NCBI GenBank assembly: GCA_000470535.1
Contig: CBRG010000167.1
Coordinates: 1-64,000 of the forward strand
Length of the DNA stretch: 64,000 nucleotides
Direction of reading: 5' to 3'
Source of the DNA: Streptomyces sp. AW19M42
GTDB lineage: Bacteria > Actinomycetota > Actinomycetes > Streptomycetales > Streptomycetaceae
Of this stretch, positions 1 through 64,000 are shown in pieces. The first letter of the stretch is position 1. Each line of letters starts with the position of its first letter. The notes under the pieces are model-generated. The model saw nothing but the letters and a program-made list of their open reading frames with translations, searched no databases and had not been told where the DNA came from. Position numbers and translations under genes: made by a program.

Positions 1-1
1 C

Positions 2-688
2 AGCTTCCTCGACCAGGCCTCCGCGCTCGACCAGCTGACGGCCAAGCAGACCGAGGCGCTGACGAAGATCCAGGGCAAGCAGCGGACCCTCGCGCAGGAG
101 CGCAAGGAGGCCCAGGACAAGCTGAACGACCTGGCCGACGTCCGCAAGACGCTCGGCTCGAAGAAGAAGCAGCAGCAGAGCAAGCTCGCCCAGGCCCAGA
201 AGGTGCTCAACACCCTCACCGCCGCCGAGCGCGCGAAGATGCGCGAGGACGACGCCCGCGCCAGCAACGCCGCCAGCGACAAGGTGCGCGCCAGCCGCGG
301 CAGCGGTGACCGGGTCGAACTCGGCAACGAGGCCCCCGCGTCCGCCCTCGGCGCCGCAGCCCTCCAGGCCGCCAACACACGTGTGGGCATGCCGTACCAG
401 GCACGAGCCACCGGCCCCGGCTCCTTCGACTGCTCGGGTCTGACCCAGTGGGCCTACCACCAGGCCGGCGTCGAGATCACCCGCACCACGTTCACCCAGA
501 TAACCCAGGGCACGCGCATCTCGACGAGCCAGCTGAAGCCGGGAGACCTGGTCTTCTTCAACGGCAACTCGCACGTGGGGCTCTACGCGGGCGGCGGCAG
601 CGTGCTCCACGCCCCGTACCCGGGCGCTTTCGTCCGCTACGAGTCGATGAGCACCATCGGTTCCATCGTGGGCGCGGTGCGTATCTAA
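2..688 (+). CDS. NlpC/P60 family peptidoglycan endopeptidase, C-terminal part
   Basis: The reading frame is open from base 2, so the gene starts upstream of the window; the 228 visible residues are its C-terminal part. The first 90 or so residues are rich in Lys, Gln, Glu and Ala in heptad-like order, as in the coiled coil that precedes the catalytic domain of RipA-type hydrolases. The last 110 residues are an NlpC/P60 domain: the catalytic Cys lies in SFDCSGL (about residue 144 of the visible part) and the catalytic His in SHVGLY (about 191). The family cuts peptide stems of peptidoglycan outside the membrane. An internal GTG at 203 could be mistaken for a start, but the coiled coil continues upstream of it. 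The signal peptide would lie outside the window. Confidence 0.9.
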   Translation, partial: SFLDQASALDQLTAKQTEALTKIQGKQRTLAQERKEAQDKLNDLADVRKTLGSKKKQQQSKLAQAQKVLNTLTAAERAKMREDDARASNAASDKVRASRGSGDRVELGNEAPASALGAAALQAANTRVGMPYQARATGPGSFDCSGLTQWAYHQAGVEITRTTFTQITQGTRISTSQLKPGDLVFFNGNSHVGLYAGGGSVLHAPYPGAFVRYESMSTIGSIVGAVRI

Positions 689-731
689 TCAGGCGTTGAC
701 GGGCCGGCTTCCGCGCCCGGTGAGTACCTTT

Positions 732-768
732 CCTGCCCGTCGGCGACCACACGTCACCGGCGGGCAGG
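732..768 (+). terminator. Hairpin after the NlpC/P60 gene
   Basis: A 12-bp stem with one mismatch (732-743 pairing with 757-768) and a 13-nt loop lies 44 bases after the stop codon. No U-tract follows, which is usual in Streptomyces. It probably ends the upstream transcript. Confidence 0.45.
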
Positions 769-866
769 GTGCGTTCATGGGCGCGCCCGATTCCTTTCCC
801 CAAGTGCCTCGGGCCGTTTACGTCGTGGGTTACCGCGCCGGGGACGGGCGCTGCTAGCTTGCGGTC

Positions 867-1523
867 GTGGACGACTTCTCACGCTCCTGGACAGCACTGC
901 TCGCAGCGGTGGCCGGACTCTCCGACGCGGACTTCGCGCGGCCGTCCGGCTGCACCGGGTGGCTCGTGCGGGATCTGGTGTGCCATCTGGTCATCGACGC
1001 CCAGGACATCCTGATCACCCTCGCCACCCCCGCCGCCACCGGACCGACCCGGGACGCGGTGACGTACTGGGAGGTCGCGGACGCGCCGCCGACCGGCGAG
1101 GACCCGCTCGACGCGCTGACCGTCCGGCTGGCCGCCGCGTACGGCGAACCGTGGTTGCTCAGGTTCCATCTCGACGACGTCGGTTCGGCCGCGGGCCGTG
1201 CGGCAGGGCTCGCCGCCCCGGACCTCAGGGTGAGCACCCGCGACGAGGTGTTCACCCTGGCTGACTACCTGTCGGTCTACGTCCTGGAAAGCACGCTGCA
1301 CCACCTCGACCTGATCGCCCACCTTCCGGACGCGGCCGACCCGCCCGCGGAAGGGCTCGCGCGGGCGCGCGAGCTGCTGACCGCGGTCGCCGGCACGGCG
1401 TTTCCGCCATCATTCTCCGACAAGGACGCCCTTCTCGTCGGCACCGGCCGGCGTACTCCGACGGAGTCGGAGGCGGCCGAACTCGGCGAGTTCGGCGGGA
1501 GCCTCCCCCTGATCATCGGCTGA
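867..1523 (+). CDS. DinB-like / maleylpyruvate isomerase family protein
   Basis: This 218-residue protein has the four-helix-bundle pattern of the mycothiol-dependent maleylpyruvate isomerase N-terminal family. It opens with a Trp-containing helix, followed by GCTGWLVRDLVCHLV near residue 30, which matches the usual PGWTVRDLLAHL block carrying a metal-ligand His. A second His-rich stretch (STLHHLDLIAHL, about residues 140-152) could supply the remaining ligands. Members are thiol-dependent isomerases or transferases in the cytoplasm, but most have no known substrate. The start is the GTG at 867; no good ribosome site is visible, so the true start may differ slightly. It stands alone between a hairpin and a TetR-like gene on the same strand. 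Confidence 0.75.
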   Translation: MDDFSRSWTALLAAVAGLSDADFARPSGCTGWLVRDLVCHLVIDAQDILITLATPAATGPTRDAVTYWEVADAPPTGEDPLDALTVRLAAAYGEPWLLRFHLDDVGSAAGRAAGLAAPDLRVSTRDEVFTLADYLSVYVLESTLHHLDLIAHLPDAADPPAEGLARARELLTAVAGTAFPPSFSDKDALLVGTGRRTPTESEAAELGEFGGSLPLIIG

Positions 1524-1573
1524 CGGGCCTGCCTGTTCCTCCATTTCGCTACGGCCGTCGCGTAACGCGTTGG

Positions 1574-2011
1574 GTGGCGCTACCTCCGTTTTACGAGACA
1601 GACGTAGCGATAAGAGGTGTGCTCACGGAACCGGCACCGGTGGTCCGGCGCGGGCGCCCGCGCAGTGGGGCCGCGGCCGTCCGTATCACCGATGCGGCAC
1701 AGGAGCTGCTGCTCGACCGTGGCTACGACCGGTTCTCGGTCGACGAGGCCGCCGTACGCGCGGGGGTCGCGAAGACCACGCTGTACCGGAGGTGGCCCAC
1801 CAAGGATCACCTCGTCGTCGCGGTGGTGGCGCGTATGCGGGACGAAGCCCTCGTCGCATACCGCGGTGACGTCCGCGCGGACCTCACCCGCTACCTCAAC
1901 GCGATCGTCGACGGCCTTCACCGGATGCGCCTGGCCGGATGCCCGTCGGCGTCGGGCGACACGTCCGCCGGGATCGACAGGTTCCTCGCCGCCAACGGCT
2001 ACGAGGGCTGA
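1574..2011 (+). CDS. TetR-family regulator, unusually short
   Basis: The protein is 145 residues from the first GTG, or 130 from a second GTG at 1619; neither has a convincing ribosome site. A normal TetR DNA-binding domain is present: RGRPRSG basic lead, then helix-turn-helix with SVDEAAVRAGVAKTTLYRRW. The ligand-binding domain, normally 120 or more residues, is cut to about 55 and ends in AANGYEG. The HTH is intact, so it may still bind DNA, but with little ligand-binding or dimerisation surface. I infer a C-terminal deletion or recent truncation; no continuation was found downstream in the other forward frames. Target genes are unknown. Confidence 0.6.
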   Translation: MALPPFYETDVAIRGVLTEPAPVVRRGRPRSGAAAVRITDAAQELLLDRGYDRFSVDEAAVRAGVAKTTLYRRWPTKDHLVVAVVARMRDEALVAYRGDVRADLTRYLNAIVDGLHRMRLAGCPSASGDTSAGIDRFLAANGYEG

Positions 2012-2170
2012 CGGACCCGCGAGGAGTGGGCCGGCGGCAGGGTGGGATGGGGTGAAGCGCTCGAGATCGGCTCGTTGTTCCTCGCGGGAGCGGGTGGGCC
2101 TGCGCGAAAGGGTCGGATGACTCGTGGCGGGCACGACGCGGCCGCGCGCCCCGGAACCGCCGGCTCCGGC

Positions 2171-2848
2171 CTACAGCGCCCGCAGGGCCCTCGGGCGGGG
2201 CGGGCCCGGCACCTTGTCCAGGAGCGCCGGAAGGTCCGTCAGCGCGTCGATGCGGAAGTCCGCGGCGGCGACGACATCGGGATGGTCCGCCCACCAGTAC
2301 CCGCACACCCCCCGCCGGAGGTGCGCGGTGAGCAGCCCGCACGACTTGGCGGGGAACAGATCGCCGGCCGGGTGGTCACCCACGTACAGCGTCTCTCCGG
2401 GCTCCGCCCCCGACACCTCCAGCACCCGGGCGAAGAACTCCGGGTCCGGCTTGGCGACGCCCCACTCGTCCGAGGTGACGACCAGGTCCGCCGGCAGGTC
2501 CAGCGCCCGCAGGAGTTCCCCCGCCAGCACCGTCCCGTTGCCCGCGATCACCACCCGCACGCCCAGCGCGCGCAGTTCCGCCAGCACCGGCCGTACGTCC
2601 GGGTACAGGTCCGGCTCCGCCAGGTGCTCGCCGCGACCGGCGGCGGTCCGGGCGAGCGAGGCCTCGTTGACGTCTATGTCGGGGCGCAGGAGGCTCAGCG
2701 CGTCGGCGCTGTCCCGCCCCTGGGCGACCGCGGCACCGACCAGCGCACTCAGCGTGTGCGGCGGGACGCCGAGCCAGTTGGACCAGGAGGCCCAGTAGCG
2801 GTCGTCGCGGATGAGTGTCTCACCGATGTCGAAGACGATCGTTTCCAT
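2171..2848 (-). CDS. HAD-family hydrolase
   Basis: A 225-residue haloacid-dehalogenase-type phosphatase. Motif I is FDIGETL, with the nucleophile Asp at residue 7 and Gly where many members have the second Asp. Motif II is in VVIAGNG, motif III is the Lys of VAKPDPEFF, and motif IV is GDHPAGD. The length and a helical cap after motif I fit subfamily I, cytoplasmic enzymes acting on small phosphorylated metabolites. The ATG at 2848 directly follows a GTG and is the more likely start. It faces away from fbiC, and about 160 bp separate the two starts. The substrate cannot be told from sequence. Confidence 0.8.
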
Positions 2849-3009
2849 CACCGTGCCGACCCTACGGGGCGCGGACCGCTGCGCGGCCGAGGCGCCAGGG
2901 GCGACGGCCGAGCCGGCGGAGAAGCCGGGCCGAGGGGTGCCGGAGGCGGGTGTGGCCTGCGGGAGATCCAGCCGGTCACCGGCCGGCTACTCGCTCGTAT
3001 GCTCGTTTC

Positions 3010-5592
3010 ATGACCGATGCTCAGAGCGGACGCCCCACCACCAATTCCATGCGCCGTGCCCTCAGGCGGGCCCGCGACGGTGTCGCCCTCGACGTGACAG
3101 AGGCCGCCGTCCTGCTCCAGGCGCGCGGCGAGGACCTGACGGACCTCGCCGCCTCCGCCGCCCGGGTACGGGACGCCGGACTGGAGGCCGCGGGCCGGCC
3201 GGGTGTCATCACGTACTCCCGCAAGGTCTTCATCCCGCTCACCCGGCTCTGCCGCGACAAGTGCCACTACTGCACCTTCGTCACCGTGCCCGGCAAGCTC
3301 CGGCGCGAGGGGCACGGCATGTTCCTGTCGCCCGACGAGGTCCTCGCCATCGCCCGCGAGGGCGCGGAGCTGGGCTGCAAGGAAGCGCTGTTCACGCTGG
3401 GCGACCGGCCAGAGGACCGCTGGCCGGAGGCACGGGAGTGGCTGGAGGCAGAGGGGTACGACGACACCCTCGCGTACGTGCGCGCCATGGCGATCCGGGT
3501 ACTGGAGGAGACCGGCCTCCTGCCGCACCTCAACCCCGGTGTGCTGACCTGGACCGACGTCCAGCGGCTCAAGCCCGTCGCCCCGTCCATGGGCATGATG
3601 CTGGAGACCACCGCGATCCGCCTGTGGTCGGAGCCGGGCGGCCCGCACCACGGCTCACCGGACAAGGAACCGGCCGTACGGCTGCGCGTGCTGGAGGACG
3701 CGGGCCGCTCCAACGTCCCGTTCACCACCGGCATCCTGATCGGCATCGGGGAGTCGTACGAGGAGCGCGCCGACTCCCTCTTCGAGCTGCGCAAGACCGC
3801 CCGCGCCTACCACGGCATCCAGGAGGTCATCGTCCAGAACTTCCGCGCCAAGCCCGACACCGCGATGGGCGGCATGCCGGACGCGGAACTGGAGGAGCTG
3901 GCCGCTGCCGTCGCCGTCGCCCGGCACATCCTCGGCCCGTCGGCCCGCATCCAGGCCCCGCCGAACCTGGTGGACGCCGAGTACGCCCTGCTCATCGGCG
4001 CCGGGATCGACGACTGGGGCGGGGTCTCGCCGCTCACGCCCGACCACGTGAACCCCGAGCGCCCCTGGCCGCACATCGACGAGCTGGCCGCGAAGACCGC
4101 GGAGAGCGGCTTCACACTGCGTGAACGGCTCACCATCTATCCGGAGTTCATCCAGCGCGGCGAACCCTGGCTGGACCCGCGCCTGCTCCCGCACGTCCGC
4201 GCGCTGGCGGACCCGGAGACCGGGCTCGCGAAGGAGGGGACCATCCCCGTCGGGCTGCCCTGGCAGGAGCCCGACGAGGGCTTCAACGCCTCCGGCCGCA
4301 CCGATCTGCACCACACCATCGACACCGAGGGCCGCACCGCCGACCGCCGCGACGACTTCGACGAGGTGTACGGGGACTGGGAGGCGCTCCGCGAGGCCGC
4401 CGCCCCCGGCATGGTGCCGTCCCGCATCGACGGCGACGTTCGCGGGGCGCTGAGTCAGGCCGCCGACGACCCGACCAAGCTCACCGACGAGCAGGCGCTC
4501 GCCCTGCTGCACGCGGACGGGCCGGCGCTGGACGAGCTGTGCCGGATCGCCGACGCCCTGCGCCGTGACGTGGTCGGCGACGACGTCACGTACATCGTCA
4601 CGCGCAACATCAACTTCACCAACGTCTGCTACACCGGCTGCCGTTTCTGCGCCTTCGCGCAGCGGCGCACCGACGCCGACGCGTACACGCTCTCCCTCGA
4701 CCAGGTCGCGGACCGCGCCGCGCAGGCCTGGGACGTCGGCGCCGTCGAGGTCTGCATGCAGGGCGGCATCCACCCGGACCTGCCCGGCACCGCGTACTTC
4801 GACATCGCGCGGGCGGTGAAGGAACGCGTCCCGGGCATGCACGTCCACGCGTTCTCACCGATGGAGGTCGTCAACGGCGCGACCCGCACCGGCCTGTCCA
4901 TCCGCGACTGGCTGACCGCCGCGAAGGAGGCCGGTCTCGACTCGATCCCCGGCACGGCGGCGGAGATCCTGGACGACGAGGTCCGCTGGGTCCTCACCAA
5001 GGGCAAGCTGCCCACGGCGACCTGGCTGGAGGTCATCAGGACCGCCCACGAGGTGGGCCTGCGCTCGTCCTCGACCATGATGTACGGCCATGTCGACCAG
5101 CCCCGCCACTGGCTGGGCCACCTGAGGACCCTCGCCAACCTCCAGCAGGAGACCGGCGGCCTCACCGAGTTCGTGACGCTGCCCTTCATCCACACCAACG
5201 CGCCCGTCTACCTGGCCGGCATCGCCCGCCCCGGGCCGACCGACCGCGACAACCGCGCGGTGACGGCCATGGCCCGTCTCCTCCTCCACCCGCACATCAC
5301 CAACATCCAGACCAGCTGGGTGAAGCTGGGCACGGAGGGCGCGGCCGAGATGCTCCGCTCGGGCGCGAACGACCTGGGCGGCACGCTGATGGAGGAGACG
5401 ATCTCCCGGATGGCGGGTTCCGGTTACGGCTCGTACCGGTCCGTCCAGGACCTGGTGGCCATCGCGGAACTCGCGGGCCGGCCGGCGAAGCCGCGTACGA
5501 CGCTGTACGGGGAGGTGCCGGAGGAGCGGGTGGCAGCGGCCGCCGCGTCCGACGGCCATCTCCCGGAGCTGCTGCCGGTGCTGCCCGCGTAG
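3010..5592 (+). CDS. fbiC: Bifunctional FO synthase (CofG/CofH fusion)
   Basis: This 860-residue protein carries two radical-SAM domains in one chain. The N-terminal half (CofG-like) has the cluster motif CRDKCHYC near residue 80, and the C-terminal half (CofH-like) has CYTGCRFC near residue 540. FbiC joins tyrosine to 5-amino-6-ribitylaminouracil to make FO, the deazaflavin core of coenzyme F420, in the cytoplasm. Fusion of the two subunits is normal in actinobacteria. The ATG at 3010 gives the conserved-looking N terminus [10 protein letters not shown]; the frame stays open upstream to 2815 but that extension is low-complexity and overlaps the divergent HAD gene. A strong hairpin follows, so it is probably monocistronic. 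Confidence 0.95.
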
Positions 5593-5607
5593 GGACATCG
5601 GCGGCGC

Positions 5608-5644
5608 CGAAGCCGCCGGTCCGGAACGCGGACCGGCGGCTTCG
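5608..5644 (+). terminator. Strong hairpin after fbiC
   Basis: A perfect 15-bp stem (5608-5622 with 5630-5644) closes a 7-nt loop 15 bases after the fbiC stop. The convergent surface-protein gene ends at 5708, so it may work in both directions. Confidence 0.8.
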
Positions 5645-5707
5645 TGGTTCTGCTCGCGGTTCTACCTGTGGTTCTGCTCGCGGGTCAGCTCGCGGTTCTC
5701 TCGCGGA

Positions 5708-6985
5708 TCAGGCGCGCTTCGAGCGGCGCCGGGACGCCACCACCAGGCCGGCGCCCGCGGCGAGCACCACCGCGGTGCCGGCGATCAGTGGGAGGGTGCC
5801 GCTGCTGCCGGTCGTGGCCAGGTCGCCCTCTGCGGGGGCCGTGCTGCTCTGCGACGGGGTGGGCGTGCCCGCTTCCGCAGGCTGCGAGGCGGAGGTGGAG
5901 GCGGACGGGGAGGCGGAGCCCGCCGGGGTGTCGCTCGGGGAGGGCGTCGTGGAGCCGGACGGGGTGCTGGCGACCGGCGGCGTGGCCTCCGGCGTTGCGC
6001 TGGGCGACGGGGTCTCCCCGGTCTCGGGCAGGCAGCCGCCGAACGGGAAGTGATGCGTCTCCGCGCCGCCCGAGCCGTGCAGGGAGGCCACCCACACCGA
6101 GCCGTTGACCGGCGCGGCGGTGCCCAGTTCGAGGTGGGCCCGAGGTGCCAGCACGCTGCCGGGCCAGGCCGCCTGGCTGTTCTTGGTGATGGTGCGGGCG
6201 TCGGGGAAGTTCCAGAGCAGGCGGGCGCGGACCTTGCCGTCGGAGGCGCTCTGCAGCTTGTCGTCCAGCACGAAGTCCTGCCCGCCGGACAGGAAGAACC
6301 CGGTGGTGCCGGCCGCGGCCATGTCGTAGCTGCCGCCACTGACGTTGACGAGGGAGGTCGCACCGGCCGGGACCTTGATGAACACCTCCTTGGCCTGCTC
6401 CAGCTGACCGGCGGTCACCCGGAAGACGTTGCGGGTGGTGTTGTCGCCGGTCAGTGTGAGCCGGCTGTCGTCCGCCTTCACCTGGGTGCCGTCGGTCGCC
6501 GCCTCCCCGGCCAGCGCGGCGGAGTAGCCGCGGAGCTTGGTGAACTCGGCGTCGAAGTCGATCAGCCCGGCGTCCTTGCGGAACGACCCGGAGTGCAGTT
6601 CGACGGCACGGTCGCCGACCTTGCCGCCGACGACCGCGTTGCCCTTCATCACGGCGGTGACCGAGCTGCCGTTGAGGAGGTCGCCGCGCACGACGAGCGA
6701 GGCCTGTCCGGGCAGGGCGGCGACCTCCGCCGCCGTCAGCTCGTTGGCGACGCTGAAGCCGCCGCGGAAGTCGGCGTCGCCGCCCACGGCCACCGCCCCC
6801 TCCGCGTCGGGGGAGTGGACGTCGTCACCGAGGACGAACTCGCCGTACCTCCCGGCGACTCCGAACGCGTCGGTGGCGCATTCCGACGGACCGGCGGGCG
6901 TGGCCTGGGCAGCCGGGACGGAAATGAGGCCCAGAGCGAGGCTCCCGCCGAGCACGGTGGCCGCGGTGGCTGCGGATATGCGCAT
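5708..6985 (-). CDS. Secreted choice-of-anchor A protein with LAxTG sortase signal
   Basis: From the ATG at 6985, which has a GGAG ribosome site, the product is 425 residues. It begins with a signal peptide ending near VPAAQATPAG, followed by a choice-of-anchor A domain of about 290 residues (GDADFRGGFSVANEL, then VFRVTAGQLEQAKEVFIKVP). A 75-residue Ser/Thr/Pro spacer comes next, then LATTG, a hydrophobic helix and a RRRSKRA tail. LAxTG is the class E sortase signal of Streptomyces, so the protein should be covalently bound to the cell wall. The function of choice-of-anchor A domains is not known. A palindrome resembling a DasR site lies 89 bases upstream of the start. The upstream in-frame extension to 7075 would bury the signal peptide and is rejected. 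Confidence 0.88.
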   Translation of the reverse strand: MRISAATAATVLGGSLALGLISVPAAQATPAGPSECATDAFGVAGRYGEFVLGDDVHSPDAEGAVAVGGDADFRGGFSVANELTAAEVAALPGQASLVVRGDLLNGSSVTAVMKGNAVVGGKVGDRAVELHSGSFRKDAGLIDFDAEFTKLRGYSAALAGEAATDGTQVKADDSRLTLTGDNTTRNVFRVTAGQLEQAKEVFIKVPAGATSLVNVSGGSYDMAAAGTTGFFLSGGQDFVLDDKLQSASDGKVRARLLWNFPDARTITKNSQAAWPGSVLAPRAHLELGTAAPVNGSVWVASLHGSGGAETHHFPFGGCLPETGETPSPSATPEATPPVASTPSGSTTPSPSDTPAGSASPSASTSASQPAEAGTPTPSQSSTAPAEGDLATTGSSGTLPLIAGTAVVLAAGAGLVVASRRRSKRA

Positions 6986-7073
6986 GGTGCGTGGTTCTCC
7001 TGCGGGTCGAATGCGAAGAAGGAAATGCGGAGGCCTGGTGAAGGCGTCGCACGTGATCTCCGCATCCTCATGC

Positions 7074-7089
7074 ATTGGTCAAGACCAAT
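7074..7089. promoter_or_regulatory. DasR-like palindrome upstream of the surface-protein gene
   Basis: The sequence ATTGGTCAAGACCAAT is a 7-2-7 palindrome with the TGGTC-nn-GACCA core of the DasR responsive element. DasR is the GntR-type repressor that responds to N-acetylglucosamine metabolites. The site is 89 bases before the start codon of the anchored protein at 6985. DasR control is inferred from the motif alone. Confidence 0.5.
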
Positions 7090-7130
7090 CAAGCCCCTGT
7101 AGGAGGAGGGCACGCGGGGATTCGGCCGGG

Positions 7131-7886
7131 TCAGTCCAGGCGGCGCGGAACGCCGAGGAGTCCGGCCTCGATATCGGTCGGCTGGAGCTTGACCAGCTTC
7201 CGGTGCTGCGTCGTGCACCAGAGCACCATGTCGTCACCGAGCGAGGGCAGCGCCTCCGCCTGCACCTGCGGCAGCCGCAGAATCCGGCCGAGGACCGCGG
7301 CCTCCTCCGGGGAGACCCGCTGGATCCCGACCAGGCCCGCGTTCTCGATCAGCTTCGGCGCCGTCGGACCCAGGAACGGCATCAGCGTCAGCACGGACTG
7401 CCACGGCCCCGTCGCCAGCCGGCTGCGCGGCGGGCGCATACCGCAGTCCCGTACGACCAGGACGGGGCTGGTGACCGACGCGCCCTGCGGGCCCACCTGC
7501 TTGACGTCGTGCACCGTCATGCACTGCTGACCACCGCCCGCCGCCTGCGCGAGCCCCGTCCACGCCTGCGGCCTGGCCGTCTCGACGGCGACGCGCGCAC
7601 CGGTACCGGCCGTGCGCAACGCCAGCACCTGCGCCGTCCACACGCTGCCGATGACCACGACATCGAGCTGGGTGGGACGGAACAGGCCGAGGACGGCGGG
7701 CTGCCCCTTCGCGTCGACGCCCGCCACGACCCCGTCGTCACCGAGCGGCAGTCTCATCGCGGCGAGCTGCTCCACGGGCAGTACGTGCCGGTCGCGCCGC
7801 GGACCGAGCAGCCCGAACCCGGGCCTGCTCCGCCCGGCCGCCCGCGGGGCGGCGGGAGCCGGACCGTTGGTCCCGGCGGACGTCAT
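7131..7886 (-). CDS. Type VII secretion-associated protein of unknown function
   Basis: A 251-residue protein from the ATG at 7886, or five residues longer from a TTG that overlaps the eccE stop. It is the next gene after eccE on the same strand with no real gap, so the two are probably translated together. The sequence has no signal peptide or membrane helix. Short hydrophobic strands alternate with Gly and Pro turns (VVVIGSVWTAQVLALRTAG), giving an alpha/beta impression, and there is a conserved-looking GMRPPRSRLATGPWQ segment. I do not recognise a named domain. Its position makes it a likely cytosolic accessory of the secretion machine. Confidence 0.75.
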   Translation of the reverse strand: MTSAGTNGPAPAAPRAAGRSRPGFGLLGPRRDRHVLPVEQLAAMRLPLGDDGVVAGVDAKGQPAVLGLFRPTQLDVVVIGSVWTAQVLALRTAGTGARVAVETARPQAWTGLAQAAGGGQQCMTVHDVKQVGPQGASVTSPVLVVRDCGMRPPRSRLATGPWQSVLTLMPFLGPTAPKLIENAGLVGIQRVSPEEAAVLGRILRLPQVQAEALPSLGDDMVLWCTTQHRKLVKLQPTDIEAGLLGVPRRLD

Positions 7887-7897
7887 ACGGGGGGTGC

Positions 7898-9136
7898 TCA
7901 ACGGGTACCTCCGAGGGGCAGGGTGGCCAGCACACCGGGCAGCTGTTCGCGGTCCAGCCGGACGAGGCTGACCTTCACGCCACGCGCCGCGCGCTCCAGC
8001 TGCCGCCGTACAGAGACCAGTTCGTTGCTGCCGCGCGCGGTGAGACGGACGTGTCCGCTGACGGCCGGTGTGCCGCCGGTCCCGCGCGACACCGCCAGGC
8101 TGAACGTGCTGGCCAGCGCCGGCATCGAGGTGAGCAGCGCCACCAGCTGCGCCGTGGGCGCGGCCCCGGCGCCCAGGTGCGGCCAGCGGCCGACCCAGTA
8201 GGTCGTGTGCCAGCGGTCGTCGCAGCGCCAGGCGCGGGTGGACTCCGTGGTGCGCCGCAGCGGGGCGTCCGCCCGTACCGCCAGCGCGCTGGCCTGCGGG
8301 CTCACACCGGCCGATGTCGCCAGGGCGGACGTCACCTGCGCCTCCGTCATGACCGAGGCGTCGAACCCCGCCCCCGTCAGCCGGCTCGCCAGCTGATCCG
8401 TGGCCCGCAACAGCGCCCGCTGCGCCCCGCCGATCCCGCCACCGCGGGCCCGCACCGCCTCCGGGCACAGCTCAGGGGCGAGCTTCAGCGCGATCCAGGT
8501 CAGCCGGATCGCGGGGGTACCGGCCTGGGCCTGGAGCGGCGCGTACGACCGGGCCGCCGCGGCCTGCTCCGGCAGGTGCGGTCCGGGCGCGGGCTGCGTG
8601 TGCTGCACGACCTGGACGGACTCCAGCCGGATGTCGTCCACCTCAAGGGCGTCGTGCAGCAGGCCGAGCTCCAGCGGCCGGGCGTCCCGGGCCATCCGCA
8701 GCGGTTCGTCGCGCGGCTGCACGAGCAGCAGAGCCGTCAGGAACGTCCCGTCGCCCACCATCCCGATGGAGCGCTCACGCTGCCGGTCGGTATAGGTGTA
8801 CGTCCGCAGCGCCGCGTCGCACTCGATGACCGGCGCCAGCCCGGGATCCACGCCTTCCGCGGACCACGGCTGCCGGGCGGCCCGTAGCCGCCCGCGCAGC
8901 GCCATGACCGCGTTGAGCCACTCCACCACCGGCCGCCCCCGCCGCTGCAGGACCGCCAGCAGCACCAGCACCGCCGCGACCAGGCCCATCGGCACCAGCA
9001 TGACCCTGTTCGTCACCCACGCGATCAGCATCAGCGCGCCGGCGACCTCCATCAACACCACCTGGTGCAGCCGAACCCCGCCGATGCGTCCTGGCTTCGG
9101 GTGCACACTCATCACTGCGGTCGTCGCGCTGCTCAT
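7898..9136 (-). CDS. eccE: Type VII secretion protein EccE
   Basis: A 412-residue protein with two adjacent membrane helices near residues 25-62 (VAGALMLIAWVTNRVMLVPMG, then a Leu/Val-rich helix), followed by a cytoplasmic or peripheral domain of about 340 residues. This is the EccE layout. EccE sits at the rim of the ESX membrane complex next to EccB, C and D. The start is the ATG at 9136; an internal ATG (MSVHPKPG) is possible. The gene is divergent from eccB with 256 bases between them and is followed at once by the gene at 7131-7886. Low primary sequence conservation is usual for EccE, so the call leans on topology and context. Confidence 0.85.
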   Translation of the reverse strand: MSSATTAVMSVHPKPGRIGGVRLHQVVLMEVAGALMLIAWVTNRVMLVPMGLVAAVLVLLAVLQRRGRPVVEWLNAVMALRGRLRAARQPWSAEGVDPGLAPVIECDAALRTYTYTDRQRERSIGMVGDGTFLTALLLVQPRDEPLRMARDARPLELGLLHDALEVDDIRLESVQVVQHTQPAPGPHLPEQAAAARSYAPLQAQAGTPAIRLTWIALKLAPELCPEAVRARGGGIGGAQRALLRATDQLASRLTGAGFDASVMTEAQVTSALATSAGVSPQASALAVRADAPLRRTTESTRAWRCDDRWHTTYWVGRWPHLGAGAAPTAQLVALLTSMPALASTFSLAVSRGTGGTPAVSGHVRLTARGSNELVSVRRQLERAARGVKVSLVRLDREQLPGVLATLPLGGTR

Positions 9137-9392
9137 CCCCCGGTATGTCCCTCCGTGTCACGGCACTACGGCGTGTGTGCGTGGACCGACGCGCATCGCA
9201 CACCGGCCCGCGACCGCCAACTGTCCCACGGCCGGACCAGAGGCGTTCGAACGGGGGCTCACGGCGGACGGCCGGACAGGAGCGTTTGGCAGACTCCCCG
9301 AATCATGCACCCGCACGGCGGCGGACGAGCGTCGGCGGGCATAGTGGTGGCGGTTCGCGAGGCATCTACAACCACGGGGAGAAGTCGGGCAG

Positions 9393-10943
9393 ATGGCATC
9401 ACGGCGGGACGAACTCAACGCCTACACCTTCGCGAAGAAGCGGCTGGTCGCCGCCTTTCTGCAGCCGTCCGCAGCCGGTACGGACGAGGCGGCGCCGCGC
9501 CCGCTGCGCGCCCTGGTGCCGGGAGTGGTGGTGGGCGCCCTGCTGCTGGCGGGCTTCGGGGCCTGGGGGATCTTCAAGCCCAAGGTGCCCGAGGGCTGGG
9601 ACAAGCCCGGCGCCCACGTCATCGTCGGCAGCGAATCGACGACCCGCTACGTCGTCCTGGAGACCAAGGGCGTCAAGCGCCTGCACCCGGTGCTGAACTT
9701 CGCCTCCGCGAAACTCCTCCTGGACCCGAACGACTCCCCGGTGCTCCAGGTGAAGGAGTCCGAGCTGGACAGCGGGAAGCTGCAGCGCGGCCCGATGCTC
9801 GGCATCCCGTACGCCCCCGACCGGCTGCCCAGCGCGGACGACGCCGGCCGGAACAAGCTCTGGGTGGTCTGCGAACAGCCCGGTGCCGGGTCCGGCGGGG
9901 CCGTGCAGAAGGCGGTCTTCCTGCTCGCGGACCGGGACGCGGACAAGGTCGGCGGCAAGAAGCAGCTCCACGACGGGCAGGCCCTCTACGTCGAGGCTGA
10001 CGGCGGCAACGGCACCAGGTACCTGGTGGACGCGGACGGCACGCAGCACGCCATCGGGACCAGCGGCGGCGACAAGCCCTCCGCCCGCGACGAGGTACTG
10101 CGCCGCTCCCTGTTCAGCGAGGGCGCACGGCCCCAGAAGGTCACCAAGGACTGGCTCGGCACCCTGCACGCGGGCAAGCCCATCGACTTCCCGAAGCTGC
10201 CGGGCAAGGTCGGTACCCCGGCCGGCGTCAACGGCCTGGACGACCGCCTGAACAAGGTGGGCACGGTGCTCAAGGCCGTGGCCGGTACCGGCATGCAGCA
10301 GTACGTCGTCCTGCCGGGAAGGGTCGCGCCCGTGTCCGACCTGGTGGCCAGGCTGCTCCTGACGAGTCCGGAGGCGGCGGTGCTGAGCCAGAAGGCGCAG
10401 GCCACCGAGGTCGGACCGCAGTCCTTCACCTCCTCCCCGGACGAGTTCTACGCGAAGTACGGCTGGCCGAGAAACGTACCGACGCAGGCCAACGACACCG
10501 CGTCCCCGACCGGAACCGTCTGCAACGTGCTGCACGGCGTCACCGGGACGGGTGTCCCGAAACTGACCACCTGGGCCGGTTCCGGATACCCCGTCCGCTT
10601 CCTCGACGGTGCCACCAGCGCGTACGTGACACCGGGCAGCGGTGTGCTGTACCGGCAGTTCAACGGAGCGTCCCCCACCACCGGCTCACTCTTCCTGGTG
10701 ACGGACACCGGACTGCGCTACGCCGTACAGACGAACAACGACAGCAGCGCGGACCCCTCGAAGATCGGGGCCACCGAGAAGCCCACGACCCCGGAGGAGC
10801 AGGCCGCAGAGGTCAACCAGGCCCAGACCAGGCTCGGCTACAAGGACGTCAAGCCGCTGCCGGTGCCGGACAACTGGTCCAGCCTGCTGCCCAAGGGGCC
10901 CCGGCTCGACACCAACAGCGCCAAACAGCCGCAGAGCTCCTGA
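9393..10943 (+). CDS. eccB: Type VII secretion protein EccB
   Basis: The 516-residue product starts MASRRDELNAYTFAKKRL, the typical EccB N terminus, then has one membrane helix (about residues 40-62) and a large extracytoplasmic domain with the repeated beta pattern of the family. EccB is the part of the ESX core complex that reaches furthest outward. The ATG at 9393 has GGGGAG upstream. It is followed after 20 bases by the mycosin gene, so the two form an operon. The C-terminal 25 residues are Pro/Ser-rich and appear disordered. Confidence 0.95.
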   Translation: MASRRDELNAYTFAKKRLVAAFLQPSAAGTDEAAPRPLRALVPGVVVGALLLAGFGAWGIFKPKVPEGWDKPGAHVIVGSESTTRYVVLETKGVKRLHPVLNFASAKLLLDPNDSPVLQVKESELDSGKLQRGPMLGIPYAPDRLPSADDAGRNKLWVVCEQPGAGSGGAVQKAVFLLADRDADKVGGKKQLHDGQALYVEADGGNGTRYLVDADGTQHAIGTSGGDKPSARDEVLRRSLFSEGARPQKVTKDWLGTLHAGKPIDFPKLPGKVGTPAGVNGLDDRLNKVGTVLKAVAGTGMQQYVVLPGRVAPVSDLVARLLLTSPEAAVLSQKAQATEVGPQSFTSSPDEFYAKYGWPRNVPTQANDTASPTGTVCNVLHGVTGTGVPKLTTWAGSGYPVRFLDGATSAYVTPGSGVLYRQFNGASPTTGSLFLVTDTGLRYAVQTNNDSSADPSKIGATEKPTTPEEQAAEVNQAQTRLGYKDVKPLPVPDNWSSLLPKGPRLDTNSAKQPQSS

Positions 10944-10966
10944 GGGCGGAGAGGAGGAAGCGCGTG

Positions 10967-12277
10967 ATGAACACTCACAACACTCGCAACACTCGCAACG
11001 GATTCCGTTCTTCGGCCGTCGTGCTGCTCCTGACGATCGCGTCGGGCGCCGCCCTGCCGGGGCTCGCGGCCGCGGACGATGCCGCCCCGCAATCGGGCTC
11101 CGAGGCCAGCGGTGAGTGCACCTTTCCCATGAAGAAGCAGATCCAGGGCCGCCCCTGGGCGCTCCAGCGGCTGGTCTTCGACCAGCTCTGGCAGGACACC
11201 AAGGGCAAGGGCGTCCGGGTCGCGGTGATCGACACCGGTGTCGACGACACGAACCCGCAGCTGAAGTCCGCCGTCGACCGGGCGGCCGGGACCGATCTGC
11301 TGCCGGTGCCGAAGGACGGTTCCCAGGACCCGGACGCGGGCGGCGCGAAGGGCAAGAACAAGAACAAGGGCAAGCCGAGCGGTGGTGACGGCACCGTCGA
11401 CCCCGTCGGCCACGGCACCAAGGTCGCCGGCATCATCGCGGCCCGCCCGCGCTCGGGCACGGGGTTCGTCGGTCTCGCTCCGGAAGCGACGATCATCCCC
11501 ATCCGGCAGAACGACGACAAGAGCACCGGCACCGCCACGACGATGGCCGCGGCCATCCGCCACGCCATCGCGCAGCACGCCCGGGTCATCAACATCTCCC
11601 AGGACACCGCCGAGCCCCTGCGAGCCGACTCCGACCTGGCACTCGCGGTGACCGAGGCGCTGAACAAGGACATCGTGGTGGTCGCGTCCGCCGGGAACGA
11701 CGGACTCGCTGGCACGGTCAAGGTGACGTACCCGGCGGCCTACAAGGGCGTCCTCGCGGTGGCCGCCTCCGACCGCAACGACGAGCGGGCGCCGTTCTCC
11801 CAGATCGGTTCCTTCGTGGGGGTCGCGGCGCCGGGCGTCGACATGGTGTCCACCGTCCCCAAGGGCGGCCAGTGCGTCGACAACGGCACCAGCTTCTCCG
11901 CCCCCTACGTCGCCGGAGTCGCCGCGCTCCTGCGGGCGAAGCACCCGGGCTGGAAGCAGTCCCAGGTGGTGGCCCAGATCGAGCAGACCGCAGAACGCGC
12001 GGTCAACGGCCGGGATGAATTCGTCGGGTGGGGAGTGGTCGACCCGGTGCGCGCCCTCAACGACGACGAACATCCGGTGAACGCACCCACCCCTGACCGT
12101 GCGGTCTCGAATGGTCCCGCCGGACCGGAACCAATCGCGCTCCAGATGGGTGAAACAAGGAAGGAGCGGATCGCCCGGATCTCGACCTACGTGTTGGCTA
12201 CCACAGGCCTTCTCGTGGCAGTGATCGCGGGTGCCGCGATCGTGTTGCGGGACCGTCGCAGCCGTGTAATTAGGTGA
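10967..12277 (+). CDS. mycP: Mycosin (type VII secretion-associated subtilisin-like protease)
   Basis: A 436-residue S8-family protease with a signal peptide (to about GLAAADD), a catalytic domain and a C-terminal membrane helix followed by RDRRSR. The triad is visible: Asp in AVIDTGVDD (about residue 88), His in GHGTKVAGI (about 148) and Ser in NGTSFSAPY (about 309). Mycosins are tethered outside the membrane, process ESX substrates and stabilise the core complex. A Lys/Gly-rich insert (GKNKNKGKPSGGDG) lies between Asp and His, where mycosins carry a loop. GTG at 10964 directly precedes the ATG; a purine-rich ribosome site (GGAGAGGAGG) serves either. It forms an operon with eccB. Confidence 0.95.
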   Translation: MNTHNTRNTRNGFRSSAVVLLLTIASGAALPGLAAADDAAPQSGSEASGECTFPMKKQIQGRPWALQRLVFDQLWQDTKGKGVRVAVIDTGVDDTNPQLKSAVDRAAGTDLLPVPKDGSQDPDAGGAKGKNKNKGKPSGGDGTVDPVGHGTKVAGIIAARPRSGTGFVGLAPEATIIPIRQNDDKSTGTATTMAAAIRHAIAQHARVINISQDTAEPLRADSDLALAVTEALNKDIVVVASAGNDGLAGTVKVTYPAAYKGVLAVAASDRNDERAPFSQIGSFVGVAAPGVDMVSTVPKGGQCVDNGTSFSAPYVAGVAALLRAKHPGWKQSQVVAQIEQTAERAVNGRDEFVGWGVVDPVRALNDDEHPVNAPTPDRAVSNGPAGPEPIALQMGETRKERIARISTYVLATTGLLVAVIAGAAIVLRDRRSRVIR

Positions 12278-12314
12278 ATATCCAACAACGCAGGGCAAGA
12301 CTAAGGCTGTTGGA

Positions 12315-12344
12315 TTGAGTGGCGGCCGCAGCTAAACTGATAAT
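12315..12344 (+). promoter_or_regulatory. Candidate promoter of the WXG100 operon
   Basis: TTGAGT (12315-12320), an 18-base spacer and GATAAT (12339-12344) match a housekeeping promoter. The region is the most AT-rich part of the 146-base gap between mycP and the first WXG100 gene, leaving a leader of about 75 bases. A second TTGACA at 12344 lacks a matching -10 box. Confidence 0.4.
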
Positions 12345-12423
12345 TGACAACTTTGGTCCGATGTACGCGCGGTAGCGAGAGACAAGCAGCCCGCGACATC
12401 CGATTCATGGGGGAAGGTGCTCT

Positions 12424-12774
12424 ATGTCAGACAAGCTCAAGCACTCAGCTGATCAGATCGACAGTCTCATCCGCGAGCTCGGCCACATGCACGACACGCT
12501 CCAGGGCAGGATCACGCACCTCAACGGGGTCATCGACGCCGTGGAAGGTCACTGGAAGGGTGTCGCGGCCAACGCGTACAACGGCCTCCAGACGCAGGTA
12601 AACCTCGATGTGCGCGACCTGAAGGATCTCCTCGACTTCACCCAGGAAGCCGTCCGGATGAGCAAGGACGGATTCGACGCGGAGGAAGTCGAGCAGCTCA
12701 ACAAGTTCAAGGGCGTCGACGGCGTCGGCAACACGGGCAGCAACGGAGTCCTGGACCGGTTCCAGGTCTCCTAG
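12424..12774 (+). CDS. WXG100 family protein (EsxA-like)
   Basis: A 116-residue helical hairpin protein with the WXG turn in EGHWKGVAANAY near residue 40. WXG100 proteins are exported as helical dimers by the ESX machine, so this is a likely substrate and the probable partner of the product at 12828-13109. It is slightly longer than the usual 100 residues, with a Gly/Asn-rich tail (KGVDGVGNTGSNG). It lacks a clear YxxxD/E export signal, which its neighbour has; in such pairs only one partner needs it. The ATG at 12424 follows GGGGGAAGG. Confidence 0.92.
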   Translation: MSDKLKHSADQIDSLIRELGHMHDTLQGRITHLNGVIDAVEGHWKGVAANAYNGLQTQVNLDVRDLKDLLDFTQEAVRMSKDGFDAEEVEQLNKFKGVDGVGNTGSNGVLDRFQVS

Positions 12775-12827
12775 CAACCCGCCCTCGCAGTCCGTCCTCA
12801 CTTCGCCTCGCATCAGGAGACCGTTCC

Positions 12828-13109
12828 ATGGAGATTACGTACTCAGGGGTCGTAGAAGCCTCGAACCAGGTCAAGTCGACCGCCAACACCATCAAGGGTC
12901 AGCTCGACGACCTCAACGGCAAGGTCAAGGCCGTCGTCGCCACCTGGGACGGCGAGACGCAGCGCGCGTTCTACGACCGCCACAGGGGCTGGGACGTCAA
13001 GGTCAACCACATGCACGAGACGCTGCTGACGATCTCGACGAGGCTCATGGAAGCCACCGAGGGCTACCGGGCGAACGACCTCGCCCAGTCCCGGCGCTTC
13101 CAGGGCTGA
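12828..13109 (+). CDS. WXG100 family protein with YxxxD signal (EsxB-like)
   Basis: A 93-residue protein with the hairpin motif in ATWDGETQRAFY (W-D-G, near residue 39) and, on the second helix, YRAND, which fits the YxxxD/E type VII export signal. This is the textbook layout of the signal-bearing partner in an Esx heterodimer. It is 53 bases after the first WXG100 gene and shares its transcript. The ATG at 12828 has an AGGAG ribosome site. Confidence 0.93.
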   Translation: MEITYSGVVEASNQVKSTANTIKGQLDDLNGKVKAVVATWDGETQRAFYDRHRGWDVKVNHMHETLLTISTRLMEATEGYRANDLAQSRRFQG

Positions 13110-13220
13110 CCCAAGCTCAGATGAATCACGACGGAACCGGCACGATGTGGATGTGGGATGCGGCCGACGCATCCCACATCCACGCCTGCGGTTCCGCGGC
13201 ACTTTAGGGGAGGTGCTTCC

Positions 13221-13685
13221 ATGAGACCTGAACTTCCGGGGGACGGGTCACCCGCGTCCGATCTGGCGACGCCCAGCGAGTCTCTTCAGAGCTTCAAGAG
13301 CCGCGTGGACAAGCTGCTCACGAAGCTCGACGGCTCACCGGCCGCGCACAGCCGCATCACCGAACAGAAGGTCACCCCCGCCTCGTACGGAACCGGTTTC
13401 CCGGAGGCCATGGGGCTGTCCAGCGCCTACGACATGGTGCACGCGCGCCTGGAGCTGCTGTCCAAGACGCTCGGTGATCAGCTGGAGGCGATGGGCATCA
13501 CGGTCGACCTGGCCGATCGCGGCTACAAGAACGTCGACCAGGAATACTCCGAGCGTCTGCACGCCATCCAGCAGCGCACCGAGATCTATTACAAGAAGCC
13601 GGACACCGGCAAGGGTCCCGGAGCGCACGGAGGCGACAAGAGCAGCACCGGAGACGGTTCCTCCAGCGGTACAGACGGCTTGTAA
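13221..13685 (+). CDS. Small helical type VII-associated protein with YxxxD motif
   Basis: The 154-residue product starts at the ATG at 13221 (ribosome site GGGGAGG); the in-frame extension to 13158 has none. It is largely helical through about residue 125, then a Gly/Ser/Thr/Lys tail. It has no WXG motif, but the second long helix holds YKNVD, matching the YxxxD/E export pattern. Its place inside the WXG100 operon and this motif suggest a secreted substrate or a chaperone of the next gene product. I recognise no named domain. Confidence 0.75.
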   Translation: MRPELPGDGSPASDLATPSESLQSFKSRVDKLLTKLDGSPAAHSRITEQKVTPASYGTGFPEAMGLSSAYDMVHARLELLSKTLGDQLEAMGITVDLADRGYKNVDQEYSERLHAIQQRTEIYYKKPDTGKGPGAHGGDKSSTGDGSSSGTDGL

Positions 13686-13717
13686 CACGTAGAAGCGAAC
13701 GGGGGACAGGGATAACC

Positions 13718-15304
13718 ATGGGCGAGAAGCTGCCACCACTCAACGCCTGCTACAACACCAGCAACTTCGAGCACGCGTCGTACCAGGACATGCTCAACAT
13801 GGTCAGTGGCGTCAACGCCACGGCGATCATGGCTCGCGGCACGGCTCTCGTCGACGCGCAGACCGAGATCGAGAAGATCGGTACCGAGCTCAAGGAGCAC
13901 GTCGGCCGCACCACCGGCTGGAAGGGCGCGGGCGGTGATGCCTTCCGCGAGTGGGGCGACGAATTCGCCAAGGAGACCCTGAAGCTGGCCGACTACGCCG
14001 GCACCGCGGGCACCTCGCTGCAGACGGCCGGCCAGGCCCTCAGCGAGGTGGCCAAGGTGATCCAGGGCCACCCTGACGCCGTGTCCATGTGCTACGCGGA
14101 CGAAGCGAAGGAAAAGGCCCGGATCAAGGCCGTCGAGACGGCGCGGAACGAAGCCATTCCGCAGATGAACAAGCTCGCCTCGTACTACCTGATGGCCCAG
14201 CAGTCGATCTCCTCCCAGGAGGAGCCGAACTTCAAGCCGCTGCCGGACGCAGCGGTGCCGAAGGGTTCGTACGAGGGTGGAAAGAAGGGTTACGGCTCGC
14301 CGGGAAGTTATTCCGGCAGTACGGACTCGGTAACAGGTTCGCAGACGAGCAACGCGTCGAGGGCCGACCACCATTACTCCACCGTGGGCCCCGATGGCGT
14401 CAGCCCGTCCTCCCCGGACGGCTCCTCTGTCGTCCACACGCCGCAGCATGTCAGCGCGGTGCCCGGGGCCCCGGACGACACGGGCACGAACATCGACACG
14501 GTGACGATGCCGCAGACCCCCACGCCCACCACGGTCCCGCCCACCGGCGGTCCCCTGCCGCAGGGCCCGGGTGGCGGCGGGCACCAGGCGACTCTTCCGC
14601 CCGTGATCTCCCCGCGTACGGGACCGTTCGGTCCCGGGCGTACTTTGCCCACGGGGCCGGGGGGCAAGAGTGACGTCGGACGCGTCCGGCCTCCGACGAT
14701 CACCCCCGACAGGAGCACCGTGTCGCCGACGGGCACCCCCGGCAGGGGTGGCGTCGAAGGTGTCCGGCCTCCCATGGGCACGCCGGGCAGGGGTGGCGTC
14801 GAAGGCGTCCGGCCCCCCATGAACACCCGGACAGACACCGGCATTCACGGCGGTACGCCGGCTCAGGGCGGCCGGGGCGGGGTCGGCCCGGCCCGGGGCA
14901 CCGCGCGCGGGACGGTCATCGGTGGCGAAAAGCCGTCGACCGGCCGCGGAATGATGCAGGGCCACGCGGGTGGCGCGCCCGGGATCGCCGGGGGCCGGGC
15001 CGGGGCCACCCGCCCCGGTGGCAACGCGCAGCGCCTGGTCAACGAGCCGGGCGGCACCGTGCGGGCACCTCGCGGAACGCAGTCGGGGGCCGGCGGGGAA
15101 TTCACCCCGGGCGGCACAGGCCTCGTCCGTGAATCGCCGCGATCAGGCGGAGCGATGGGCTCGATGGGTGGTGCGATGGGCGGGTCCCAGGGCGCACGGC
15201 GACGTCCGAAGCGACGTGACGGCGAGAGCCCGGATTATCTTGCCGAGGACGAAGAGACCTGGGGCACGGGCGACGACGGCGTGGTTCCCCCCGTGATCGA
15301 CTAG
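13718..15304 (+). CDS. WXG-domain protein with long Pro/Gly-rich tail (PPE-like layout)
   Basis: A 528-residue protein. The first 180 residues are helical and hold a WXG-type turn (TTGWKGAGGDAFREWG, about residues 65-80) followed by a long helix, as in large WXG or PPE proteins. From about residue 190 it becomes Gly/Pro/Thr/Arg-rich low-complexity sequence with two perfect-period repeats of 15 residues (about 339-368), ending in an acidic tail. Mycobacterial PPE proteins have the same plan of structured export domain plus variable tail, so this is a likely large ESX substrate acting outside the cell. The ATG at 13718 follows an AGGGATA box. Confidence 0.8.
   Translation: MGEKLPPLNACYNTSNFEHASYQDMLNMVSGVNATAIMARGTALVDAQTEIEKIGTELKEHVGRTTGWKGAGGDAFREWGDEFAKETLKLADYAGTAGTSLQTAGQALSEVAKVIQGHPDAVSMCYADEAKEKARIKAVETARNEAIPQMNKLASYYLMAQQSISSQEEPNFKPLPDAAVPKGSYEGGKKGYGSPGSYSGSTDSVTGSQTSNASRADHHYSTVGPDGVSPSSPDGSSVVHTPQHVSAVPGAPDDTGTNIDTVTMPQTPTPTTVPPTGGPLPQGPGGGGHQATLPPVISPRTGPFGPGRTLPTGPGGKSDVGRVRPPTITPDRSTVSPTGTPGRGGVEGVRPPMGTPGRGGVEGVRPPMNTRTDTGIHGGTPAQGGRGGVGPARGTARGTVIGGEKPSTGRGMMQGHAGGAPGIAGGRAGATRPGGNAQRLVNEPGGTVRAPRGTQSGAGGEFTPGGTGLVRESPRSGGAMGSMGGAMGGSQGARRRPKRRDGESPDYLAEDEETWGTGDDGVVPPVID
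14732..14821 (+). repeat. Two tandem 45-bp repeats in the WXG-protein tail
   Basis: Two adjacent 45-bp units (14732-14776 and 14777-14821) encode the same 15 residues, GTPGRGGVEGVRPPM. They differ only at a few synonymous bases, so the protein repeat is being kept. Confidence 0.85.
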
Positions 15305-15357
15305 AGCCGGTTCCGAAGCAGCGACGCCGGACGGCGGACAGAGAACGAGTGGGTGGC

Positions 15358-16617
15358 ATGAGGTCAACGGTCAGGCATCACCGCAGGCGAGCGTCGGCGG
15401 TGGTGTCCGCGCTGGGTTCCCTGTTCCTCCTCGGTGGCGCCATCGCCCCGGCCGCGTCCGCGGACACCATGCGCGACCGCGAGTGGTACCTGGACCGGAT
15501 GCAGGCCGCAGAGATGTGGAAGGTCAGCACCGGTAAAGGGATCACTGTCGCCGTTCTCGATACCGGTGTGATTCCTTCTGTTTCCGAACTGACAGGAGGA
15601 AAGGTCCTCCCAGGGAAGAACTTCGTCGATCCGAAACTGGGTGCGCACATCGACGTGGAAGGGCACGGCACCGCCATGGCGATGCTCATCGCTGGGAACG
15701 GTGTGAATGGTCAGGGCGTGAAGGGCCTCGCGCCGGATGCGCGCATCCTCCCCCTGACCGTTTTCGGATCCACCAAGGAATCGGTCACTAATAGCGTTCC
15801 GGCTGTCATCGCCGCCATCCGATATGCCGCCGACAGCGAAGCCAGAATCATCAACATGTCGTTGGGCTTCGAGGACTTCGCCCTCGAGGGGGGCGAGAAG
15901 GGCCAGATCCAAGAGGCAGTGGATTACGCCGTGGGGCGTGGGAAGCTGCTTCTGGCAGCGACTGGCAACAGGGGCGACAAGGACAACGGCGTCTCCTACC
16001 CGTCGGGAAACCTCGGCGTCGCCGGCATCGGGGCCGTCGACAAGACATCCTCGGTCACGAAGTTCTCGGTGTCAGGGCCTCAGGTGGCGCTCGCTGCCCC
16101 GGGCGAGGAAATCCCGATCCTCTGTGGCGGCGGTGAGGCGGGCTACTGCAGCAGCTGGGGCACCAGCCAGGCAACCGCCATCGCCTCCGCCTCCGCCGCC
16201 CTGATCTGGTCCAAGCACCCGTCCTGGACCGGCAATCAGGTCCTCCGCGTCCTGATGAACACAGCGGGCAAGCCGACCAAGGGCAAGGTCCCCAGCCGCT
16301 ACATCGGCTACGGCACGGTCCGCCCCCGGCTGGCCGTCCTCGGGGACCCCGGTGACCCGGGCCCCGCCGACGTGAACCCGCTGGTGGCCGCCCAGACCCC
16401 GAAGAAGTCCGCGTCGCCCTCGGCGTCTGCGTCGAAGGCCGGCGGTTCCGGCTCCTCGAACGCTTCGAAGCAGCCCGCGTCATCCGCCGCCTCCGAGAAG
16501 TCGGATGACGGCAAGGGTGTAGGCGCGATCGTCTGGATCATCGTCGGAGTCGGTGTGGTGGTCGTTGTCGGCGCGGTGCTCCTGCTGCGCCGTAGAGCCG
16601 CTGGTACCCGGCGCTGA
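15358..16617 (+). CDS. Second mycosin-like S8 protease with C-terminal anchor
   Basis: A 419-residue subtilisin-like protease (three residues longer if the GTG at 15349 is used). It has an Arg/His-rich signal peptide ending near AASADT, then a catalytic domain with Asp in AVLDTGV (about residue 67), His in EGHGTAMAM (about 102) and Ser in WGTSQATAIA (about 268). A Ser/Ala/Lys linker, one membrane helix and RRRAAGTRR close it. This is the mycosin plan, so it should be anchored outside the membrane. The catalytic-Ser block differs from the first mycosin (GTSQAT against GTSFSAP), so it is a diverged paralogue. It opens the second substrate cassette of the locus. Confidence 0.88.
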   Translation: MRSTVRHHRRRASAVVSALGSLFLLGGAIAPAASADTMRDREWYLDRMQAAEMWKVSTGKGITVAVLDTGVIPSVSELTGGKVLPGKNFVDPKLGAHIDVEGHGTAMAMLIAGNGVNGQGVKGLAPDARILPLTVFGSTKESVTNSVPAVIAAIRYAADSEARIINMSLGFEDFALEGGEKGQIQEAVDYAVGRGKLLLAATGNRGDKDNGVSYPSGNLGVAGIGAVDKTSSVTKFSVSGPQVALAAPGEEIPILCGGGEAGYCSSWGTSQATAIASASAALIWSKHPSWTGNQVLRVLMNTAGKPTKGKVPSRYIGYGTVRPRLAVLGDPGDPGPADVNPLVAAQTPKKSASPSASASKAGGSGSSNASKQPASSAASEKSDDGKGVGAIVWIIVGVGVVVVVGAVLLLRRRAAGTRR

Positions 16618-16688
16618 CCGTGCCATCGTGCACCACCCACCCCATCATTCCAACGCACCTGTACGCCCACAGGCCAGGAGGAGGCATT

Positions 16689-17444
16689 GTGAACGACGAA
16701 TTCATAGAAGGCCTGCGGCAGTTCCAGCAGCAAGCCCTCAACCTGCAGAGCATGATGACGGACATGCAGCAGCGGATGCCCCAGGGCGTCGAAGGGACGG
16801 ACGCCCAGGGTGCCGTGACCGTACGGCTGGCGACGGACGGGCTTCCGGAATTCATCAGGGCCGCATCGGACTGGCAGCGCAGGCAGGAACCCGAGGCTAT
16901 CGGTGCCGCCGTCGGTGATGCTTACGGAGTGGCCATGAGTCAGCAGATGACGGCATGGGCCCAGGCTTTCGAGGACTCCGACTGGCAGGGCAAGGCAGAC
17001 CGACTGGACAGCCAGTTCGCTCAACCGGAGGCCTCGGCTGCTCCCGCAGCACAGCCCGACATCCCCGAACGGGACCTGCGCTATGTCGTCTCCCGCCCCC
17101 TCGACGAACTGGCCGAGGATGTCCTTTCGGCCTTCGACGTGGTGGACCGGATGGACGAGACGGCGTCCGAGCCGGCCGAGGTTGAGGGAACGTCCGCCGG
17201 CCGCCATGTGACCCTCGTGGTGACCAAGGGCGCTCTGCGCTCCTGCGAGGTAGATCGGCAATGGGCGGCCGGACAGTCGTACATCGCACTGAACCAGGCT
17301 TTCGAAGAGGCCCTCGGAGATGCCAGGGGCAAGCTGAACAGCGCTGAGGCTGCCGGCGCGGACGCCATTGCGGGCCTGCAGGTGGACAGCTTGCTTGATG
17401 AGGCGCTGGCCATACTCCGAAATCCGCAACGTTTCATTGACTGA
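16689..17444 (+). CDS. Protein with two YbaB/EbfC-like segments
   Basis: From the GTG at 16689, behind a strong AGGAGGAGG box, the product is 251 residues. It begins with a helix like that of YbaB family proteins, then a strand-helix unit (AVTVRLATDGLPEFIRAASDW) and, after a Pro/Ala linker, a second one (VTLVVTKGALRSCEVDRQWA) followed by a long helix. Each unit resembles the YbaB/EbfC fold, the same fold as mycobacterial EspB-neighbour proteins sometimes annotated as DNA-binding. Here, between a mycosin and an EspC-like gene, a role in substrate handling is more likely than DNA binding. The fold call is by eye. Confidence 0.6.
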   Translation: MNDEFIEGLRQFQQQALNLQSMMTDMQQRMPQGVEGTDAQGAVTVRLATDGLPEFIRAASDWQRRQEPEAIGAAVGDAYGVAMSQQMTAWAQAFEDSDWQGKADRLDSQFAQPEASAAPAAQPDIPERDLRYVVSRPLDELAEDVLSAFDVVDRMDETASEPAEVEGTSAGRHVTLVVTKGALRSCEVDRQWAAGQSYIALNQAFEEALGDARGKLNSAEAAGADAIAGLQVDSLLDEALAILRNPQRFID

Positions 17445-17464
17445 GTTTCGAAAGGTAGGTCGAA

Positions 17465-17764
17465 ATGGCAGATCTGAAGCACATCACCGACGCGCTGCGG
17501 ACCGAAGCGGGTATGTGGGACAAACAGAGCGCTTCCATGGGGGAGGTGTCCCGCGCGGCTGACGGAATGAGGCTCACACGCCTTGAGGCCGGACTGTTCC
17601 AACTCGTTGTCACCAACTACAACGACGCCATCGATCACATCTCGGCCCGATGCTCCGAGGGAGAAAGCCGCATGGCGGAGGTCGCAGATGCATTGATCAA
17701 GAACGCGAACGCCTACGACAATCACGAGGCGGAAACCACCAAATCCGTCGAAGACGCCTACTGA
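17465..17764 (+). CDS. EspC-like type VII secretion target
   Basis: A 99-residue helical hairpin protein. It looks like the EspC family (about 100 residues, start near LRTEAGMWD, central turn, long second helix). It has no WXG motif but carries YDNHE near the C terminus, matching the YxxxD/E export signal. Together with the preceding gene (20-base gap) and the next one (15-base gap) it forms an operon, and is probably the exported partner of the 17780-18517 product. Confidence 0.75.
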   Translation: MADLKHITDALRTEAGMWDKQSASMGEVSRAADGMRLTRLEAGLFQLVVTNYNDAIDHISARCSEGESRMAEVADALIKNANAYDNHEAETTKSVEDAY

Positions 17765-17779
17765 TAAGAGGAGTTTGCA

Positions 17780-18517
17780 ATGGCGTTCAATGTGGCTCAA
17801 ACGCAGGAGACAACAGAGAAGTTGAACTCCGGCGTTACGAAGATGTCGGCCAAGTTGGATCTCATCGGCCCGGCCGTCGAAAAGGCGATGAACCACTGGT
17901 ACATTCCGGATGCCATCGCCAAGCCGGTGATCTGGGCTGCAAACAAGTTGATAGAGCTCGGATGCTGGATCCGGGACAAGGTCATCGAATGCCTCAAGGG
18001 CGTTGCCGCGCCAGTGATGTTCTTCTTGGACGCGCAGGATTGGCAAGGGTCGTCGATCCGGGGGAAGGCCTCGGGCGTTGCCGGGAACGTTGCGGGGGAA
18101 GCGCTCAAGGCGCCCCTCAGTTGGACGGGCGAAGGCGCCACAGCGTACGTCGGGGCCGTGAAGGGGCAGCCCACCGCAGCCACTCAGATTGAGACGACCT
18201 CCGATAAACTTGCCACGGCGTTGACGGTTTGTGCAGTGGCCGGAGCGGCATTCTATCTGGCGCTGCTGGCCGTTCTGATCAAGGCCATCGTTGTTATGGT
18301 CGCCGCAGCCGCTGCCGCGGCCACCGGCGTAGGGGCGCCGGTGGGTTTTGGGGCTGCCGTAGTTGAAGCGCTGTCGGATGCCGGCATCATCACTGGACTT
18401 GTGGTAACGCTGGTGGGGGTGCTCACAGCGCAGGCTACTCAAATGGCCGTTATCAAGGGTGAAGCAAACGACAGCAGCGCCTTCCCGGGAGGCAAGTGGC
18501 CGTCCGCGACTGTTTGA
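17780..18517 (+). CDS. Possible type VII substrate with hydrophobic hairpin
   Basis: A 245-residue protein from the ATG at 17780 (AGAGGAG box). The first 145 residues are amphipathic helices with a W-x-G-like turn in LSWTGEGATAY. Residues about 150-225 hold two strongly hydrophobic, Ala/Val-rich helices (AAFYLALLAVLIKAIVVMVA and a later Val/Leu stretch) that could insert in a membrane. The layout resembles ESX substrates that put membrane segments after a helical export domain. I recognise no named domain. The upstream EspC-like gene is the likely export partner. Confidence 0.65.
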   Translation: MAFNVAQTQETTEKLNSGVTKMSAKLDLIGPAVEKAMNHWYIPDAIAKPVIWAANKLIELGCWIRDKVIECLKGVAAPVMFFLDAQDWQGSSIRGKASGVAGNVAGEALKAPLSWTGEGATAYVGAVKGQPTAATQIETTSDKLATALTVCAVAGAAFYLALLAVLIKAIVVMVAAAAAAATGVGAPVGFGAAVVEALSDAGIITGLVVTLVGVLTAQATQMAVIKGEANDSSAFPGGKWPSATV

Positions 18518-18613
18518 TGCAGGTGCGGCGCTGCCGAATTGATTCTGCCGGCTCGGCAGTGCGTGACGACGCCGGAAAGGCAGGATCTTCTGAATGACGG
18601 GTGATGGTTTCGC

Positions 18614-18949
18614 ATGTACTGGATTCGAGTACCGCTTTGGTGTGCCTCCCTGGCCTGCTTCTATGTGCTGTTCGCTGTTCGGCCTCATAGTCTGCCGCTG
18701 ACGATTCTTCTCTACGCCCTGTTCGTTCTCCTTCCGGGCTGTGCCGAGGGATACGCGCAGCGGCGGCGCCAGAAGGACTGGTACGGACAGTACGGGTCCA
18801 CCGACGCATTGCGATCGATCGTGACGGACGAGGCGGAACTTCGCCGGATCCGTGACGAAAAGGGGTTGCTGGTGGCTGCCCGCCGATTCAGGCGCCAATT
18901 TCCTCGGTGCCCCTTGCCCGAAGCCCTGAAGCTGGTTCAGTCGCTGTGA
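18614..18949 (+). CDS. Small membrane protein
   Basis: A 111-residue protein with two membrane helices in the first 42 residues and a charged C-terminal half (QRRRQKDWYGQYG, then a Glu/Arg-rich helix). It lies 96 bases after the putative substrate gene and may be the last gene of that operon. The ATG at 18614 gives a good membrane start, though its ribosome site is weak. No family is recognised. Confidence 0.55.
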   Translation: MYWIRVPLWCASLACFYVLFAVRPHSLPLTILLYALFVLLPGCAEGYAQRRRQKDWYGQYGSTDALRSIVTDEAELRRIRDEKGLLVAARRFRRQFPRCPLPEALKLVQSL

Positions 18950-19276
18950 CCGCTCCCCGCCCTGCCCCGCGGCCGCCGAGGTCGGAGCAGGCATCCATGA
19001 GTCCGTGCTAGCCGCTGAGGTCTATGCGACTGGCCGCAAGCGGCGCGAAACGAGGAAGAGTCTTTCCAGAAGTTCGGATCGGTCGACGAACTGAGGCAGG
19101 CCGTCGATCGGCCGGGTCCCCGGCGTATGCGTGGCGTGAGCCCGCGAACCGTGAGTTCGTCCCCGGGGTGGCCCTGTTCTCGGGCAGCCGTTGCTGGGTG
19201 ACGTCCGACAGCGCTTCGCAGTAGGTGAGTTGCGCGCCGCGCGCTGGGTGTCAGGGATCCAACGAAGGAGAGCGTC
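18950..19276. other. Gene-free stretch of 327 bases
   Basis: Short open frames on both strands have poor codon bias and no ribosome site. I see only the leader of the next gene, with GAAGGAGAG 5 bases before the ATG at 19277. Confidence 0.5.
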
Positions 19277-19879
19277 ATGGCCACACCGTTCAGGGATGTC
19301 GCCGAAGGGCTGTTTCTCCCCGCCGAGCGGGCACGGCGGGGCTGGTTCTACGTCGGCTTGGTTCTCGCCGGGATGCTCTGTCTGATTCTCCTGGAAGTGC
19401 TGACGGCCTTTGTGGTCGCCTTGCTGATGGGGGATGACGCCATGGAAACGGTGGGCTTGCTGGGAATCTTCGGGTATGCGGCCATACCGGGGTTCGCGGC
19501 AGTGGTGACCGTGCCGTTGTTGATCGTGCTTGTGAGCCGGCATCCGGGACTGCGCATCGATTCGGCAGGTGTGAGCAAAGTGTGGAGTGATCACAGTCAG
19601 ACCGTCCCGTGGGCCGCTATCGACAAGGTCCGGTTCAATAGCAGGCGGAGCTACCTGCTACTGGTGCCGAAGCCGGGCGTGTACCCGGGGGTGCCGAATG
19701 GCGTTGTCGGGGAGCGGGTGATTCTGATCCACTCACTCGGGCACGCCCTCTGGAGCCGCCGGAGGCCGACTCACCCCGACTTGATCGTTGACGCGGTCGA
19801 GCGGTTCGCCCCCGGAAGGTTCACCGAGCTCTGGAACCCGGGCAAGGGCCGCGCGAACGGTGCGGGCACCCCGGCGTAG
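19277..19879 (+). CDS. Membrane protein with PH-like domain
   Basis: A 200-residue protein with two membrane helices (about residues 23-50 and 62-87) followed by a soluble domain of about 100 residues whose strand pattern (LRIDSAGVSKVW, VPWAAIDKVRF, RVILIHSLG) resembles bacterial PH domains. Such proteins sit at the inner membrane with unknown roles. The ATG at 19277 has a GGAGAG ribosome site. It may belong to the secretion locus or be an unrelated neighbour. Confidence 0.65.
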   Translation: MATPFRDVAEGLFLPAERARRGWFYVGLVLAGMLCLILLEVLTAFVVALLMGDDAMETVGLLGIFGYAAIPGFAAVVTVPLLIVLVSRHPGLRIDSAGVSKVWSDHSQTVPWAAIDKVRFNSRRSYLLLVPKPGVYPGVPNGVVGERVILIHSLGHALWSRRRPTHPDLIVDAVERFAPGRFTELWNPGKGRANGAGTPA

Positions 19880-19912
19880 CCGAGATGAGCGCAGTCCGGG
19901 GCACTCTCCTTT

Positions 19913-19928
19913 TGGACTTGCAGGTCCA
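19913..19928. promoter_or_regulatory. Near-perfect palindrome upstream of the SDR relic
   Basis: TGGACTTGCAGGTCCA is a 16-bp palindrome with one mismatched pair, 120 bases before the SDR start. Size and symmetry fit a TetR-family operator, and a TetR gene (20861-21475) lies just beyond the SDR. The link is inferred. Confidence 0.4.
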
Positions 19929-20048
19929 TTTTTCTCGTCGCACAGTGGCAGAGCGCCCCGACAGCCAGAGGGCGCCCCGTCCGGTCGAACGCTGCGGGCG
20001 GTCCGGCCGTGCGGTTTCGCAGCGGCGAACCAAGCAATGGAGAGAACC

Positions 20049-20809
20049 ATGTCTGTGCGGCTTGCGGGCAAGACCGCCCTTGTCACCGGTGCGACCAGCA
20101 ACCTCGGGCGTGCGATCGCGGAGGCCTTCGCCGCGGAGGGGGCGTACGTCGCCGTCTCGGGCCGCAGTGCCGAGCGCGGCGCGGAGGTCGTCGACGGCAT
20201 CCGTGCGCGTGGTGGCTGCGCGGAGTTCGTGCGGGCCGACCTGGACGGGAGTGCCGCCGCCTCGCGGGCGCTCGCGCAGGACGCCGCGCGGGTTCTTGGC
20301 GGACGTATCGACGGCCTGGTCAACAATGCGGGTATCTACCCCCGCAACACCACGCCGACCGTCGACGAGGAGACCTTCGACCAGGTCTACGGAGTCAACG
20401 TGAAGGCCCCGTTCTTCCTGACCGCCGCCGTCGCGCCCGCCATGGTGGAGGCCGGTGGCGGGGTCATCGTCAACCTGGGTTCCTGGATCGCGCGGCTGGG
20501 CATTCCCGGCGCCCTCTACAGCTCCACCAAGGGGGCGGTGGAGACCCTGACCCGGGCCTGGGCGGCCGAGTTCGGGCCGCAGGGGGTCAGGGTCAACGCG
20601 ATCTCTCCGGGCGTCGTGCAGACGCCCGCACCTGGCGAGACCCACCCCGGCGAGATCATGATGAAGGGCACCCCGGCCGGGGGATGGGCGCTCCCGGCGA
20701 CATCGCGAACGCCGCCGTCTACCTCGCCAGCGACGAGTCCTCGTTCGTGCACGGCATCGTGCTCGACGTCGACGGCGGCCGCACCACGGTCGCCGTCATC
20801 GCCGCCTGA
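20049..20809 (+). pseudogene. SDR-family oxidoreductase, frameshifted
   Basis: From the ATG at 20049 (GGAGAG box) the frame reads as a normal short-chain dehydrogenase: TGATSNLGRAIA cofactor loop, NNAGIYP, active-site S and YSSTKGAVETL, PGVVQTP. Near 20677-20685, in a run of five G, the frame is lost, and the conserved C terminus (MGAPGDIANAAVYLASDES, then VLDVDGG) continues in another forward frame to the stop at 20809. One missing base (CCGGGGGATG where a codon more is expected) explains it. Either the gene is recently broken or the base is a homopolymer sequencing error. If intact it would encode about 253 residues, probably an NAD(P)H-dependent reductase controlled by the neighbouring TetR. 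Confidence 0.85.
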
Positions 20810-20860
20810 GACGCACGGCACCGGCCCAGGAGGGGCGATGTGCCGGTGGAGCCGTTCGGG

Positions 20861-21475
20861 TCACGCCGCAGGACCGCCCGCGCGGCGCAGGTCCGCGATC
20901 CCCTGGTCGAGCGCGGCGCGCAGGTGCGTGGACCGGCCCGTCGACAGCAGGATCGACACGCCTCCCTGGATCCCGGCCAGCAGCGCCGCGGCCCTCGCCT
21001 CGGCATCGACGTCGGCGGGCAGCGCGCCGGCGGCCTGCAGCGCCTGGACGCCCGCCGCGAGGCTCTCCTGCCAGCGGCGCAGCAGCTCGACCACGATCGC
21101 CCGCGCCCCGGGGGTCGAGCGCCCGATCTGGAGGAACAGCGAGCCGAGCGGGCACTGGTCGCCCTGCGCTTCGTAGCGCCTGATCACCGCGGACCGCCAC
21201 TGCTCCCAGGACTCCCACGAGTCGAGGCGCCCCAGATAGGGCTGCTGGTCCTCCAGGACCTGATCCGCCTCGAACTGGGCCACGGCGAGCAGTAGTTCGT
21301 CCTTGCCAGCCGGGAAGTAGTGGAAGAGCTGGCTCTTGCTGGTGCCGGTCCGCGCCATGATGTCGTCCAGGGTCGCCCAGGCGACACCTCTCTCCCGTAG
21401 CACCGCCGCGGCCCCCTCGACGATCCGGCTCCGCGTCGCCTTCCCCTCCTCCGTACTCGACAGTGACCCGATCAG
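20861..21475 (-). CDS. TetR-family regulator (LmrA/YxaF type)
   Basis: A TetR repressor of about 204 residues. The HTH reads ATLDDIMARTGTSKSQLFHYF with FPAGKDELLLAVAQFE after it, a pattern typical of the LmrA/YxaF subgroup, and a TetR_C-like helical domain follows. The start is unclear: no ATG or GTG lies before the HTH. The best options are a CTG at 21475 overlapping the eccC stop (CTGA) or a TTG at 21496 inside eccC, so translation is probably coupled to eccC. It converges on the SDR relic, whose upstream palindrome is the likely operator. Confidence 0.8.
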   Translation of the reverse strand: MIGSLSSTEEGKATRSRIVEGAAAVLRERGVAWATLDDIMARTGTSKSQLFHYFPAGKDELLLAVAQFEADQVLEDQQPYLGRLDSWESWEQWRSAVIRRYEAQGDQCPLGSLFLQIGRSTPGARAIVVELLRRWQESLAAGVQALQAAGALPADVDAEARAAALLAGIQGGVSILLSTGRSTHLRAALDQGIADLRRAGGPAA

Positions 21476-24400
21476 TCCAGGTCGGTCGGCAGCCAACCCG
21501 TCTGGATCAGGGAAGGCGCGTTGCGGCGGGAGACGAACAGGCCCCGGCCCGGAGGCAGCGGGCGGGCCTTCACGTCGCCGAGGAGCTCGCCCTCGCCGGG
21601 GTGGCCGGACAGCACGACGCCCTGGGCGCCCAGCTCCTTGAAGCGCTGGATGAACTGCTCGTACGAGGAGCGGCCGGCTCCCGCGCTGTTGCGGGCGATG
21701 ATGAAGTTCACCCCGGCGTCGCGGGCGTACGGCAGGTTGTCGACCAGCATCGCCATGGGGTTGTTGGAGGACGTGGCGACCAGGTCGTAGTCGTCGACGA
21801 TGATGAACGCCCGCGGCCCCCGCCACCAGCTGCGGTTACGCAGCTGCTGCGGGGTCACGTCCGTGCCGGGGATGCGGCTGGTGATGAGGGTGTTCATGTC
21901 GTTGAGGTACGTCTCGAACGCGTTGTGCGTCGTCGCGTAGCCGACCAGGTACGGCTCCGGCACGCACTCCAGCAGGCTGCGCCGGTAGTCGCCGACGCAG
22001 ATCAACGCCTCCTCCGGGGTGTACCGCTCGGTGATCTGCTTGATGAGCAGCCGCAGCAGCGCGGTCTTCCCGGACTCCGACTCACCGAAGACCGCGAACA
22101 GCGGGTCGGTGTCGAAGTCGACCAGGACCGGTGCGAGGTTCATCTCGTCGATGCCGATCGCGATGCCACCGCTGGAGCGCTCCGGGCCGCTCGGCAGCTC
22201 GCGCGCGGACAGCTTCCGGGGCAGCATGCGGACCTGCGGGGCGTGCGGGCCGGGCCAGTTGTCGACCGAGGCACGGACGAAGGCGGCGGTCCCCTCCGAC
22301 AGGTCGTCACCGGCGCCCGCGGAGTCGTCGATGCGCGGCAGCGCGCCCATGAAGTGGAGCTTCTCCGCGGTCAGGCCCCGGCCGGGTGCGCCCACGGGGA
22401 CGTTCACCGCGACCTTGCGGTCCAGTTCGGAGTCGGTCGGGTCACCGAGGCGCAGCTCCAGCCGGTTGAGCAGCTGGTCCTTGAGCGCCGCCCGCATCTC
22501 CATGTACCGGGCGACGGTGGCGACCAGGTGGATGCCCAGGCCGAGGCCCCGTGCGGCGATGTCCGCGACGACCGGCTCCAGGAACTCGTAGTCCGTCTTG
22601 AAGGACTGCCAGCCGTCGATGACCAGGAAGACGTCGCCCCACGGCTCGCCCGGCAGCCGGCCGGCCGCGCGGAGCTGGCGGTACGTGGTGATCGAGTCGA
22701 TGTTGTTGTCCCGGAAGAACTCCTCGCGCCGGTTGAGGATCCCGGAGACCTCCGCGACCGTACGGCGGATCTTCTCCGGGTCGAGCCGGGAGGCCACCCC
22801 GCCGACGTGGGGCAGACCCTCGACGGCGATCATGCCGCCGCCACCGAAGTCCATTCCGTAGAACTGCACCTCGTGCGGCGTGTGCGTGAGGGCGAAGGAG
22901 CCGATGAGGGCGCGCAGCAGGGTGGACTTGCCGGAGCGGGGGCCGCCGACGATCAGCATGTGACCGGCCGCGCCCGAGAAGTCCCGCACCAGCGGGTCGC
23001 GCCGCTGCTCGAAGGGCTTGTCCACCAGGCCGAACGGTACGACCAGGGAGCCGTTCTTCCCGTACTGCGGGGCGTGGAGTCCGCGCTCGGGCGTCACCGC
23101 CAGCGGCGGCAGCATCTGGTCGAGGGACGGCGCCTCGGTGAGCGGCGGCAGCCACACCTGGTGGGCGAGGGGCCCCTGGCCCTCCAGCCGGCGGGCGATG
23201 ACGTCGAGAACGGTGTCCGCCAGCGCGTCGGCGGTCCGCTGTCCGGGCGCCAGGGAGACGTCCGGGTCGGGCTCGGGGTAGTGGACCGCCACCGGGGTCG
23301 CGGTGAACAGCACCGGGCGCCGGTCGATGGGGAGTTCCCCGGAACCGGTGGTCGGGGCGACACCCGGCCGGTAGGTCCCCGAGACGTAGGCGGCCTTGAA
23401 GCGGGTCATCCCCTCCGTGCCGAACTTCAGGAACCCGGAGCCGGGGACCGACGGCAGGTGGTACGCGTCGGGCACACCCAGGGCGGTACGGGACTCGGCG
23501 GCGGAGAACGTACGCAGACCGATCCGGTAGGACAGGTAGGTGTCCAGGCCGCGCAGGCGGCCCTCCTCCAGGCGCTGCGAGGCCAGCAGCAGGTGCACGC
23601 CCAGGGACCGCCCGATGCGGCCGATCTGGATGAACATGTCGATGAAGTCGGGCTTCGCGCTGAGGAGCTCGCTGAACTCGTCGATCACCAGGACCAGCGA
23701 GGCCAGCGGCTCCAGCGGGGCGCCCGCGGCACGCGCCTTCTCGTAGTCGGTGAGGTTCGCGTAGTTGCCCGAAGAGCGCAGGAGCTCCTGGCGGCGCTGC
23801 AGCTCACCCGTGATGGAGTCCCGCATACGGTCGACCAGGGTGAGGTCGTCCGACAGGTTGGTGATGACCGCGGCGACGTGCGGGAGCTCGGACATCCCGG
23901 CGAACGTCGCGCCGCCCTTGAAGTCGGCCAGGACGAAGTTGAGCGTCTCGGAGGAGTGGGTGACGGCCAGCCCCAGCACCAGGGTCCGCAGCAGTTCGGA
24001 CTTGCCGGAACCGGTCGCTCCCACACACAGCCCGTGCGGCCCCATGCCCTCCTGCGCGGCCTCCTTGAGGTCGAGCATGACGGGCGAGCCGTCCTCACCG
24101 ATCCCGATCGGCACCCGCAGCCGGTCGGCCGTCGACCGCGGCCGCCAGGCGGTCGCGGTGTCGACCGCGGCCGGGTCACCGATGCCCAGCAGGTCCGTGA
24201 AGTCCAGGTTGGCGAGCAGCGGCTCGTCGTCCTCCGCGCCGGCTCCCATCCGCAGCGGGGCGAGCTGGCGGCCCAGCGCCTCAGCGGTCTCGACCGGCAG
24301 CAGGTCGGGTGTGCCGTGGTAGGTGGCCGCCGCCGACTCCAGCCGCAGCCGGCCCGGCCGTACGGCTATGTGCAGTCCGCCGCGGGGCTCGTCCAGCTCC

Positions 24401-25437
24401 TCCGGGACGATCTCCACGACGGTCACGCCCTGGAGCCCCTCCGGAGAGGCGAGCAGCGACTCCGCCGGCACGAACGTGCCGTCCAGTACGACGACGACGT
24501 GCGGCTGGTCCAGGAGCGGCGCCCCTTCGCGGTTGAACCGCGACCGGCCCGACAGGGTGTCTTCGAGCAGTGCTTCGACTTCCATCAGGTTGTCACCGAA
24601 CAGCCGCTTCGTGCCGGCCCCGTCGGAGGACCCCGGAACCTGGGTGTGCGGAAGCCACTTCGTCCAGTCCCACTGGTCCGTGACGTCCCGGGACGCCGCG
24701 ACCGCGACCACGAGGTCGTCGGGTGAGTGCAGCGCGACCAGTCCGGCCACCATCGCGCGGGCGGAATCGCGTACCGAACCCGGCTCGCCCGACACCACGA
24801 CGTGGTAGAAGGCGCGCAGGGACACCGCCATGGGGAGCCGGTCGAGGGAACCGTGCGTGGCCAGGAACTGGTGCATGGCACCGGCCGACAGCGGCTCCAG
24901 CTCATCGAGCGGGGCGGTGCTCGGAGCCACCAGCGGTGTCCACAGCTGCTGCGGTCCCAGACCGATGCGGACCTGACCGAAGTCCTTGTCACCGATCCGC
25001 CGCTCCCAGAGCCGGCCGCCCTCAGCGACCAGCGACCACAGCTGGTCCGGATCCGGATGCAGGTAGAACTGCGCGTCCCGCTGGGCCCGCGCGGTACGGC
25101 GCACCTTGCGCCGGGTCTGTGCCAGGTACTTCAGGTAGTCCCGGCGGCCCTCCGAGGCCTCGCCCTGACTGCCCTTGCGGGCCCGCATCACCTGCGCGAT
25201 CGCCATGGCCACGGTCGACAGCAGCATCATGACGCCCATGATCTTCATGAAGGGCTGCGAGCCCGGCATGAAGAAGAACACCACCGACGAGCCCATGCCG
25301 AGCATCGGCAGCAGCTGCATCGCCATGCCCTCCTGCTGCCCGCGCGGCAGCTCAGGAGGCGATTCGAGCCGTAGCTCAGCCGTGGATGTCTCAGGTGGCA
25401 TGGCTCGGGGCTGGCGCTTGACGACAATCTGGGTCAC
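21472..25437 (-). CDS. eccC: Type VII secretion ATPase EccC (EccCa-EccCb in one chain)
   Basis: A 1321-residue protein with two N-terminal membrane helices (about residues 43-85) and three FtsK/SpoIIIE-type ATPase domains. Walker A motifs are GATGSGKSELL (about 472), GGPRSGKSTLL (about 829) and FGESESGKTALL (about 1116). EccC is the motor that recognises YxxxD/E signals and drives export. Single-chain EccC is one of the two forms known; mycobacterial ESX-1 splits it. The GTG at 25437 starts MTQIVVKRQPRAMPP. The stop overlaps the possible start of the TetR gene. It is divergent from eccD across a MITE-like element. Confidence 0.97.
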   Translation of the reverse strand: MTQIVVKRQPRAMPPETSTAELRLESPPELPRGQQEGMAMQLLPMLGMGSSVVFFFMPGSQPFMKIMGVMMLLSTVAMAIAQVMRARKGSQGEASEGRRDYLKYLAQTRRKVRRTARAQRDAQFYLHPDPDQLWSLVAEGGRLWERRIGDKDFGQVRIGLGPQQLWTPLVAPSTAPLDELEPLSAGAMHQFLATHGSLDRLPMAVSLRAFYHVVVSGEPGSVRDSARAMVAGLVALHSPDDLVVAVAASRDVTDQWDWTKWLPHTQVPGSSDGAGTKRLFGDNLMEVEALLEDTLSGRSRFNREGAPLLDQPHVVVVLDGTFVPAESLLASPEGLQGVTVVEIVPEELDEPRGGLHIAVRPGRLRLESAAATYHGTPDLLPVETAEALGRQLAPLRMGAGAEDDEPLLANLDFTDLLGIGDPAAVDTATAWRPRSTADRLRVPIGIGEDGSPVMLDLKEAAQEGMGPHGLCVGATGSGKSELLRTLVLGLAVTHSSETLNFVLADFKGGATFAGMSELPHVAAVITNLSDDLTLVDRMRDSITGELQRRQELLRSSGNYANLTDYEKARAAGAPLEPLASLVLVIDEFSELLSAKPDFIDMFIQIGRIGRSLGVHLLLASQRLEEGRLRGLDTYLSYRIGLRTFSAAESRTALGVPDAYHLPSVPGSGFLKFGTEGMTRFKAAYVSGTYRPGVAPTTGSGELPIDRRPVLFTATPVAVHYPEPDPDVSLAPGQRTADALADTVLDVIARRLEGQGPLAHQVWLPPLTEAPSLDQMLPPLAVTPERGLHAPQYGKNGSLVVPFGLVDKPFEQRRDPLVRDFSGAAGHMLIVGGPRSGKSTLLRALIGSFALTHTPHEVQFYGMDFGGGGMIAVEGLPHVGGVASRLDPEKIRRTVAEVSGILNRREEFFRDNNIDSITTYRQLRAAGRLPGEPWGDVFLVIDGWQSFKTDYEFLEPVVADIAARGLGLGIHLVATVARYMEMRAALKDQLLNRLELRLGDPTDSELDRKVAVNVPVGAPGRGLTAEKLHFMGALPRIDDSAGAGDDLSEGTAAFVRASVDNWPGPHAPQVRMLPRKLSARELPSGPERSSGGIAIGIDEMNLAPVLVDFDTDPLFAVFGESESGKTALLRLLIKQITERYTPEEALICVGDYRRSLLECVPEPYLVGYATTHNAFETYLNDMNTLITSRIPGTDVTPQQLRNRSWWRGPRAFIIVDDYDLVATSSNNPMAMLVDNLPYARDAGVNFIIARNSAGAGRSSYEQFIQRFKELGAQGVVLSGHPGEGELLGDVKARPLPPGRGLFVSRRNAPSLIQTGWLPTDLD

Positions 25438-25567
25438 CGGCGAATCAATCCCTCAATGCGGCCCGGAGAGTTGTGGGCCGGCACCCCCGTGGCAGCGACC
25501 TACCTCCGCGCGCCGACAATCCTACGTGTAGACCATGGGAGGGACCCCGATAGGGTGGCGCCCTGGA

Positions 25568-25736
25568 GCCTGTCGTCAAACTGCCGTCCGCCGCGCGACG
25601 CCATGCACACACTCTCGCCGCACCGGCCCCGGACCCCGGTACGTCCAGTACAGGGGACTGGGGCCGGCACGCCGAGAGCACGCACCTGACGCCGCCCGGC
25701 CGCCCTCCGGGCAACGACGGCAGTTTGACGACAGGC
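25568..25736. mobile_element. MITE-like 169-bp element between eccC and eccD
   Basis: A perfect 21-bp inverted repeat (25568-25588 and 25716-25736; arms begin GCCTGTCGTCAAACTGCC) bounds a core that is itself an imperfect palindrome: the inner arms share blocks such as CTCTCG and CCGGCCCC in mirrored positions. There is no coding capacity. This is the form of a miniature inverted-repeat element; the end sequence resembles ends I associate with Streptomyces IS elements, but I cannot name a parent. No clear target duplication is seen. It fills half of the 336-base eccC-eccD gap (25438-25773), where both promoters must lie; nothing else was seen there. Confidence 0.7.
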
Positions 25737-25773
25737 CCTTGGCCTGGAGCGTGGTGTACAGCGAACGAGGGGG

Positions 25774-27252
25774 ATGCATCAGGTGAGTTCGACCCTGACA
25801 ACCGGTTTTTGCCGCGTAACGGTCGTGGCGCCGGACAGCCGTATCGATGTCGCCCTGCCGGACGACGTCGCCGTCGCGGACCTCCTTCCGGAGATCCTGC
25901 GGCTGACCGGCCAGGTCACACCTCCGGGGGCGCCCCCCGGATACCACCTGGCCCGCCGCGACGGCACCCTCCTGGACGCCACCCACCCGCTGGCCGTCCA
26001 GCGGGTCCTGGACGGTGACGTCCTGCGGCTGAGGCCCTTCGCGGAATCGCTCCCCCCGGCCGTCTTCGACGATGTGGCCGACGCCGTCGCGTCCGCCGTC
26101 CGCCGCGACCGCGCGCTCTGGAGCGATCAGCTGTTCGGCGTCTCCGGTCTCTTCGGCGGCGCGCTCCTTCTCGTACTCATGGGCTTCGTGCTCTGGTTCG
26201 CGGACCCGGTCACGCACGACATGCACGGCCTGCCGGGCATCGTCGCCGCCGCCGTCGGGGTACTGCTCGTCACGCTCGCCGGTATCAGGGCACGGAGCTA
26301 CGGGGACCGGGCCTCCGCGGTCGCGCTCGGCCTCGCCGCTCTGCCGCATCTGATGATCGCCGGGTCCGGCCTCCTCGCGCTCGACCCGGGCACCGGTATC
26401 GGGCGCCTCCAGTTCATGCTGGGCTGCGCCGCGGTGCTCCTCGTGTCTGCCGGGCTCGTCGCCGCGATGCCGACCGGCGACGCACCCTTCGTCGCCATCG
26501 TCTTCGCCTCCGCGGTCGGCACCCTCGCGACGTTCTGCGCGATCCTGACCGACTCCAGCCCCAGCGAGACCGCCGCTGTCTGCGCGGTCGTCGCGATCGG
26601 CGCCATAGCCTTCCTGCCCGGCCTCTCCGCGCGGGTGGCCCACCTGCCGATCGGCTACGCCGCCCCGCGTCCCACGACGGACGCCGACCTCGACAACGAG
26701 ACGGGCGTCGTCGCGGACCCCGACCCCGTGGACGCCGAACGCATCGCGACGCAGGCCCGTCGCGGGCACGAGCTGCTGCTGGGTCTCGTCGGAGGCTGCT
26801 GCGTCGTGGTGGTCGCGGCCGCCGCCGTCCTGGGCTTCTCCAGCAACGTCTGGGGCCAGACCCTCGCGCTGGTCGCGGGCCTGGCCATGCTGCTGCGGGC
26901 CCGGCTCTTCCGCTACACCGCGCAGGTCGTCGCCGTACTGGGCGCGGGCCTCGCCGCCCTGGGCCTGCTGGTGCTGGGGCTGTCGCTCAACCCGCCGACC
27001 GACGCCGTCATCAAGCTCCTGACGGAACAGGATCGCGGACCGCTCGACATCCGCACCCTCTGGCTCGCCGCCGCCGTCACGACCGGTGCCGCCCTGCTCG
27101 TCGGAATCGCGCTGATCATCCCGAAGAAGGGCCTCTCCCCCTTCTGGGGCCGCCTCTCCGACCTGGCCGAGGTGGTCCTCCTCCTCGCGCTCGTCCCCCT
27201 GTGCCTGGCCGTACTGGACGTGTACTCCTCGGCACGCGGGATGACGAGCTAG
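25774..27252 (+). CDS. eccD: Type VII secretion protein EccD
   Basis: A 492-residue protein with an N-terminal ubiquitin-like domain of about 100 residues (CRVTVVAPDSRIDVALPDDV, then LHPLAVQRVLDGDVLRLR-like strand order), a loop, and about eleven membrane helices from residue 125 to the end. This is the EccD plan; two copies form the central vestibule of each ESX protomer. The ATG at 25774 has a GAGGGGG box; a GTG three codons on is an alternative. A strong hairpin follows the stop. Confidence 0.95.
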   Translation: MHQVSSTLTTGFCRVTVVAPDSRIDVALPDDVAVADLLPEILRLTGQVTPPGAPPGYHLARRDGTLLDATHPLAVQRVLDGDVLRLRPFAESLPPAVFDDVADAVASAVRRDRALWSDQLFGVSGLFGGALLLVLMGFVLWFADPVTHDMHGLPGIVAAAVGVLLVTLAGIRARSYGDRASAVALGLAALPHLMIAGSGLLALDPGTGIGRLQFMLGCAAVLLVSAGLVAAMPTGDAPFVAIVFASAVGTLATFCAILTDSSPSETAAVCAVVAIGAIAFLPGLSARVAHLPIGYAAPRPTTDADLDNETGVVADPDPVDAERIATQARRGHELLLGLVGGCCVVVVAAAAVLGFSSNVWGQTLALVAGLAMLLRARLFRYTAQVVAVLGAGLAALGLLVLGLSLNPPTDAVIKLLTEQDRGPLDIRTLWLAAAVTTGAALLVGIALIIPKKGLSPFWGRLSDLAEVVLLLALVPLCLAVLDVYSSARGMTS

Positions 27253-27259
27253 GCATGTT

Positions 27260-27297
27260 CGAGATGCCGATCAGGGCAGGTCTTGATCGGCATCTCG
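27260..27297 (+). terminator. Hairpin after eccD
   Basis: A perfect 14-bp stem (27260-27273 with 27284-27297) with a 10-nt loop starts 8 bases after the eccD stop. It closes the secretion locus on this side. Confidence 0.8.
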
Positions 27298-27384
27298 GGT
27301 GGCGCACAGGGTCAGGACGGCGGACACAACACACCGGCCCGCCTCCGGGGGCATCTGTCCGGACGCCGCCCACCGCCTGCTTCT

Positions 27385-28942
<1,558 letters not shown>

Positions 28943-28989
28943 CCCCCGATCGTCACGCCGTGGGCTGTGCGCCGCAACCGAATACGGCT

Positions 28990-29427
28990 TCACTGCCCGC
29001 CGTCGCACCTGAGCGCGGCAGCGCGGGCCCGGACAAACGCTGTCCGCGGGGCCCGGCCGTCGTACATCCAGCCTTCCGTGGAGCCGTGCCTGCCCATCGC
29101 CCGATAGTGAACAGCAGCGTCAGCACTGCGGCGGAGCAGGTGCAGGTAGAAGGCGACCAACGTGTGGTCCTGCACGATAGAGGGGTGCTGCCGAGGGTTC
29201 GCCCCGATCCAGCGCGCCTGAAGTTGCTCGAAGTCACCGGCGAACCGTGCGGACCCCAGCCCCACGTTCTCGTCGGCCATCCGCATCTCCAGATTGGCGA
29301 CGAGTGGCAACATGACCAGAGGGCGGACCAGAGCACGTGCGGCCGTACGGAGTTCGCTGTCGCCGTACGCCTGGTCGAAGGAGACGGGCGGCAGGTATCC
29401 GAGTGAGACTCGGCTGGGTATGGTCAA
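28990..29427 (-). CDS. Hypothetical protein
   Basis: A 145-residue frame from a TTG at 29427, the only start before an in-frame stop. It is rich in Arg, Ala and Leu helices (LRTAARALVRPLVMLPLVANLEMRM) with a Trp/Tyr-containing middle part (STEGWMYDG). Codon bias is acceptable and the frame is not covered by a better gene, but no domain is recognised and no ribosome site is obvious. It could begin at an internal ATG (MLPLVANLEM). Confidence 0.4.
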   Translation of the reverse strand: MTIPSRVSLGYLPPVSFDQAYGDSELRTAARALVRPLVMLPLVANLEMRMADENVGLGSARFAGDFEQLQARWIGANPRQHPSIVQDHTLVAFYLHLLRRSADAAVHYRAMGRHGSTEGWMYDGRAPRTAFVRARAAALRCDGGQ

Positions 29428-29489
29428 CGGCGTAAACTAGCGCTCCCAGCAGGGATTTCGCGACGGATCACGCGAGGGGATTCAGCAGA

Positions 29490-29711
29490 TCAGCTGTCGC
29501 GCCCCGCAGTCCGGCGGTCTGCCGCGAAACCCACGAACGCGGACCAGGCCACCGGTCCGAATACCAGCGCGGGCGCGGCGGGGATCTTGCTGTCGCGGAC
29601 GGGGACGAGGCCGGGGAAGGTGTCGGACACCTCGACGCAGTTGTTGGCGCCGCCGTCGCTGTAGCTGGACCTGCGCCAGGTGGCGGCGGAGAGGTCGGGG
29701 CCAGGACTCAT
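29490..29711 (-). CDS. DUF397 protein
   Basis: A 73-residue protein with the DUF397 signature: WRRSSYSDGGANNCVEV at the start, then VPVRDSK and a WSAFVGF-like end. DUF397 proteins accompany XRE regulators in Streptomyces and act with them in WhiJ-like developmental control. Its ATG overlaps the XRE stop (ATGA), so the two are translated together. Confidence 0.9.
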   Translation of the reverse strand: MSPGPDLSAATWRRSSYSDGGANNCVEVSDTFPGLVPVRDSKIPAAPALVFGPVAWSAFVGFAADRRTAGRDS

Positions 29712-30532
29712 GATCTGTGCTCCTTCAGGACACCCCTGATGAACGTAATGGACTCCGACGGGGGCAACGCCAGATCCCGAAGGCGATCGTAGGACAGCCG
29801 GTAGCGCGTCACGGCAGCCGCATCCTCGATCAACTCGGCGCATCCATTGCCCTCCGTGTAGGCAACGGCACTCGCGTCGTCCTGCCACAGCAGTGTCAGG
29901 GAGCCGTCCATCAGGTGGTGTGCCCCGACGGCGAAGGGGAGGACCTGGAGGGCGACGGAGGCCACCTCGCTCATGTCGACGAGATGGGCCAGCTGTTCGT
30001 CCCACGCCTTGGAGTCCGCGACCGGGCGCCGCAGTGCGTACTCGTCCATGATGATCCGCACGGACGGGGGCGGACTGCGGTGCAGCAGCTGCTGGCGGCC
30101 CATGCGGGCTATCACCTGCTCCTCCACCAACTCGGGCTCGGTGTAGGCGTCCTGGGCGCCGGACAGCAGGGCGCGTGCCACCTCCTCCGTCTGGAGCAGA
30201 CCCGGGATCCCGAGCGTGAACAGGTGCATGATGCGGGCCACGTTCTCCAGCCGCATGAACTCCTTGTACCGGTCCTTGAAGACCTCCTTGCGCGCCACCT
30301 TCCAGAGCTGCACCAGCAGCCCACCGGAGTCGTAGAACCGGTCCAGGTCCTCCATCACCGCGAGCTTGGACAGGCGCTGGCTGACCTCCAGGCGGTACAG
30401 GTAGCTCTTGTCGTAGCGGGTCTCCTCCGCCAGCTGACCGAGGGACCGGCCCGACTTCTCGCGCAGGTACCGCAGCGCCCTACCGAGCGCGGCACGGCCG
30501 GACTCCTCGTCGTTGGTGGTGAGTTCGCTCAT
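29708..30532 (-). CDS. XRE-family regulator with DUF5753 domain (WhiJ-like)
   Basis: A 274-residue protein: HTH of XRE type at about residues 15-65 (LGQLAEETRYDKSYLYRLEVS), then the DUF5753 sensor region (IPGLLQTEEVARALL, RQQLLHRSPPP, DEYALRRPV). WhiJ-like regulators repress differentiation genes and are held or released by their DUF397 partner, here the overlapping downstream gene. The ATG at 30532 directly follows a TTG. The divergent small gene at 30676 may share the regulatory region. Confidence 0.92.
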   Translation of the reverse strand: MSELTTNDEESGRAALGRALRYLREKSGRSLGQLAEETRYDKSYLYRLEVSQRLSKLAVMEDLDRFYDSGGLLVQLWKVARKEVFKDRYKEFMRLENVARIMHLFTLGIPGLLQTEEVARALLSGAQDAYTEPELVEEQVIARMGRQQLLHRSPPPSVRIIMDEYALRRPVADSKAWDEQLAHLVDMSEVASVALQVLPFAVGAHHLMDGSLTLLWQDDASAVAYTEGNGCAELIEDAAAVTRYRLSYDRLRDLALPPSESITFIRGVLKEHRS

Positions 30533-30675
30533 CAACGGCCCTCCGTTGTCCTGTGCGCGGGCAATCGCGTGTCCCTGTCCGAGCGTACGGCGCAGGCGTA
30601 ATCATCGGGTCACGATCCGTCATCGCCACCCGATGGTGGGACGCCCCCTGTACCCCCACCGCGTCAGGAGCAGTC

Positions 30676-30966
30676 ATGGCCCACCTCCCTCCCCGTCTCC
30701 TTCCCTGGCTCTCCCCGGAGGGCAATCCGTGCTGGCTCAGCACCGACGATCCCGACAGCCGGATGTCGCGGCTCGCCGATGACATGGAGGACGAGCAGAT
30801 CGAGTGCGGCGAGCAGGTGTGGGCCGGGTCGCGGGCCGTGCTGGCGGACCGGGCGGCGGGGGAGTGGGCGGTGCGGTCCGCGCTCAGCCGGGCCACGGAG
30901 TCGCTGGGGGACGTGCTGCGCATCGCGCACAGCAGGGGAGCACGGATGGGCGCGGAATCCCCGTGA
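30676..30966 (+). CDS. Small hypothetical protein beside the XRE/DUF397 pair
   Basis: From the ATG at 30676, with AGGAG five bases upstream, the product is 96 residues. It is acidic in the middle (ADDMEDEQIECGEQV) and helical after that. It is divergent from the XRE gene. Streptomyces XRE/DUF397 pairs often have such a small third gene; no fold is recognised. Confidence 0.7.
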   Translation: MAHLPPRLLPWLSPEGNPCWLSTDDPDSRMSRLADDMEDEQIECGEQVWAGSRAVLADRAAGEWAVRSALSRATESLGDVLRIAHSRGARMGAESP

Positions 30967-31195
30967 GCGGCTCCCTTGTTCTGCGTAGGGCCGTCAGTGA
31001 AGGCCGAGCAACACTATGGAACGGTTGGCCTTGCCGTCCGAGGTGCACCCAGCCCGGTCATTTGCGAAGCCCGGGGCGTCCGAGCACATTCCTACGCGTA
31101 CCCATATCGCCCCTCAGTCGCCCGTTCCCGTTCGATTACAGTGCTGCGCAGTTACCGCGCGGTCACACCTGGGCGGTCTTACGGGGAGGGGCACG

Positions 31196-32311
31196 GTGAG
31201 CACAGGGACCACGGCTGTCTGGGGCCGTGCCGAACAGCAGGACTTCCGCAGCCGGGTACGTGGCGCGCTGCTCGGCGGCGCCATCGGGGACGCGCTCGGC
31301 GCGGGCGTCAGCGGGCTGTCGCTGGAGGAGATCCGCGAGGCCCACGGTGCCGAAGCCGTCACCGACCTCGTCCCCGCGCACGGCGGTCGCGGCCTCGTCA
31401 CCGCCGTCACCCAGCTCAACCTGTTCACCGTGGACGGGCTGATCCGCGCCCAGGTCCGCCGCGACATCGGCGCCTGGCATCCGCCCACCGATGTGCACCA
31501 GGCGTACCTGCGGTGGGCCGCCACCCAGCACGACTGGGGGCCCGACGAACGCCGCAAGGACAACGGCTGGCTCGCCGGGCAGGAATGGCTCTACGCGCGC
31601 CGCGCCCCCACCCGGGAGTGCCTCAACGGCCTCGGTGACACCGTCATGGGCACCCTCGACCGGCCCAAGAACCCCGCCGCACACGATTCGGCGGCGCTCA
31701 CCCGCTCCGCCCCGTTCGGGTTGCTGGTCGGCTGGGAGCCGCAGCTCGTCCTCCAACTGGCCGTCGAGTGCGCCGCCCAGACCCACGGCCACCCGACCGC
31801 CCTGCTCTCCTCGGGAGCCCTCGCCGTGATGGTGCACGGGCTGGCGCGCGGCGAGACGCTGGACGGTTCCGTGCAGCACGCCCTCGCCCTGCTCGCCGAG
31901 CGTCCGGGCCACGAACCCGTCACAGAGGCACTTCAGCAGGCCCTCGGGACCGTGCGGCAGGGCATACCAGGGCCCGCCCTCATCGAGTCCCTCGGAGGCA
32001 CGGACTCCGCGGAGGAGGTGCTGGCCGTGGCCGTGTACTGCGCGCTGGTGGGTGAGGACGTCCGGCACGGCCTGCGGCTGGCCGTGAACCACGGTGGACC
32101 GTCGGCCGCGACCGGGGCCCTGTGCGGGGCGCTGCTCGGCACGCTGCACGGCGAGACCGCGCTGCCGCCGGCCTGGCTCGCCGAACTGGAGGGCCGGGCG
32201 ACGCTGCTCGAACTCGCGGACGACTTCGCCATGGAGATGACCCAGGGCCCCGCCCTGCACAGCCCGGCCGCCGTCGCGGCGGGCTGGCTGGCACGCTACC
32301 CCCGCGGCTGA
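31196..32311 (+). CDS. ADP-ribosylglycohydrolase-family protein lacking metal-binding aspartates
   Basis: A 371-residue protein of the DraG/ARH fold, from the GTG at 31196 (GGGGAGGGG box). It opens RGALLGGAIGDALGAG, as in active members. The two magnesium-binding motifs are altered: the usual TDDTQMT reads TAVTQLN, and the usual GGDSDSTG reads GGPSAATG, so all four key Asp residues are gone. Active members remove ADP-ribose from proteins or release it from derivatives. This one is probably inactive as a hydrolase but keeps the fold and length, so it may bind ADP-ribose or a partner. A bidirectional hairpin follows. Confidence 0.85.
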   Translation: MSTGTTAVWGRAEQQDFRSRVRGALLGGAIGDALGAGVSGLSLEEIREAHGAEAVTDLVPAHGGRGLVTAVTQLNLFTVDGLIRAQVRRDIGAWHPPTDVHQAYLRWAATQHDWGPDERRKDNGWLAGQEWLYARRAPTRECLNGLGDTVMGTLDRPKNPAAHDSAALTRSAPFGLLVGWEPQLVLQLAVECAAQTHGHPTALLSSGALAVMVHGLARGETLDGSVQHALALLAERPGHEPVTEALQQALGTVRQGIPGPALIESLGGTDSAEEVLAVAVYCALVGEDVRHGLRLAVNHGGPSAATGALCGALLGTLHGETALPPAWLAELEGRATLLELADDFAMEMTQGPALHSPAAVAAGWLARYPRG

Positions 32312-32344
32312 ACCCCCGCGGCCGAACACCCGCGGGGGACAGTG

Positions 32345-32390
32345 AGGGGCGGTTTACGGGGAAGCCGCCGCTCCCCCGTAAACCGCCCCT
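32345..32390. terminator. Bidirectional hairpin between convergent genes
   Basis: A perfect 17-bp stem (32345-32361 with 32374-32390) and 12-nt loop lie between the ADP-ribosylglycohydrolase homologue and the symporter gene, which converge here. Confidence 0.85.
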
Positions 32391-32445
32391 GTCCGTGCGA
32401 CGTTCCGTACGACCTTCTGCACGACTCTCCGCGCAACCGCGGGGG

Positions 32446-34050
32446 TCAGTCCTTGACTTCGTTCACGCCCTTCGCGTTGCTGTCCGCGGCCTCGGAGCCC
32501 GTCACGTCCCCGGGGCCGGCGGCCTGTGCCGGTACGGTCGCGCCGATGCCCGGACCGTCGCCGTCCGTGTTGATCTGCTCGATGACCGCGTCGCGCTCCG
32601 GGGTGTCCTCCGGCTTGATGAACCCGATGACGATGAAGAGCACCAGCGAGATCGCCAGCGGCAGCGCCACCTGGTACTGCAACGCCACGTTCGTCTTCGT
32701 CGAACCGTCGAAGTTGTAGTTGGTGAAGTAGAACGCCAGCAGACCGGCCGCCCAGCTGACGAGCGCCGCAGTCGGTCCCGACTTACGGAAGCGCCGCAGC
32801 AGACCCAGCATGAACGGGATCGCGATCGGACCCATCAGGCCGGCGACCCACTTGATGACGACGGAGATGATGTCCTTGAACGTGGGCGAGTTGATCTGGG
32901 TCGCCAGTGCCATCGACAGGCCCAGGAAGCCGAGCGTGGAGAGGCGGGCGGCCAGCAGCCCGGCGCGGGCGCTCCAGTTGCGGGCGGCCTTGGAGAAGAC
33001 CGGGGCGATGTCACGGGTGAAGACCGCCGCGATGGCATTGGCGTCCGAGGAGCACATGGCCATCGTGTGCGAGAAGAAGCCGACGACGACCAGGCCCAGC
33101 AGACCGTGCGGCAGCAGCTGCTCGGTCATCAGCGCGTAGCTGTCGGAGGCGTCCGGCTTCTCCGCGTGGACCAGCAGCGGGGCGCACCACATCGGGAAGA
33201 ACAGGACCGTCGGCCAGACCAGCCACAGGATGGCGGAGAGCCGCGCCGAACGGGTCGCGGAGGCGGCGGAGTCCGTGGCCATGTAGCGCTGGGCCTGGTT
33301 CCACATGCCGCCGTTGTACTCGAAGGTCTTGATGAACAGGTACGCCAGCAGGAAGGTCACGGTGTACGGACCGGCAGTCGGGTCCGTGTGGCCCTCGGGG
33401 AGCTTGTCCCAGACCGTCCACAGCGTGCTGAATCCGTCCAGCTTGCTCATCGCGGTGACCAGCATGGCGACACCGGCGAACAGCTGGATGACGAACTGCC
33501 CCAGCTCGGTGAGCGCGTCGGCCCACAGACCGCCGACCGTGCAGTAGACGGCCGTGATGATGCCGGTGATGAAGATGCCCTGGGTCAACGTGATGCCGGT
33601 GAAGACGGAGAGCAGGGTGGCGATGGCCGCCCACTTGGCGCCCACGTCCACGATCTTCAGCAGCAGCCCGGACCAGGCGAGCGCCTGCTGGGTCTGGATG
33701 TTGTAGCGGGTCTTGAGGTATTCGAGCGGCGAGGCGACGTGCAGCCGCGAGCGCAGCCGGTTGAGCCGGGGGGCGAAGAGCTTGGCGCCGATGCCGATGC
33801 CGATGGCGATCGGCAGCGACCACGTCACGAAGGACGTGACGCCGTACTGGTACGCGATGCCGGCGTAGCCGGTGAACATCACGGCGCTGTAGCCGGACAT
33901 GTGGTGCGAGATGCCGGACAGCCACCACGGCATCTTGCCGCCGGCCGTGAAGAAGTCGCTGACGTTGTCGACACGCTTGTGGGACCAGAGTCCGATCGCG
34001 ATCATCACGCCGAAGTAGCCGATGAGCACGACCCAGTCGAGACTGTTCAT
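32446..34050 (-). CDS. Sodium:solute symporter
   Basis: A 534-residue member of the SSS family with about 13 membrane helices. It begins MNSLDWVVLIGYFGVMIAIG and has FFTAGGKMPWWLSGIS, the segment between helices 1 and 2 found in sugar and related symporters. SSS proteins import a solute with sodium across the inner membrane; the FTAGGKMPWW and EYNGGMWNQAQRYMA segments fit the SGLT-like branch, but the substrate is not clear. The C-terminal 60 residues are hydrophilic and Asp/Ala-rich. It stands alone, with hairpins on the downstream side. Confidence 0.9.
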   Translation of the reverse strand: MNSLDWVVLIGYFGVMIAIGLWSHKRVDNVSDFFTAGGKMPWWLSGISHHMSGYSAVMFTGYAGIAYQYGVTSFVTWSLPIAIGIGIGAKLFAPRLNRLRSRLHVASPLEYLKTRYNIQTQQALAWSGLLLKIVDVGAKWAAIATLLSVFTGITLTQGIFITGIITAVYCTVGGLWADALTELGQFVIQLFAGVAMLVTAMSKLDGFSTLWTVWDKLPEGHTDPTAGPYTVTFLLAYLFIKTFEYNGGMWNQAQRYMATDSAASATRSARLSAILWLVWPTVLFFPMWCAPLLVHAEKPDASDSYALMTEQLLPHGLLGLVVVGFFSHTMAMCSSDANAIAAVFTRDIAPVFSKAARNWSARAGLLAARLSTLGFLGLSMALATQINSPTFKDIISVVIKWVAGLMGPIAIPFMLGLLRRFRKSGPTAALVSWAAGLLAFYFTNYNFDGSTKTNVALQYQVALPLAISLVLFIVIGFIKPEDTPERDAVIEQINTDGDGPGIGATVPAQAAGPGDVTGSEAADSNAKGVNEVKD

Positions 34051-34406
34051 GTGCCCCCTCCTGGGGTCCGCCTTGTGAACGGGTAACGCACTTCGTCAGT
34101 ACGGCCGCTCAGCGGGGCCCCCGTGCGGGAGCGGGGACTTCGGGGATTGAACCGCCTGTTCGGTCCCCCGGTCAAGGTCCCCTGCGGTCAGAGATGTGAA
34201 CGCGGATCAGTAAGACGAACGATTTTACTGGTTCTTGACTTGTGGGGGTGTTGTTGCGAACGTGACGGCGGCCACACCATGAGCAGGCACTTCGTCAGGC
34301 TGTGCAGATAACGAGGACACGTCCAGGAACGCCGAAGAACGCAGAGAGACCGCACGGGATGCGGGTCCCGTGCGGCCGAGAAGGAGGAGAACTCTGTACG
34401 AGAGTC
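34051..34406. other. Gene-free stretch of 356 bases upstream of the symporter
   Basis: It should hold the symporter promoter (reading left) and the end of the SDR transcript. I see the SDR terminator at 34350-34375 and an AT-richer patch around 34210-34260, but no convincing gene: the 62-codon frame at 34123-34311 has Cys/Arg-rich, unbiased sequence. Confidence 0.5.
34350..34375 (-). terminator. Hairpin after the SDR gene
   Basis: A perfect 10-bp stem (34350-34359 with 34366-34375) and 6-nt loop lie 32 bases after the stop of the leftward SDR gene. Confidence 0.65.
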
Positions 34407-35189
34407 TCAGCGCATCAGCTCGCCGGCGTTGACCAGCAGGGACTGCCCGGTGATCGCCCGCGCCCGGTCGGAGGCCAGGAACACCGCGGCCTCCGCCACA
34501 TCGCCGTCCGTGGCCAGCTCCGGAAGCGCCATGCGCTCGGACAGCCTCCCCAGCACCTCGGCCTCCGGCACCCCCTCGGTGTGGGCGGTGAACTGTACGT
34601 AGGCCTGCACCGGCGGCCCCCACATCCAGCCCGGCAGCACCGTGTTCACCCGGATCCGGTGCGGCCCGAACTCCCGGGCCATGGAGTACATCGCGGAGGT
34701 GAGCGCGCCCTTGGAGGCCGCGTAGGCCGCCTGCCGCACCTGTGACGGTGCGGCCACCGCGGACTGCGTGCCGATGACGACGACAGAGCCCCCGCGCTCC
34801 CTCAGGGCGGGCAGGCAGGCGCGCGTCATCCGCAGGGTGCCGAGCAGATTGACGTCGATGACCGACTTCCAGGTGTCCAGGTCCGCGTCCTCGACGCCGC
34901 CGAAGTAGCTGTCCCAGGCGGCGACATGGACAACCGCGTCGATCCGCCCGAACCGCTCGACGGCCAGCGCCGCGAGCGCGTCGCACTGCGCCTCGTCGGT
35001 GATGTCGGTGGGCAGGTGCGCGGTGTGGAGCCCCTCGGGGTCGATCTCGGCGGCCGACTTGGCGAGATTGGCCGCGGTGCGCGCCCCGAGCACGGCGTTG
35101 CCCCCGTCCCGTACGACCGTGGCCGCGATCTGGTGCCCGAGCCCGGCGCCCACCCCGGAAACGATGACGGTCTTCCCCGCGAGCAACAT
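34407..35189 (-). CDS. SDR-family oxidoreductase
   Basis: A 260-residue classical short-chain dehydrogenase. It has the cofactor loop GVGAGLGHQIA, the VHVAAWD strand in place of the usual NNAG, the catalytic Ser in GTQSAVAA and YAASKGAL with the catalytic Tyr and Lys, then PGWMWGPP. The variant loop (VAAWD) and MWGP suggest a specialised substrate. The ATG at 35189 has GGGAGG upstream; the 49-codon extension has none. It is divergent from the EthD-like gene across 79 bases with a palindrome, so the pair is probably co-regulated and may act on one pathway. Confidence 0.88.
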   Translation of the reverse strand: MLLAGKTVIVSGVGAGLGHQIAATVVRDGGNAVLGARTAANLAKSAAEIDPEGLHTAHLPTDITDEAQCDALAALAVERFGRIDAVVHVAAWDSYFGGVEDADLDTWKSVIDVNLLGTLRMTRACLPALRERGGSVVVIGTQSAVAAPSQVRQAAYAASKGALTSAMYSMAREFGPHRIRVNTVLPGWMWGPPVQAYVQFTAHTEGVPEAEVLGRLSERMALPELATDGDVAEAAVFLASDRARAITGQSLLVNAGELMR

Positions 35190-35216
35190 CGGTGCCTCCC
35201 GGCCCTGGCAGTTCGC

Positions 35217-35231
35217 CTGACGGGGCGTCAG
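35217..35231. promoter_or_regulatory. Palindrome in the SDR / EthD-like divergent promoter
   Basis: CTGACGGGGCGTCAG is a perfect 6-3-6 palindrome in the 79-base divergent gap. The TGACG-n-CGTCA form suits a dimeric repressor of the TetR or GntR type. No obvious cognate regulator is adjacent. Confidence 0.4.
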
Positions 35232-35268
35232 AGTAGGTGGCTCCGGCCGAGTACGGAAGGGGAACGAC

Positions 35269-36150
35269 ATGGGCGAGGACATACGGGACGAGGCGGCGGA
35301 CGGGGCGGCGCGGGACACCGGGACACGGAGCGACACCTACGCCGAACTGGCCGCGCTGGGGCCCTACGGGGTCCGCCCGGGCCACGCGCTGATCACCATG
35401 GTGGAACCGCATCCGGGCCACGAGTACGCGTACAACCGCTGGTACGAGGATGATCACTACTACGCGGGCGCGATGGCCATGCCCTGGATGGCCGCCGGGC
35501 GGCGCTGGGTGGCCACCCGGGAACTCCAGGAGCTGCGGTACCCGGAGAGGTCCGCGGTCGCGACACCGGTCGGCGCCGGCTGCTACCTCTCCACGTACTG
35601 GGTGACGGAGGGGCGCTACGACGACCACATGAAGTGGACCGTCGGGATCAACAAGCGGCTGAACCGGGACGGCCGGGTCTACCAGGACCGCACCCATGTC
35701 TTCACGGCGTTCCAGGACCACGAGGCGACGGTCTACCGGGACGGCGCCGCGGGCCCCCGAGACTTCCACGCACTCGACCATCCCTACCGCGGGCTGGTCC
35801 TGGAGGTGATCGACGCCGAAGGGCCGGAGCAGCGGGCCGAACTGCTGGAGTGGCTGCGCTCACGGCATCTGCCGAAACGGCTGAGCGGGTCACCCGCGGC
35901 GATGGTGACGGTGTTCCGGCCGACCCCGTTGCCGGGCGACCGGATGACGTACGTGAAGCAGGTCGAGGGTGTCGACACCCGGCTGACCCTGCTCTGGTTC
36001 CTCCAGGAGGATCCGGGACAGTGCTGGGACGAACACTTCACCGGGCTCGACGCGGCGGTCGCGGAATCGGGCCTGGGGCGGGTGGAGCTGGTGGCACCGT
36101 TCATCCCGACCGTGCCGGGCACGGACCGCTACGTCGATCAGTTGCGCTGA
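35269..36150 (+). CDS. EthD-like dimeric alpha-beta barrel protein
   Basis: A 293-residue protein. Two regions look like dimeric alpha-beta barrel halves: HALITMVEPHPGHEYAYNRWYEDDHYY near residue 45 (a W-Y-E-D-D-H block like EthD and related families) and a second half starting near MTYVKQVEGVD. The DDHYYAGAMAMPW stretch is rich in potential ligands. Proteins of this fold bind hydrophobic ring compounds or haem and act as monooxygenases or cyclases, but no function can be fixed here. Divergent arrangement with an SDR suggests a small catabolic or biosynthetic pair. Confidence 0.65.
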   Translation: MGEDIRDEAADGAARDTGTRSDTYAELAALGPYGVRPGHALITMVEPHPGHEYAYNRWYEDDHYYAGAMAMPWMAAGRRWVATRELQELRYPERSAVATPVGAGCYLSTYWVTEGRYDDHMKWTVGINKRLNRDGRVYQDRTHVFTAFQDHEATVYRDGAAGPRDFHALDHPYRGLVLEVIDAEGPEQRAELLEWLRSRHLPKRLSGSPAAMVTVFRPTPLPGDRMTYVKQVEGVDTRLTLLWFLQEDPGQCWDEHFTGLDAAVAESGLGRVELVAPFIPTVPGTDRYVDQLR

Positions 36151-36273
36151 CGACCATCAGCGGCGCTCCCCACGACCTCGCGGTGAGCCCCCTCGGCCAG
36201 GACGGCGAGCCGGGCGAGAGGGCTACCCGCAGCACCTGGACGGGTGCGGCGACAAGGCGTGGAAAATCATCGG

Positions 36274-36480
36274 TCAGGCGTCGAGCGCACCCTTGGCGAC
36301 ATCGCGCACGAACGCGTTCCAGGCGCCGGGGACGAAACCGATCGAAGGGCCCTCGGGGACCTTCGAGTCACGTACGGCGATAGCGCGCACGAGAGGGGAC
36401 CTGACTTCGACGCAGGCGCCGTTGCCCCCGGAATACGACGACTTCGTCCACTTGTCCGTAGCACCCTGACGAATGGCCAT
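36274..36480 (-). CDS. DUF397 protein
   Basis: A 68-residue DUF397 protein: WTKSSYSGGNGACVEV, then IAVRDSK and VPGAWNAFVRDV. ATG at 36480 has GGAG spaced well; a GTG at 36486 is the alternative. It follows the XRE gene at 36726-37595 on the same strand after 245 bases, and they probably form the second regulator/partner pair in this window. Confidence 0.88.
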   Translation of the reverse strand: MAIRQGATDKWTKSSYSGGNGACVEVRSPLVRAIAVRDSKVPEGPSIGFVPGAWNAFVRDVAKGALDA

Positions 36481-36725
36481 GTTCACTCCGGTTCAGAGAG
36501 TTGTGTGAGTGGCGCCAACGACGTTCAGTTGGCGTGATCGACGCTACTCGCCAAGCTTCTTGTGTGAAGGGGCCGTTCACTCGACCGGATGGTATATGCC
36601 AGGCGGGTCTTCCCTTGCGAGGTGGCGGCGGTGTATTGTTCCGCCGCCCCACTCGTCACATCACTTCTTTTCTCTCATTCCGGACTTCGCGGGACGGCTG
36701 GTTCAAGCGCCCGCCCGGCCCGGAC

Positions 36726-37595
36726 TCAGGACGGGTTCAGCCGGGTGTAGCCCTTGGCGATCTCGTCGATGAAAATCCGGGTCTGCTCCACATTCAGGGC
36801 CTGCGCCCGCAAATGTTCGTACATGACGCTGTACCGCTGGACGTCGTTCGCCTTCTCCAGGTAGAGGTCGCTGGTGACTCCCTCGATGTAGACGACGCTG
36901 GAATCCGCGGCGTCCGGGAATTCCAGGATGGCGTACTGCCCGTTGATCCCGGGGTGGGCGCCCATCTCGAACGGCAGCACCTGGACGGTCACGTGCGGCA
37001 GGTGAGACAGCTCGACCAGCCGCTCCAACTGCTCGATCATCACCTGCTTGTCGCCGACCAGCCGGCGCAGCGCGGACTCGTCGATCACCGCCCACAGCCG
37101 CAGGGGGTGCTCGGGAGTGTTGATCCGGTCCTGGCGGCGCGAGCGGACGCTCACGCGCTTGTCGATATCGGTCTGCGGAGCCTCCGGCAACGCGCCCTTG
37201 ATCAGCGCCTCGGCGTACTGCCGGGTCTGCAGCAGGCCCGGGATCACCTGGGGTTCGTACACCCGCAGCGATTCGGCATCGGTCTCCAGGCCGATGTAGA
37301 CGCTGTACGGGATGTCACCGAAGGCATGCCACCAGCCCTGCTGGCGGGAGTCCTTGGCCATCTGCATGAGCGAGTCGACGACCCGGACGTCCTCGACCTC
37401 GTACACCCCGCAGAGGTCGCGGACATCGCGCTGGCTGATGGAACGGCGGCCGTTCTCCAGGCGGCTGATCTTCGACTGCGAGACCAGCAGCCGCTCGGCC
37501 ACCTCTTCTGCGGTCATGCCCTTGATCTCGCGCAGGCGGCGCAATTCCTGACCCAACCGGCGTCGTCTGACGGTGGGATTGACGTTGGACGGCAC
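36726..37595 (-). CDS. XRE-family regulator with DUF5753 domain
   Basis: A 289-residue regulator. HTH near residues 12-62 (MTAEEVAERLLVSQSKISRLENG), then the DUF5753 region (VIPGLLQTRQYAEALI, RQDRINTPEHPLRLWAVIDE). This is the common Streptomyces helix-turn-helix type that works with a DUF397 protein. A 245-base gap without a gene lies between it and the DUF397 gene, so separate promoters are possible. Confidence 0.92.
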   Translation of the reverse strand: MPSNVNPTVRRRRLGQELRRLREIKGMTAEEVAERLLVSQSKISRLENGRRSISQRDVRDLCGVYEVEDVRVVDSLMQMAKDSRQQGWWHAFGDIPYSVYIGLETDAESLRVYEPQVIPGLLQTRQYAEALIKGALPEAPQTDIDKRVSVRSRRQDRINTPEHPLRLWAVIDESALRRLVGDKQVMIEQLERLVELSHLPHVTVQVLPFEMGAHPGINGQYAILEFPDAADSSVVYIEGVTSDLYLEKANDVQRYSVMYEHLRAQALNVEQTRIFIDEIAKGYTRLNPS

Positions 37596-37786
37596 GGAAA
37601 CGGCACCTCCGGCTATGTAGCTGTGCGTATCTACTGCTCAGCAGATTGCCACCCTCGCCCCCGGCCGCGCTGGAAAACGCACACACGCAGCGGCGCGGGG
37701 CAGTCGGTGGTACCGGCTGCCCCGCGCTTGGTGCGGCTCCCGGACCGGGTCTTTGGGGGACGTCGGTGCGGCGGTATTCGGTTGTT

Positions 37787-37828
37787 GCCGTGCTGCCGTG
37801 CTGCCGTGATGCGGTGCTGCTGTGCGGG
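37787..37828. repeat. Short CTGCCGTG-type repeats
   Basis: About 40 bases of imperfect tandem units built on GCCGTGCT lie in the 257-base gap between the XRE and GPP34 genes. They look like slippage repeats; no function is inferred. Confidence 0.35.
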
Positions 37829-37852
37829 TGCTGCGTCGGCGCTCGTGCCGCC

Positions 37853-38575
37853 CTAGTGGGCCGCTGTGTGCGCCATGCTGTCGCGACGTGACTGCGACTG
37901 TGCTTGCGGTTGCAACGGAACACCGGCCGCCTGGTTGCGGCGCGGCTGTGCGACCGCCCCGTTCTGGACGTCCATGACGGCGTGCGCCACGAGACCGCCC
38001 ATCGGGTCGTGTCTGATCAGATCCCGGAGCCGGGAGCGCGAAGAGCGCCCCTCGTTCCCGGGGTACAGGTGCTTGCCGAGTCCGACCGCGTGGGCCAGTG
38101 CGGCGAGCGCCGCGGTCCGCGGGTCCGGCGGTACGCCGGTGCGGATCGCGCTGTCCAGCCGGGCCTTGATGTCCCGGCTGATTGCCGTGTCCGTCGCCTG
38201 GTAGCGAGTTGTCGGCAGCACTCCGCACATCTGGCCCGCCACGGCATGCACCATGCCGCACCGCTCCAGATGAGCGAGGTAGATCTGACGAAGCCCCAGT
38301 CGGGGTCCGCCTATCCAGTGGACGGCCCGAACCGGGCTGCCGCGTCGGCGCAGCAGTTCCAGTGCGGAGTCCAGAGTCGGATCTCCTGTCGGCCGTGGCA
38401 TCACCACGGCGATACGATCCCCGTCAGGGGCTATCCGTCCTGCCAGGGCCAGCTCTACTAGCTGGGCTCCGGCGAGGCCGAGGTCGAGCGACTGCGGCTG
38501 CGCTGTGGTACCCGTGGTCGGGTCCAGAGCGAGCAACAGAAGCTCCTCCGGAATTGTTCTGCGGCTCCTGCCCAT
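37853..38575 (-). CDS. GPP34 (GOLPH3/Vps74-like) family protein
   Basis: A 240-residue protein beginning IPEELLLLALDPTTG, then SLDLGLAGAQLVELALAGRI, the opening of the GPP34 fold, followed by helical repeats to about residue 205. Eukaryotic members bind phosphatidylinositol-4-phosphate at the Golgi; bacterial members are common in actinobacteria and of unknown role. The last 35 residues are Gln/Arg-rich and look disordered. The ATG at 38575 starts MGRSRRTIPEE. It is divergent from the carboxypeptidase gene. Confidence 0.9.
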   Translation of the reverse strand: MGRSRRTIPEELLLLALDPTTGTTAQPQSLDLGLAGAQLVELALAGRIAPDGDRIAVVMPRPTGDPTLDSALELLRRRGSPVRAVHWIGGPRLGLRQIYLAHLERCGMVHAVAGQMCGVLPTTRYQATDTAISRDIKARLDSAIRTGVPPDPRTAALAALAHAVGLGKHLYPGNEGRSSRSRLRDLIRHDPMGGLVAHAVMDVQNGAVAQPRRNQAAGVPLQPQAQSQSRRDSMAHTAAH

Positions 38576-38769
38576 CCATGCCTCCCCGCGTGGATGAGTG
38601 ACAGGGTGACCCCTCTCACATCTGTCTGTCGAGGGCGCCTGGGTGCTTTGTACTGGAACCAGTAGGTATGTCGTTCTCGTCTAGCAGCCCAGCCGAGGGT
38701 TCACACAGGACACTGGTAGATGGTTCGGACAGCGCGGGGATGTCCCCGTGCCGCATGGAGGAGGCATCG

Positions 38770-41193
38770 GTGGCGGGCGAGTCCCCCGACAAGTCGGAGC
38801 AGCGGAAGTCGTCGGGAACGGCTCGGAGCGAGCACGATCCGCGGCTTTCTGTGTTCCGCGACCCCGCCGCACCGGCGGAGTCCGGCGGCAGGACGGACAC
38901 GGCGACGGCCGTTTTCGGCACGCAGCGGTCCGAGTCGTCGGCCGACGATGAGCCCGTTGACGAGTCCACCGCGGTCGCGGCGGAGGCACCCGAAGGCCCT
39001 GAGGGCCCGGTGGAGGCCCCTGAGGCCGCTTCGCGCGCCCCGGAGGAGCCTGAGGGCCCCGCAGGGCCCGCGGAGGGCGACGAGCCCGCTGAGGCGGCCG
39101 GCGCGGCGGAGGTCGATGCGGCGGATCCGGTGGAGGAGCCGGAGAACGCGGCTGCCGAGCCCGAGGAGGGCGACGCGCGGCTGCGTGCGGCGGTTGTCGC
39201 CTGGGTGTCGACGGACGGCGACGCGCGGGACGGCGAGGCCGACGACGCCTCGGCCGACGAGGAGCCTGCTGCGGAAGCCGAGAAGCCCGACGAGGAGCAG
39301 TCCGAGGAGCCGGCCGGGCGCTCGGACGCGACCGCGGAGAGCGAAGCGCGTGTGCCCCGGACCCGCGAGGAGTCAGGGGAGGACCCCAGCTCAGAGCCCG
39401 ACGAGGAAGACGAGCCCGAAGCGAAGTCCGAAGCGAAGTCCGAAGCGAAGTCCGACGGGAAGTCGGACGCGGAGCCCGAAGCGAAGCCCGGCGCGGAGCC
39501 CGCATCCGACGCCGATGCCCCCGACTCCGACGAGCAGCCCGACTCCGACGCGAAGTCCGCCGCAGAGCCCGGCACCGACCAGGCGACCGCCGTCTTCAAG
39601 GCGCCCAAGCTGCCCCGCGTCGACCAGCCGACGACCACGCTGAAGATCAACCCGACGTCGGCCGGGAAGCCGAAGCCCGGGTCCGAGCCGGACTCCGCCC
39701 GGAAGCCCGAGCCCGAGTCCCCCGCGGAGCGGACCAGCAAGTTCGTACCGCTGCGCGCCGACGACGTACGGCAGGCCCCCGCGCCGCGCAGCCCCGAGGC
39801 GCCCGGCCCGGACCGGGCGGGGGCCACCCCCGCGTGGGGCGCCCGGCTGCCGGGCGACGCGTCGCTCGGTGGCGCCGAGCGGACCCGGCAGCAGCCGATG
39901 CCGCCCAGGCCGCCGCTCGACCTGCTGGCCGAGCTGACGAACACCCCGCCGCCGGTGGAGACCCCGGTCCGCACGGCCGTGCGGAGGGTCAAGATCTGGA
40001 CGCCTCTGGTCCTCCTGCTGCTGATCGCGTTTGCAATCGTGCAGATGGTGCGTCCGCTGCCCGATCCCGCGCTCGTGATGTCGGCGGAGTCGACGTACAC
40101 GTTCAAGGGCGCCGACCTGAAGCTCGACTGGCCCGCGCAGGGGCAGTCGGCGGTCAGCGTGGACGGTGTGGGTTCGCTCGGCTCCGCGGGAGCGCAGAAG
40201 CCGGCGCCGATCGCCAGCGTCGCCAAGATCATGACGGCGTACGTGATACTCAAGGGCCACCCCCTCGCCGCCAAGGAGCAGGGCGAGAAGATCACTGTTG
40301 ATCAGCAGGCCGAGGACGAGTCCAAGGCCGAGGACGAGTCCAAGGTGCCGATCAACAAGGGGCAGCAGTTCACGGAGAGGCAGATGCTGCAGCTCCTGAT
40401 GATCCCCTCGGGCAACAACGTGGCCCGGCTCCTCGCCCGATGGGACGCCTCGTCGGAGGCCGCCTTCGTCTCGAAGATGAACGACGCGGCCAAGAAGCTC
40501 GGCATGAGCCACAGCACGTACACGGATCCGAGCGGTCTGAAGAAGACGACCGTCTCCACCGCCGACGATCAGCTCAGGCTGGCCGCCGCCGTCATGAAGA
40601 ACGAGGTGTTCCAGGGGATCGTCGACACCCCGCAGGTCAAGGTCGACGGCATCGACACGACGATCTACAACAACAACACCATCCTGCTTGAGCCGGGTGT
40701 GAGCGGTATCAAGACCGGTTCCTCCACCCCGGCCGGCGGCAACCTGGTCTGGTCGGCCAACACCGTCGTGGACGGCAAGAAGCTGTGGATCTACGGCGCC
40801 GTCATGGGGCAGCAGGCGGGAACCGGCCAGCCGTACGACAGCCTGGTGATGTCGCTGTCCAACAGCCTCAAGCTGATCAAGGGTGCGCAGCAGGCCGTGA
40901 CCTCGGCCAAGGCGGTCCACAAGGGCGATGTCGTCGGGTATGTGGATGACGGGTTCGGCGGCCACACCCCGTTGGTCGCGACCGCGGACCTGAAGGCGAT
41001 GGGCTGGCAGGGACTCAAGGTGGATCTCTCCGTGACGGGGAACGGCAAGGAGATCTCGCGCACCATGAAGGCGGGCACCAAGGTCGGGATGGTGACGGTG
41101 GGAACGGGCAGCGGCCGGGTCAGCGCACCCGTCGCCCTTCAGCAGGATCTGACGGAACCGGGCTTCGGCCAGAAGCTGACCCGCATCAGCTGA
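38770..41193 (+). CDS. D-alanyl-D-alanine carboxypeptidase with long acidic cytoplasmic tail
   Basis: From the GTG at 38770, behind GGAGGAGG with ideal spacing, the product is 807 residues; the in-frame ATG at 38668 lacks such a site. Residues 1-400 are Glu/Ala/Pro/Lys-rich and unstructured, with a 12-bp tandem repeat coding EAKS and two copies of an ATAVF motif. One membrane helix follows (about 406-428), then an S11 penicillin-binding domain with SVAK (about 483), SGN (about 546) and KTG (about 648). The enzyme trims D-Ala from peptidoglycan stems outside the cell, while the tail faces the cytoplasm. S11 enzymes are normally 350-450 residues, so the tail is an unusual addition. Confidence 0.9.
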   Translation: MAGESPDKSEQRKSSGTARSEHDPRLSVFRDPAAPAESGGRTDTATAVFGTQRSESSADDEPVDESTAVAAEAPEGPEGPVEAPEAASRAPEEPEGPAGPAEGDEPAEAAGAAEVDAADPVEEPENAAAEPEEGDARLRAAVVAWVSTDGDARDGEADDASADEEPAAEAEKPDEEQSEEPAGRSDATAESEARVPRTREESGEDPSSEPDEEDEPEAKSEAKSEAKSDGKSDAEPEAKPGAEPASDADAPDSDEQPDSDAKSAAEPGTDQATAVFKAPKLPRVDQPTTTLKINPTSAGKPKPGSEPDSARKPEPESPAERTSKFVPLRADDVRQAPAPRSPEAPGPDRAGATPAWGARLPGDASLGGAERTRQQPMPPRPPLDLLAELTNTPPPVETPVRTAVRRVKIWTPLVLLLLIAFAIVQMVRPLPDPALVMSAESTYTFKGADLKLDWPAQGQSAVSVDGVGSLGSAGAQKPAPIASVAKIMTAYVILKGHPLAAKEQGEKITVDQQAEDESKAEDESKVPINKGQQFTERQMLQLLMIPSGNNVARLLARWDASSEAAFVSKMNDAAKKLGMSHSTYTDPSGLKKTTVSTADDQLRLAAAVMKNEVFQGIVDTPQVKVDGIDTTIYNNNTILLEPGVSGIKTGSSTPAGGNLVWSANTVVDGKKLWIYGAVMGQQAGTGQPYDSLVMSLSNSLKLIKGAQQAVTSAKAVHKGDVVGYVDDGFGGHTPLVATADLKAMGWQGLKVDLSVTGNGKEISRTMKAGTKVGMVTVGTGSGRVSAPVALQQDLTEPGFGQKLTRIS

Positions 41194-41237
41194 TCCGGCG
41201 GTCGGTGCGGTCGGTGCGGCCGTATCCCTGAAGGCGC

Positions 41238-41284
41238 GGCCCCCTGTGTTCACGTGGCACGGTTCACGTGGACCGCAGGGGGCC
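41238..41284 (+). terminator. Hairpin after the carboxypeptidase gene
   Basis: A 9-bp perfect stem (41238-41246 with 41276-41284) closes a long loop that itself holds two copies of TTCACGTGG. It lies 45 bases after the stop. The loop repeats are of unknown meaning. Confidence 0.5.
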
Positions 41285-41431
41285 GGAACCTTTCCGGCCG
41301 ACGTCAGAGGCTGCGTGCTAGCGTCCCAGGGGCAACGCGTGTATCCCGGAACGCGTTTTCCGGCAATGACACCCACGCTGTTAGCAGGCCGGCGGTTCCA
41401 CCGCGTCCGGGGAAGGACGGGGAGAGTCGCA

Positions 41432-43240
41432 GTGACCACTGCTGAGCCGACACGGGCGAAGAGCAGCGAGGGCCGGGTGCGGGGTCCGGGCGCGGAAACC
41501 GCACCGGAGGGCGTCGGCCGGTTCGACGGCTTCAAGCGGCGCTGCGTACGCCACCCGGTCCTCCTGACGACCGCGGTGGCCGCGGCGGTCCACATCCTCT
41601 GGTTCTTCTTCTTCGCGAACAGCGGCGGCGACATCGCGGCCCAGGACGCCTGGGCCGAGTTCGCCGGCCAGCACCCCGGGACCGCGTACAACCTGGCCTG
41701 GTACGGCGGGATGCACCCCGTCTCGTACAGCGTCGTGTCGCCGTATCTGATGTCGCTGCTCGGTGTCCGTACGACGATGATGATCGTCGGTACGGTCTCG
41801 TCGGCGCTGACCGCGCTGATCCTGGTCAGGGTGCGGGCCGTCCGTCATCCGATCGCCTGCTCGATGGCCGGGGTCTTCGCGTACCTGTGCAACGCGCTGT
41901 CGGGCCGGGTGACGTTCGGGCTCGGCATGATGTTCGCGCTCGGTGCGGTGGCGGCGGTGTTCTGCTGGCCGTACCGATGGCGGTACAGGCGTTGGGCGAA
42001 GGCGGCTGTCGCCGCGCCGCTCGCCGGGCTCGCGACCGCCGGCAGTCCGGTGGCCGGGCTCTTCCTCGGTGTGGTCGCAGCGGCCCTGTTCCTGAACAAG
42101 CGCCGCCCCGGTGCGTACGCGCTGGGGCTGGCACCGGTCGTGGTGGTGGCGCTCTCCGCGTGGCTGTTCCCGTTCTCCGGTACGCAGCCGATGTCGATCG
42201 CGACGCTCTCGGGGCCGTTCGTCTTCGCCGTCCTGATCTTCTTCCTCGTACCGAGCGACTGGAAGACGGTACGGACGGCGGCCGCGGTGTACGGCATCGG
42301 GACGCTGCTCACGTACGTCGTGGACTCGCAGATCGGCTCGAACGTGTCGCGGATGGCGATGCTGTTCGCCGGAGTGGTGCTGCTGGCCGCGCTGCCGTAC
42401 GTGCAGCCCCGCTCCCGGCGGTGGTACGCGCTGGTCCTCGCGTTCGCCGGGCTGAACTTCTGGATCGGGTTCAAGGGCGTGGACGACATAGTCCGCACCG
42501 CACCCGACGCGTCCTGGGCGCGGTCGCTGGCTCCGCTGGTCAACCAGCTCCAGACGGTCGGTGCCGAACGGGGCCGGGTCGAGGTGGTCCCGCCGAGCAG
42601 TCACCGGGAGGCGTCCGCGCTGGCTCCGGTGGTGAACCTGGCCCGCGGCTGGAACCGGCAGGCGGACATGGAGCGCAACCCGCTCTTCTACGACGACACC
42701 CTGAACTCCGTGAACTACCGGCAGTGGCTCGACCGCTGGGCCGTGCACTACGTGGTGCTGCCGCAGGGCGATCCCGACTCCAGCGGCGCGGTGCAGGAGA
42801 CGGAGCTGGTGAGCAAGGGACTGCCGTACCTGAAGCCGATCTGGTCCAACTCCAACTGGCGGCTCTACTCGGTGGACAGCCCGGTGCCGCTGGCCGATCC
42901 GCCCGCGACGGTGGACGAGGCCGGTGCGGGGGAGCTGACCATCCATGTGAAGAAGGCGGGCCGGGTGCTGATCCGCATCCCGTACTCGCGTTGGCTCGCC
43001 GTGCTCGACGAGGAGGGCCGCAGCGTGAAGCGGCCCCAGGAGACGGAGGGTTCCAAGCTGCGCGAGGACAAGGACATCCCCAGGGACTTCGTCAACGCGA
43101 ACGGCTGCCTGATCAAGCTGGACGAGGACCAGTACGGCGACGAGTGGACGGAACTGCTGGCACCGCGCGCCGGCGTGTACCGGCTGGGCGCGCCGTACCA
43201 GCTGTCGCCGGGGACGCCGTGCCCGGAAGAGCTGCGCTGA
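41432..43240 (+). CDS. Polytopic membrane protein (glycosyltransferase-C-like plan)
   Basis: A 602-residue protein from the GTG at 41432 (GGGGAGAG box). About ten membrane helices fill residues 40-350 and a soluble domain of about 250 residues follows, ending in a beta-rich region (ELTIHVKKAGRVLIRIPY). After the first helix, a large loop contains QDAWAEFAGQHPGTAYNLAWYGGMHP. The plan of helices with a big outer loop and a C-terminal outer domain resembles lipid-linked-sugar glycosyltransferases, but no catalytic motif is certain. It lies between cell-wall genes, which fits an envelope role. Confidence 0.6.
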   Translation: MTTAEPTRAKSSEGRVRGPGAETAPEGVGRFDGFKRRCVRHPVLLTTAVAAAVHILWFFFFANSGGDIAAQDAWAEFAGQHPGTAYNLAWYGGMHPVSYSVVSPYLMSLLGVRTTMMIVGTVSSALTALILVRVRAVRHPIACSMAGVFAYLCNALSGRVTFGLGMMFALGAVAAVFCWPYRWRYRRWAKAAVAAPLAGLATAGSPVAGLFLGVVAAALFLNKRRPGAYALGLAPVVVVALSAWLFPFSGTQPMSIATLSGPFVFAVLIFFLVPSDWKTVRTAAAVYGIGTLLTYVVDSQIGSNVSRMAMLFAGVVLLAALPYVQPRSRRWYALVLAFAGLNFWIGFKGVDDIVRTAPDASWARSLAPLVNQLQTVGAERGRVEVVPPSSHREASALAPVVNLARGWNRQADMERNPLFYDDTLNSVNYRQWLDRWAVHYVVLPQGDPDSSGAVQETELVSKGLPYLKPIWSNSNWRLYSVDSPVPLADPPATVDEAGAGELTIHVKKAGRVLIRIPYSRWLAVLDEEGRSVKRPQETEGSKLREDKDIPRDFVNANGCLIKLDEDQYGDEWTELLAPRAGVYRLGAPYQLSPGTPCPEELR

Positions 43241-43342
43241 CGGGAGCGGGCCAGGGAGCGGGCCAGGAAGCGGGCTCGCCCCAAGGCCGGGCTGGCTCCC
43301 GCGTGGTACGGACCGGCCGCGGCGGTACGTCGCAACGGTAAG

Positions 43343-43390
43343 CGGAAGGGCCGGTCCCCAGCGGTTGCCCGCCGGGGACCGGCCCTTCCG
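43343..43390. terminator. Strong bidirectional hairpin
   Basis: A perfect 17-bp stem (43343-43359 with 43374-43390) and 14-nt loop lie between the membrane-protein gene and the convergent amidase gene. Confidence 0.85.
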
Positions 43391-43434
43391 TCACCCGCCC
43401 GCGTGGTCAGGGCCTCAGCGTGACGGCCCCGGCA

Positions 43435-46104
43435 TCACGGCGCCAGCGTCTGGCCGAGGTGGGCCGCCGCCGGGGTGCCGAGGTTGGAGCGGCCGTAGTA
43501 GAGGGCGCTCTTGGGGGAGATGCCCGCGCTGCCGCTGTCCATCTGCAGGAAGACGCCGTCGCCGGCGTTCTCGCCGTCCGCGCCGATCGCCAGGTCCGCA
43601 CGGCCATAGCCGGACAGGTCCTGGAGGAGGACGGAGGATCCCAGCCGGTCACCGGACTCCGTGTCACCGGAGACGTCGGCCGTGTCCTGGCTGTAGGCGA
43701 TCGAGTCGGTACCGGAGATGCCGGTGGACGTGCCCTTGAAGACGATCACCGTGCCGGCGTCCACCTGGCTCACGCCGCCACGGGCGATGTCCTCGTTCGG
43801 GGCTCCGGCCAGGACGTCCGCGTACCCGTCGAGGTTGTAGTCGCCGACGGCGACGGAGGCGCCGAGGTCGTCGCCGGTCTCGCCGGTGCCCGGCACATTG
43901 GCGGAATCCTGCCCGAGAGTGATCGCTCCGGTCGCGGTGAGGCCGGTCGTCGTGCCCTTGAGCAGGGTGACCGTGCCACCCTTGGCGGTCGAACCCGACT
44001 CGGTCGTGCCCGGCTGGCCTACGATCAGGTCGTCGATGCCGTCGCCGGTGACGTCGCCGACGGCCAGGGAGCGGCCGCCCTTCGCGGAGAGGATCCCGAC
44101 GCGCTGCAGCCCGCTGGAGGAGCCCTTCAGCCACAGCACACGGGAAATGCCGCTGGGATCGCGGAAGTTGACGGCGGCGTCCGCGTATCCGTCCCGGTTG
44201 AAGTCGCCGGTGGCGACGGCCGCGTAGGAGACGGCCGCGGTGTACGCGGTGGTGTCCAGGTACCCCGACGTGGCCGCGCCGGTGCTGGAGTCGTACGACC
44301 ACCAGCGGCCGGGCTTGCCGGGTGCGACGGAGACGACGTCGGACTTGCCGTCCGCGTTGAAGTCACCGGTGGCGACGGAGGTGCCGACCTTCTCACCGGC
44401 GGCGCGGGTCTCGGTCGCGGTTCCGTACGACGTGCCGGTGGTGAGCGCGGGGCCGTACATCACGGAGATCAGGCCCGAGTCGGCGTGGCCGCTGGTGTCG
44501 TCCTCGCCGGGCGAGCCGATCACGAGGTCGCCGTATCCGTCACCGTTGACATCGCCGTACGCGTTGGACGCGCCGAAGAGGTCACCGGACTCGCTGCTGC
44601 CGGGGACGCCGGCGCTGTTCTGGTCGATGATCTTCCCGGCTGAGGCGACCGGTCCGTCGTCGCCGCCCGGGACGATCGTGAGCGAACCGGCGCTGCTGCC
44701 CGTCAGCGGAGTGCCCGCGACCAGGTCGGTCACGCCGTCACCGTTGAAGTCCGAGCGGGTGAGGGCATGCGAGATGCCGGGCGAGGCAGCGAGGGTGCGG
44801 ATCAGCGGCAGCTTGCCGTACAGGGCGTCGCCGGGGCACAGCGTGGAGTTGGTGTCGCGGTGGCCGAAGACCCGGGGCAGCGTGATCGAGGCGCCTTCGG
44901 CGACCTTGTTGCCGTCCTGGCCGAGCGGTGAACCGGACACCAGGGTCACGGTGGAGGTCGGGCTGATGCCGTACATGCCGAACTTCCAGGCGACGACCCG
45001 GGAAATGGCCTCCAGGCCGACCCGGGTCGGTTTCAGCGTCATCGTGTTGCCGATGTACGAGATGCCGACCGTGTTGGTGTTGAAGCCGACGTCGTGGGCG
45101 CCGGTCACCGGGAGGTCCATGCCGCCGCTGCGGCCCTCGAAGATCTGGCCGCAGCGGTCGACGACGAAGTTGTAGCCGATGTCGTAGTAACCGCGAGCGA
45201 AGTGCTCCTGCTGGATGGTGCGCATCCGGGCCATCGACTGGCTGCAGGGGACGCCGTTGTCCTGGTCGACGCCGGTGTGATGGATGACGGCGGCCTTGAT
45301 CTCCTGACCGTATTCGGGCGTGCCGTCGTAGTCCGTCGAGGCACCCCACTGGGTCTGGGTGATGATCGGCGGCTTGACGACGGTCGAGGGCAGGGGAGCC
45401 GGAGCGGTCGGCGACGGGGAGGCCGTCGCCGTCCCGCTGGGCGTGGCCGGGGCCGTCGGGGTCGCGGGGGCGGTGGGCGGAGGGGTGGTGTCCGCGGGTG
45501 TGGCCGCGTCGGTGACCGTGTCCGACGGGGCCGGCGTGACGTCTTCCGCGTACGTGACGGGCTTCGGGGCGCCCGTCGGGTCGGTGCCGGGATCGAGGAG
45601 TTTCACGTCCATGCCGGACGGGAGTGCGGAGGCGGAGCCGTCGGCGGCGACCACCCGCACCTCGACGCCGTCCGAGGGCCCGGTCCACACCGCGGAGGTG
45701 CCGCCGCGGGTGGCCGCGTCCTCGGCCTCCTTGCCGTCGGCGGAGAAGGGGTCGTCCGGCAGGGCCTGCCAGCCCGACCACTTACCGGTCCCGGCCCCCT
45801 TCGAACGTATCTGGGCCGTTCCCTTGAGCTTGGCGTCCGGGTCCGACCAGGTCAGCAGGGCGGCGCTGTACTCCTTGGTGTCCTGCTTCGGCAGCCCCTT
45901 GCGACCGGCACCCTGGCCGGCGAGCTGGACCGTACGCACGGCCGCGGCCCGCGCCTTGTGGTCGCCCGCCGTTGCGTTGTCGGCCGGACCGGCGACCGCG
46001 TAGGTCGCCGACCCCGCTCCGCTCAGGACGACGACGCCGACGGCCAGGAGCGCCCGTCTCCTCAGGCTCAGCGGTCTGTGCGTGTGCTTCTTGCGCGTGT
46101 TCAA
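43435..46104 (-). CDS. Secreted N-acetylmuramoyl-L-alanine amidase with FG-GAP repeats
   Basis: An 889-residue protein from the TTG at 46104 (an upstream TTG at 46149 would add 15 residues and bury the signal peptide). A signal peptide (RRRALLAVGVVVLSGAGS) is followed by about 200 Pro/Thr/Ala-rich residues, a PGRP/amidase_2 domain (about 245-435) and seven FG-GAP-type repeats to the end. Zinc ligands are visible in AAVIHHTG and in GHRDTNSTLCPGD. FG-GAP units show the DxNxDGxxD calcium loop (DFNGDGVTDL, DVNGDGYGDL, DFNRDGYADA). The amidase cuts the bond between MurNAc and the stem peptide; the propeller probably fixes it to a surface ligand. Confidence 0.92.
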   Translation of the reverse strand: MNTRKKHTHRPLSLRRRALLAVGVVVLSGAGSATYAVAGPADNATAGDHKARAAAVRTVQLAGQGAGRKGLPKQDTKEYSAALLTWSDPDAKLKGTAQIRSKGAGTGKWSGWQALPDDPFSADGKEAEDAATRGGTSAVWTGPSDGVEVRVVAADGSASALPSGMDVKLLDPGTDPTGAPKPVTYAEDVTPAPSDTVTDAATPADTTPPPTAPATPTAPATPSGTATASPSPTAPAPLPSTVVKPPIITQTQWGASTDYDGTPEYGQEIKAAVIHHTGVDQDNGVPCSQSMARMRTIQQEHFARGYYDIGYNFVVDRCGQIFEGRSGGMDLPVTGAHDVGFNTNTVGISYIGNTMTLKPTRVGLEAISRVVAWKFGMYGISPTSTVTLVSGSPLGQDGNKVAEGASITLPRVFGHRDTNSTLCPGDALYGKLPLIRTLAASPGISHALTRSDFNGDGVTDLVAGTPLTGSSAGSLTIVPGGDDGPVASAGKIIDQNSAGVPGSSESGDLFGASNAYGDVNGDGYGDLVIGSPGEDDTSGHADSGLISVMYGPALTTGTSYGTATETRAAGEKVGTSVATGDFNADGKSDVVSVAPGKPGRWWSYDSSTGAATSGYLDTTAYTAAVSYAAVATGDFNRDGYADAAVNFRDPSGISRVLWLKGSSSGLQRVGILSAKGGRSLAVGDVTGDGIDDLIVGQPGTTESGSTAKGGTVTLLKGTTTGLTATGAITLGQDSANVPGTGETGDDLGASVAVGDYNLDGYADVLAGAPNEDIARGGVSQVDAGTVIVFKGTSTGISGTDSIAYSQDTADVSGDTESGDRLGSSVLLQDLSGYGRADLAIGADGENAGDGVFLQMDSGSAGISPKSALYYGRSNLGTPAAAHLGQTLAP

Positions 46105-46614
46105 TTCCCCACCCCATTGGTTCAGTTCGTGGTCACGTGCGTACTGCAAGTCTTCTTGTGAGCCTTGGAGTTCAGCGTCTGTGAAGCGTGGCGCGTCACA
46201 CCAAGGGGCAAGTCCGGCCCGGCTGTTGGGCGTGGCGGCCTGCGAGAAGCGGCGTCAGCCGCTGGTCGGCCCCGGTTCTCAGTGGCTACGCATTGAAGGC
46301 GTCCGACGTGGCCGCCCGGAACGACCCGGTCGCCGCGGCGTTCGCCGCCGGGACGCCGGCCAAAGGGATGGCGGTGGTGCCGATGACGGCCCAGGCCGCC
46401 CGTGATCTGAACATCAGTCCCCCCAGGGATGCCGAGATTCGCGCCGCGATCCCACCGTGTGTGGCGTGGAGGCCGCGGCTGGAAGGCCTTTCTACCGGAC
46501 GGCTCTGACATCGGGCTGGGGGTTTTCGCCACGGAGCCGAATCGATCGGTTCATCACCCGGCCCGGCTGCCACGGTCCGGAACGTAGGACCGCCCCATGA
46601 CGATCATCGGCCGG
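46105..46614. other. Gene-free stretch of 510 bases upstream of the amidase gene
   Basis: It holds the amidase promoter (reading left). Open frames on both strands (46188-46508 forward, 46286-46573 reverse) have no ribosome site and no recognisable domain. With the broken flavoprotein next door, the stretch looks like decaying sequence. Confidence 0.5.
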
Positions 46615-46839
46615 TCATGCCGTGCGGCCGGCGACAGCATCGAGAGCGAGGCGCCACGGGTAGGGCCGTCGCTCGCCGGGCTGGTTCGGTTCGAAGCCGT
46701 CCGGGCCGTAGAGCACCGTCACGCCGGCCCTGCGCAGTGTCTCCACCGACGTGTCGAACTGGGGGTGTTGCACATAGGCGGCGCTCACACACGGCATCGC
46801 GACACGCGCCGCTACGACGACGCGCTGCGCCAAGCCCAC
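46615..46839 (-). pseudogene. Flavoprotein C-terminal fragment
   Basis: Seventy-four codons match the end of the small flavoprotein family related to phosphopantothenoylcysteine decarboxylase: VAMPCVSAAYVQHPQFD, then VETLRRAGVTVLYGPDGFEP and YPWRLALDA. The N-terminal 100 or so residues with the FMN-binding loop are missing, and no continuation lies upstream in the other reverse frames. An unrelated forward frame ending at 46983 covers the upstream side. I take it as a truncated relic. Confidence 0.65.
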
Positions 46840-47066
46840 CGCTGCGGCCGGCCGATGACCGCCGACGAATCAACGGCGTACGACATCCCCGGAGCGACCG
46901 GCCCCGGCGTGACGATCGTCGTCCACCGGGAGCTGTGCACACCGCAGCCCCGTCCGAGGACGTACACCTACCCGTCCCACTGAGGCGCTCCACAACGGAT
47001 CGGGCGAGTCACACGGTGTGGCTCCGTGGCGTCCCCCGGCGGGACCTGTGGGACCTGTGGGACCCG

Positions 47067-47708
47067 TCAGGGCATGCGCAGGCCACCGGCCGGCAGACCC
47101 AGTTCTGCTTCTGCGAGTGTGCGGCCAAGGTTGGCGAGGGGCTCCATGCGCCGGTCGGCGCTGGTGTTGATGTACGCGCTGGCGCCGTCCACGACGGCGA
47201 GGATGCGTACGGCGGCCGCCCACGGATCCTCGCAGCGGAACGCCTGCTCCCGCACCCCCTGCGCGATGACCTGTTCGATGCGGTGGCACCAGCGCAGCTC
47301 CTGGCTGACGACCTGGCCGCGCAGCACGGGACGGTAGCGGGACAGGTGCCGCGCGTTGATCCAGAGCTTGCTCACGTTGTCGAACTCGGTGTCCGAGATC
47401 AGGGTGAAGAAGCGCTGGAGGGTGCCCAGGGGGTCACCGCTCCCGGGCTCGGCGGTCGCCGCCTCGGGCAGCAGGCCGTCCAGCTCCGCAGTGGTGGCGC
47501 TGGTGAACGCCTCGGCCACGAGTTCCTCGACCACGGGGAAGTAGTGGTGGATGAGTCCGGACTGCACACCGAGGCCGTCGGCGATCCGCTGCCGGGTGAC
47601 GCACTCCAGGCCGTCTTCGAGCCCGACCTGCGCGGCAGCTGCCACGATCTCGCGTCGGCGTTCGGCCGCCGCTTTGCGGACTTGCCTCTCAGGACCCCTT
47701 GACGTCAT
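47067..47708 (-). CDS. TetR-family regulator of the divergent permease operon
   Basis: A 213-residue TetR protein from the ATG at 47708. HTH: VTRQRIADGLGVQSGLIHHYF. The C-terminal domain is full length, with the acidic/hydrophobic helices of the BetI/AmtR-like branch. It starts 182 bases from the divergent APC permease gene. Two copies of a TTGGCT-n4-AGCCAA palindrome lie between, directly upstream of this gene, so it probably represses itself and the permease-ADH-ALDH operon and lets go when the substrate arrives. The 12 codons upstream of the ATG run through the first operator and are rejected. Confidence 0.88.
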   Translation of the reverse strand: MTSRGPERQVRKAAAERRREIVAAAAQVGLEDGLECVTRQRIADGLGVQSGLIHHYFPVVEELVAEAFTSATTAELDGLLPEAATAEPGSGDPLGTLQRFFTLISDTEFDNVSKLWINARHLSRYRPVLRGQVVSQELRWCHRIEQVIAQGVREQAFRCEDPWAAAVRILAVVDGASAYINTSADRRMEPLANLGRTLAEAELGLPAGGLRMP

Positions 47709-47721
47709 GGCGAGGATGTTA

Positions 47722-47760
47722 TTGGCTGTGCAGCCAAATAACAATTGGCTCTACAGCCAA
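47722..47760. promoter_or_regulatory. Twin operator for the TetR / permease promoter
   Basis: TTGGCTGTGCAGCCAA (47722-47737) is a perfect palindrome. TTGGCTCTACAGCCAA (47745-47760) is a second copy with a 4-base centre. Centres are 23 bp apart, about two helix turns, as in sites bound by two TetR dimers. Confidence 0.75.
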
Positions 47761-47889
47761 TAAATTGTCGCCGCTCGAACGGCTGCCGTGGTACCAGCCA
47801 GTAGCTGAGTAGGAACGGCAAGCCGACGACGACGTCCACCAGGTGAGCGCCGCCGTCGGACGCGCGCCCAGCAACGCCAGGAGACGAAC

Positions 47890-49377
47890 GTGGACCACAA
47901 CCGCGCCGATGCCGATGCCGGTGATCTGGCTGAATACGGCTACGAACAGGAGCTCAAACGCACCCTGTCCGCGTGGGCCGTGTTCGCTCTCGGGTTCGCG
48001 ACGATCTCCCCGGTGGTCGGCATCTACGCCGTCGCCCAGCTGGGGTTCGTCTTCGCCGGTCCCACCTGGATCTGGGCGGTCGTCGTCGCCTTCCTGGGGC
48101 AGCTGCTGGTCGCCACGGTCTACGCCGAGCTGTCCTCGCAGTTCCCGATCACCGGCGGGGTCTACCAGTGGGTCCGTCGGCTGGGCGGACCCCGGCTGGG
48201 CTGGCTGGTGGGGTGGATCTATCTCGCCTCGGCCATCGCTTCCCTGACCACCGTGGCCTACCTCGGTTCCAGCTGGCTGCACATGCTCTTCAGCGATTCG
48301 GCGCTGTCACCGGTGACCCATGTGCTGCTCGGGGTGGTCTTCATCGCCGTGGCCCTGGGCATCAATCTGCTCGGCGTCAACCCGGTCAAGCACTTCCTCA
48401 ACGCGGGCATCGTCGCCGAAGGCGTCGTCTCCATCGCCGTCAGCGTGTTCCTGCTGCTCTTCGCACGCCACCACGGCTTCAGCATCCTCTTCGACACCCT
48501 GGGCGCGGAGTCCGCCTCCGGCGGGTCCGTCGTGGCCGGGTTCGTGACGTGTCTGGCCGTGGCGGGCTGGGCCTTCCTGGGGTTCGACGCGACCACACAG
48601 GTCGCAGAGGAGACCGAGCAGCCGAGGCGCAGCGTGCCCCGGGCTCTGCTGCGCAGTTACGTGTTCGTGGCGTTCACGGTGCTGCTGACCTCGATCGCGG
48701 TGACGTTCGCGCTGCGCCGTCCCGAGGACGCCGTCTCCGGGAAGACCGTGGACCCCGTCTTCGACGCGGTGACGCAGGGCCTGGGCAGCTGGAGCGGGAA
48801 GCCGTTCATCGTCGTCGTCCTGGTCGCGTTCTTCGCCTGCGCCATCTCGATCCAGACCTACATCGGGCGGGCCGTCTACGCCTTCGCGCGGGACCGGCAG
48901 CTGCCCTGCTCCGCCCAGCTCGCCAAGGTCGGGGAGCGCCAGATCCCCTGGGTCTCGCTCACCGTGACGGCCGTCCTCGCCGGGCTCGGCCTCCTGCTCG
49001 GGCTCAACGGCAACGCGGCGGCCACGCTGATCTCCTTCGGTTCCGGCGGCTTCTACTTCGTCTTCCTGGCGGTCGCCCTCGTCGCGCTCGTCGCACGCCT
49101 CCGCGGCCGCTGGAATCCGGCCGAGGGACAGTTCCGCCTGGGCCGGGCCGGTCTGGTGATCAACGTGTCCGCTGTGGTGTGGCTGCTGTTCGAGGCGGTC
49201 AACATCGCCTGGCCGCGCGCCGAACTCGCCCCGCCGTCGGGCAGCTGGGTCCAGGTGTGGGCCGTGGTCCTGGTCTTCTCCGCGCTGCTCGTCGTCGGAC
49301 TGGTCTACGTCGCCGTCGCCAAGCCCCACACCCGGCTCTCCCCCGACAAGTCGACCGAGGAAGTCAAGGCTCTCTGA
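47890..49377 (+). CDS. APC-family amino acid/amine permease
   Basis: A 495-residue transporter with twelve membrane helices, from the GTG at 47890. The first helix carries ISPVVGIYA, followed by QFPITGGVYQWVRRLGGPRLGW, the consensus region of APC permeases. These import amino acids, GABA or amines across the inner membrane. Its stop overlaps the start of the alcohol dehydrogenase gene (TGATG), so the two are translated together. With the dehydrogenases that follow, the substrate is probably an amine or amino alcohol later oxidised in two steps. Confidence 0.9.
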   Translation: MDHNRADADAGDLAEYGYEQELKRTLSAWAVFALGFATISPVVGIYAVAQLGFVFAGPTWIWAVVVAFLGQLLVATVYAELSSQFPITGGVYQWVRRLGGPRLGWLVGWIYLASAIASLTTVAYLGSSWLHMLFSDSALSPVTHVLLGVVFIAVALGINLLGVNPVKHFLNAGIVAEGVVSIAVSVFLLLFARHHGFSILFDTLGAESASGGSVVAGFVTCLAVAGWAFLGFDATTQVAEETEQPRRSVPRALLRSYVFVAFTVLLTSIAVTFALRRPEDAVSGKTVDPVFDAVTQGLGSWSGKPFIVVVLVAFFACAISIQTYIGRAVYAFARDRQLPCSAQLAKVGERQIPWVSLTVTAVLAGLGLLLGLNGNAAATLISFGSGGFYFVFLAVALVALVARLRGRWNPAEGQFRLGRAGLVINVSAVVWLLFEAVNIAWPRAELAPPSGSWVQVWAVVLVFSALLVVGLVYVAVAKPHTRLSPDKSTEEVKAL

Positions 49378-50483
49378 TGTCCGCGCACCTCTCCACCGCC
49401 CCCGCCCTGGTCTACGACCCCGTCGCAGGACTGCACACCCGCGAGATCTCCCACCGGCCCGCCGGACCGGGCGAGGTCGAGATCGACGTCCGCGCTGCCG
49501 GGGTGTGCCACTCCGATCTGCACATCCTGACCGGGGACTGGCCCAGCGACCGCCCCCTCGTCATGGGCCACGAGGCCGCCGGCGTGGTCACGAAAGCAGG
49601 TGAAGGCGTCGGCGCGGTGAAGCCGGGCGACCACGTCGTCCTTTCCTGGTTCGCGCCCTGCCGCCGCTGCCGGAAGTGTCTGGCCGGCCTGGCCTGGCTG
49701 TGCACCGGTACCCAGGCCGTAGCGAACACCCTGCCTGACGGCACGACACCCATCACCGACGCCCAGGGGGAAGAGGTCTGGCCCTTCCTGGGACTCGGCG
49801 CGTTCACGAGCCGGGTCGTCGTTCCCGAATCGGCCGTGGTCAAGGTCCCCGACGAACTTCCGTTCGGCATCGGAGCCCTCCTCGGCTGCTCCATCTCCAC
49901 CGGCGTCGGCGCGGTCCTGAACACCGCCGGGGTGCGGGCCGGCGAGTCCGCGGTCGTCGTCGGCGCCGGAGGGGTGGGCCTCTCCGTCGTGATGGGCCTG
50001 CGCCTGGTGGGGGCCGATCCCATCATCGCCGTCGACCTCTCGCCCGAACGTCTGGCCGCCGCCGAACGCTTCGGGGCGACCCACACGCTCGACGCCGCCA
50101 CGACCGACGTGGCCGCCTGGTGCCAGGAGGAGCTCGGTGGGGTCGACTACGCCTTCGAGGCCATCGGCAGCCCCAAGGTCATCGAGACCCTCCCGAGCAT
50201 GCTCGCCTCCGGCGGTGCGGCCGTCCTGGTCGGCATGGCCGCCGCCGACGCGACGGGCGCGTTCAACCTCTTCGACCTCGCCGACCAGGGAAAGCGCATC
50301 CTCGGCTGCAACTACGGTTCCAGCGTCGGCGCGATCGACATCCCGAAACTGGCCCGCCTCTACCTGGCCGGCCGGCTGCCGCTGGACGAGCTGATCGGCA
50401 AGGTCCGCCCCCTCGGCGAAGCAGCCGCCGCCTTCGAGGACCTCAAGTCCGCCGTGGGGGCCCGCACCATTCTCGAACCGTAG
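49377..50483 (+). CDS. Zinc-dependent alcohol dehydrogenase
   Basis: A 368-residue MDR-family enzyme. Catalytic zinc ligands are Cys44 (GVCHSD) and His65 (GHEAAG); structural zinc Cys are 95, 98, 101 and 109 (CRRCRKC...C). The NAD-binding loop is VGAGGVGLSVV. The layout fits the class III / aryl-alcohol branch, which oxidises primary alcohols to aldehydes. The product would pass to the aldehyde dehydrogenase encoded 90 bases downstream. The exact substrate is not clear. Confidence 0.93.
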   Translation: MSAHLSTAPALVYDPVAGLHTREISHRPAGPGEVEIDVRAAGVCHSDLHILTGDWPSDRPLVMGHEAAGVVTKAGEGVGAVKPGDHVVLSWFAPCRRCRKCLAGLAWLCTGTQAVANTLPDGTTPITDAQGEEVWPFLGLGAFTSRVVVPESAVVKVPDELPFGIGALLGCSISTGVGAVLNTAGVRAGESAVVVGAGGVGLSVVMGLRLVGADPIIAVDLSPERLAAAERFGATHTLDAATTDVAAWCQEELGGVDYAFEAIGSPKVIETLPSMLASGGAAVLVGMAAADATGAFNLFDLADQGKRILGCNYGSSVGAIDIPKLARLYLAGRLPLDELIGKVRPLGEAAAAFEDLKSAVGARTILEP

Positions 50484-50573
50484 GACTCCCGCGACGCCGG
50501 CCTCGCGGCACACCTGGAAGCGAGGCCTTCGCCGCGGCCCCCGCTACCGCTCCCCGCACCTCTTGGAGACCTG

Positions 50574-51908
50574 ATGTACGCCGTCACCGACCCGTCCACC
50601 GGCAGGACCACTCAGACCTACCCGACCGCTACCGACGCCGAGGTGGCCGCGGCCGTCGACACCGCCCACGCGGCCACCGCCTGGGGACGAAGCAGCTCCG
50701 CGGCCGAGCGGGCCGCGCTTCTGCGCCGGCTCGGGGAGCTGCACGCGGAGCACCGCGCCGAACTGGCGGCGAGCATCGTGCGCGAGATGGGCAAGCCGCT
50801 CGAAGAGGCGGAGGGCGAGATCGACTTCTGCGTCGACATCTACCACTACTACGCCGACCACGCCGAGGAGTTCCTCGCCGACGAGGAGCTCTCCGTCACC
50901 TCCGGGCCCGGTCGCGCCGTCATCCGGCGCAGCCCGGTGGGTGTGCTGCTCGGCATCATGCCGTGGAACTTCCCCGCCTACCAGGTCGCCCGGTTCGCCG
51001 CCCCGAACCTCGCCCTGGGCAACACCATCGTCCTCAAGCACGCCCCGCAGTGCCCTGCCACCGCGGCACTGCTTGAGCGGCTGGTTGCCGAGGCGGCTTT
51101 CCCCGTCGGCGTGTACGTCAACGTGTACGCCACCAATGAGCAGATCGCCGGGGTGATCGCAGACCCGCGCGTCCACGGCGTGTCCCTGACCGGCTCGGAA
51201 CGGGCCGGCGCCGCCGTCGCCGAGATCGCCGGGCGGCACCTGAAGAAGGTCGTCCTCGAACTCGGCGGCTCCGACCCGTTCATCGTGCTGTCCACCGACG
51301 ACCTCGACTCCGTCGTGGACGCCGCCGTGTCCGCCCGCCTCGACAACACCGGTCAGGCATGCAACGCGGCCAAGCGGTTCATCGTCACCTCCGGTCTCTA
51401 CGACACGTTCGTGGAGAAGTTCACCGCCGCGCTCCTCGCCCGCCAGTCCGGGGCTCCCCTGTCCTCGGTCGCTGCCGCCGACACCCTGGAGCGACAGGTG
51501 GCCGCCGCCGTCGCGGAAGGCGCGACGCTGCACACCGGGGGCGAACGCAGCGGCGCCCATTTCCCGGCCGGGGTCCTCACCGGTCTCACCACCGAGCACG
51601 CCTCGGCGCGCCAGGAGCTCTTCGGCCCGGTGGCCATGGTCTTCCGGGCGGCCGACGAAGAAGACGCGCTGCGGATCGCCAACGACACCCCGTACGGTCT
51701 CGGCTCGTACGTCTTCACCACGGACCCCGCACAGGCCGACCGCGTCGCCGACGGCATCGAGGCAGGCATGGTGTTCGTCAACGGCGTCGGCGCCGAGGGC
51801 GCCGAGCTGCCCTTCGGCGGCATCAAGCGATCCGGCTTCGGCCGCGAGCTCGGCCGCCCGGGGATCGAGGAGTTCGTCAACAAGAAGCTCATCCGCACGG
51901 TGGCGTAG
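50574..51908 (+). CDS. NAD(P)-dependent aldehyde dehydrogenase (SSADH-like)
   Basis: A 444-residue aldehyde dehydrogenase. General-base Glu is in LELGGSDPF and the nucleophile Cys in NTGQACNAAKRF (about residue 262). The NAD loop is LTGSERAG. Its length and LPFGGIKRSGFGREL ending place it with succinate-semialdehyde-type enzymes. One surface stretch is short: the family usually has about ten residues (of the form GDPTDPATALGPLSS) where this has QSGAPLSS, near residue 296. The active site is otherwise complete. It is the third gene of the TetR-controlled operon. Confidence 0.92.
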   Translation: MYAVTDPSTGRTTQTYPTATDAEVAAAVDTAHAATAWGRSSSAAERAALLRRLGELHAEHRAELAASIVREMGKPLEEAEGEIDFCVDIYHYYADHAEEFLADEELSVTSGPGRAVIRRSPVGVLLGIMPWNFPAYQVARFAAPNLALGNTIVLKHAPQCPATAALLERLVAEAAFPVGVYVNVYATNEQIAGVIADPRVHGVSLTGSERAGAAVAEIAGRHLKKVVLELGGSDPFIVLSTDDLDSVVDAAVSARLDNTGQACNAAKRFIVTSGLYDTFVEKFTAALLARQSGAPLSSVAAADTLERQVAAAVAEGATLHTGGERSGAHFPAGVLTGLTTEHASARQELFGPVAMVFRAADEEDALRIANDTPYGLGSYVFTTDPAQADRVADGIEAGMVFVNGVGAEGAELPFGGIKRSGFGRELGRPGIEEFVNKKLIRTVA

Positions 51909-52047
51909 GCACCGGCGGGCCCGGGGACCGTGACCGGACAGCCCAGGCCACAGCGCGACCAGGGGCGGCGTCCGATGCGGCCATGTCGGCGGTGGGGACG
52001 GATCGGGGCAGGCTCGACTTCCCTGCTCTCGCACCGGTCACGCAAAA

Positions 52048-52110
52048 CGGCCTCGGACGAGAGGTCCGAGGCCGATCAGAACCCCGGCCTGGGGGCGAAC
52101 CCCAGGCCGG
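52048..52110 (-). terminator. Tandem hairpins left of the truncated tRNA copy
   Basis: Two perfect 11-bp stems, 52048-52058/52064-52074 and 52084-52094/52100-52110, each with a 5-nt loop. They lie where the tRNA-Arg transcript would end if the tRNA at this site were whole, and are similar to the pair at 62641-62700. They are probably the host's original tRNA terminators. Confidence 0.7.
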
Positions 52111-52121
52111 AGTGGTAACGC

Positions 52122-52167
52122 GTTGTGCCCCCGGCAGGATTCGAACCTGCGACACCCGCTTTAGGAG
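52122..52167. repeat. Left attachment-site copy (3' half of tRNA-Arg)
   Basis: These 46 bases are identical to 62716-62761. On the reverse strand they read from the first base of the tRNA-Arg(CCU) anticodon loop through the 3' end of the gene and three bases on. The 5' half of a tRNA is missing here, so this is not a functional tRNA. Confidence 0.9.
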
Positions 52168-52463
52168 TGGGGTCGAGTCCGTGATCGAGAGTTACGAGTC
52201 GTGCCGTGTGGTGCTGTTCTTGCTGATCAGCGCCACACGGCGTGGTGCTCTGTCCGGTGTTGGGTGGCCCGTCCAGGGCAGTGCGCTCACGCACCGCTCA
52301 CGCATGTCTCTGATGGTCATGTGTGCTGTCGAGCAGGTCGGCGGCACTCACCATCCTCGTGGGGGCGTCCGATGCTGATAGGCGATTCTGTGGACCGGGA
52401 CCTGCCGGGGATTTCTCCCCCTTTCAAGTGTTACGACTGCGGCTTTGACCGTGGTTGCAGGTC
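52168..52463. other. Left end of the island, no gene
   Basis: This 296-base stretch has an inverted repeat with a 13-bp stem and one mismatch (52204-52216 with 52228-52240). It may be a terminator or an arm of the attachment site. Reading frames here are short and without domains. No trace of an integrase was recognised. Counted from the aldehyde dehydrogenase stop, the gene-free span is 51909-52463. Confidence 0.45.
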
Positions 52464-55400
52464 TCAACTTTGATGCTGGTGTTCCCCCTTGCCGGCCTGG
52501 TTCATCCAGTAGGCGATGTTCTTGCTGATGGTGGGGATGATGGGATCAGCAGGATCCACTTGGCGTCGTGTTTCTGTAAGCATCCGAGTGAGGATGCGGA
52601 CGGCTTCCCCAGTGTGACCAGCGCGTCCGCGCCACATGGCGAGATTGTCCAGCACCGACAGGGTGGCGCCATGATCAGTGCCGAATCGCTGTTCGATGCG
52701 GGTCAGCAGGGTCTGGTAGGTGTCCCCTGCCGACTGTGCGTGTCCTGTTGCACCCTGCCAGCTGGCAAGGCTATCGAGGGTTGTCAGGGTTTGGAGGTGG
52801 TCCGGGCCTAGGACACGTTCCTGATCGGGGAGGAGCTCTTGCAGTGCAGCGATGGCTGCCTGGGGTGCTCCTGCAGAGCCCTGCATGACGGCGAGGCTGT
52901 AGCGGGTGCTGAGAGTGTCTGCCTCTTCTGGCGTGGAGCGGCGCTGCTGCTCACGGAGTACATCCTCCAGTGCATGCACAGCCCTCTGGGGTTCTCCTGC
53001 CCAGCCCAAACACAGGGCGTGGCTGTGCCGGGAGCTGAGTGTTTCGGGATGGTGAGGACCGAGCACTCGGATTCTGTCAGCGATGACGGCGGTGAGGTCC
53101 TCAGCTGCGATGGCCGGATCAATTCTTGCCCGCAAACGAGCGAGGTTGTGGCGCGCGGCAAGTAGCTCAGGATGGTCGGGCCCCAGGATCTCACCCATAT
53201 CGGGGATCAGTGCCTGATACCCGTCGATGGCTTTATCCGTCTCGCCCGCTTCTCCTTGCCAACGGGCAAGACTTTGCCGCGTGGTCAGCGCGCGCAGGTG
53301 CCGGGGCCCGAGCGCTCGTGTCTGGTCGACTAGCAGCCCTTCGAGCAGGCTGATGGCTTCGGCAGGATTGCCTGATTCGCCCAGCAAGCGGGCCAGGTTA
53401 TGGCGGGCCGTCAGCGTGCCCTCGGCATCGGCACCAAACTCCTCTTCCATGAGGGGGATCAGGTTGCGGTACGCGTCAGCAGCCTCGACTGCGTCACCCG
53501 CGACGCCCTTCCAGTAACAAAGGTTATGGAGAGTAGCGAGAATCGCACCACGGCTCGCTCCGTTGCGTTGCCGGACAGCCAGAACCTCTTGGAGGGCTGC
53601 GATGGCGCCGCTTGTGTCGCCCAGTGCACCACGCTCGACGGAAAGGTTGTGACGAGTCACGAGTGTCTCGGGGGCCTCGTAGCCGAACAGCCGGATGTGA
53701 TCCGCTTCAAGGCTCTCCAAGGTCTGAACTGCTGCAGCGTGATCTCCGGCTTGGCTTTGCCAGCGGGACAACTCGCTTCGGGCGACGAGGGTGTGTTGGT
53801 GGTCGGCTCCAAGACGCTGGTGGGCTAGGGAGCAAAGCCCGACGAAATGGACTTTCGCCCAGGAAGCATCGCCCGATTCGCCCGCGCTCGTGCCCAGTCG
53901 GAACAGAAGGGTGTAGGCGGTGTCGTTCTGCCAGAGAGGGTGGCTCTCCCCGTCCTGATCATGTGTGGCCAGCACGCGGGCGCTAGCGCGCAGCCGCAGA
54001 GTGTGGTCCTGGTTATGACCGGTGTCGGGCCAGATGTTGAGCAGGGCGTGAGCAGCCGCGGGCAGAACGGCGTCCCTGCGATCCGTCCGGACGTCGGGCG
54101 GTGAACCAGGAGGCTGCCGTTCGCGTACGGCCCGCTGGATGAGCTGGTGCATGCGGACCAACCATGCGTCATTGTCGCTCTCGTCTGGGATGTGATCAAT
54201 GAGGTGGAGCCGGTCCAGTGTTGCCAGGGTGTGCTCAGCATCAAGCTCGTCGACGGGACCGTCTGCTTGGCTCCGCTCGGTCAGCCAATCGCGTGCAGCG
54301 TCGCTGGTGAACAGCGCGGCGGGAATGCCGGTAGTCCCGTCGAGGACGGCGGCCAACTCGAGCATTGGCCGGGCAAGCAAGCCGGTGTGTCGGTCGGCCT
54401 GATTGACTGAGATGTCCCACAGCGATGCAAGTGAGCCTGTCGTGGCGCTACCGCGCATGGCTGGGGTCAGTCGTTCGAGGGTAAGCCGGCGGTCCGCGAG
54501 CCGGCGTCGGTAGCGGGCGATACTGCACGATGCGTCGTAGTCGAGGTACGCGGCAGCACGCGAAAGTGCCAGGGGGAGATGGCCGAGGTCATCGGCGAGC
54601 CCCGCTAGCTCCACGTCCGTACCGGATGGCATGGTTCGTTGCAGTGTGCTGCGCAGGTGCTTGAGGGATTCCTCGGGGGTGAAGACGCCAACAGGTAGAA
54701 AGGCTAGACCACTTGCCGTGGCGAAGTCCCTCTCGCGGCTACGAGTGGTGACGATGACCCTGCCGCGACCGGCTGTGTGCCGAGGCGCCCACAGCCCCTC
54801 CAGCGCGCCGGGAGAGTGCACGTCGTCGAGGACGACGAGCCAGCTGCGATCCGTTACACGGAGCCAGTTGAGGAAACGCTCAGCGGCCGAAGCAGTGTTC
54901 TCATTGCTGGACACCAGATCAAGATCGCGGGCTGCCTGTGCATAGGCACTGGTCACTGCAGGAGCGGTGTTCGCCGTGACCCATATCAGTACGTCGACTC
55001 CAGCGTCTGTTCCGTCGGCGGCGGCGCGGTGGCAGTAGTCGGCGGCCAGACAGGTTTTACCCACGCCTCCGGTGCCCGTGATCACCCGCCCTCTGACCAT
55101 TGCACCACCCCTCTCCGTGGCGACGTCTCTGTCTTCGGAGCCGTCCAGGGCGTTCGCCAGGGCTTCACGGTGTGCCCGTTCGATGAGTACATCGGCTGTG
55201 TTGGGGACCAGACCTATGCGCAGTGGCCTTGCGCTACGGGGCTTGCCGCCACAATGTTTCTGCGTGCGCGCCCCCGACGCCTCACCCTCGCGGTGAGCTG
55301 GGGGTCTGTTGCGCTCGGCTGCTTGGCGCAGACTCTCCCACCGAGCACGGGAGCGGGGATCTGGCCTTGAACTGTTGTAGCTATCGAGGAGTTCGGTCAG

Positions 55401-55595
55401 GAAGGTGAATGCCCTTCCGGTCCGCGGCACACTCTGACCGCTGAACCACGCGCTGAGAGTGCTCTTGTTCAGGGAGACGGGCGGAGATTGCCGCCTGCTG
55501 TGCTGGATGATCTGGCCGAACGTGAGACTGGAAGCTTGCCGACGTGCTCTCAGCTCCTCGGCCAGACGCGACGTTACTGCCGGATTATCAACCAT
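52464..55595 (-). CDS. STAND NTPase (NB-ARC type) with TPR repeats
   Basis: A 1043-residue protein from the ATG at 55595. Residues 1-80 are HTH-like helices (SSLTFGQIIQHSRRQ, LNKSTLSAWFSG). The NB-ARC NTPase has P-loop GTGGVGKTCLA (about 172), Walker B LVVLDDVHSPG (about 251) and sensor TTRSRE, followed by winged-helix regions. From about residue 565 there are about ten kinesin-light-chain-like TPRs with the LGPDHPETL motif. STAND proteins assemble when the repeats sense a trigger; known ones are regulators or phage-sensing defence proteins. No toxic effector domain is seen, so output may be DNA binding by the N terminus. Codon GC is lower than in flanking genes, which fits transfer. Confidence 0.88.
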   Translation of the reverse strand: MVDNPAVTSRLAEELRARRQASSLTFGQIIQHSRRQSPPVSLNKSTLSAWFSGQSVPRTGRAFTFLTELLDSYNSSRPDPRSRARWESLRQAAERNRPPAHREGEASGARTQKHCGGKPRSARPLRIGLVPNTADVLIERAHREALANALDGSEDRDVATERGGAMVRGRVITGTGGVGKTCLAADYCHRAAADGTDAGVDVLIWVTANTAPAVTSAYAQAARDLDLVSSNENTASAAERFLNWLRVTDRSWLVVLDDVHSPGALEGLWAPRHTAGRGRVIVTTRSRERDFATASGLAFLPVGVFTPEESLKHLRSTLQRTMPSGTDVELAGLADDLGHLPLALSRAAAYLDYDASCSIARYRRRLADRRLTLERLTPAMRGSATTGSLASLWDISVNQADRHTGLLARPMLELAAVLDGTTGIPAALFTSDAARDWLTERSQADGPVDELDAEHTLATLDRLHLIDHIPDESDNDAWLVRMHQLIQRAVRERQPPGSPPDVRTDRRDAVLPAAAHALLNIWPDTGHNQDHTLRLRASARVLATHDQDGESHPLWQNDTAYTLLFRLGTSAGESGDASWAKVHFVGLCSLAHQRLGADHQHTLVARSELSRWQSQAGDHAAAVQTLESLEADHIRLFGYEAPETLVTRHNLSVERGALGDTSGAIAALQEVLAVRQRNGASRGAILATLHNLCYWKGVAGDAVEAADAYRNLIPLMEEEFGADAEGTLTARHNLARLLGESGNPAEAISLLEGLLVDQTRALGPRHLRALTTRQSLARWQGEAGETDKAIDGYQALIPDMGEILGPDHPELLAARHNLARLRARIDPAIAAEDLTAVIADRIRVLGPHHPETLSSRHSHALCLGWAGEPQRAVHALEDVLREQQRRSTPEEADTLSTRYSLAVMQGSAGAPQAAIAALQELLPDQERVLGPDHLQTLTTLDSLASWQGATGHAQSAGDTYQTLLTRIEQRFGTDHGATLSVLDNLAMWRGRAGHTGEAVRILTRMLTETRRQVDPADPIIPTISKNIAYWMNQAGKGEHQHQS

Positions 55596-55763
55596 GCCGT
55601 TCCCCGTTCGTTCCGAACCTTCTACGAACCCTATTTCTTGTCTGTCTGACCACGGCATACCTGCAGTTCGGCGGCAGTCGTTTCTCGCCGAACCCCGTGC
55701 CGAACGGATCTGGTGGCGTCTGACCGGTCACTTGGTCGGTCAAGTCCACGGATGGAACAAGTT

Positions 55764-55910
55764 ATGCGCATTCTCTGTCGTAAAGCGCGGTACGTGTGGC
55801 GCACGCCAAGGCTCAGGCGGTGCATGGTCGTGCTCGTGGTGCGGTGGATGGCTGGTGTCGCGCTGAGGGCGCTGGTGGGAATTGTGTGGGGGTGGTTGAC
55901 CAGCCAGTAA
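55764..55910 (+). CDS. Possible small cationic membrane peptide
   Basis: Forty-eight residues from the ATG at 55764: a Lys/Arg-rich start (MRILCRKARYVWRTPRLRR) and one hydrophobic helix with Trp (VVLVVRWMAGVALRALVG). GGATGG lies near the right distance. It is divergent from the STAND gene. Such peptides can be toxins or membrane regulators, but the evidence is only composition and position, and the frame may be chance. Confidence 0.3.
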   Translation: MRILCRKARYVWRTPRLRRCMVVLVVRWMAGVALRALVGIVWGWLTSQ

Positions 55911-55982
55911 CTGAAATTGGGGCCGCGGCCTACCGCGCCCCGGTGCTGCTGCCAAGGCGCCAAGCCTGTGCTGCGATTGCGA

Positions 55983-56013
55983 AGGCCCTTCCGTCCATCC
56001 GGCGGAAGGGCCT
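55983..56013. terminator. Hairpin downstream of the HTH/TPR regulator
   Basis: A perfect 11-bp stem (55983-55993 with 56003-56013), 9-nt loop, about 157 bases after the end of the leftward regulator gene at 56170. It may end that transcript or the small forward one. Confidence 0.6.
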
Positions 56014-56169
56014 CTGGGTAATAGCATCGTGCTCCCCGCCAATTTCGTGCTGTGTTCACGAGCGTGATCTGGGTGCCCTTGCGTACGTGCTTGGCTGTCT
56101 TCCCGGTGGGCGTCGGGGGATCGTTTGATAACAGGATTGCCGTGCAGCGCTGACAAGCGGCCGGAAGAG

Positions 56170-57489
56170 TCAGCCTGCAATTCGGGACGCCTGCTCGCGG
56201 AGCTCCTGCGCCTCAGGAACTCCGCTGTACCGGCGCAGGCGTACGTGCATGTCCCGCAGTGCGGCCTGGACCTTGACCGAGCGGATGCCGTCGGCGCAGT
56301 CGAGGAAGTCGCGCCAGGTGGCCATGGCGCCGTCGACGTCTCCTTGGCGTAGGCGTACGCCGCCGAGGTCGGCGAGGACGATGGCGCGGGTGCGGCGGCG
56401 GTCGAGGCCGTGGATGTCGAGGGCGAGGTGGAGGTGTTCTTCGGCTGCGTCGAGGTCGCCGAGGCGGGAGAGGATCATGCCGGATTCGTGGGCCCAGCGG
56501 CCGGGGGAGTAGTGGGCGGCCCAGGAGTCGCTGCCTGCGGCAGCGGGTCTGCCGATGGCGGTCTCGGACATGGCGAGGTGCTTGGTCGCCATGTGGCGGT
56601 CGCCGTCCTGGGCGGCGGCGTTGGCGAGGGTGGCTTCGTAGTAGGCGACGGCTCGCGGGTTGTCCAGGTGGCGGCCGTACTCCACGCAGGCTTCGCCGAG
56701 CTGGACGGCTTCGGCTCGGTAGCCCAGGTCGACGCACTGGACGGCGAGCCCCCGCAGGGCGGTGGCGGACAGTTCCGCGTCGCCGGCCTCGGCGGCCAGG
56801 CGGAAGGAGTGGGCGTAGTAGCCCTGGGCGAGCCCGCGCAGTTCAGGGGTGTCGCCTTCGTCCTGGGCCATCCACCCGGCGAGGTGGACGAGCTGGGAGG
56901 TCGCGGCGAACAACTGGCGCCCGGTGGCTTCGGTGAAGCGGCCTTCCAGCCAGGGAGCGACGTCCTGGGTCAGGTAGCGGACCGCTAGATGGCGTGCGTG
57001 GCCGCCGCCGAGTTCGGACGCCGAGTCGCCGAGGGCCTTCACCATGTGGCGCACGGCTGCCACCTCGCCCCTGCCGACGCGGACGGCCCCTGGGGAGGCG
57101 GTCGTGGTCCGGCGGGTGATGCTGTCCATGTCGGGCAGGCCGAGGGCAGACAGGGCGTATCCGCTGGAGGCGAGGATGAAGTTCCGGCGGTCCACGTCGT
57201 TCCTTCCCAGCTGGAGGACTGATGTCACGGTATCGGCGCGGGATGCCGCAGGCGCGATCTCTGGAAGGTTGATCGCTTCCGGGTTCAGTTCCAACACCTG
57301 GGCGATATAGGGCCACCAGTGGTCCGGGGTCCGCTCGCCCTCGATCCAGCGCCGGGCGTGCTGGCGCTGCAGACGACGTGGGTCGCCACTCTCTGCCAGA
57401 CCGAGTGCGCGTGCCAGTTCCGAGGGGCCCCAGCCCTTTTCATGGCACGCCCGCTTGATCAGCTCGGCGACAGCCGGGTTTCTCGGCAC
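56170..57489 (-). CDS. HTH transcriptional regulator with TPR domain
   Basis: A 439-residue protein from the GTG at 57489 (GGGGAGGGTGA box). Residues 1-75 form an HTH (ELARALGLAESGDPRRLQRQ, then ARRWIEGERTP). At about 99-118 it has DRRNFILASSGYALSALGLP, which looks like a twin-arginine signal though it is internal; this is common in Streptomyces HTH/TPR regulators. The rest is TPR-like helices (LRGLAVQCVDLGYRAEAVQLG). It is divergent from the kinase/nucleotidyltransferase operon and is its probable regulator. Confidence 0.85.
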   Translation of the reverse strand: MPRNPAVAELIKRACHEKGWGPSELARALGLAESGDPRRLQRQHARRWIEGERTPDHWWPYIAQVLELNPEAINLPEIAPAASRADTVTSVLQLGRNDVDRRNFILASSGYALSALGLPDMDSITRRTTTASPGAVRVGRGEVAAVRHMVKALGDSASELGGGHARHLAVRYLTQDVAPWLEGRFTEATGRQLFAATSQLVHLAGWMAQDEGDTPELRGLAQGYYAHSFRLAAEAGDAELSATALRGLAVQCVDLGYRAEAVQLGEACVEYGRHLDNPRAVAYYEATLANAAAQDGDRHMATKHLAMSETAIGRPAAAGSDSWAAHYSPGRWAHESGMILSRLGDLDAAEEHLHLALDIHGLDRRRTRAIVLADLGGVRLRQGDVDGAMATWRDFLDCADGIRSVKVQAALRDMHVRLRRYSGVPEAQELREQASRIAG

Positions 57490-57663
57490 CCCGTCACCCT
57501 CCCCACCTGGATCACGCGGGATTACGCAGGACTACATCCTGGGCCCTGCCCCAGGAGCGCGGATCGTCGTTGACTGAACATCACCCCTTGGATCTCCGAT
57601 TGGCTCGAACAGGCGCTGCTCAGGGCCTGTTGGCGCCTGTACGGACGCGTGAGAGGAACATCG

Positions 57664-57993
57664 GTGACGACGACCGGCCACGACCCCCGCAGCTGCACGA
57701 CCCCGCCCTCGGCGGGCGACGAGACAACGCAGAATCCGGCGCCCCAGGAGGCGGCCGGACGTGACTCCCGACAGACGACTCCGATCGTCTGCGGCCTCGC
57801 ACTCCTGGACAAGGACCCCCGCTACGACCGACGGACCGGGCACGCGGCCCTGCCGATCGAGGTCCGCTTCCTCGACGGCACGAAGACCACCGCGACGCTT
57901 GATATGGACCCGGGCAGGGTCCTCCTGCTGAGCGCCCAGCTGGAGCGAGCAGTCGCCCTGCGCGCGAAGGCCCAGGAAGCAGCGGCCACGTGA
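57664..57993 (+). CDS. Small hypothetical protein, first gene of the island operon
   Basis: From the GTG at 57664 (GAGGAA box) it encodes 109 residues. The first 40 are Thr/Pro/Ser-rich and look disordered. The rest reads as three strands and a helix (LPIEVRFLDGTKTTATLDM, then VLLLSAQLERAVALRAKAQ). No domain is recognised. Its stop overlaps the start of the next gene (GTGA). Confidence 0.65.
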   Translation: MTTTGHDPRSCTTPPSAGDETTQNPAPQEAAGRDSRQTTPIVCGLALLDKDPRYDRRTGHAALPIEVRFLDGTKTTATLDMDPGRVLLLSAQLERAVALRAKAQEAAAT

Positions 57994-58109
57994 CGCGGCC
58001 CGCGTTATCCGATCCGCTCGGAACTGCCCTGGCCTGGGTGTGGGTGCTCGGGACAGCCGCAGGACTCGCCATGATCGGCACGCTCGCCGAAGGCGAGTCC
58101 TGCGGCTGA
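57990..58109 (+). CDS. 39-residue membrane peptide with a TTA codon
   Basis: The GTG at 57990 overlaps the preceding stop, so translation is coupled. The peptide starts MTRPALSDP and has one hydrophobic helix (TALAWVWVLGTAAGLAMIG), ending GESCG. Codon 6 is TTA (58005-58007), read only by the bldA tRNA in Streptomyces, so it should be made mainly late in development. No function is known. The coupling makes it more likely to be real than its size suggests. Confidence 0.5.
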   Translation: MTRPALSDPLGTALAWVWVLGTAAGLAMIGTLAEGESCG

Positions 58110-58233
58110 TCAGAACTTCCTGTCACACCCCTCGCTCAACCTCGCCGACCCGGGCTTGGACGACGCGGCCGGATAGAACCACGCGGTCCCGCCATGCCCT
58201 CCCTGCTCTGCACCACCCTGCGAAGGGAAGCCG

Positions 58234-60141
58234 ATGATCAGCCAGCACAGCAGCGATATGCAGCCCCTCCCCGTGTCGGTCGCGTTCAGCGGTCCCGACA
58301 ACACCGGCAAGACCAAACAGATCGGAATCCTGGCTCGCCGCATGGGCTCTGCAGCCACCTCGGCAGGTCCCGTCGACCACTACGACCGGCGCTGGGCGGC
58401 CATCAAGGCCGACGGCATGGGCCGCTGGTGGTTCGAGGCGGGGCCGGCCGAGGAGGTCGCCGATGTCCTCGCCCATTCCTACCTGGAGCGCTCCCGGCAT
58501 CCGTACTCCGCGCCCGTACGGTTTCTGGACCGCGGGATTCCGATGCTGGAGGCATCCGTCGCGGCCACCGTCGCCGTACGGGAGGACCTGGATGCCTGGC
58601 GGGCCGCCGACCGTGCTCGATCCCTCCTGGCGCCGTACGAGTCCGATCTCCGGGCAGCCGAACGAGACGAACGCGCCCTCCTGCTCCTGCACTGTGATGG
58701 CGCCGAGGAAGGTACCCGCCGCAGCCTCTCCCACGAGGCCACTGTCACGGACATCTACGCGGCCTACCAGCGCCACCTCCACACGCAGATCAACCGACTC
58801 GTCGGGGACGGCCGCTTCGCCATGCTGATCCGCATCGGTGACCGACCGACCGTCACCATCCAGGACGAGGTCCGCCGGCACCTGGCGCCCCTGCATCCCG
58901 CCATTCCCAGCCGAGCGCTGGCAGACGTGCATGTCATCGCCCTCGGCGGAATGTCAGAGAGTGGGAAGAGCACGGTCGGCGAGTACTTGCGAACTCACCA
59001 CGGGCACGCCCGCCTCAAGATCGGTTACCTGATCGAGGACGCCGCCGACCGGGCGGGCATTGCGGACCCGTACCGAGTGGCCCCGGTCGTCCAGGCCGAA
59101 CTGATCGTGGACGGCCTCGATCGGTACTGCGAGGCCCACCACTTCATTGACTGCGTCAGCGTCGAGTCGCTCCACGATTTCGATTCGGCGGTCGAGCTCG
59201 CCAAAATGCTCGGACCTCAGCTCACCATCACCTACCTGGACACCTCCGCAGCCGTTCGCGCGCAGCGTGGGACTGCGGGTGCACAAGACGTGGCAGACCG
59301 GGACCGCGTCAAGAGCGCCAGGGGTGCCGACAAGATCGCCTCCATCGCCCAGGAGGTCATCAGCAACGACGGGCCGCGCCTGACGCTGGAACGCCGTCTG
59401 GACCACCTGGTCCTGGCCCGCCGATGGCCCGAGCACCAGCCGAGCACCATGCCGGTCAACGCCCTGGGCCTGCCGGTGCACCTGGAGTCCTACCTCTCCA
59501 CACTCCTCGACCGCCTGACCGGACCGCAGCCCCTGATCGACCTTCTGGCCGTAACCGGCAGCGGGGCCCGGGGCAAGTACCAGCACGGCTGGAGCGACCT
59601 TGACGTGTTCGTCGTTGCCGACGCCGAGTCCCTGGACGGGATGCGCCGCGTCCTGGCAGATCTGGAAGCCGAACTCGGCGGAGTCAAGCTCGGCCTGACC
59701 GTGCTGGCCCGTGCCGAGTGCCTGGCCGGAGCCGTCACCTCCAGACTCCTGCACATCCTTGCGCTCATCGGCAGCGGCAGCCTCGTCCCCCTGTGGTGTG
59801 CTCCGGGGCTGGCTCTGCCCGCCCCGGACGCGGCCACCGACGTTGACGTGAGCCTGCGTGACGGGATCCAGGCTGCCGTCGAGATCCGGCGCCAGCTCCT
59901 CAAGGGGGCGCCCGACCTCCGCGACCTCTACAAGGTCACCGCACTTCTGGCGAAGATCCAGCTGCGGTTCAGCGGGATCGAGTGCCCCTCCGACAGCAAC
60001 GCCCTGCAGACCCTTGTAGAGGCGGATTGCCCGGACACGAGCATGGTCGCGGCGGCCCGCACCGAGCGGTCTGCCGCAGAGGATCTGGCGCTGGTCGTCC
60101 TGCGCAGCTGGCTGGCCACCCTCCCCGGAGAAGCGGGGTGA
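58234..60141 (+). CDS. Kinase-kinase-nucleotidyltransferase fusion protein
   Basis: A 635-residue protein with three catalytic-looking domains. Residues 1-225: a nucleoside-monophosphate-kinase-like fold with P-loop FSGPDNTGKTKQIG, close to thymidylate kinase. Residues 232-400: a second P-loop kinase with LGGMSESGKSTVGEYL, resembling dephospho-CoA or adenylate kinases. Residues 415-635: a polymerase-beta-type nucleotidyltransferase with TGSGARGKYQHGWSDLDVFVV (metal Asp pair in SDLDVF). Key motifs look intact in all three. It could phosphorylate a small molecule and attach a nucleotide to it or to a partner. I know of no named family with this order. The ATG at 58234 has a GAAGG box. Its stop overlaps the next start (GTGA). 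Confidence 0.85.
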   Translation: MISQHSSDMQPLPVSVAFSGPDNTGKTKQIGILARRMGSAATSAGPVDHYDRRWAAIKADGMGRWWFEAGPAEEVADVLAHSYLERSRHPYSAPVRFLDRGIPMLEASVAATVAVREDLDAWRAADRARSLLAPYESDLRAAERDERALLLLHCDGAEEGTRRSLSHEATVTDIYAAYQRHLHTQINRLVGDGRFAMLIRIGDRPTVTIQDEVRRHLAPLHPAIPSRALADVHVIALGGMSESGKSTVGEYLRTHHGHARLKIGYLIEDAADRAGIADPYRVAPVVQAELIVDGLDRYCEAHHFIDCVSVESLHDFDSAVELAKMLGPQLTITYLDTSAAVRAQRGTAGAQDVADRDRVKSARGADKIASIAQEVISNDGPRLTLERRLDHLVLARRWPEHQPSTMPVNALGLPVHLESYLSTLLDRLTGPQPLIDLLAVTGSGARGKYQHGWSDLDVFVVADAESLDGMRRVLADLEAELGGVKLGLTVLARAECLAGAVTSRLLHILALIGSGSLVPLWCAPGLALPAPDAATDVDVSLRDGIQAAVEIRRQLLKGAPDLRDLYKVTALLAKIQLRFSGIECPSDSNALQTLVEADCPDTSMVAAARTERSAAEDLALVVLRSWLATLPGEAG

Positions 60142-61256
60142 GCGCGAGTGGCGGGCCGAGGGCCTCGACCGCGGTCACCTTCCACAAGGAAGTCGCGACC
60201 CGGGAGTCTGCCGAAGCTGAAGTACGGGGCTGGTCGCAGCTCGCCTCCCGGATCCGGGTCCCGGCCCTGCGGGGGCATCCGGCATTGCCGGGCCGCCATC
60301 TACTGGCGTACGAGGATGTCTTCGCGAGCGGACGGTGCGAGCTGCTGCTCGGCGATGTGATCGCCTTGGCTGATCGCGATCCGGAGGTGCTGCCGCGCTT
60401 AGCCCGACTCATGGACGGCGTCTGCCACGACCTGCGGGCGGCGGCCGACGAGACGGGAAAGGTGGTTCCGCTCGCCGAGTGCGTGCCGGACCTTTACCTA
60501 GATCGGATCCGACCCGGCGGTCGACTCGACCGCTGGTACACGCGACGGGACCTGCCGATCAGCCTGCCCCATTCCGACGTCACCCTCACCGTCCAGGAGC
60601 TGGCCGGCTACACAGTTACCGTCAACGGCCAACCGCTCACGTTGAACGTTGCCGCATCCATCGACCGTGTCCGCCATGTCTTGCGCCCCGACCGGCACTG
60701 GCCCACAGGGCTGACGCAGGGCGATCCCACGGAGCCCAACATCGCCGACCCGCTGTGCTGGCTCGACTTCGAGTTCGCCGGCCGCAACACCATCGCGGGC
60801 GAAGCCGCGAACCTGCTCTGGTACCTCGTGGCCCTGGGCGGCTGGCTCGTCCCCCGTTACCAGCCCGACGTGTACGTGCACACCCTTCGCCTGGCCCTGC
60901 CCTCCCACACCAGCCCTCGCATCGATCACCTGGAACTGCACGCCGCTATACGGCACATCGACATCCGGTACAGCTGGAATACCGGCGCCGGCCGCCACGC
61001 CGCCATCGCGGGAGCACTGCACGGCCTCTGCGGCCATGGCGGCCTCGGTGTGGATGAACTCCGCGCCTTCCTAGCCCTGCGCATCCTCGGCGTCATCCCG
61101 CCAACTCGGCTGACCGGCCACGACCTGCTGCTCGTCCTGGTCAAGCTCGCCGAGAGCCAGCACCCCGGTACTGACCTGGGCGCCTTCCTCACCACCGCAC
61201 CGGCTCTTCATTCCGACCCCGCCGAACGGAGCCGCAATGTCCCTGCCCCTGCTTGA
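60138..61256 (+). CDS. APH-like small-molecule kinase
   Basis: A 372-residue protein whose GTG overlaps the stop of the fusion gene. The catalytic loop reads TQGDPTEPNIADPLCWLDFEFAG (about 192-215): Asp and Asn are kept, Gln stands where APH enzymes have His, and DFE takes the place of DFG/DxD. This is the phosphotransferase (choline-kinase-like) fold. Codon 88 is TTA (60399-60401), a second bldA-dependent codon in this operon. Substrate unknown. It overlaps the SDR gene by 20 bases. Confidence 0.8.
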   Translation: MSASGGPRASTAVTFHKEVATRESAEAEVRGWSQLASRIRVPALRGHPALPGRHLLAYEDVFASGRCELLLGDVIALADRDPEVLPRLARLMDGVCHDLRAAADETGKVVPLAECVPDLYLDRIRPGGRLDRWYTRRDLPISLPHSDVTLTVQELAGYTVTVNGQPLTLNVAASIDRVRHVLRPDRHWPTGLTQGDPTEPNIADPLCWLDFEFAGRNTIAGEAANLLWYLVALGGWLVPRYQPDVYVHTLRLALPSHTSPRIDHLELHAAIRHIDIRYSWNTGAGRHAAIAGALHGLCGHGGLGVDELRAFLALRILGVIPPTRLTGHDLLLVLVKLAESQHPGTDLGAFLTTAPALHSDPAERSRNVPAPA

Positions 61257-62028
61257 GACCCATCTTCAGGCCCGGCCGCTGCAAGGCCGGACGGCCCTCG
61301 TCACCGGCGGGGCCACCGGCATCGGTGCCGAGATCGGCCGCGCACTCTCCATGTCAGGAGCGACCGTGGCCATCAACCACCTCGGTCAGGAAAGGGAGGC
61401 GCAGGCACTTCTCGCCGCCTTCGACCGCGGCGGAAGTCCTGGCGTGGCCGTGGACGCCGACCTGACCGACCCTGACGCGGTCCAGACGATGACCGATCGG
61501 ATCCGTGCAGAGGCCGGCCCGATCGACATCCTCGTGAACAACGCCGGGGCCTACCCACGTGTCCCGTGGCAGGACACCGACGAGGCTGCCTGGAACTACT
61601 CCCTCGACGTGAACCTCACCGCGCACTACCGCGCCTGCCACGCGGTGACCCCCGGCATGGTCGAACGGCGCTGGGGCCGCATCGTGAACATCAGCAGCAT
61701 CAACGCTCGCGCCGGCCGGACCAACCTCGCCGCGTACAGCACCGCGAAGGCCGGACTCCTGGGCCTCACTCGATCCCTTGCTCGTGAACTGGGCCCGTGC
61801 GGAGTCTGCGTCAACACGGTCCTGCCCGGCGCCATCCAGGTCGAGGCCGAGACCGCGATCCCCGCCCGCCATCGCGCCAGCCCGGAGGACCAGATAAAGC
61901 GCCAGTGTGTTCCCCGCCGGGGGCGGCCCGAAGATGTGGCGGCGCTCGTGGCGTTCCTCGCCGGGCCCTCCGCATCGTTCATCACTGGGCAATCAGTCCA
62001 TGTCGATGGCGGCTGGCTGATGCACTGA
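61237..62028 (+). CDS. SDR-family oxidoreductase
   Basis: A 263-residue classical SDR: TGGATGIGAEIG cofactor loop, NNAGAYP, catalytic Ser in NISSINARAG, YSTAKAGLLGL with Tyr and Lys, and PGAIQVEAET. FabG/gluconate-dehydrogenase-like. It starts inside the end of the kinase gene (ATG at 61237, GGAG box), so the two are translated together. In the operon it would oxidise or reduce the same small molecule. Its intact C terminus ITGQSVHVDGGWLMH contrasts with the frameshifted SDR at 20049. Confidence 0.9.
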   Translation: MSLPLLETHLQARPLQGRTALVTGGATGIGAEIGRALSMSGATVAINHLGQEREAQALLAAFDRGGSPGVAVDADLTDPDAVQTMTDRIRAEAGPIDILVNNAGAYPRVPWQDTDEAAWNYSLDVNLTAHYRACHAVTPGMVERRWGRIVNISSINARAGRTNLAAYSTAKAGLLGLTRSLARELGPCGVCVNTVLPGAIQVEAETAIPARHRASPEDQIKRQCVPRRGRPEDVAALVAFLAGPSASFITGQSVHVDGGWLMH

Positions 62029-62058
62029 GGCCGTCAACAAGCAAGGAGACAGAGCCGA

Positions 62059-62496
62059 ATGATCGAACGAGTCCGAGCCGTCCTCGTGACCGAGAAGGAC
62101 ACGATGCTGGTCATCCGCCGCACCAAGCCCGGAGCTCCCGTGTACTGGGTGCTTCCCGGCGGAGGCGTCGAAGCCGACGACGAGTCCCGGGAGGCCGCCC
62201 TTCACCGGGAGATCTACGAGGAGGTCGCAGGGAAGGCCGACATCGTCCGTCTTCTGCACACGATGGAGTCCGACGACGAGCGTCAGCTCTTCTACCTCAC
62301 CCGCATTGCGACCTGGTCCTTCGACGACCGAACTGGGTCCGAGTTCAGTGCCGAGGGGCGGGGCGATTACGCACTGGAGGAAGTCCCACTGACCGTGGAG
62401 GGGATCGACGGAATCGCTCTCAAACCCGAGGAAATCGCCCACGTTCTCCGAGGTGCCCTCCGTGACGGTTCTCTCTCAGATGTTGCTACAGCCTGA
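62059..62496 (+). CDS. NUDIX hydrolase
   Basis: A 145-residue NUDIX protein with the full box: GGGVEADDESREAALHRE followed by IYEEVAG, i.e. G-x5-E-x7-REUxEExGU. NUDIX enzymes cut nucleoside diphosphates linked to another group. As the last gene of the operon, 30 bases after the SDR, it may remove a wrong or surplus nucleotide-linked product or release the final one. ATG at 62059 has AAGGAG. Confidence 0.9.
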   Translation: MIERVRAVLVTEKDTMLVIRRTKPGAPVYWVLPGGGVEADDESREAALHREIYEEVAGKADIVRLLHTMESDDERQLFYLTRIATWSFDDRTGSEFSAEGRGDYALEEVPLTVEGIDGIALKPEEIAHVLRGALRDGSLSDVATA

Positions 62497-62640
62497 GCGA
62501 CGGAACGTGGCGTGCACCGGGGCCAGCACCAGGTGCGCGGGTCCCGGTGCCAGGCGCGCGAGGCCTACGCCTCAACCGCCGATGGTGCTGATCCGTTGGG
62601 GCCGGATTGGGGACAGCAACTCCCCATCCGCTCACGCAAA

Positions 62641-62700
62641 CGGCCCCGGACGCGAAGTCCGAGGCCGAGTAAAGCGCCTCCCTGGGGGCGAAACCCCAGG
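62641..62700 (-). terminator. Tandem hairpins after tRNA-Arg
   Basis: Two stems, 62641-62651/62657-62667 (11 bp, one mismatch) and 62681-62687/62694-62700 (7 bp), follow the 3' end of the leftward tRNA. They resemble the pair at 52048-52110 but differ in sequence, so this copy probably came with the island. They may also stop the rightward operon. Confidence 0.65.
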
Positions 62701-62715
62701 TCGGCGGCTTATTGT

Positions 62716-62761
62716 GTTGTGCCCCCGGCAGGATTCGAACCTGCGACACCCGCTTTAGGAG
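62716..62761. repeat. Right attachment-site copy inside tRNA-Arg
   Basis: Identical to 52122-52167 over 46 bp. Identity begins at the first base of the anticodon loop and ends three bases past the discriminator. The tRNA stays complete because the element supplies the 3' half. Confidence 0.9.
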
Positions 62762-62792
62762 AGCGGTGCTCTATCCCCTGAGCTACGGAGGC
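62720..62792 (-). tRNA. tRNA-Arg (anticodon CCU)
   Basis: Seventy-three bases fold as a cloverleaf: acceptor GCCTCCG pairs with CGGGGGC (one G-U pair), D-arm AGCTCAGGGGATAGAGC, anticodon stem CCGCT/AGCGG with loop CTCCTAA, T-arm GCAGGTTCGAATCCTGC, discriminator A. CCA is not encoded. It decodes AGG. It is the integration target of the island to its left. Confidence 0.95.
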
Positions 62793-63350
62793 GGGGCTCT
62801 GTCGGAGAACGTGTCTGAGACGGCGGGATGCAAAGAGCCGGTTGTTGACATGTTTTGGACAGGCTGACGATGGACCTGTGAGGGTCTGCTCGCCGCCGCC
62901 AGTGTAGCGGGTGGCGTGCTCGGTGTACGGGGGGTGTAGCGGGCTGGGGATCTTGTCCTGGGGCCGGGCGCCGGGGTGGGGGCCTGCGGAAGGTGTCAGG
63001 AGCGGAGTGCGTTGAGTGCTCGGGTGATCGGGTTGTTCGGCGCGCTGATCCACAGGGATCACGGGACAGCCCATAGCCGTTCCTGATATACGACACCCAC
63101 CGCTCCGGTGACGACAGCTCCAACCGCAAGGCTGGCCCCCTCCCTTCCACCGGGCGAGCGGCTGAGGACGGGCCCGGACTGCGGGGCCCGGGACGTCCTC
63201 CTGAGCGCGGACAAGGATCAGCGCGCTGCCGTATAGGCCGGCGAGGAGGTACGAGCGGACGGGCCGCGTCCGTCCCGGAGCGCAGCAGCGGGTCCGGGGG
63301 ACTGCGCTGTGGCATCGGCTTCGGACAGGTCCGAGAGAAGGGTGTAGGGC
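62793..63350. other. Gene-free stretch of 558 bases upstream of tRNA-Arg
   Basis: It holds the tRNA promoter (reading left) and the leader of the partial gene at 63351. Long reverse frames here read through the tRNA (KAGVAGSNPAGGTT translation is a tRNA artefact) and have no domain. Nothing else was recognised. Confidence 0.5.
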
Positions 63351-64000
63351 ATGCAGAAGATGACAGCGGAGGACTGGCTGGCCCCGTTGAGGGAGCGGCA
63401 CTTGATCCCCGACGACACCCGGGCCGCGTTCGTCGTCGGCTCCGCCGCGCGCGGCTGGCACAACCCCCTGAGCGACTACGACATCTGCATCGTCTCGAAC
63501 CCGCTCTACGACGTTGGGACGAGTGAAGCGATATCGGTGCCGCTGGAGCCGCCGGTCGTGAGCGGCGCGGTCTTCTACACGCCGGAGAAGCGGTGGGAGG
63601 TGAAGTACTGGTGCGACGCTCAGATCGACCAGATGCTGGCCAAAGTCTCGTGGGAGGCGTATGAGCGGGGCACCATCGCGGGCAACGTCCTCGCGCCCGT
63701 GGAGGAATTGACGCTCGCCCGCATCGGGCACTGCCTTCCCCTGATGGGCGCCGACTGGGTCGACGAGCTGCGCGGCCGTCTCGCCGGAACGGCCTTTCGT
63801 TCGTTCGTCATCGCCCGCTCCCTGGGGGAGGCGGACATGTACGTCGAAGACGCACTGGGGCAGATGGAGGTGGGCGACCTGGAGAGCGCGACTCTCTCGG
63901 CCCGGCTGGCTTTCGGGCATGCCGTCGACGCTCTGCTGGAAGGCGAGGGCGAGTTCGGCAGCCATCAGCCCAAATGGCGAGCGAACAGGTTCAAGGCGGC
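63351..64000 (+). CDS. Nucleotidyltransferase-like protein, N-terminal part
   Basis: The frame is open from the ATG at 63351 to the window end, giving 216 residues. Near residue 30 it has FVVGSAARGWHNPLSDYDIC, a polymerase-beta-type nucleotidyltransferase motif with the metal Asp pair in SDYDIC. The rest is helical and may be the substrate-binding part. GAAGGG lies upstream at fair spacing. The same motif class occurs in the island fusion protein, but this gene is outside the island and the two are not close copies. The C-terminal part is not in the window. Confidence 0.8.
   Translation, partial: MQKMTAEDWLAPLRERHLIPDDTRAAFVVGSAARGWHNPLSDYDICIVSNPLYDVGTSEAISVPLEPPVVSGAVFYTPEKRWEVKYWCDAQIDQMLAKVSWEAYERGTIAGNVLAPVEELTLARIGHCLPLMGADWVDELRGRLAGTAFRSFVIARSLGEADMYVEDALGQMEVGDLESATLSARLAFGHAVDALLEGEGEFGSHQPKWRANRFKA

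What the first reader, a model, noticed from the sequence alone, without database searches (positions are those of the whole stretch)
57664..62496. Possible undescribed metabolic or defence operon: two kinases plus nucleotidyltransferase, APH-like kinase, SDR, NUDIX
Seen: six genes on one strand with three start/stop overlaps (GTGA twice, and a 20-base overlap), so tight co-translation. Known: the domains phosphorylate small molecules, attach nucleotides, oxidise/reduce, and cut nucleotide-linked groups. Inferred: together they could build and recycle a nucleotide-activated small molecule (for example a modified nucleoside or sugar signal). The cargo of an integrated island, next to a STAND protein, adds a defence possibility. 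I know of no named system with this set.
Basis: partly seen in the sequence, partly recalled or inferred. Interest (0 to 1): 0.8.

Follow-up and report, generated by a model that had tools for sequence, protein, structure and literature searches.

The report
Mobile nucleotide-chemistry cassette with orphan hydrolase
Four linked genes in soil bacteria form an undescribed travelling cassette that probably builds a nucleotide-like small molecule, and strains that lost the building genes often still keep the hydrolase gene, which suggests that this enzyme acts as an antidote.

Summary
Four form the conserved unit: a kinase-kinase-nucleotidyltransferase fusion (FUS), an APH-fold kinase, an SDR and a NUDIX hydrolase. 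I count 47 distinct loci in two fixed layouts: type A (window; 33 loci, 4 genes) and type B (14 loci, 8 genes, adding DUF4254, phosphoribosyltransferase, GT9 and, in 13, a histidine phosphatase). A relaxase- or integrase-like gene lies nearby in 12 of 28 contexts. The window copy sits in a 10.6-kb island bounded by an exact 42-bp repeat of a tRNA-Arg end.

The surprise is asymmetric decay. Of 394 Streptomycetaceae genomes, 33 carry the NUDIX gene without FUS; 15 of these loci still hold cassette stubs. None of the 47 loci lacks NUDIX; two decayed loci do. The pattern looks like an orphan immunity gene.

Best reading: the cassette makes a nucleotide-linked metabolite that the NUDIX enzyme hydrolyses for self-protection. 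Synteny and decay are shown; chemistry and toxicity are inferred. The STAND neighbour is not part of the unit. My searches found no named system.

The parts
52126..52167 (.). distal copy of a 42-bp tRNA-Arg 3'-end repeat (att-like left border of the island)
   Evidence: exact match to 62720-62761; longer 84% repeat 52091-52173 / 62685-62767
62720..62761 (.). proximal copy of the repeat, inside tRNA-Arg(CCT) (att-like right border)
62719..62792 (-). tRNA-Arg (anticodon CCT), presumed integration target
   Evidence: Rfam tRNA 67.2 bits
56170..57489 (-). divergent NsdA-family TPR-type regulator, probable regulator of the cassette
   Evidence: NF053720 305 bits against cut-off 75; a match on the opposite strand beside 31 of 33 type A loci, at 90% identity or more in 18 (window included) and only 21-31% in 13
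57664..57993 (+). 109-aa protein of unknown function; found in 4 loci only, doubtful part
57990..58109 (+). small hydrophobic protein (by eye), 39 aa, frameshifted relative to the 61-aa form in relatives
   Evidence: in 15 of 33 type A loci
58234..60141 (+). FUS: thymidylate-kinase-fold domain (58234-58917), AAA_18-type P-loop domain (58918-59463), nucleotidyltransferase domain (59464-60138); domain borders approximate
   Evidence: AAA_18 E 1.9e-5 (25.6 bits, below its cut-off 29.4) and NTP_transf_2 21.1 bits against 21; model pLDDT 82.9; first domain Z 17.8, rmsd 2.6, 184 aligned to S. aureus TMK 4hlc_A; P-loops GxDNxGKT and SESGKST and the GS...SDLD motif invariant in 20 sequences
60138..61256 (+). 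APH-fold small-molecule kinase, 372 aa
   Evidence: model pLDDT 77.3; Z 13.8, rmsd 4.5, 259 aligned to methylthioribose kinase 2pui_A; QGDPTEPN and LDFE invariant in 19 sequences; no Pfam hit at E<=0.01
61237..62028 (+). short-chain dehydrogenase/reductase
   Evidence: PF13561 196 bits; NF009466 FabG-type subfamily 230.6 bits against 222
62059..62496 (+). NUDIX hydrolase, proposed antidote
   Evidence: PF00293 50.1 bits; RExxEE core in 76 of 77 related genes
52464..55658 (-). STAND/TPR protein of the same island, not part of the cassette
   Evidence: NF040586 FxSxx_TPR 332 bits against 300; no match in 35 cassette loci

Best explanation
A mobile producer/antidote cassette. Inferred steps: the APH-fold kinase phosphorylates a small hydroxylated acceptor; the two P-loop kinases of FUS phosphorylate the acceptor or a nucleotide further; the nucleotidyltransferase domain joins a nucleotide to it; the SDR oxidises or reduces it; the result is a nucleotide-linked metabolite that burdens or inhibits cells, or that signals. 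The NUDIX enzyme cleaves that linkage and so protects the maker and any cell that keeps the gene. The divergent regulator controls the unit. Shown: gene set, order, two layouts, mobile context, purifying selection, repeated loss of the synthetic genes with retention of NUDIX. Not shown: any substrate, product, toxicity or protection.
For: Gene order fixed in 33 type A and 14 type B distinct loci, NUDIX in 47 of 47 (these loci were found through FUS). In 394 genomes (three searches with the same size and handles): FUS in 31, NUDIX in 56, APH in 37; NUDIX without FUS 33, NUDIX without FUS and APH 27; FUS without a type A NUDIX 8, each type B with its own NUDIX. In 15 of 33 orphan loci, stubs of SDR, APH, NT or regulator lie beside NUDIX, and a second NUDIX locus of G781 is a relic too (L275). 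SDR matches in the stubs begin at different residues (for example 125, 152, 184, 196, 203, 213, 232, 242). On the NUDIX tree (77 rows) the label 'full cassette' needs 21 changes, at least 10 forced by well-supported branches; the 21 relic rows need 15, at least 11 forced. Orphans are under purifying selection (10 orphans, 45 pairs, dN/dS median 0.28, highest 0.57), and 32 of 33 genomic orphans keep the RExxEE core. In 32 related type A loci, FUS and NUDIX pass a coarse intactness test in 32, SDR in 29, APH in 27. In type B NUDIX is the first gene, yet G668 keeps an intact NUDIX followed by a kinase stub, and plasmid NBC_01724 keeps NUDIX alone; G668 and G687 have no FUS match at E<=0.001.
Against: No chemistry or phenotype was tested. 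Two loci go the other way: G820 has an APH fragment without NUDIX, and G867 has a decayed type B cassette with complete APH and no NUDIX there. Type B orphans are few (3), and the NUDIX of one, G687, lacks its start. 18 of 33 orphan loci show no adjacent stub at E<=1e-4, so some NUDIX genes may never have belonged to a cassette. One orphan NUDIX (L230) is broken. The tree rests on 145 columns with 28 of 74 inner branches unresolved, and the genes move between genomes, so counts of change are rough; the relic label is also somewhat clustered (as low in 6 of 500 shuffles). NUDIX genes are common AICE cargo for other reasons (PMC3218068, passages), and a related NUDIX gene is core in the family (144 of 150 genomes), so retention may reflect another use. 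No transporter was seen among the conserved genes.
Confidence: 0.42

Rival explanations
1. Plain biosynthetic cassette for a nucleoside-type metabolite or signal in which NUDIX is a tailoring enzyme, as TubG removes phosphate at the end of tubercidin synthesis; orphan NUDIX genes are neutral leftovers or were recruited elsewhere.
For: TubE/TubG/TubH show the same enzyme classes as type B: phosphoribosyltransferase, Nudix, kinase (PMC6112128, passages). Type B adds PRTase, GT9 and a CobC-like phosphatase.
Against: A tailoring enzyme has no use without its pathway, yet orphans keep the active-site core and stay under purifying selection. Upstream genes without NUDIX are rare (2 loci, against 33 genomes with the reverse).
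Confidence: 0.2
2. The NUDIX gene is an element-borne conjugal immunity factor like Pif of pSAM2, useful alone, and the other three genes are metabolic cargo or make the signal that it removes.
For: Pif is a NUDIX-domain protein that acts in the recipient against redundant transfer, and AICEs often carry NUDIX genes (PMC3218068, passages). Relaxase- or integrase-like genes lie near 12 of 28 cassettes, and orphan NUDIX genes lie on plasmids.
Against: Fixed linkage and parallel divergence with the synthetic genes in two layouts suggest a shared function. No comparison with Pif was possible: the record is not held.
Confidence: 0.17
3. Anti-phage or anti-plasmid defence by an altered nucleotide, with NUDIX limiting self-damage.
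For: Mobile, patchy cargo (31 of 394 genomes) with a divergent regulator; no match of FUS, APH or NUDIX in phage records and no relative of FUS or NUDIX among viral contigs, so it does not look like a phage gene set.
Against: No credible PADLOC match: NUDIX to PDC-S07 at 38.6 bits over 75 residues, FUS only at E about 0.002. I noticed no conserved defence neighbour; the STAND gene had no match in 35 loci.
Confidence: 0.1
4. Resistance or catabolic cassette: APH-like and nucleotidyltransferase domains modify an antibiotic or sugar from outside.
For: APH fold shared with aminoglycoside kinases and methylthioribose kinase; NTP_transf_2-type nucleotidyltransferase.
Against: Five linked catalytic domains plus an oxidoreductase are more than modification needs; NUDIX alone would not be the gene kept.
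Confidence: 0.08

Closest known systems
Tubercidin cluster tubA-I (PMC6112128, passages)
   Same: Nucleoside chemistry with a phosphoribosyltransferase (TubE), a Nudix hydrolase (TubG) and a small-molecule kinase (TubH); type B shares these classes
   Different: No 7-deazapurine gene was seen in the cassette (not searched for by profile); type A has no PRTase; no MFS exporter seen; the gene table of tub shown in the passages lists no FUS-like, GT9 or DUF4254 protein
xre-nud-mdp gene cluster and Pif of actinobacterial AICEs (PMC3218068, passages)
   Same: Element-borne NUDIX gene with an XRE-type regulator; Pif gives conjugal immunity
   Different: No HD hydrolase (mdp) among the window genes scanned; FUS, APH and SDR are not named in that cluster; relation to Pif untested
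Ter-linked nucleoside-like metabolite pathway (Anantharaman 2012; seen only as a reference, content recalled)
   Same: Predicted nucleoside-like product; the type B PRTase reaches PRTase_2 at 33.7 bits against 28.8; that this Pfam family stems from the Ter work is recalled
   Different: No Ter gene was noticed (not searched); PRTase absent in type A
Thymidylate/deoxynucleoside kinases (FUS N-terminal domain)
   Same: Fold: Z 17.8, rmsd 2.6, 184 aligned to 4hlc_A
   Different: Fused to a second kinase domain and a nucleotidyltransferase; DRG where TMK has DRY/H (recalled motif); substrate unknown
Methylthioribose kinase / PsiK / maltokinase / APH kinases
   Same: Fold: Z 13.8 to 2pui_A and 8zic; about 11-12 to APHs
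   Different: No Pfam match at E<=0.01; QGD in place of the usual HGD (recalled motif)

Membership tests
Tubercidin-type nucleoside cluster | Phosphoribosyltransferase | tested here: not met
   No Pfam or NCBIfam PRTase among the 7 window proteins scanned and no match of the type B PRTase at E<=1e-4 anywhere in the window; present in type B
Tubercidin-type nucleoside cluster | Nudix hydrolase | tested here: met
   PF00293 50.1 bits
Tubercidin-type nucleoside cluster | Deazapurine genes (GTP cyclohydrolase, CPH4 synthase, UbiD decarboxylase) | not tested
   No profile search for these was run; none appeared among the cassette genes scanned
Actinomycete integrative (AICE-type) island | Direct repeats from a tRNA 3' end at both borders | tested here: met
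   exact 42-bp repeat
Actinomycete integrative (AICE-type) island | Own integrase | tested here: inconclusive
   One integrase query from a related locus has no match in the window; Pfam was run on only two of the non-cassette genes
Actinomycete integrative (AICE-type) island | Transfer gene (TraB or relaxase) | tested here: inconclusive
   One relaxase query (PF03432) has no match in the window; TraB was not searched
Known anti-phage defence system | PADLOC model match of the proteins | tested here: inconclusive
   7 proteins scanned; NUDIX to PDC-S07 38.6 bits over residues 2-76, FUS to PDC-M05A and Csx3 at E about 0.002; no system call possible
APH-superfamily kinase | Fold and catalytic Asp loop | tested here: met
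   Z 13.8 over 259 residues; QGDPTEPN and LDFE invariant in 19 sequences
APH-superfamily kinase | Pfam family match by sequence | tested here: not met
   0 families at E<=0.01 (the 424-aa frame that contains the 372-aa protein was scanned)
Pif-type conjugal immunity protein | Sequence relation to Pif and block of redundant transfer | not testable with these tools
   pSAM2 record not held under the accession tried
Producer/immunity system | Immunity gene retained without the producer genes in several lineages | tested here: met
   33 of 394 genomes with NUDIX and no FUS, 15 of those loci with stubs; the full-cassette label needs 21 changes on the tree, at least 10 forced
Producer/immunity system | Product harmful to cells lacking the immunity gene | not testable with these tools
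   needs the bench

The most novel reading that the evidence does not exclude
A mobile, nucleotide-based toxin/antidote (or privileged-signal) cassette of Streptomycetaceae: a kinase-kinase-nucleotidyltransferase fusion with APH-fold kinase and SDR makes a nucleotide-linked compound, and a NUDIX hydrolase is its antidote, shared as an orphan immunity gene by non-producers. It exists in a 4-gene and an 8-gene chemistry that keep the same six modules.
Probability: 0.33. Interest if true: 0.82.

Novelty: new variant of a known kind. Interest (0 to 1): 0.64.

Why it matters
It points to an unexplored family of natural products or signals with a ready-made self-protection enzyme, in a genus known for antibiotics. 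The orphan NUDIX pattern makes function testable with a few simple strains, offers a rule for spotting antidote genes by asymmetric decay, and may give NUDIX genes on actinobacterial mobile elements a purpose other than housecleaning.

Tried and rejected
STAND as a partner: rejected, no match in 35 cassette loci. Phage origin: no match for FUS, APH, NUDIX in 50,697 phage records; viral contigs gave no relatives of FUS or NUDIX. Wide spread in the phylum: of 396 genomes only the window's and G013 gave full-length matches; the other 18 were short and weak (E 4.9e-7 to 8.7e-4). Retention by 3' position: argued against by the few type B cases, where NUDIX is first. Contig ends as the cause of orphans: FUS was sought in whole genomes; L222 lies near a contig start and is the least certain relic. 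The strict Nudix pattern demanded the first Glu and matched only 17 of 45 orphan/relic and 16 of 32 full-cassette genes; the RExxEE core, used instead, is in 76 of 77 (these include the distant L168 and L232). Search with the left flank for an empty site: the answer was filled with matches to other members of a gene family and was not followed up. The intactness test is coarse (an open stretch of at least 85% passes, so the FUS of L046, interrupted after residue 547, and the broken SDR of L050 pass). A suspected second half of the APH-like gene on the Lactococcus plasmid was not borne out.

L039/L040 (stand-alone FUS paralogue) are not counted as cassettes. Loci L233-L235 (genomes with FUS fragments) are not among the 33. 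Of 14 plasmid records with NUDIX I fetched 9; 3 show SDR stubs and one APH plus an SDR-NUDIX fusion. Among the 33, second NUDIX matches of G824 and G865 were not fetched.

Paper searches aimed at this gene set: 0 papers each; 1 paper, PMC9513070, passages read; 1 paper, PMC9425974, listing only. Subscription papers are not in that library. PMC7159879 and PMC6105854 were seen in passages and gave nothing on this set.


Full report
OBSERVATION. The 635-aa first enzyme (FUS) is one fused protein: an N-terminal thymidylate-kinase fold (Z 17.8, rmsd 2.6, 184 aligned to 4hlc_A), a second P-loop domain (AAA_18, below its cut-off) and a nucleotidyltransferase domain (NTP_transf_2 21.1 bits against 21). 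Both P-loops and the GS...SDLD motif are invariant in 20 sequences. I saw no clear third carboxylate for the nucleotidyltransferase, so its activity is likely but not certain. The next protein has no Pfam match, but its model (pLDDT 77.3) has the APH-type kinase fold, closest to methylthioribose kinase and PsiK (Z 13.8), with QGDPTEPN and LDFE invariant in 19 sequences. SDR and NUDIX are ordinary by profile.

ISLAND. The genes lie in a 10.6-kb stretch bounded by an exact 42-bp repeat of the tRNA-Arg(CCT) 3' end (52126-52167 and 62720-62761). One integrase query and one relaxase query had no match in the window. In relatives, a relaxase-like gene lies near the cassette in 10 loci and an integrase-like gene in 6, together 12 of the 28 contexts examined (27 loci plus the window). 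These labels rest on sequence clusters; one or two members of each were checked by profile: two relaxases reach PF03432 at 34.6 and 38.7 bits against 24.6, and one integrase reaches Phage_int_SAM_3 at 27.7 against 22.6. Streptomyces colonosanans (L045) has its cassette about 3 kb from a tRNA-Arg(CCT) of the same kind. I take this as cargo of integrative or conjugative elements and their remnants; decay of such elements with direct repeats and cargo left behind is described in PMC9513070 (passages).

CONSERVED UNIT. The genome-contig scan gave 21 loci, all with FUS-APH-SDR-NUDIX in that order, some with broken genes. With loci from 248 related genomes and a draw of 394 Streptomycetaceae genomes, and after removing repeats, I count 47 distinct loci in two layouts. 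Type A (33, the window): an NsdA-type match on the opposite strand in 31 (90% identity or more in 18, only 21-31% in 13), then FUS, APH, SDR, NUDIX. Type B (14): NUDIX, separate thymidylate-kinase-like protein, DUF4254-kinase-nucleotidyltransferase fusion, phosphoribosyltransferase, GT9, APH, SDR, and a CobC-like histidine phosphatase in 13; a divergent HTH gene in 12. The same six modules recur whether fused or split. The four type A proteins diverge in parallel (r 0.955-0.971, over the 24 of 32 relatives with all four judged intact). dN/dS is 0.125-0.512 in 24 comparisons with six relatives. A Lactococcus plasmid (p275D) carries a distant fusion with a degenerate NUDIX-like start and the kinase-nucleotidyltransferase pair, followed by a gene related to the APH C-terminal part, between IS6 copies.

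ASYMMETRIC DECAY. In plasmids the NUDIX query finds 14 records, FUS 4 and APH 2; of 9 NUDIX records fetched, 3 show SDR stubs before NUDIX. In 394 genomes (three searches of the same size and with the same handles, so apparently one draw), FUS matches 31 at E<=1e-10, APH 37 at E<=1e-10 and NUDIX 56 at E<=1e-25; the threshold is stricter for NUDIX, so the comparison leans against the result. 33 genomes have NUDIX without FUS, 27 of them without APH too; the 8 genomes with FUS and no type A NUDIX are all type B with their own NUDIX. Around the 33 orphans, 15 loci keep pieces of SDR, APH, nucleotidyltransferase or regulator next to NUDIX; 18 show none at E<=1e-4. A second NUDIX locus in G781 is also a relic (L275). 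32 of the 33 keep the RExxEE core; the exception, L230, is broken. Ten orphans compared pairwise give a median dN/dS of 0.28, highest 0.57 (45 pairs). On a NUDIX tree of 77 rows, the 33 full-cassette rows need 21 label changes, at least 10 forced by well-supported branches, and the 21 relic rows need 15, at least 11 forced, so loss of the synthetic genes happened many times; the tree is weak (145 columns, 28 of 74 inner branches open) and transfer between genomes blurs the count. The opposite state is rare: an APH fragment in G820 and one decayed type B cassette in G867 with a complete APH and no NUDIX. In type B, where NUDIX is the first gene, an intact NUDIX followed by a kinase stub (G668), a NUDIX without its start followed by a short stub (G687) and a solitary NUDIX on plasmid NBC_01724 were found; neither G668 nor G687 has a FUS match. 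This argues against mere position at the 3' end, on few cases.

MECHANISM. I read this as a producer/antidote unit. The enzyme classes allow phosphorylation of an acceptor, attachment of a nucleotide, and redox tailoring; a NUDIX enzyme hydrolyses nucleoside diphosphates linked to other groups, which is the linkage such a pathway could make (general knowledge of the families). Repeated retention of the hydrolase alone is what one expects of immunity to a product made by neighbours or left by an element. The step from retention to antidote is inference. The main rivals are a TubG-like tailoring role (PMC6112128, passages) and a Pif-like conjugal immunity role (PMC3218068, passages). A related core NUDIX gene occurs widely: 144 of 150 family genomes match the type B enzyme, mostly at about 50% identity; the window genome's copy is 36% identical to the window enzyme. 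So the cassette enzyme may have been recruited from a housekeeping family.

NOVELTY. No model of Pfam, NCBIfam, PHROGs or PADLOC names the unit, and five text searches of an open-licence library gave no description (one of the two papers listed was read in passages, the other seen as a listing only). Subscription papers and MIBiG were not available. Individual domains are known; the linked set, its two layouts and its decay pattern appear undescribed. I file it as a new variant of a known kind (mobile small-molecule cassettes with hydrolytic self-protection), since the kind itself rests on inference.

Noticed in passing
L039:8460-10298 and L040:8305-10140 (genomes G048, G036): A stand-alone FUS paralogue (about 43% identical) sits between the EF-Tu and ribosomal-protein genes; its second P-loop and DRG motif are lost while the nucleotidyltransferase motif stays, so it may be a re-purposed regulator.
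   Followed up: partly
L066:8044-11702 (Lactococcus lactis plasmid p275D): A distant fusion (NUDIX-like start, kinase, nucleotidyltransferase) with a gene related to the APH C-terminal part and a hexapeptide acyltransferase, between IS6 elements: a possible Firmicute relative of the cassette.
   Followed up: partly
window 52464-55658: A STAND/TPR protein scoring as an FxSxx-COOH system TPR protein lies inside the island; FxSxx partner genes were not searched for.
   Followed up: no
G000:C96:100333-100773 (L270:3807-4286): A NUDIX gene related to the cassette enzyme is present in 144 of 150 Streptomycetaceae genomes searched; its function might hint at the cassette's substrate.
   Followed up: partly
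L044:8120-9910 and the 13 other type B loci: DUF4254, a domain of unknown function, is fused to the kinase-nucleotidyltransferase and in these 14 loci comes with a GT9 gene, which links this domain to nucleotide-sugar chemistry.
   Followed up: partly
L090:10074-11330 (plasmid of Streptomyces sp. NBC_01001): SDR and NUDIX are fused into one frame downstream of APH, with only a tail of FUS left.
   Followed up: partly
L048:20210-21715: The integrase-like gene near this cassette also holds a LacI-type DNA-binding domain (55 bits against 27), an unusual combination.
   Followed up: no
window 10000-20000: Lower G+C in parts (0.63-0.70) and a changed AT skew suggest another acquired segment; not examined.
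   Followed up: no
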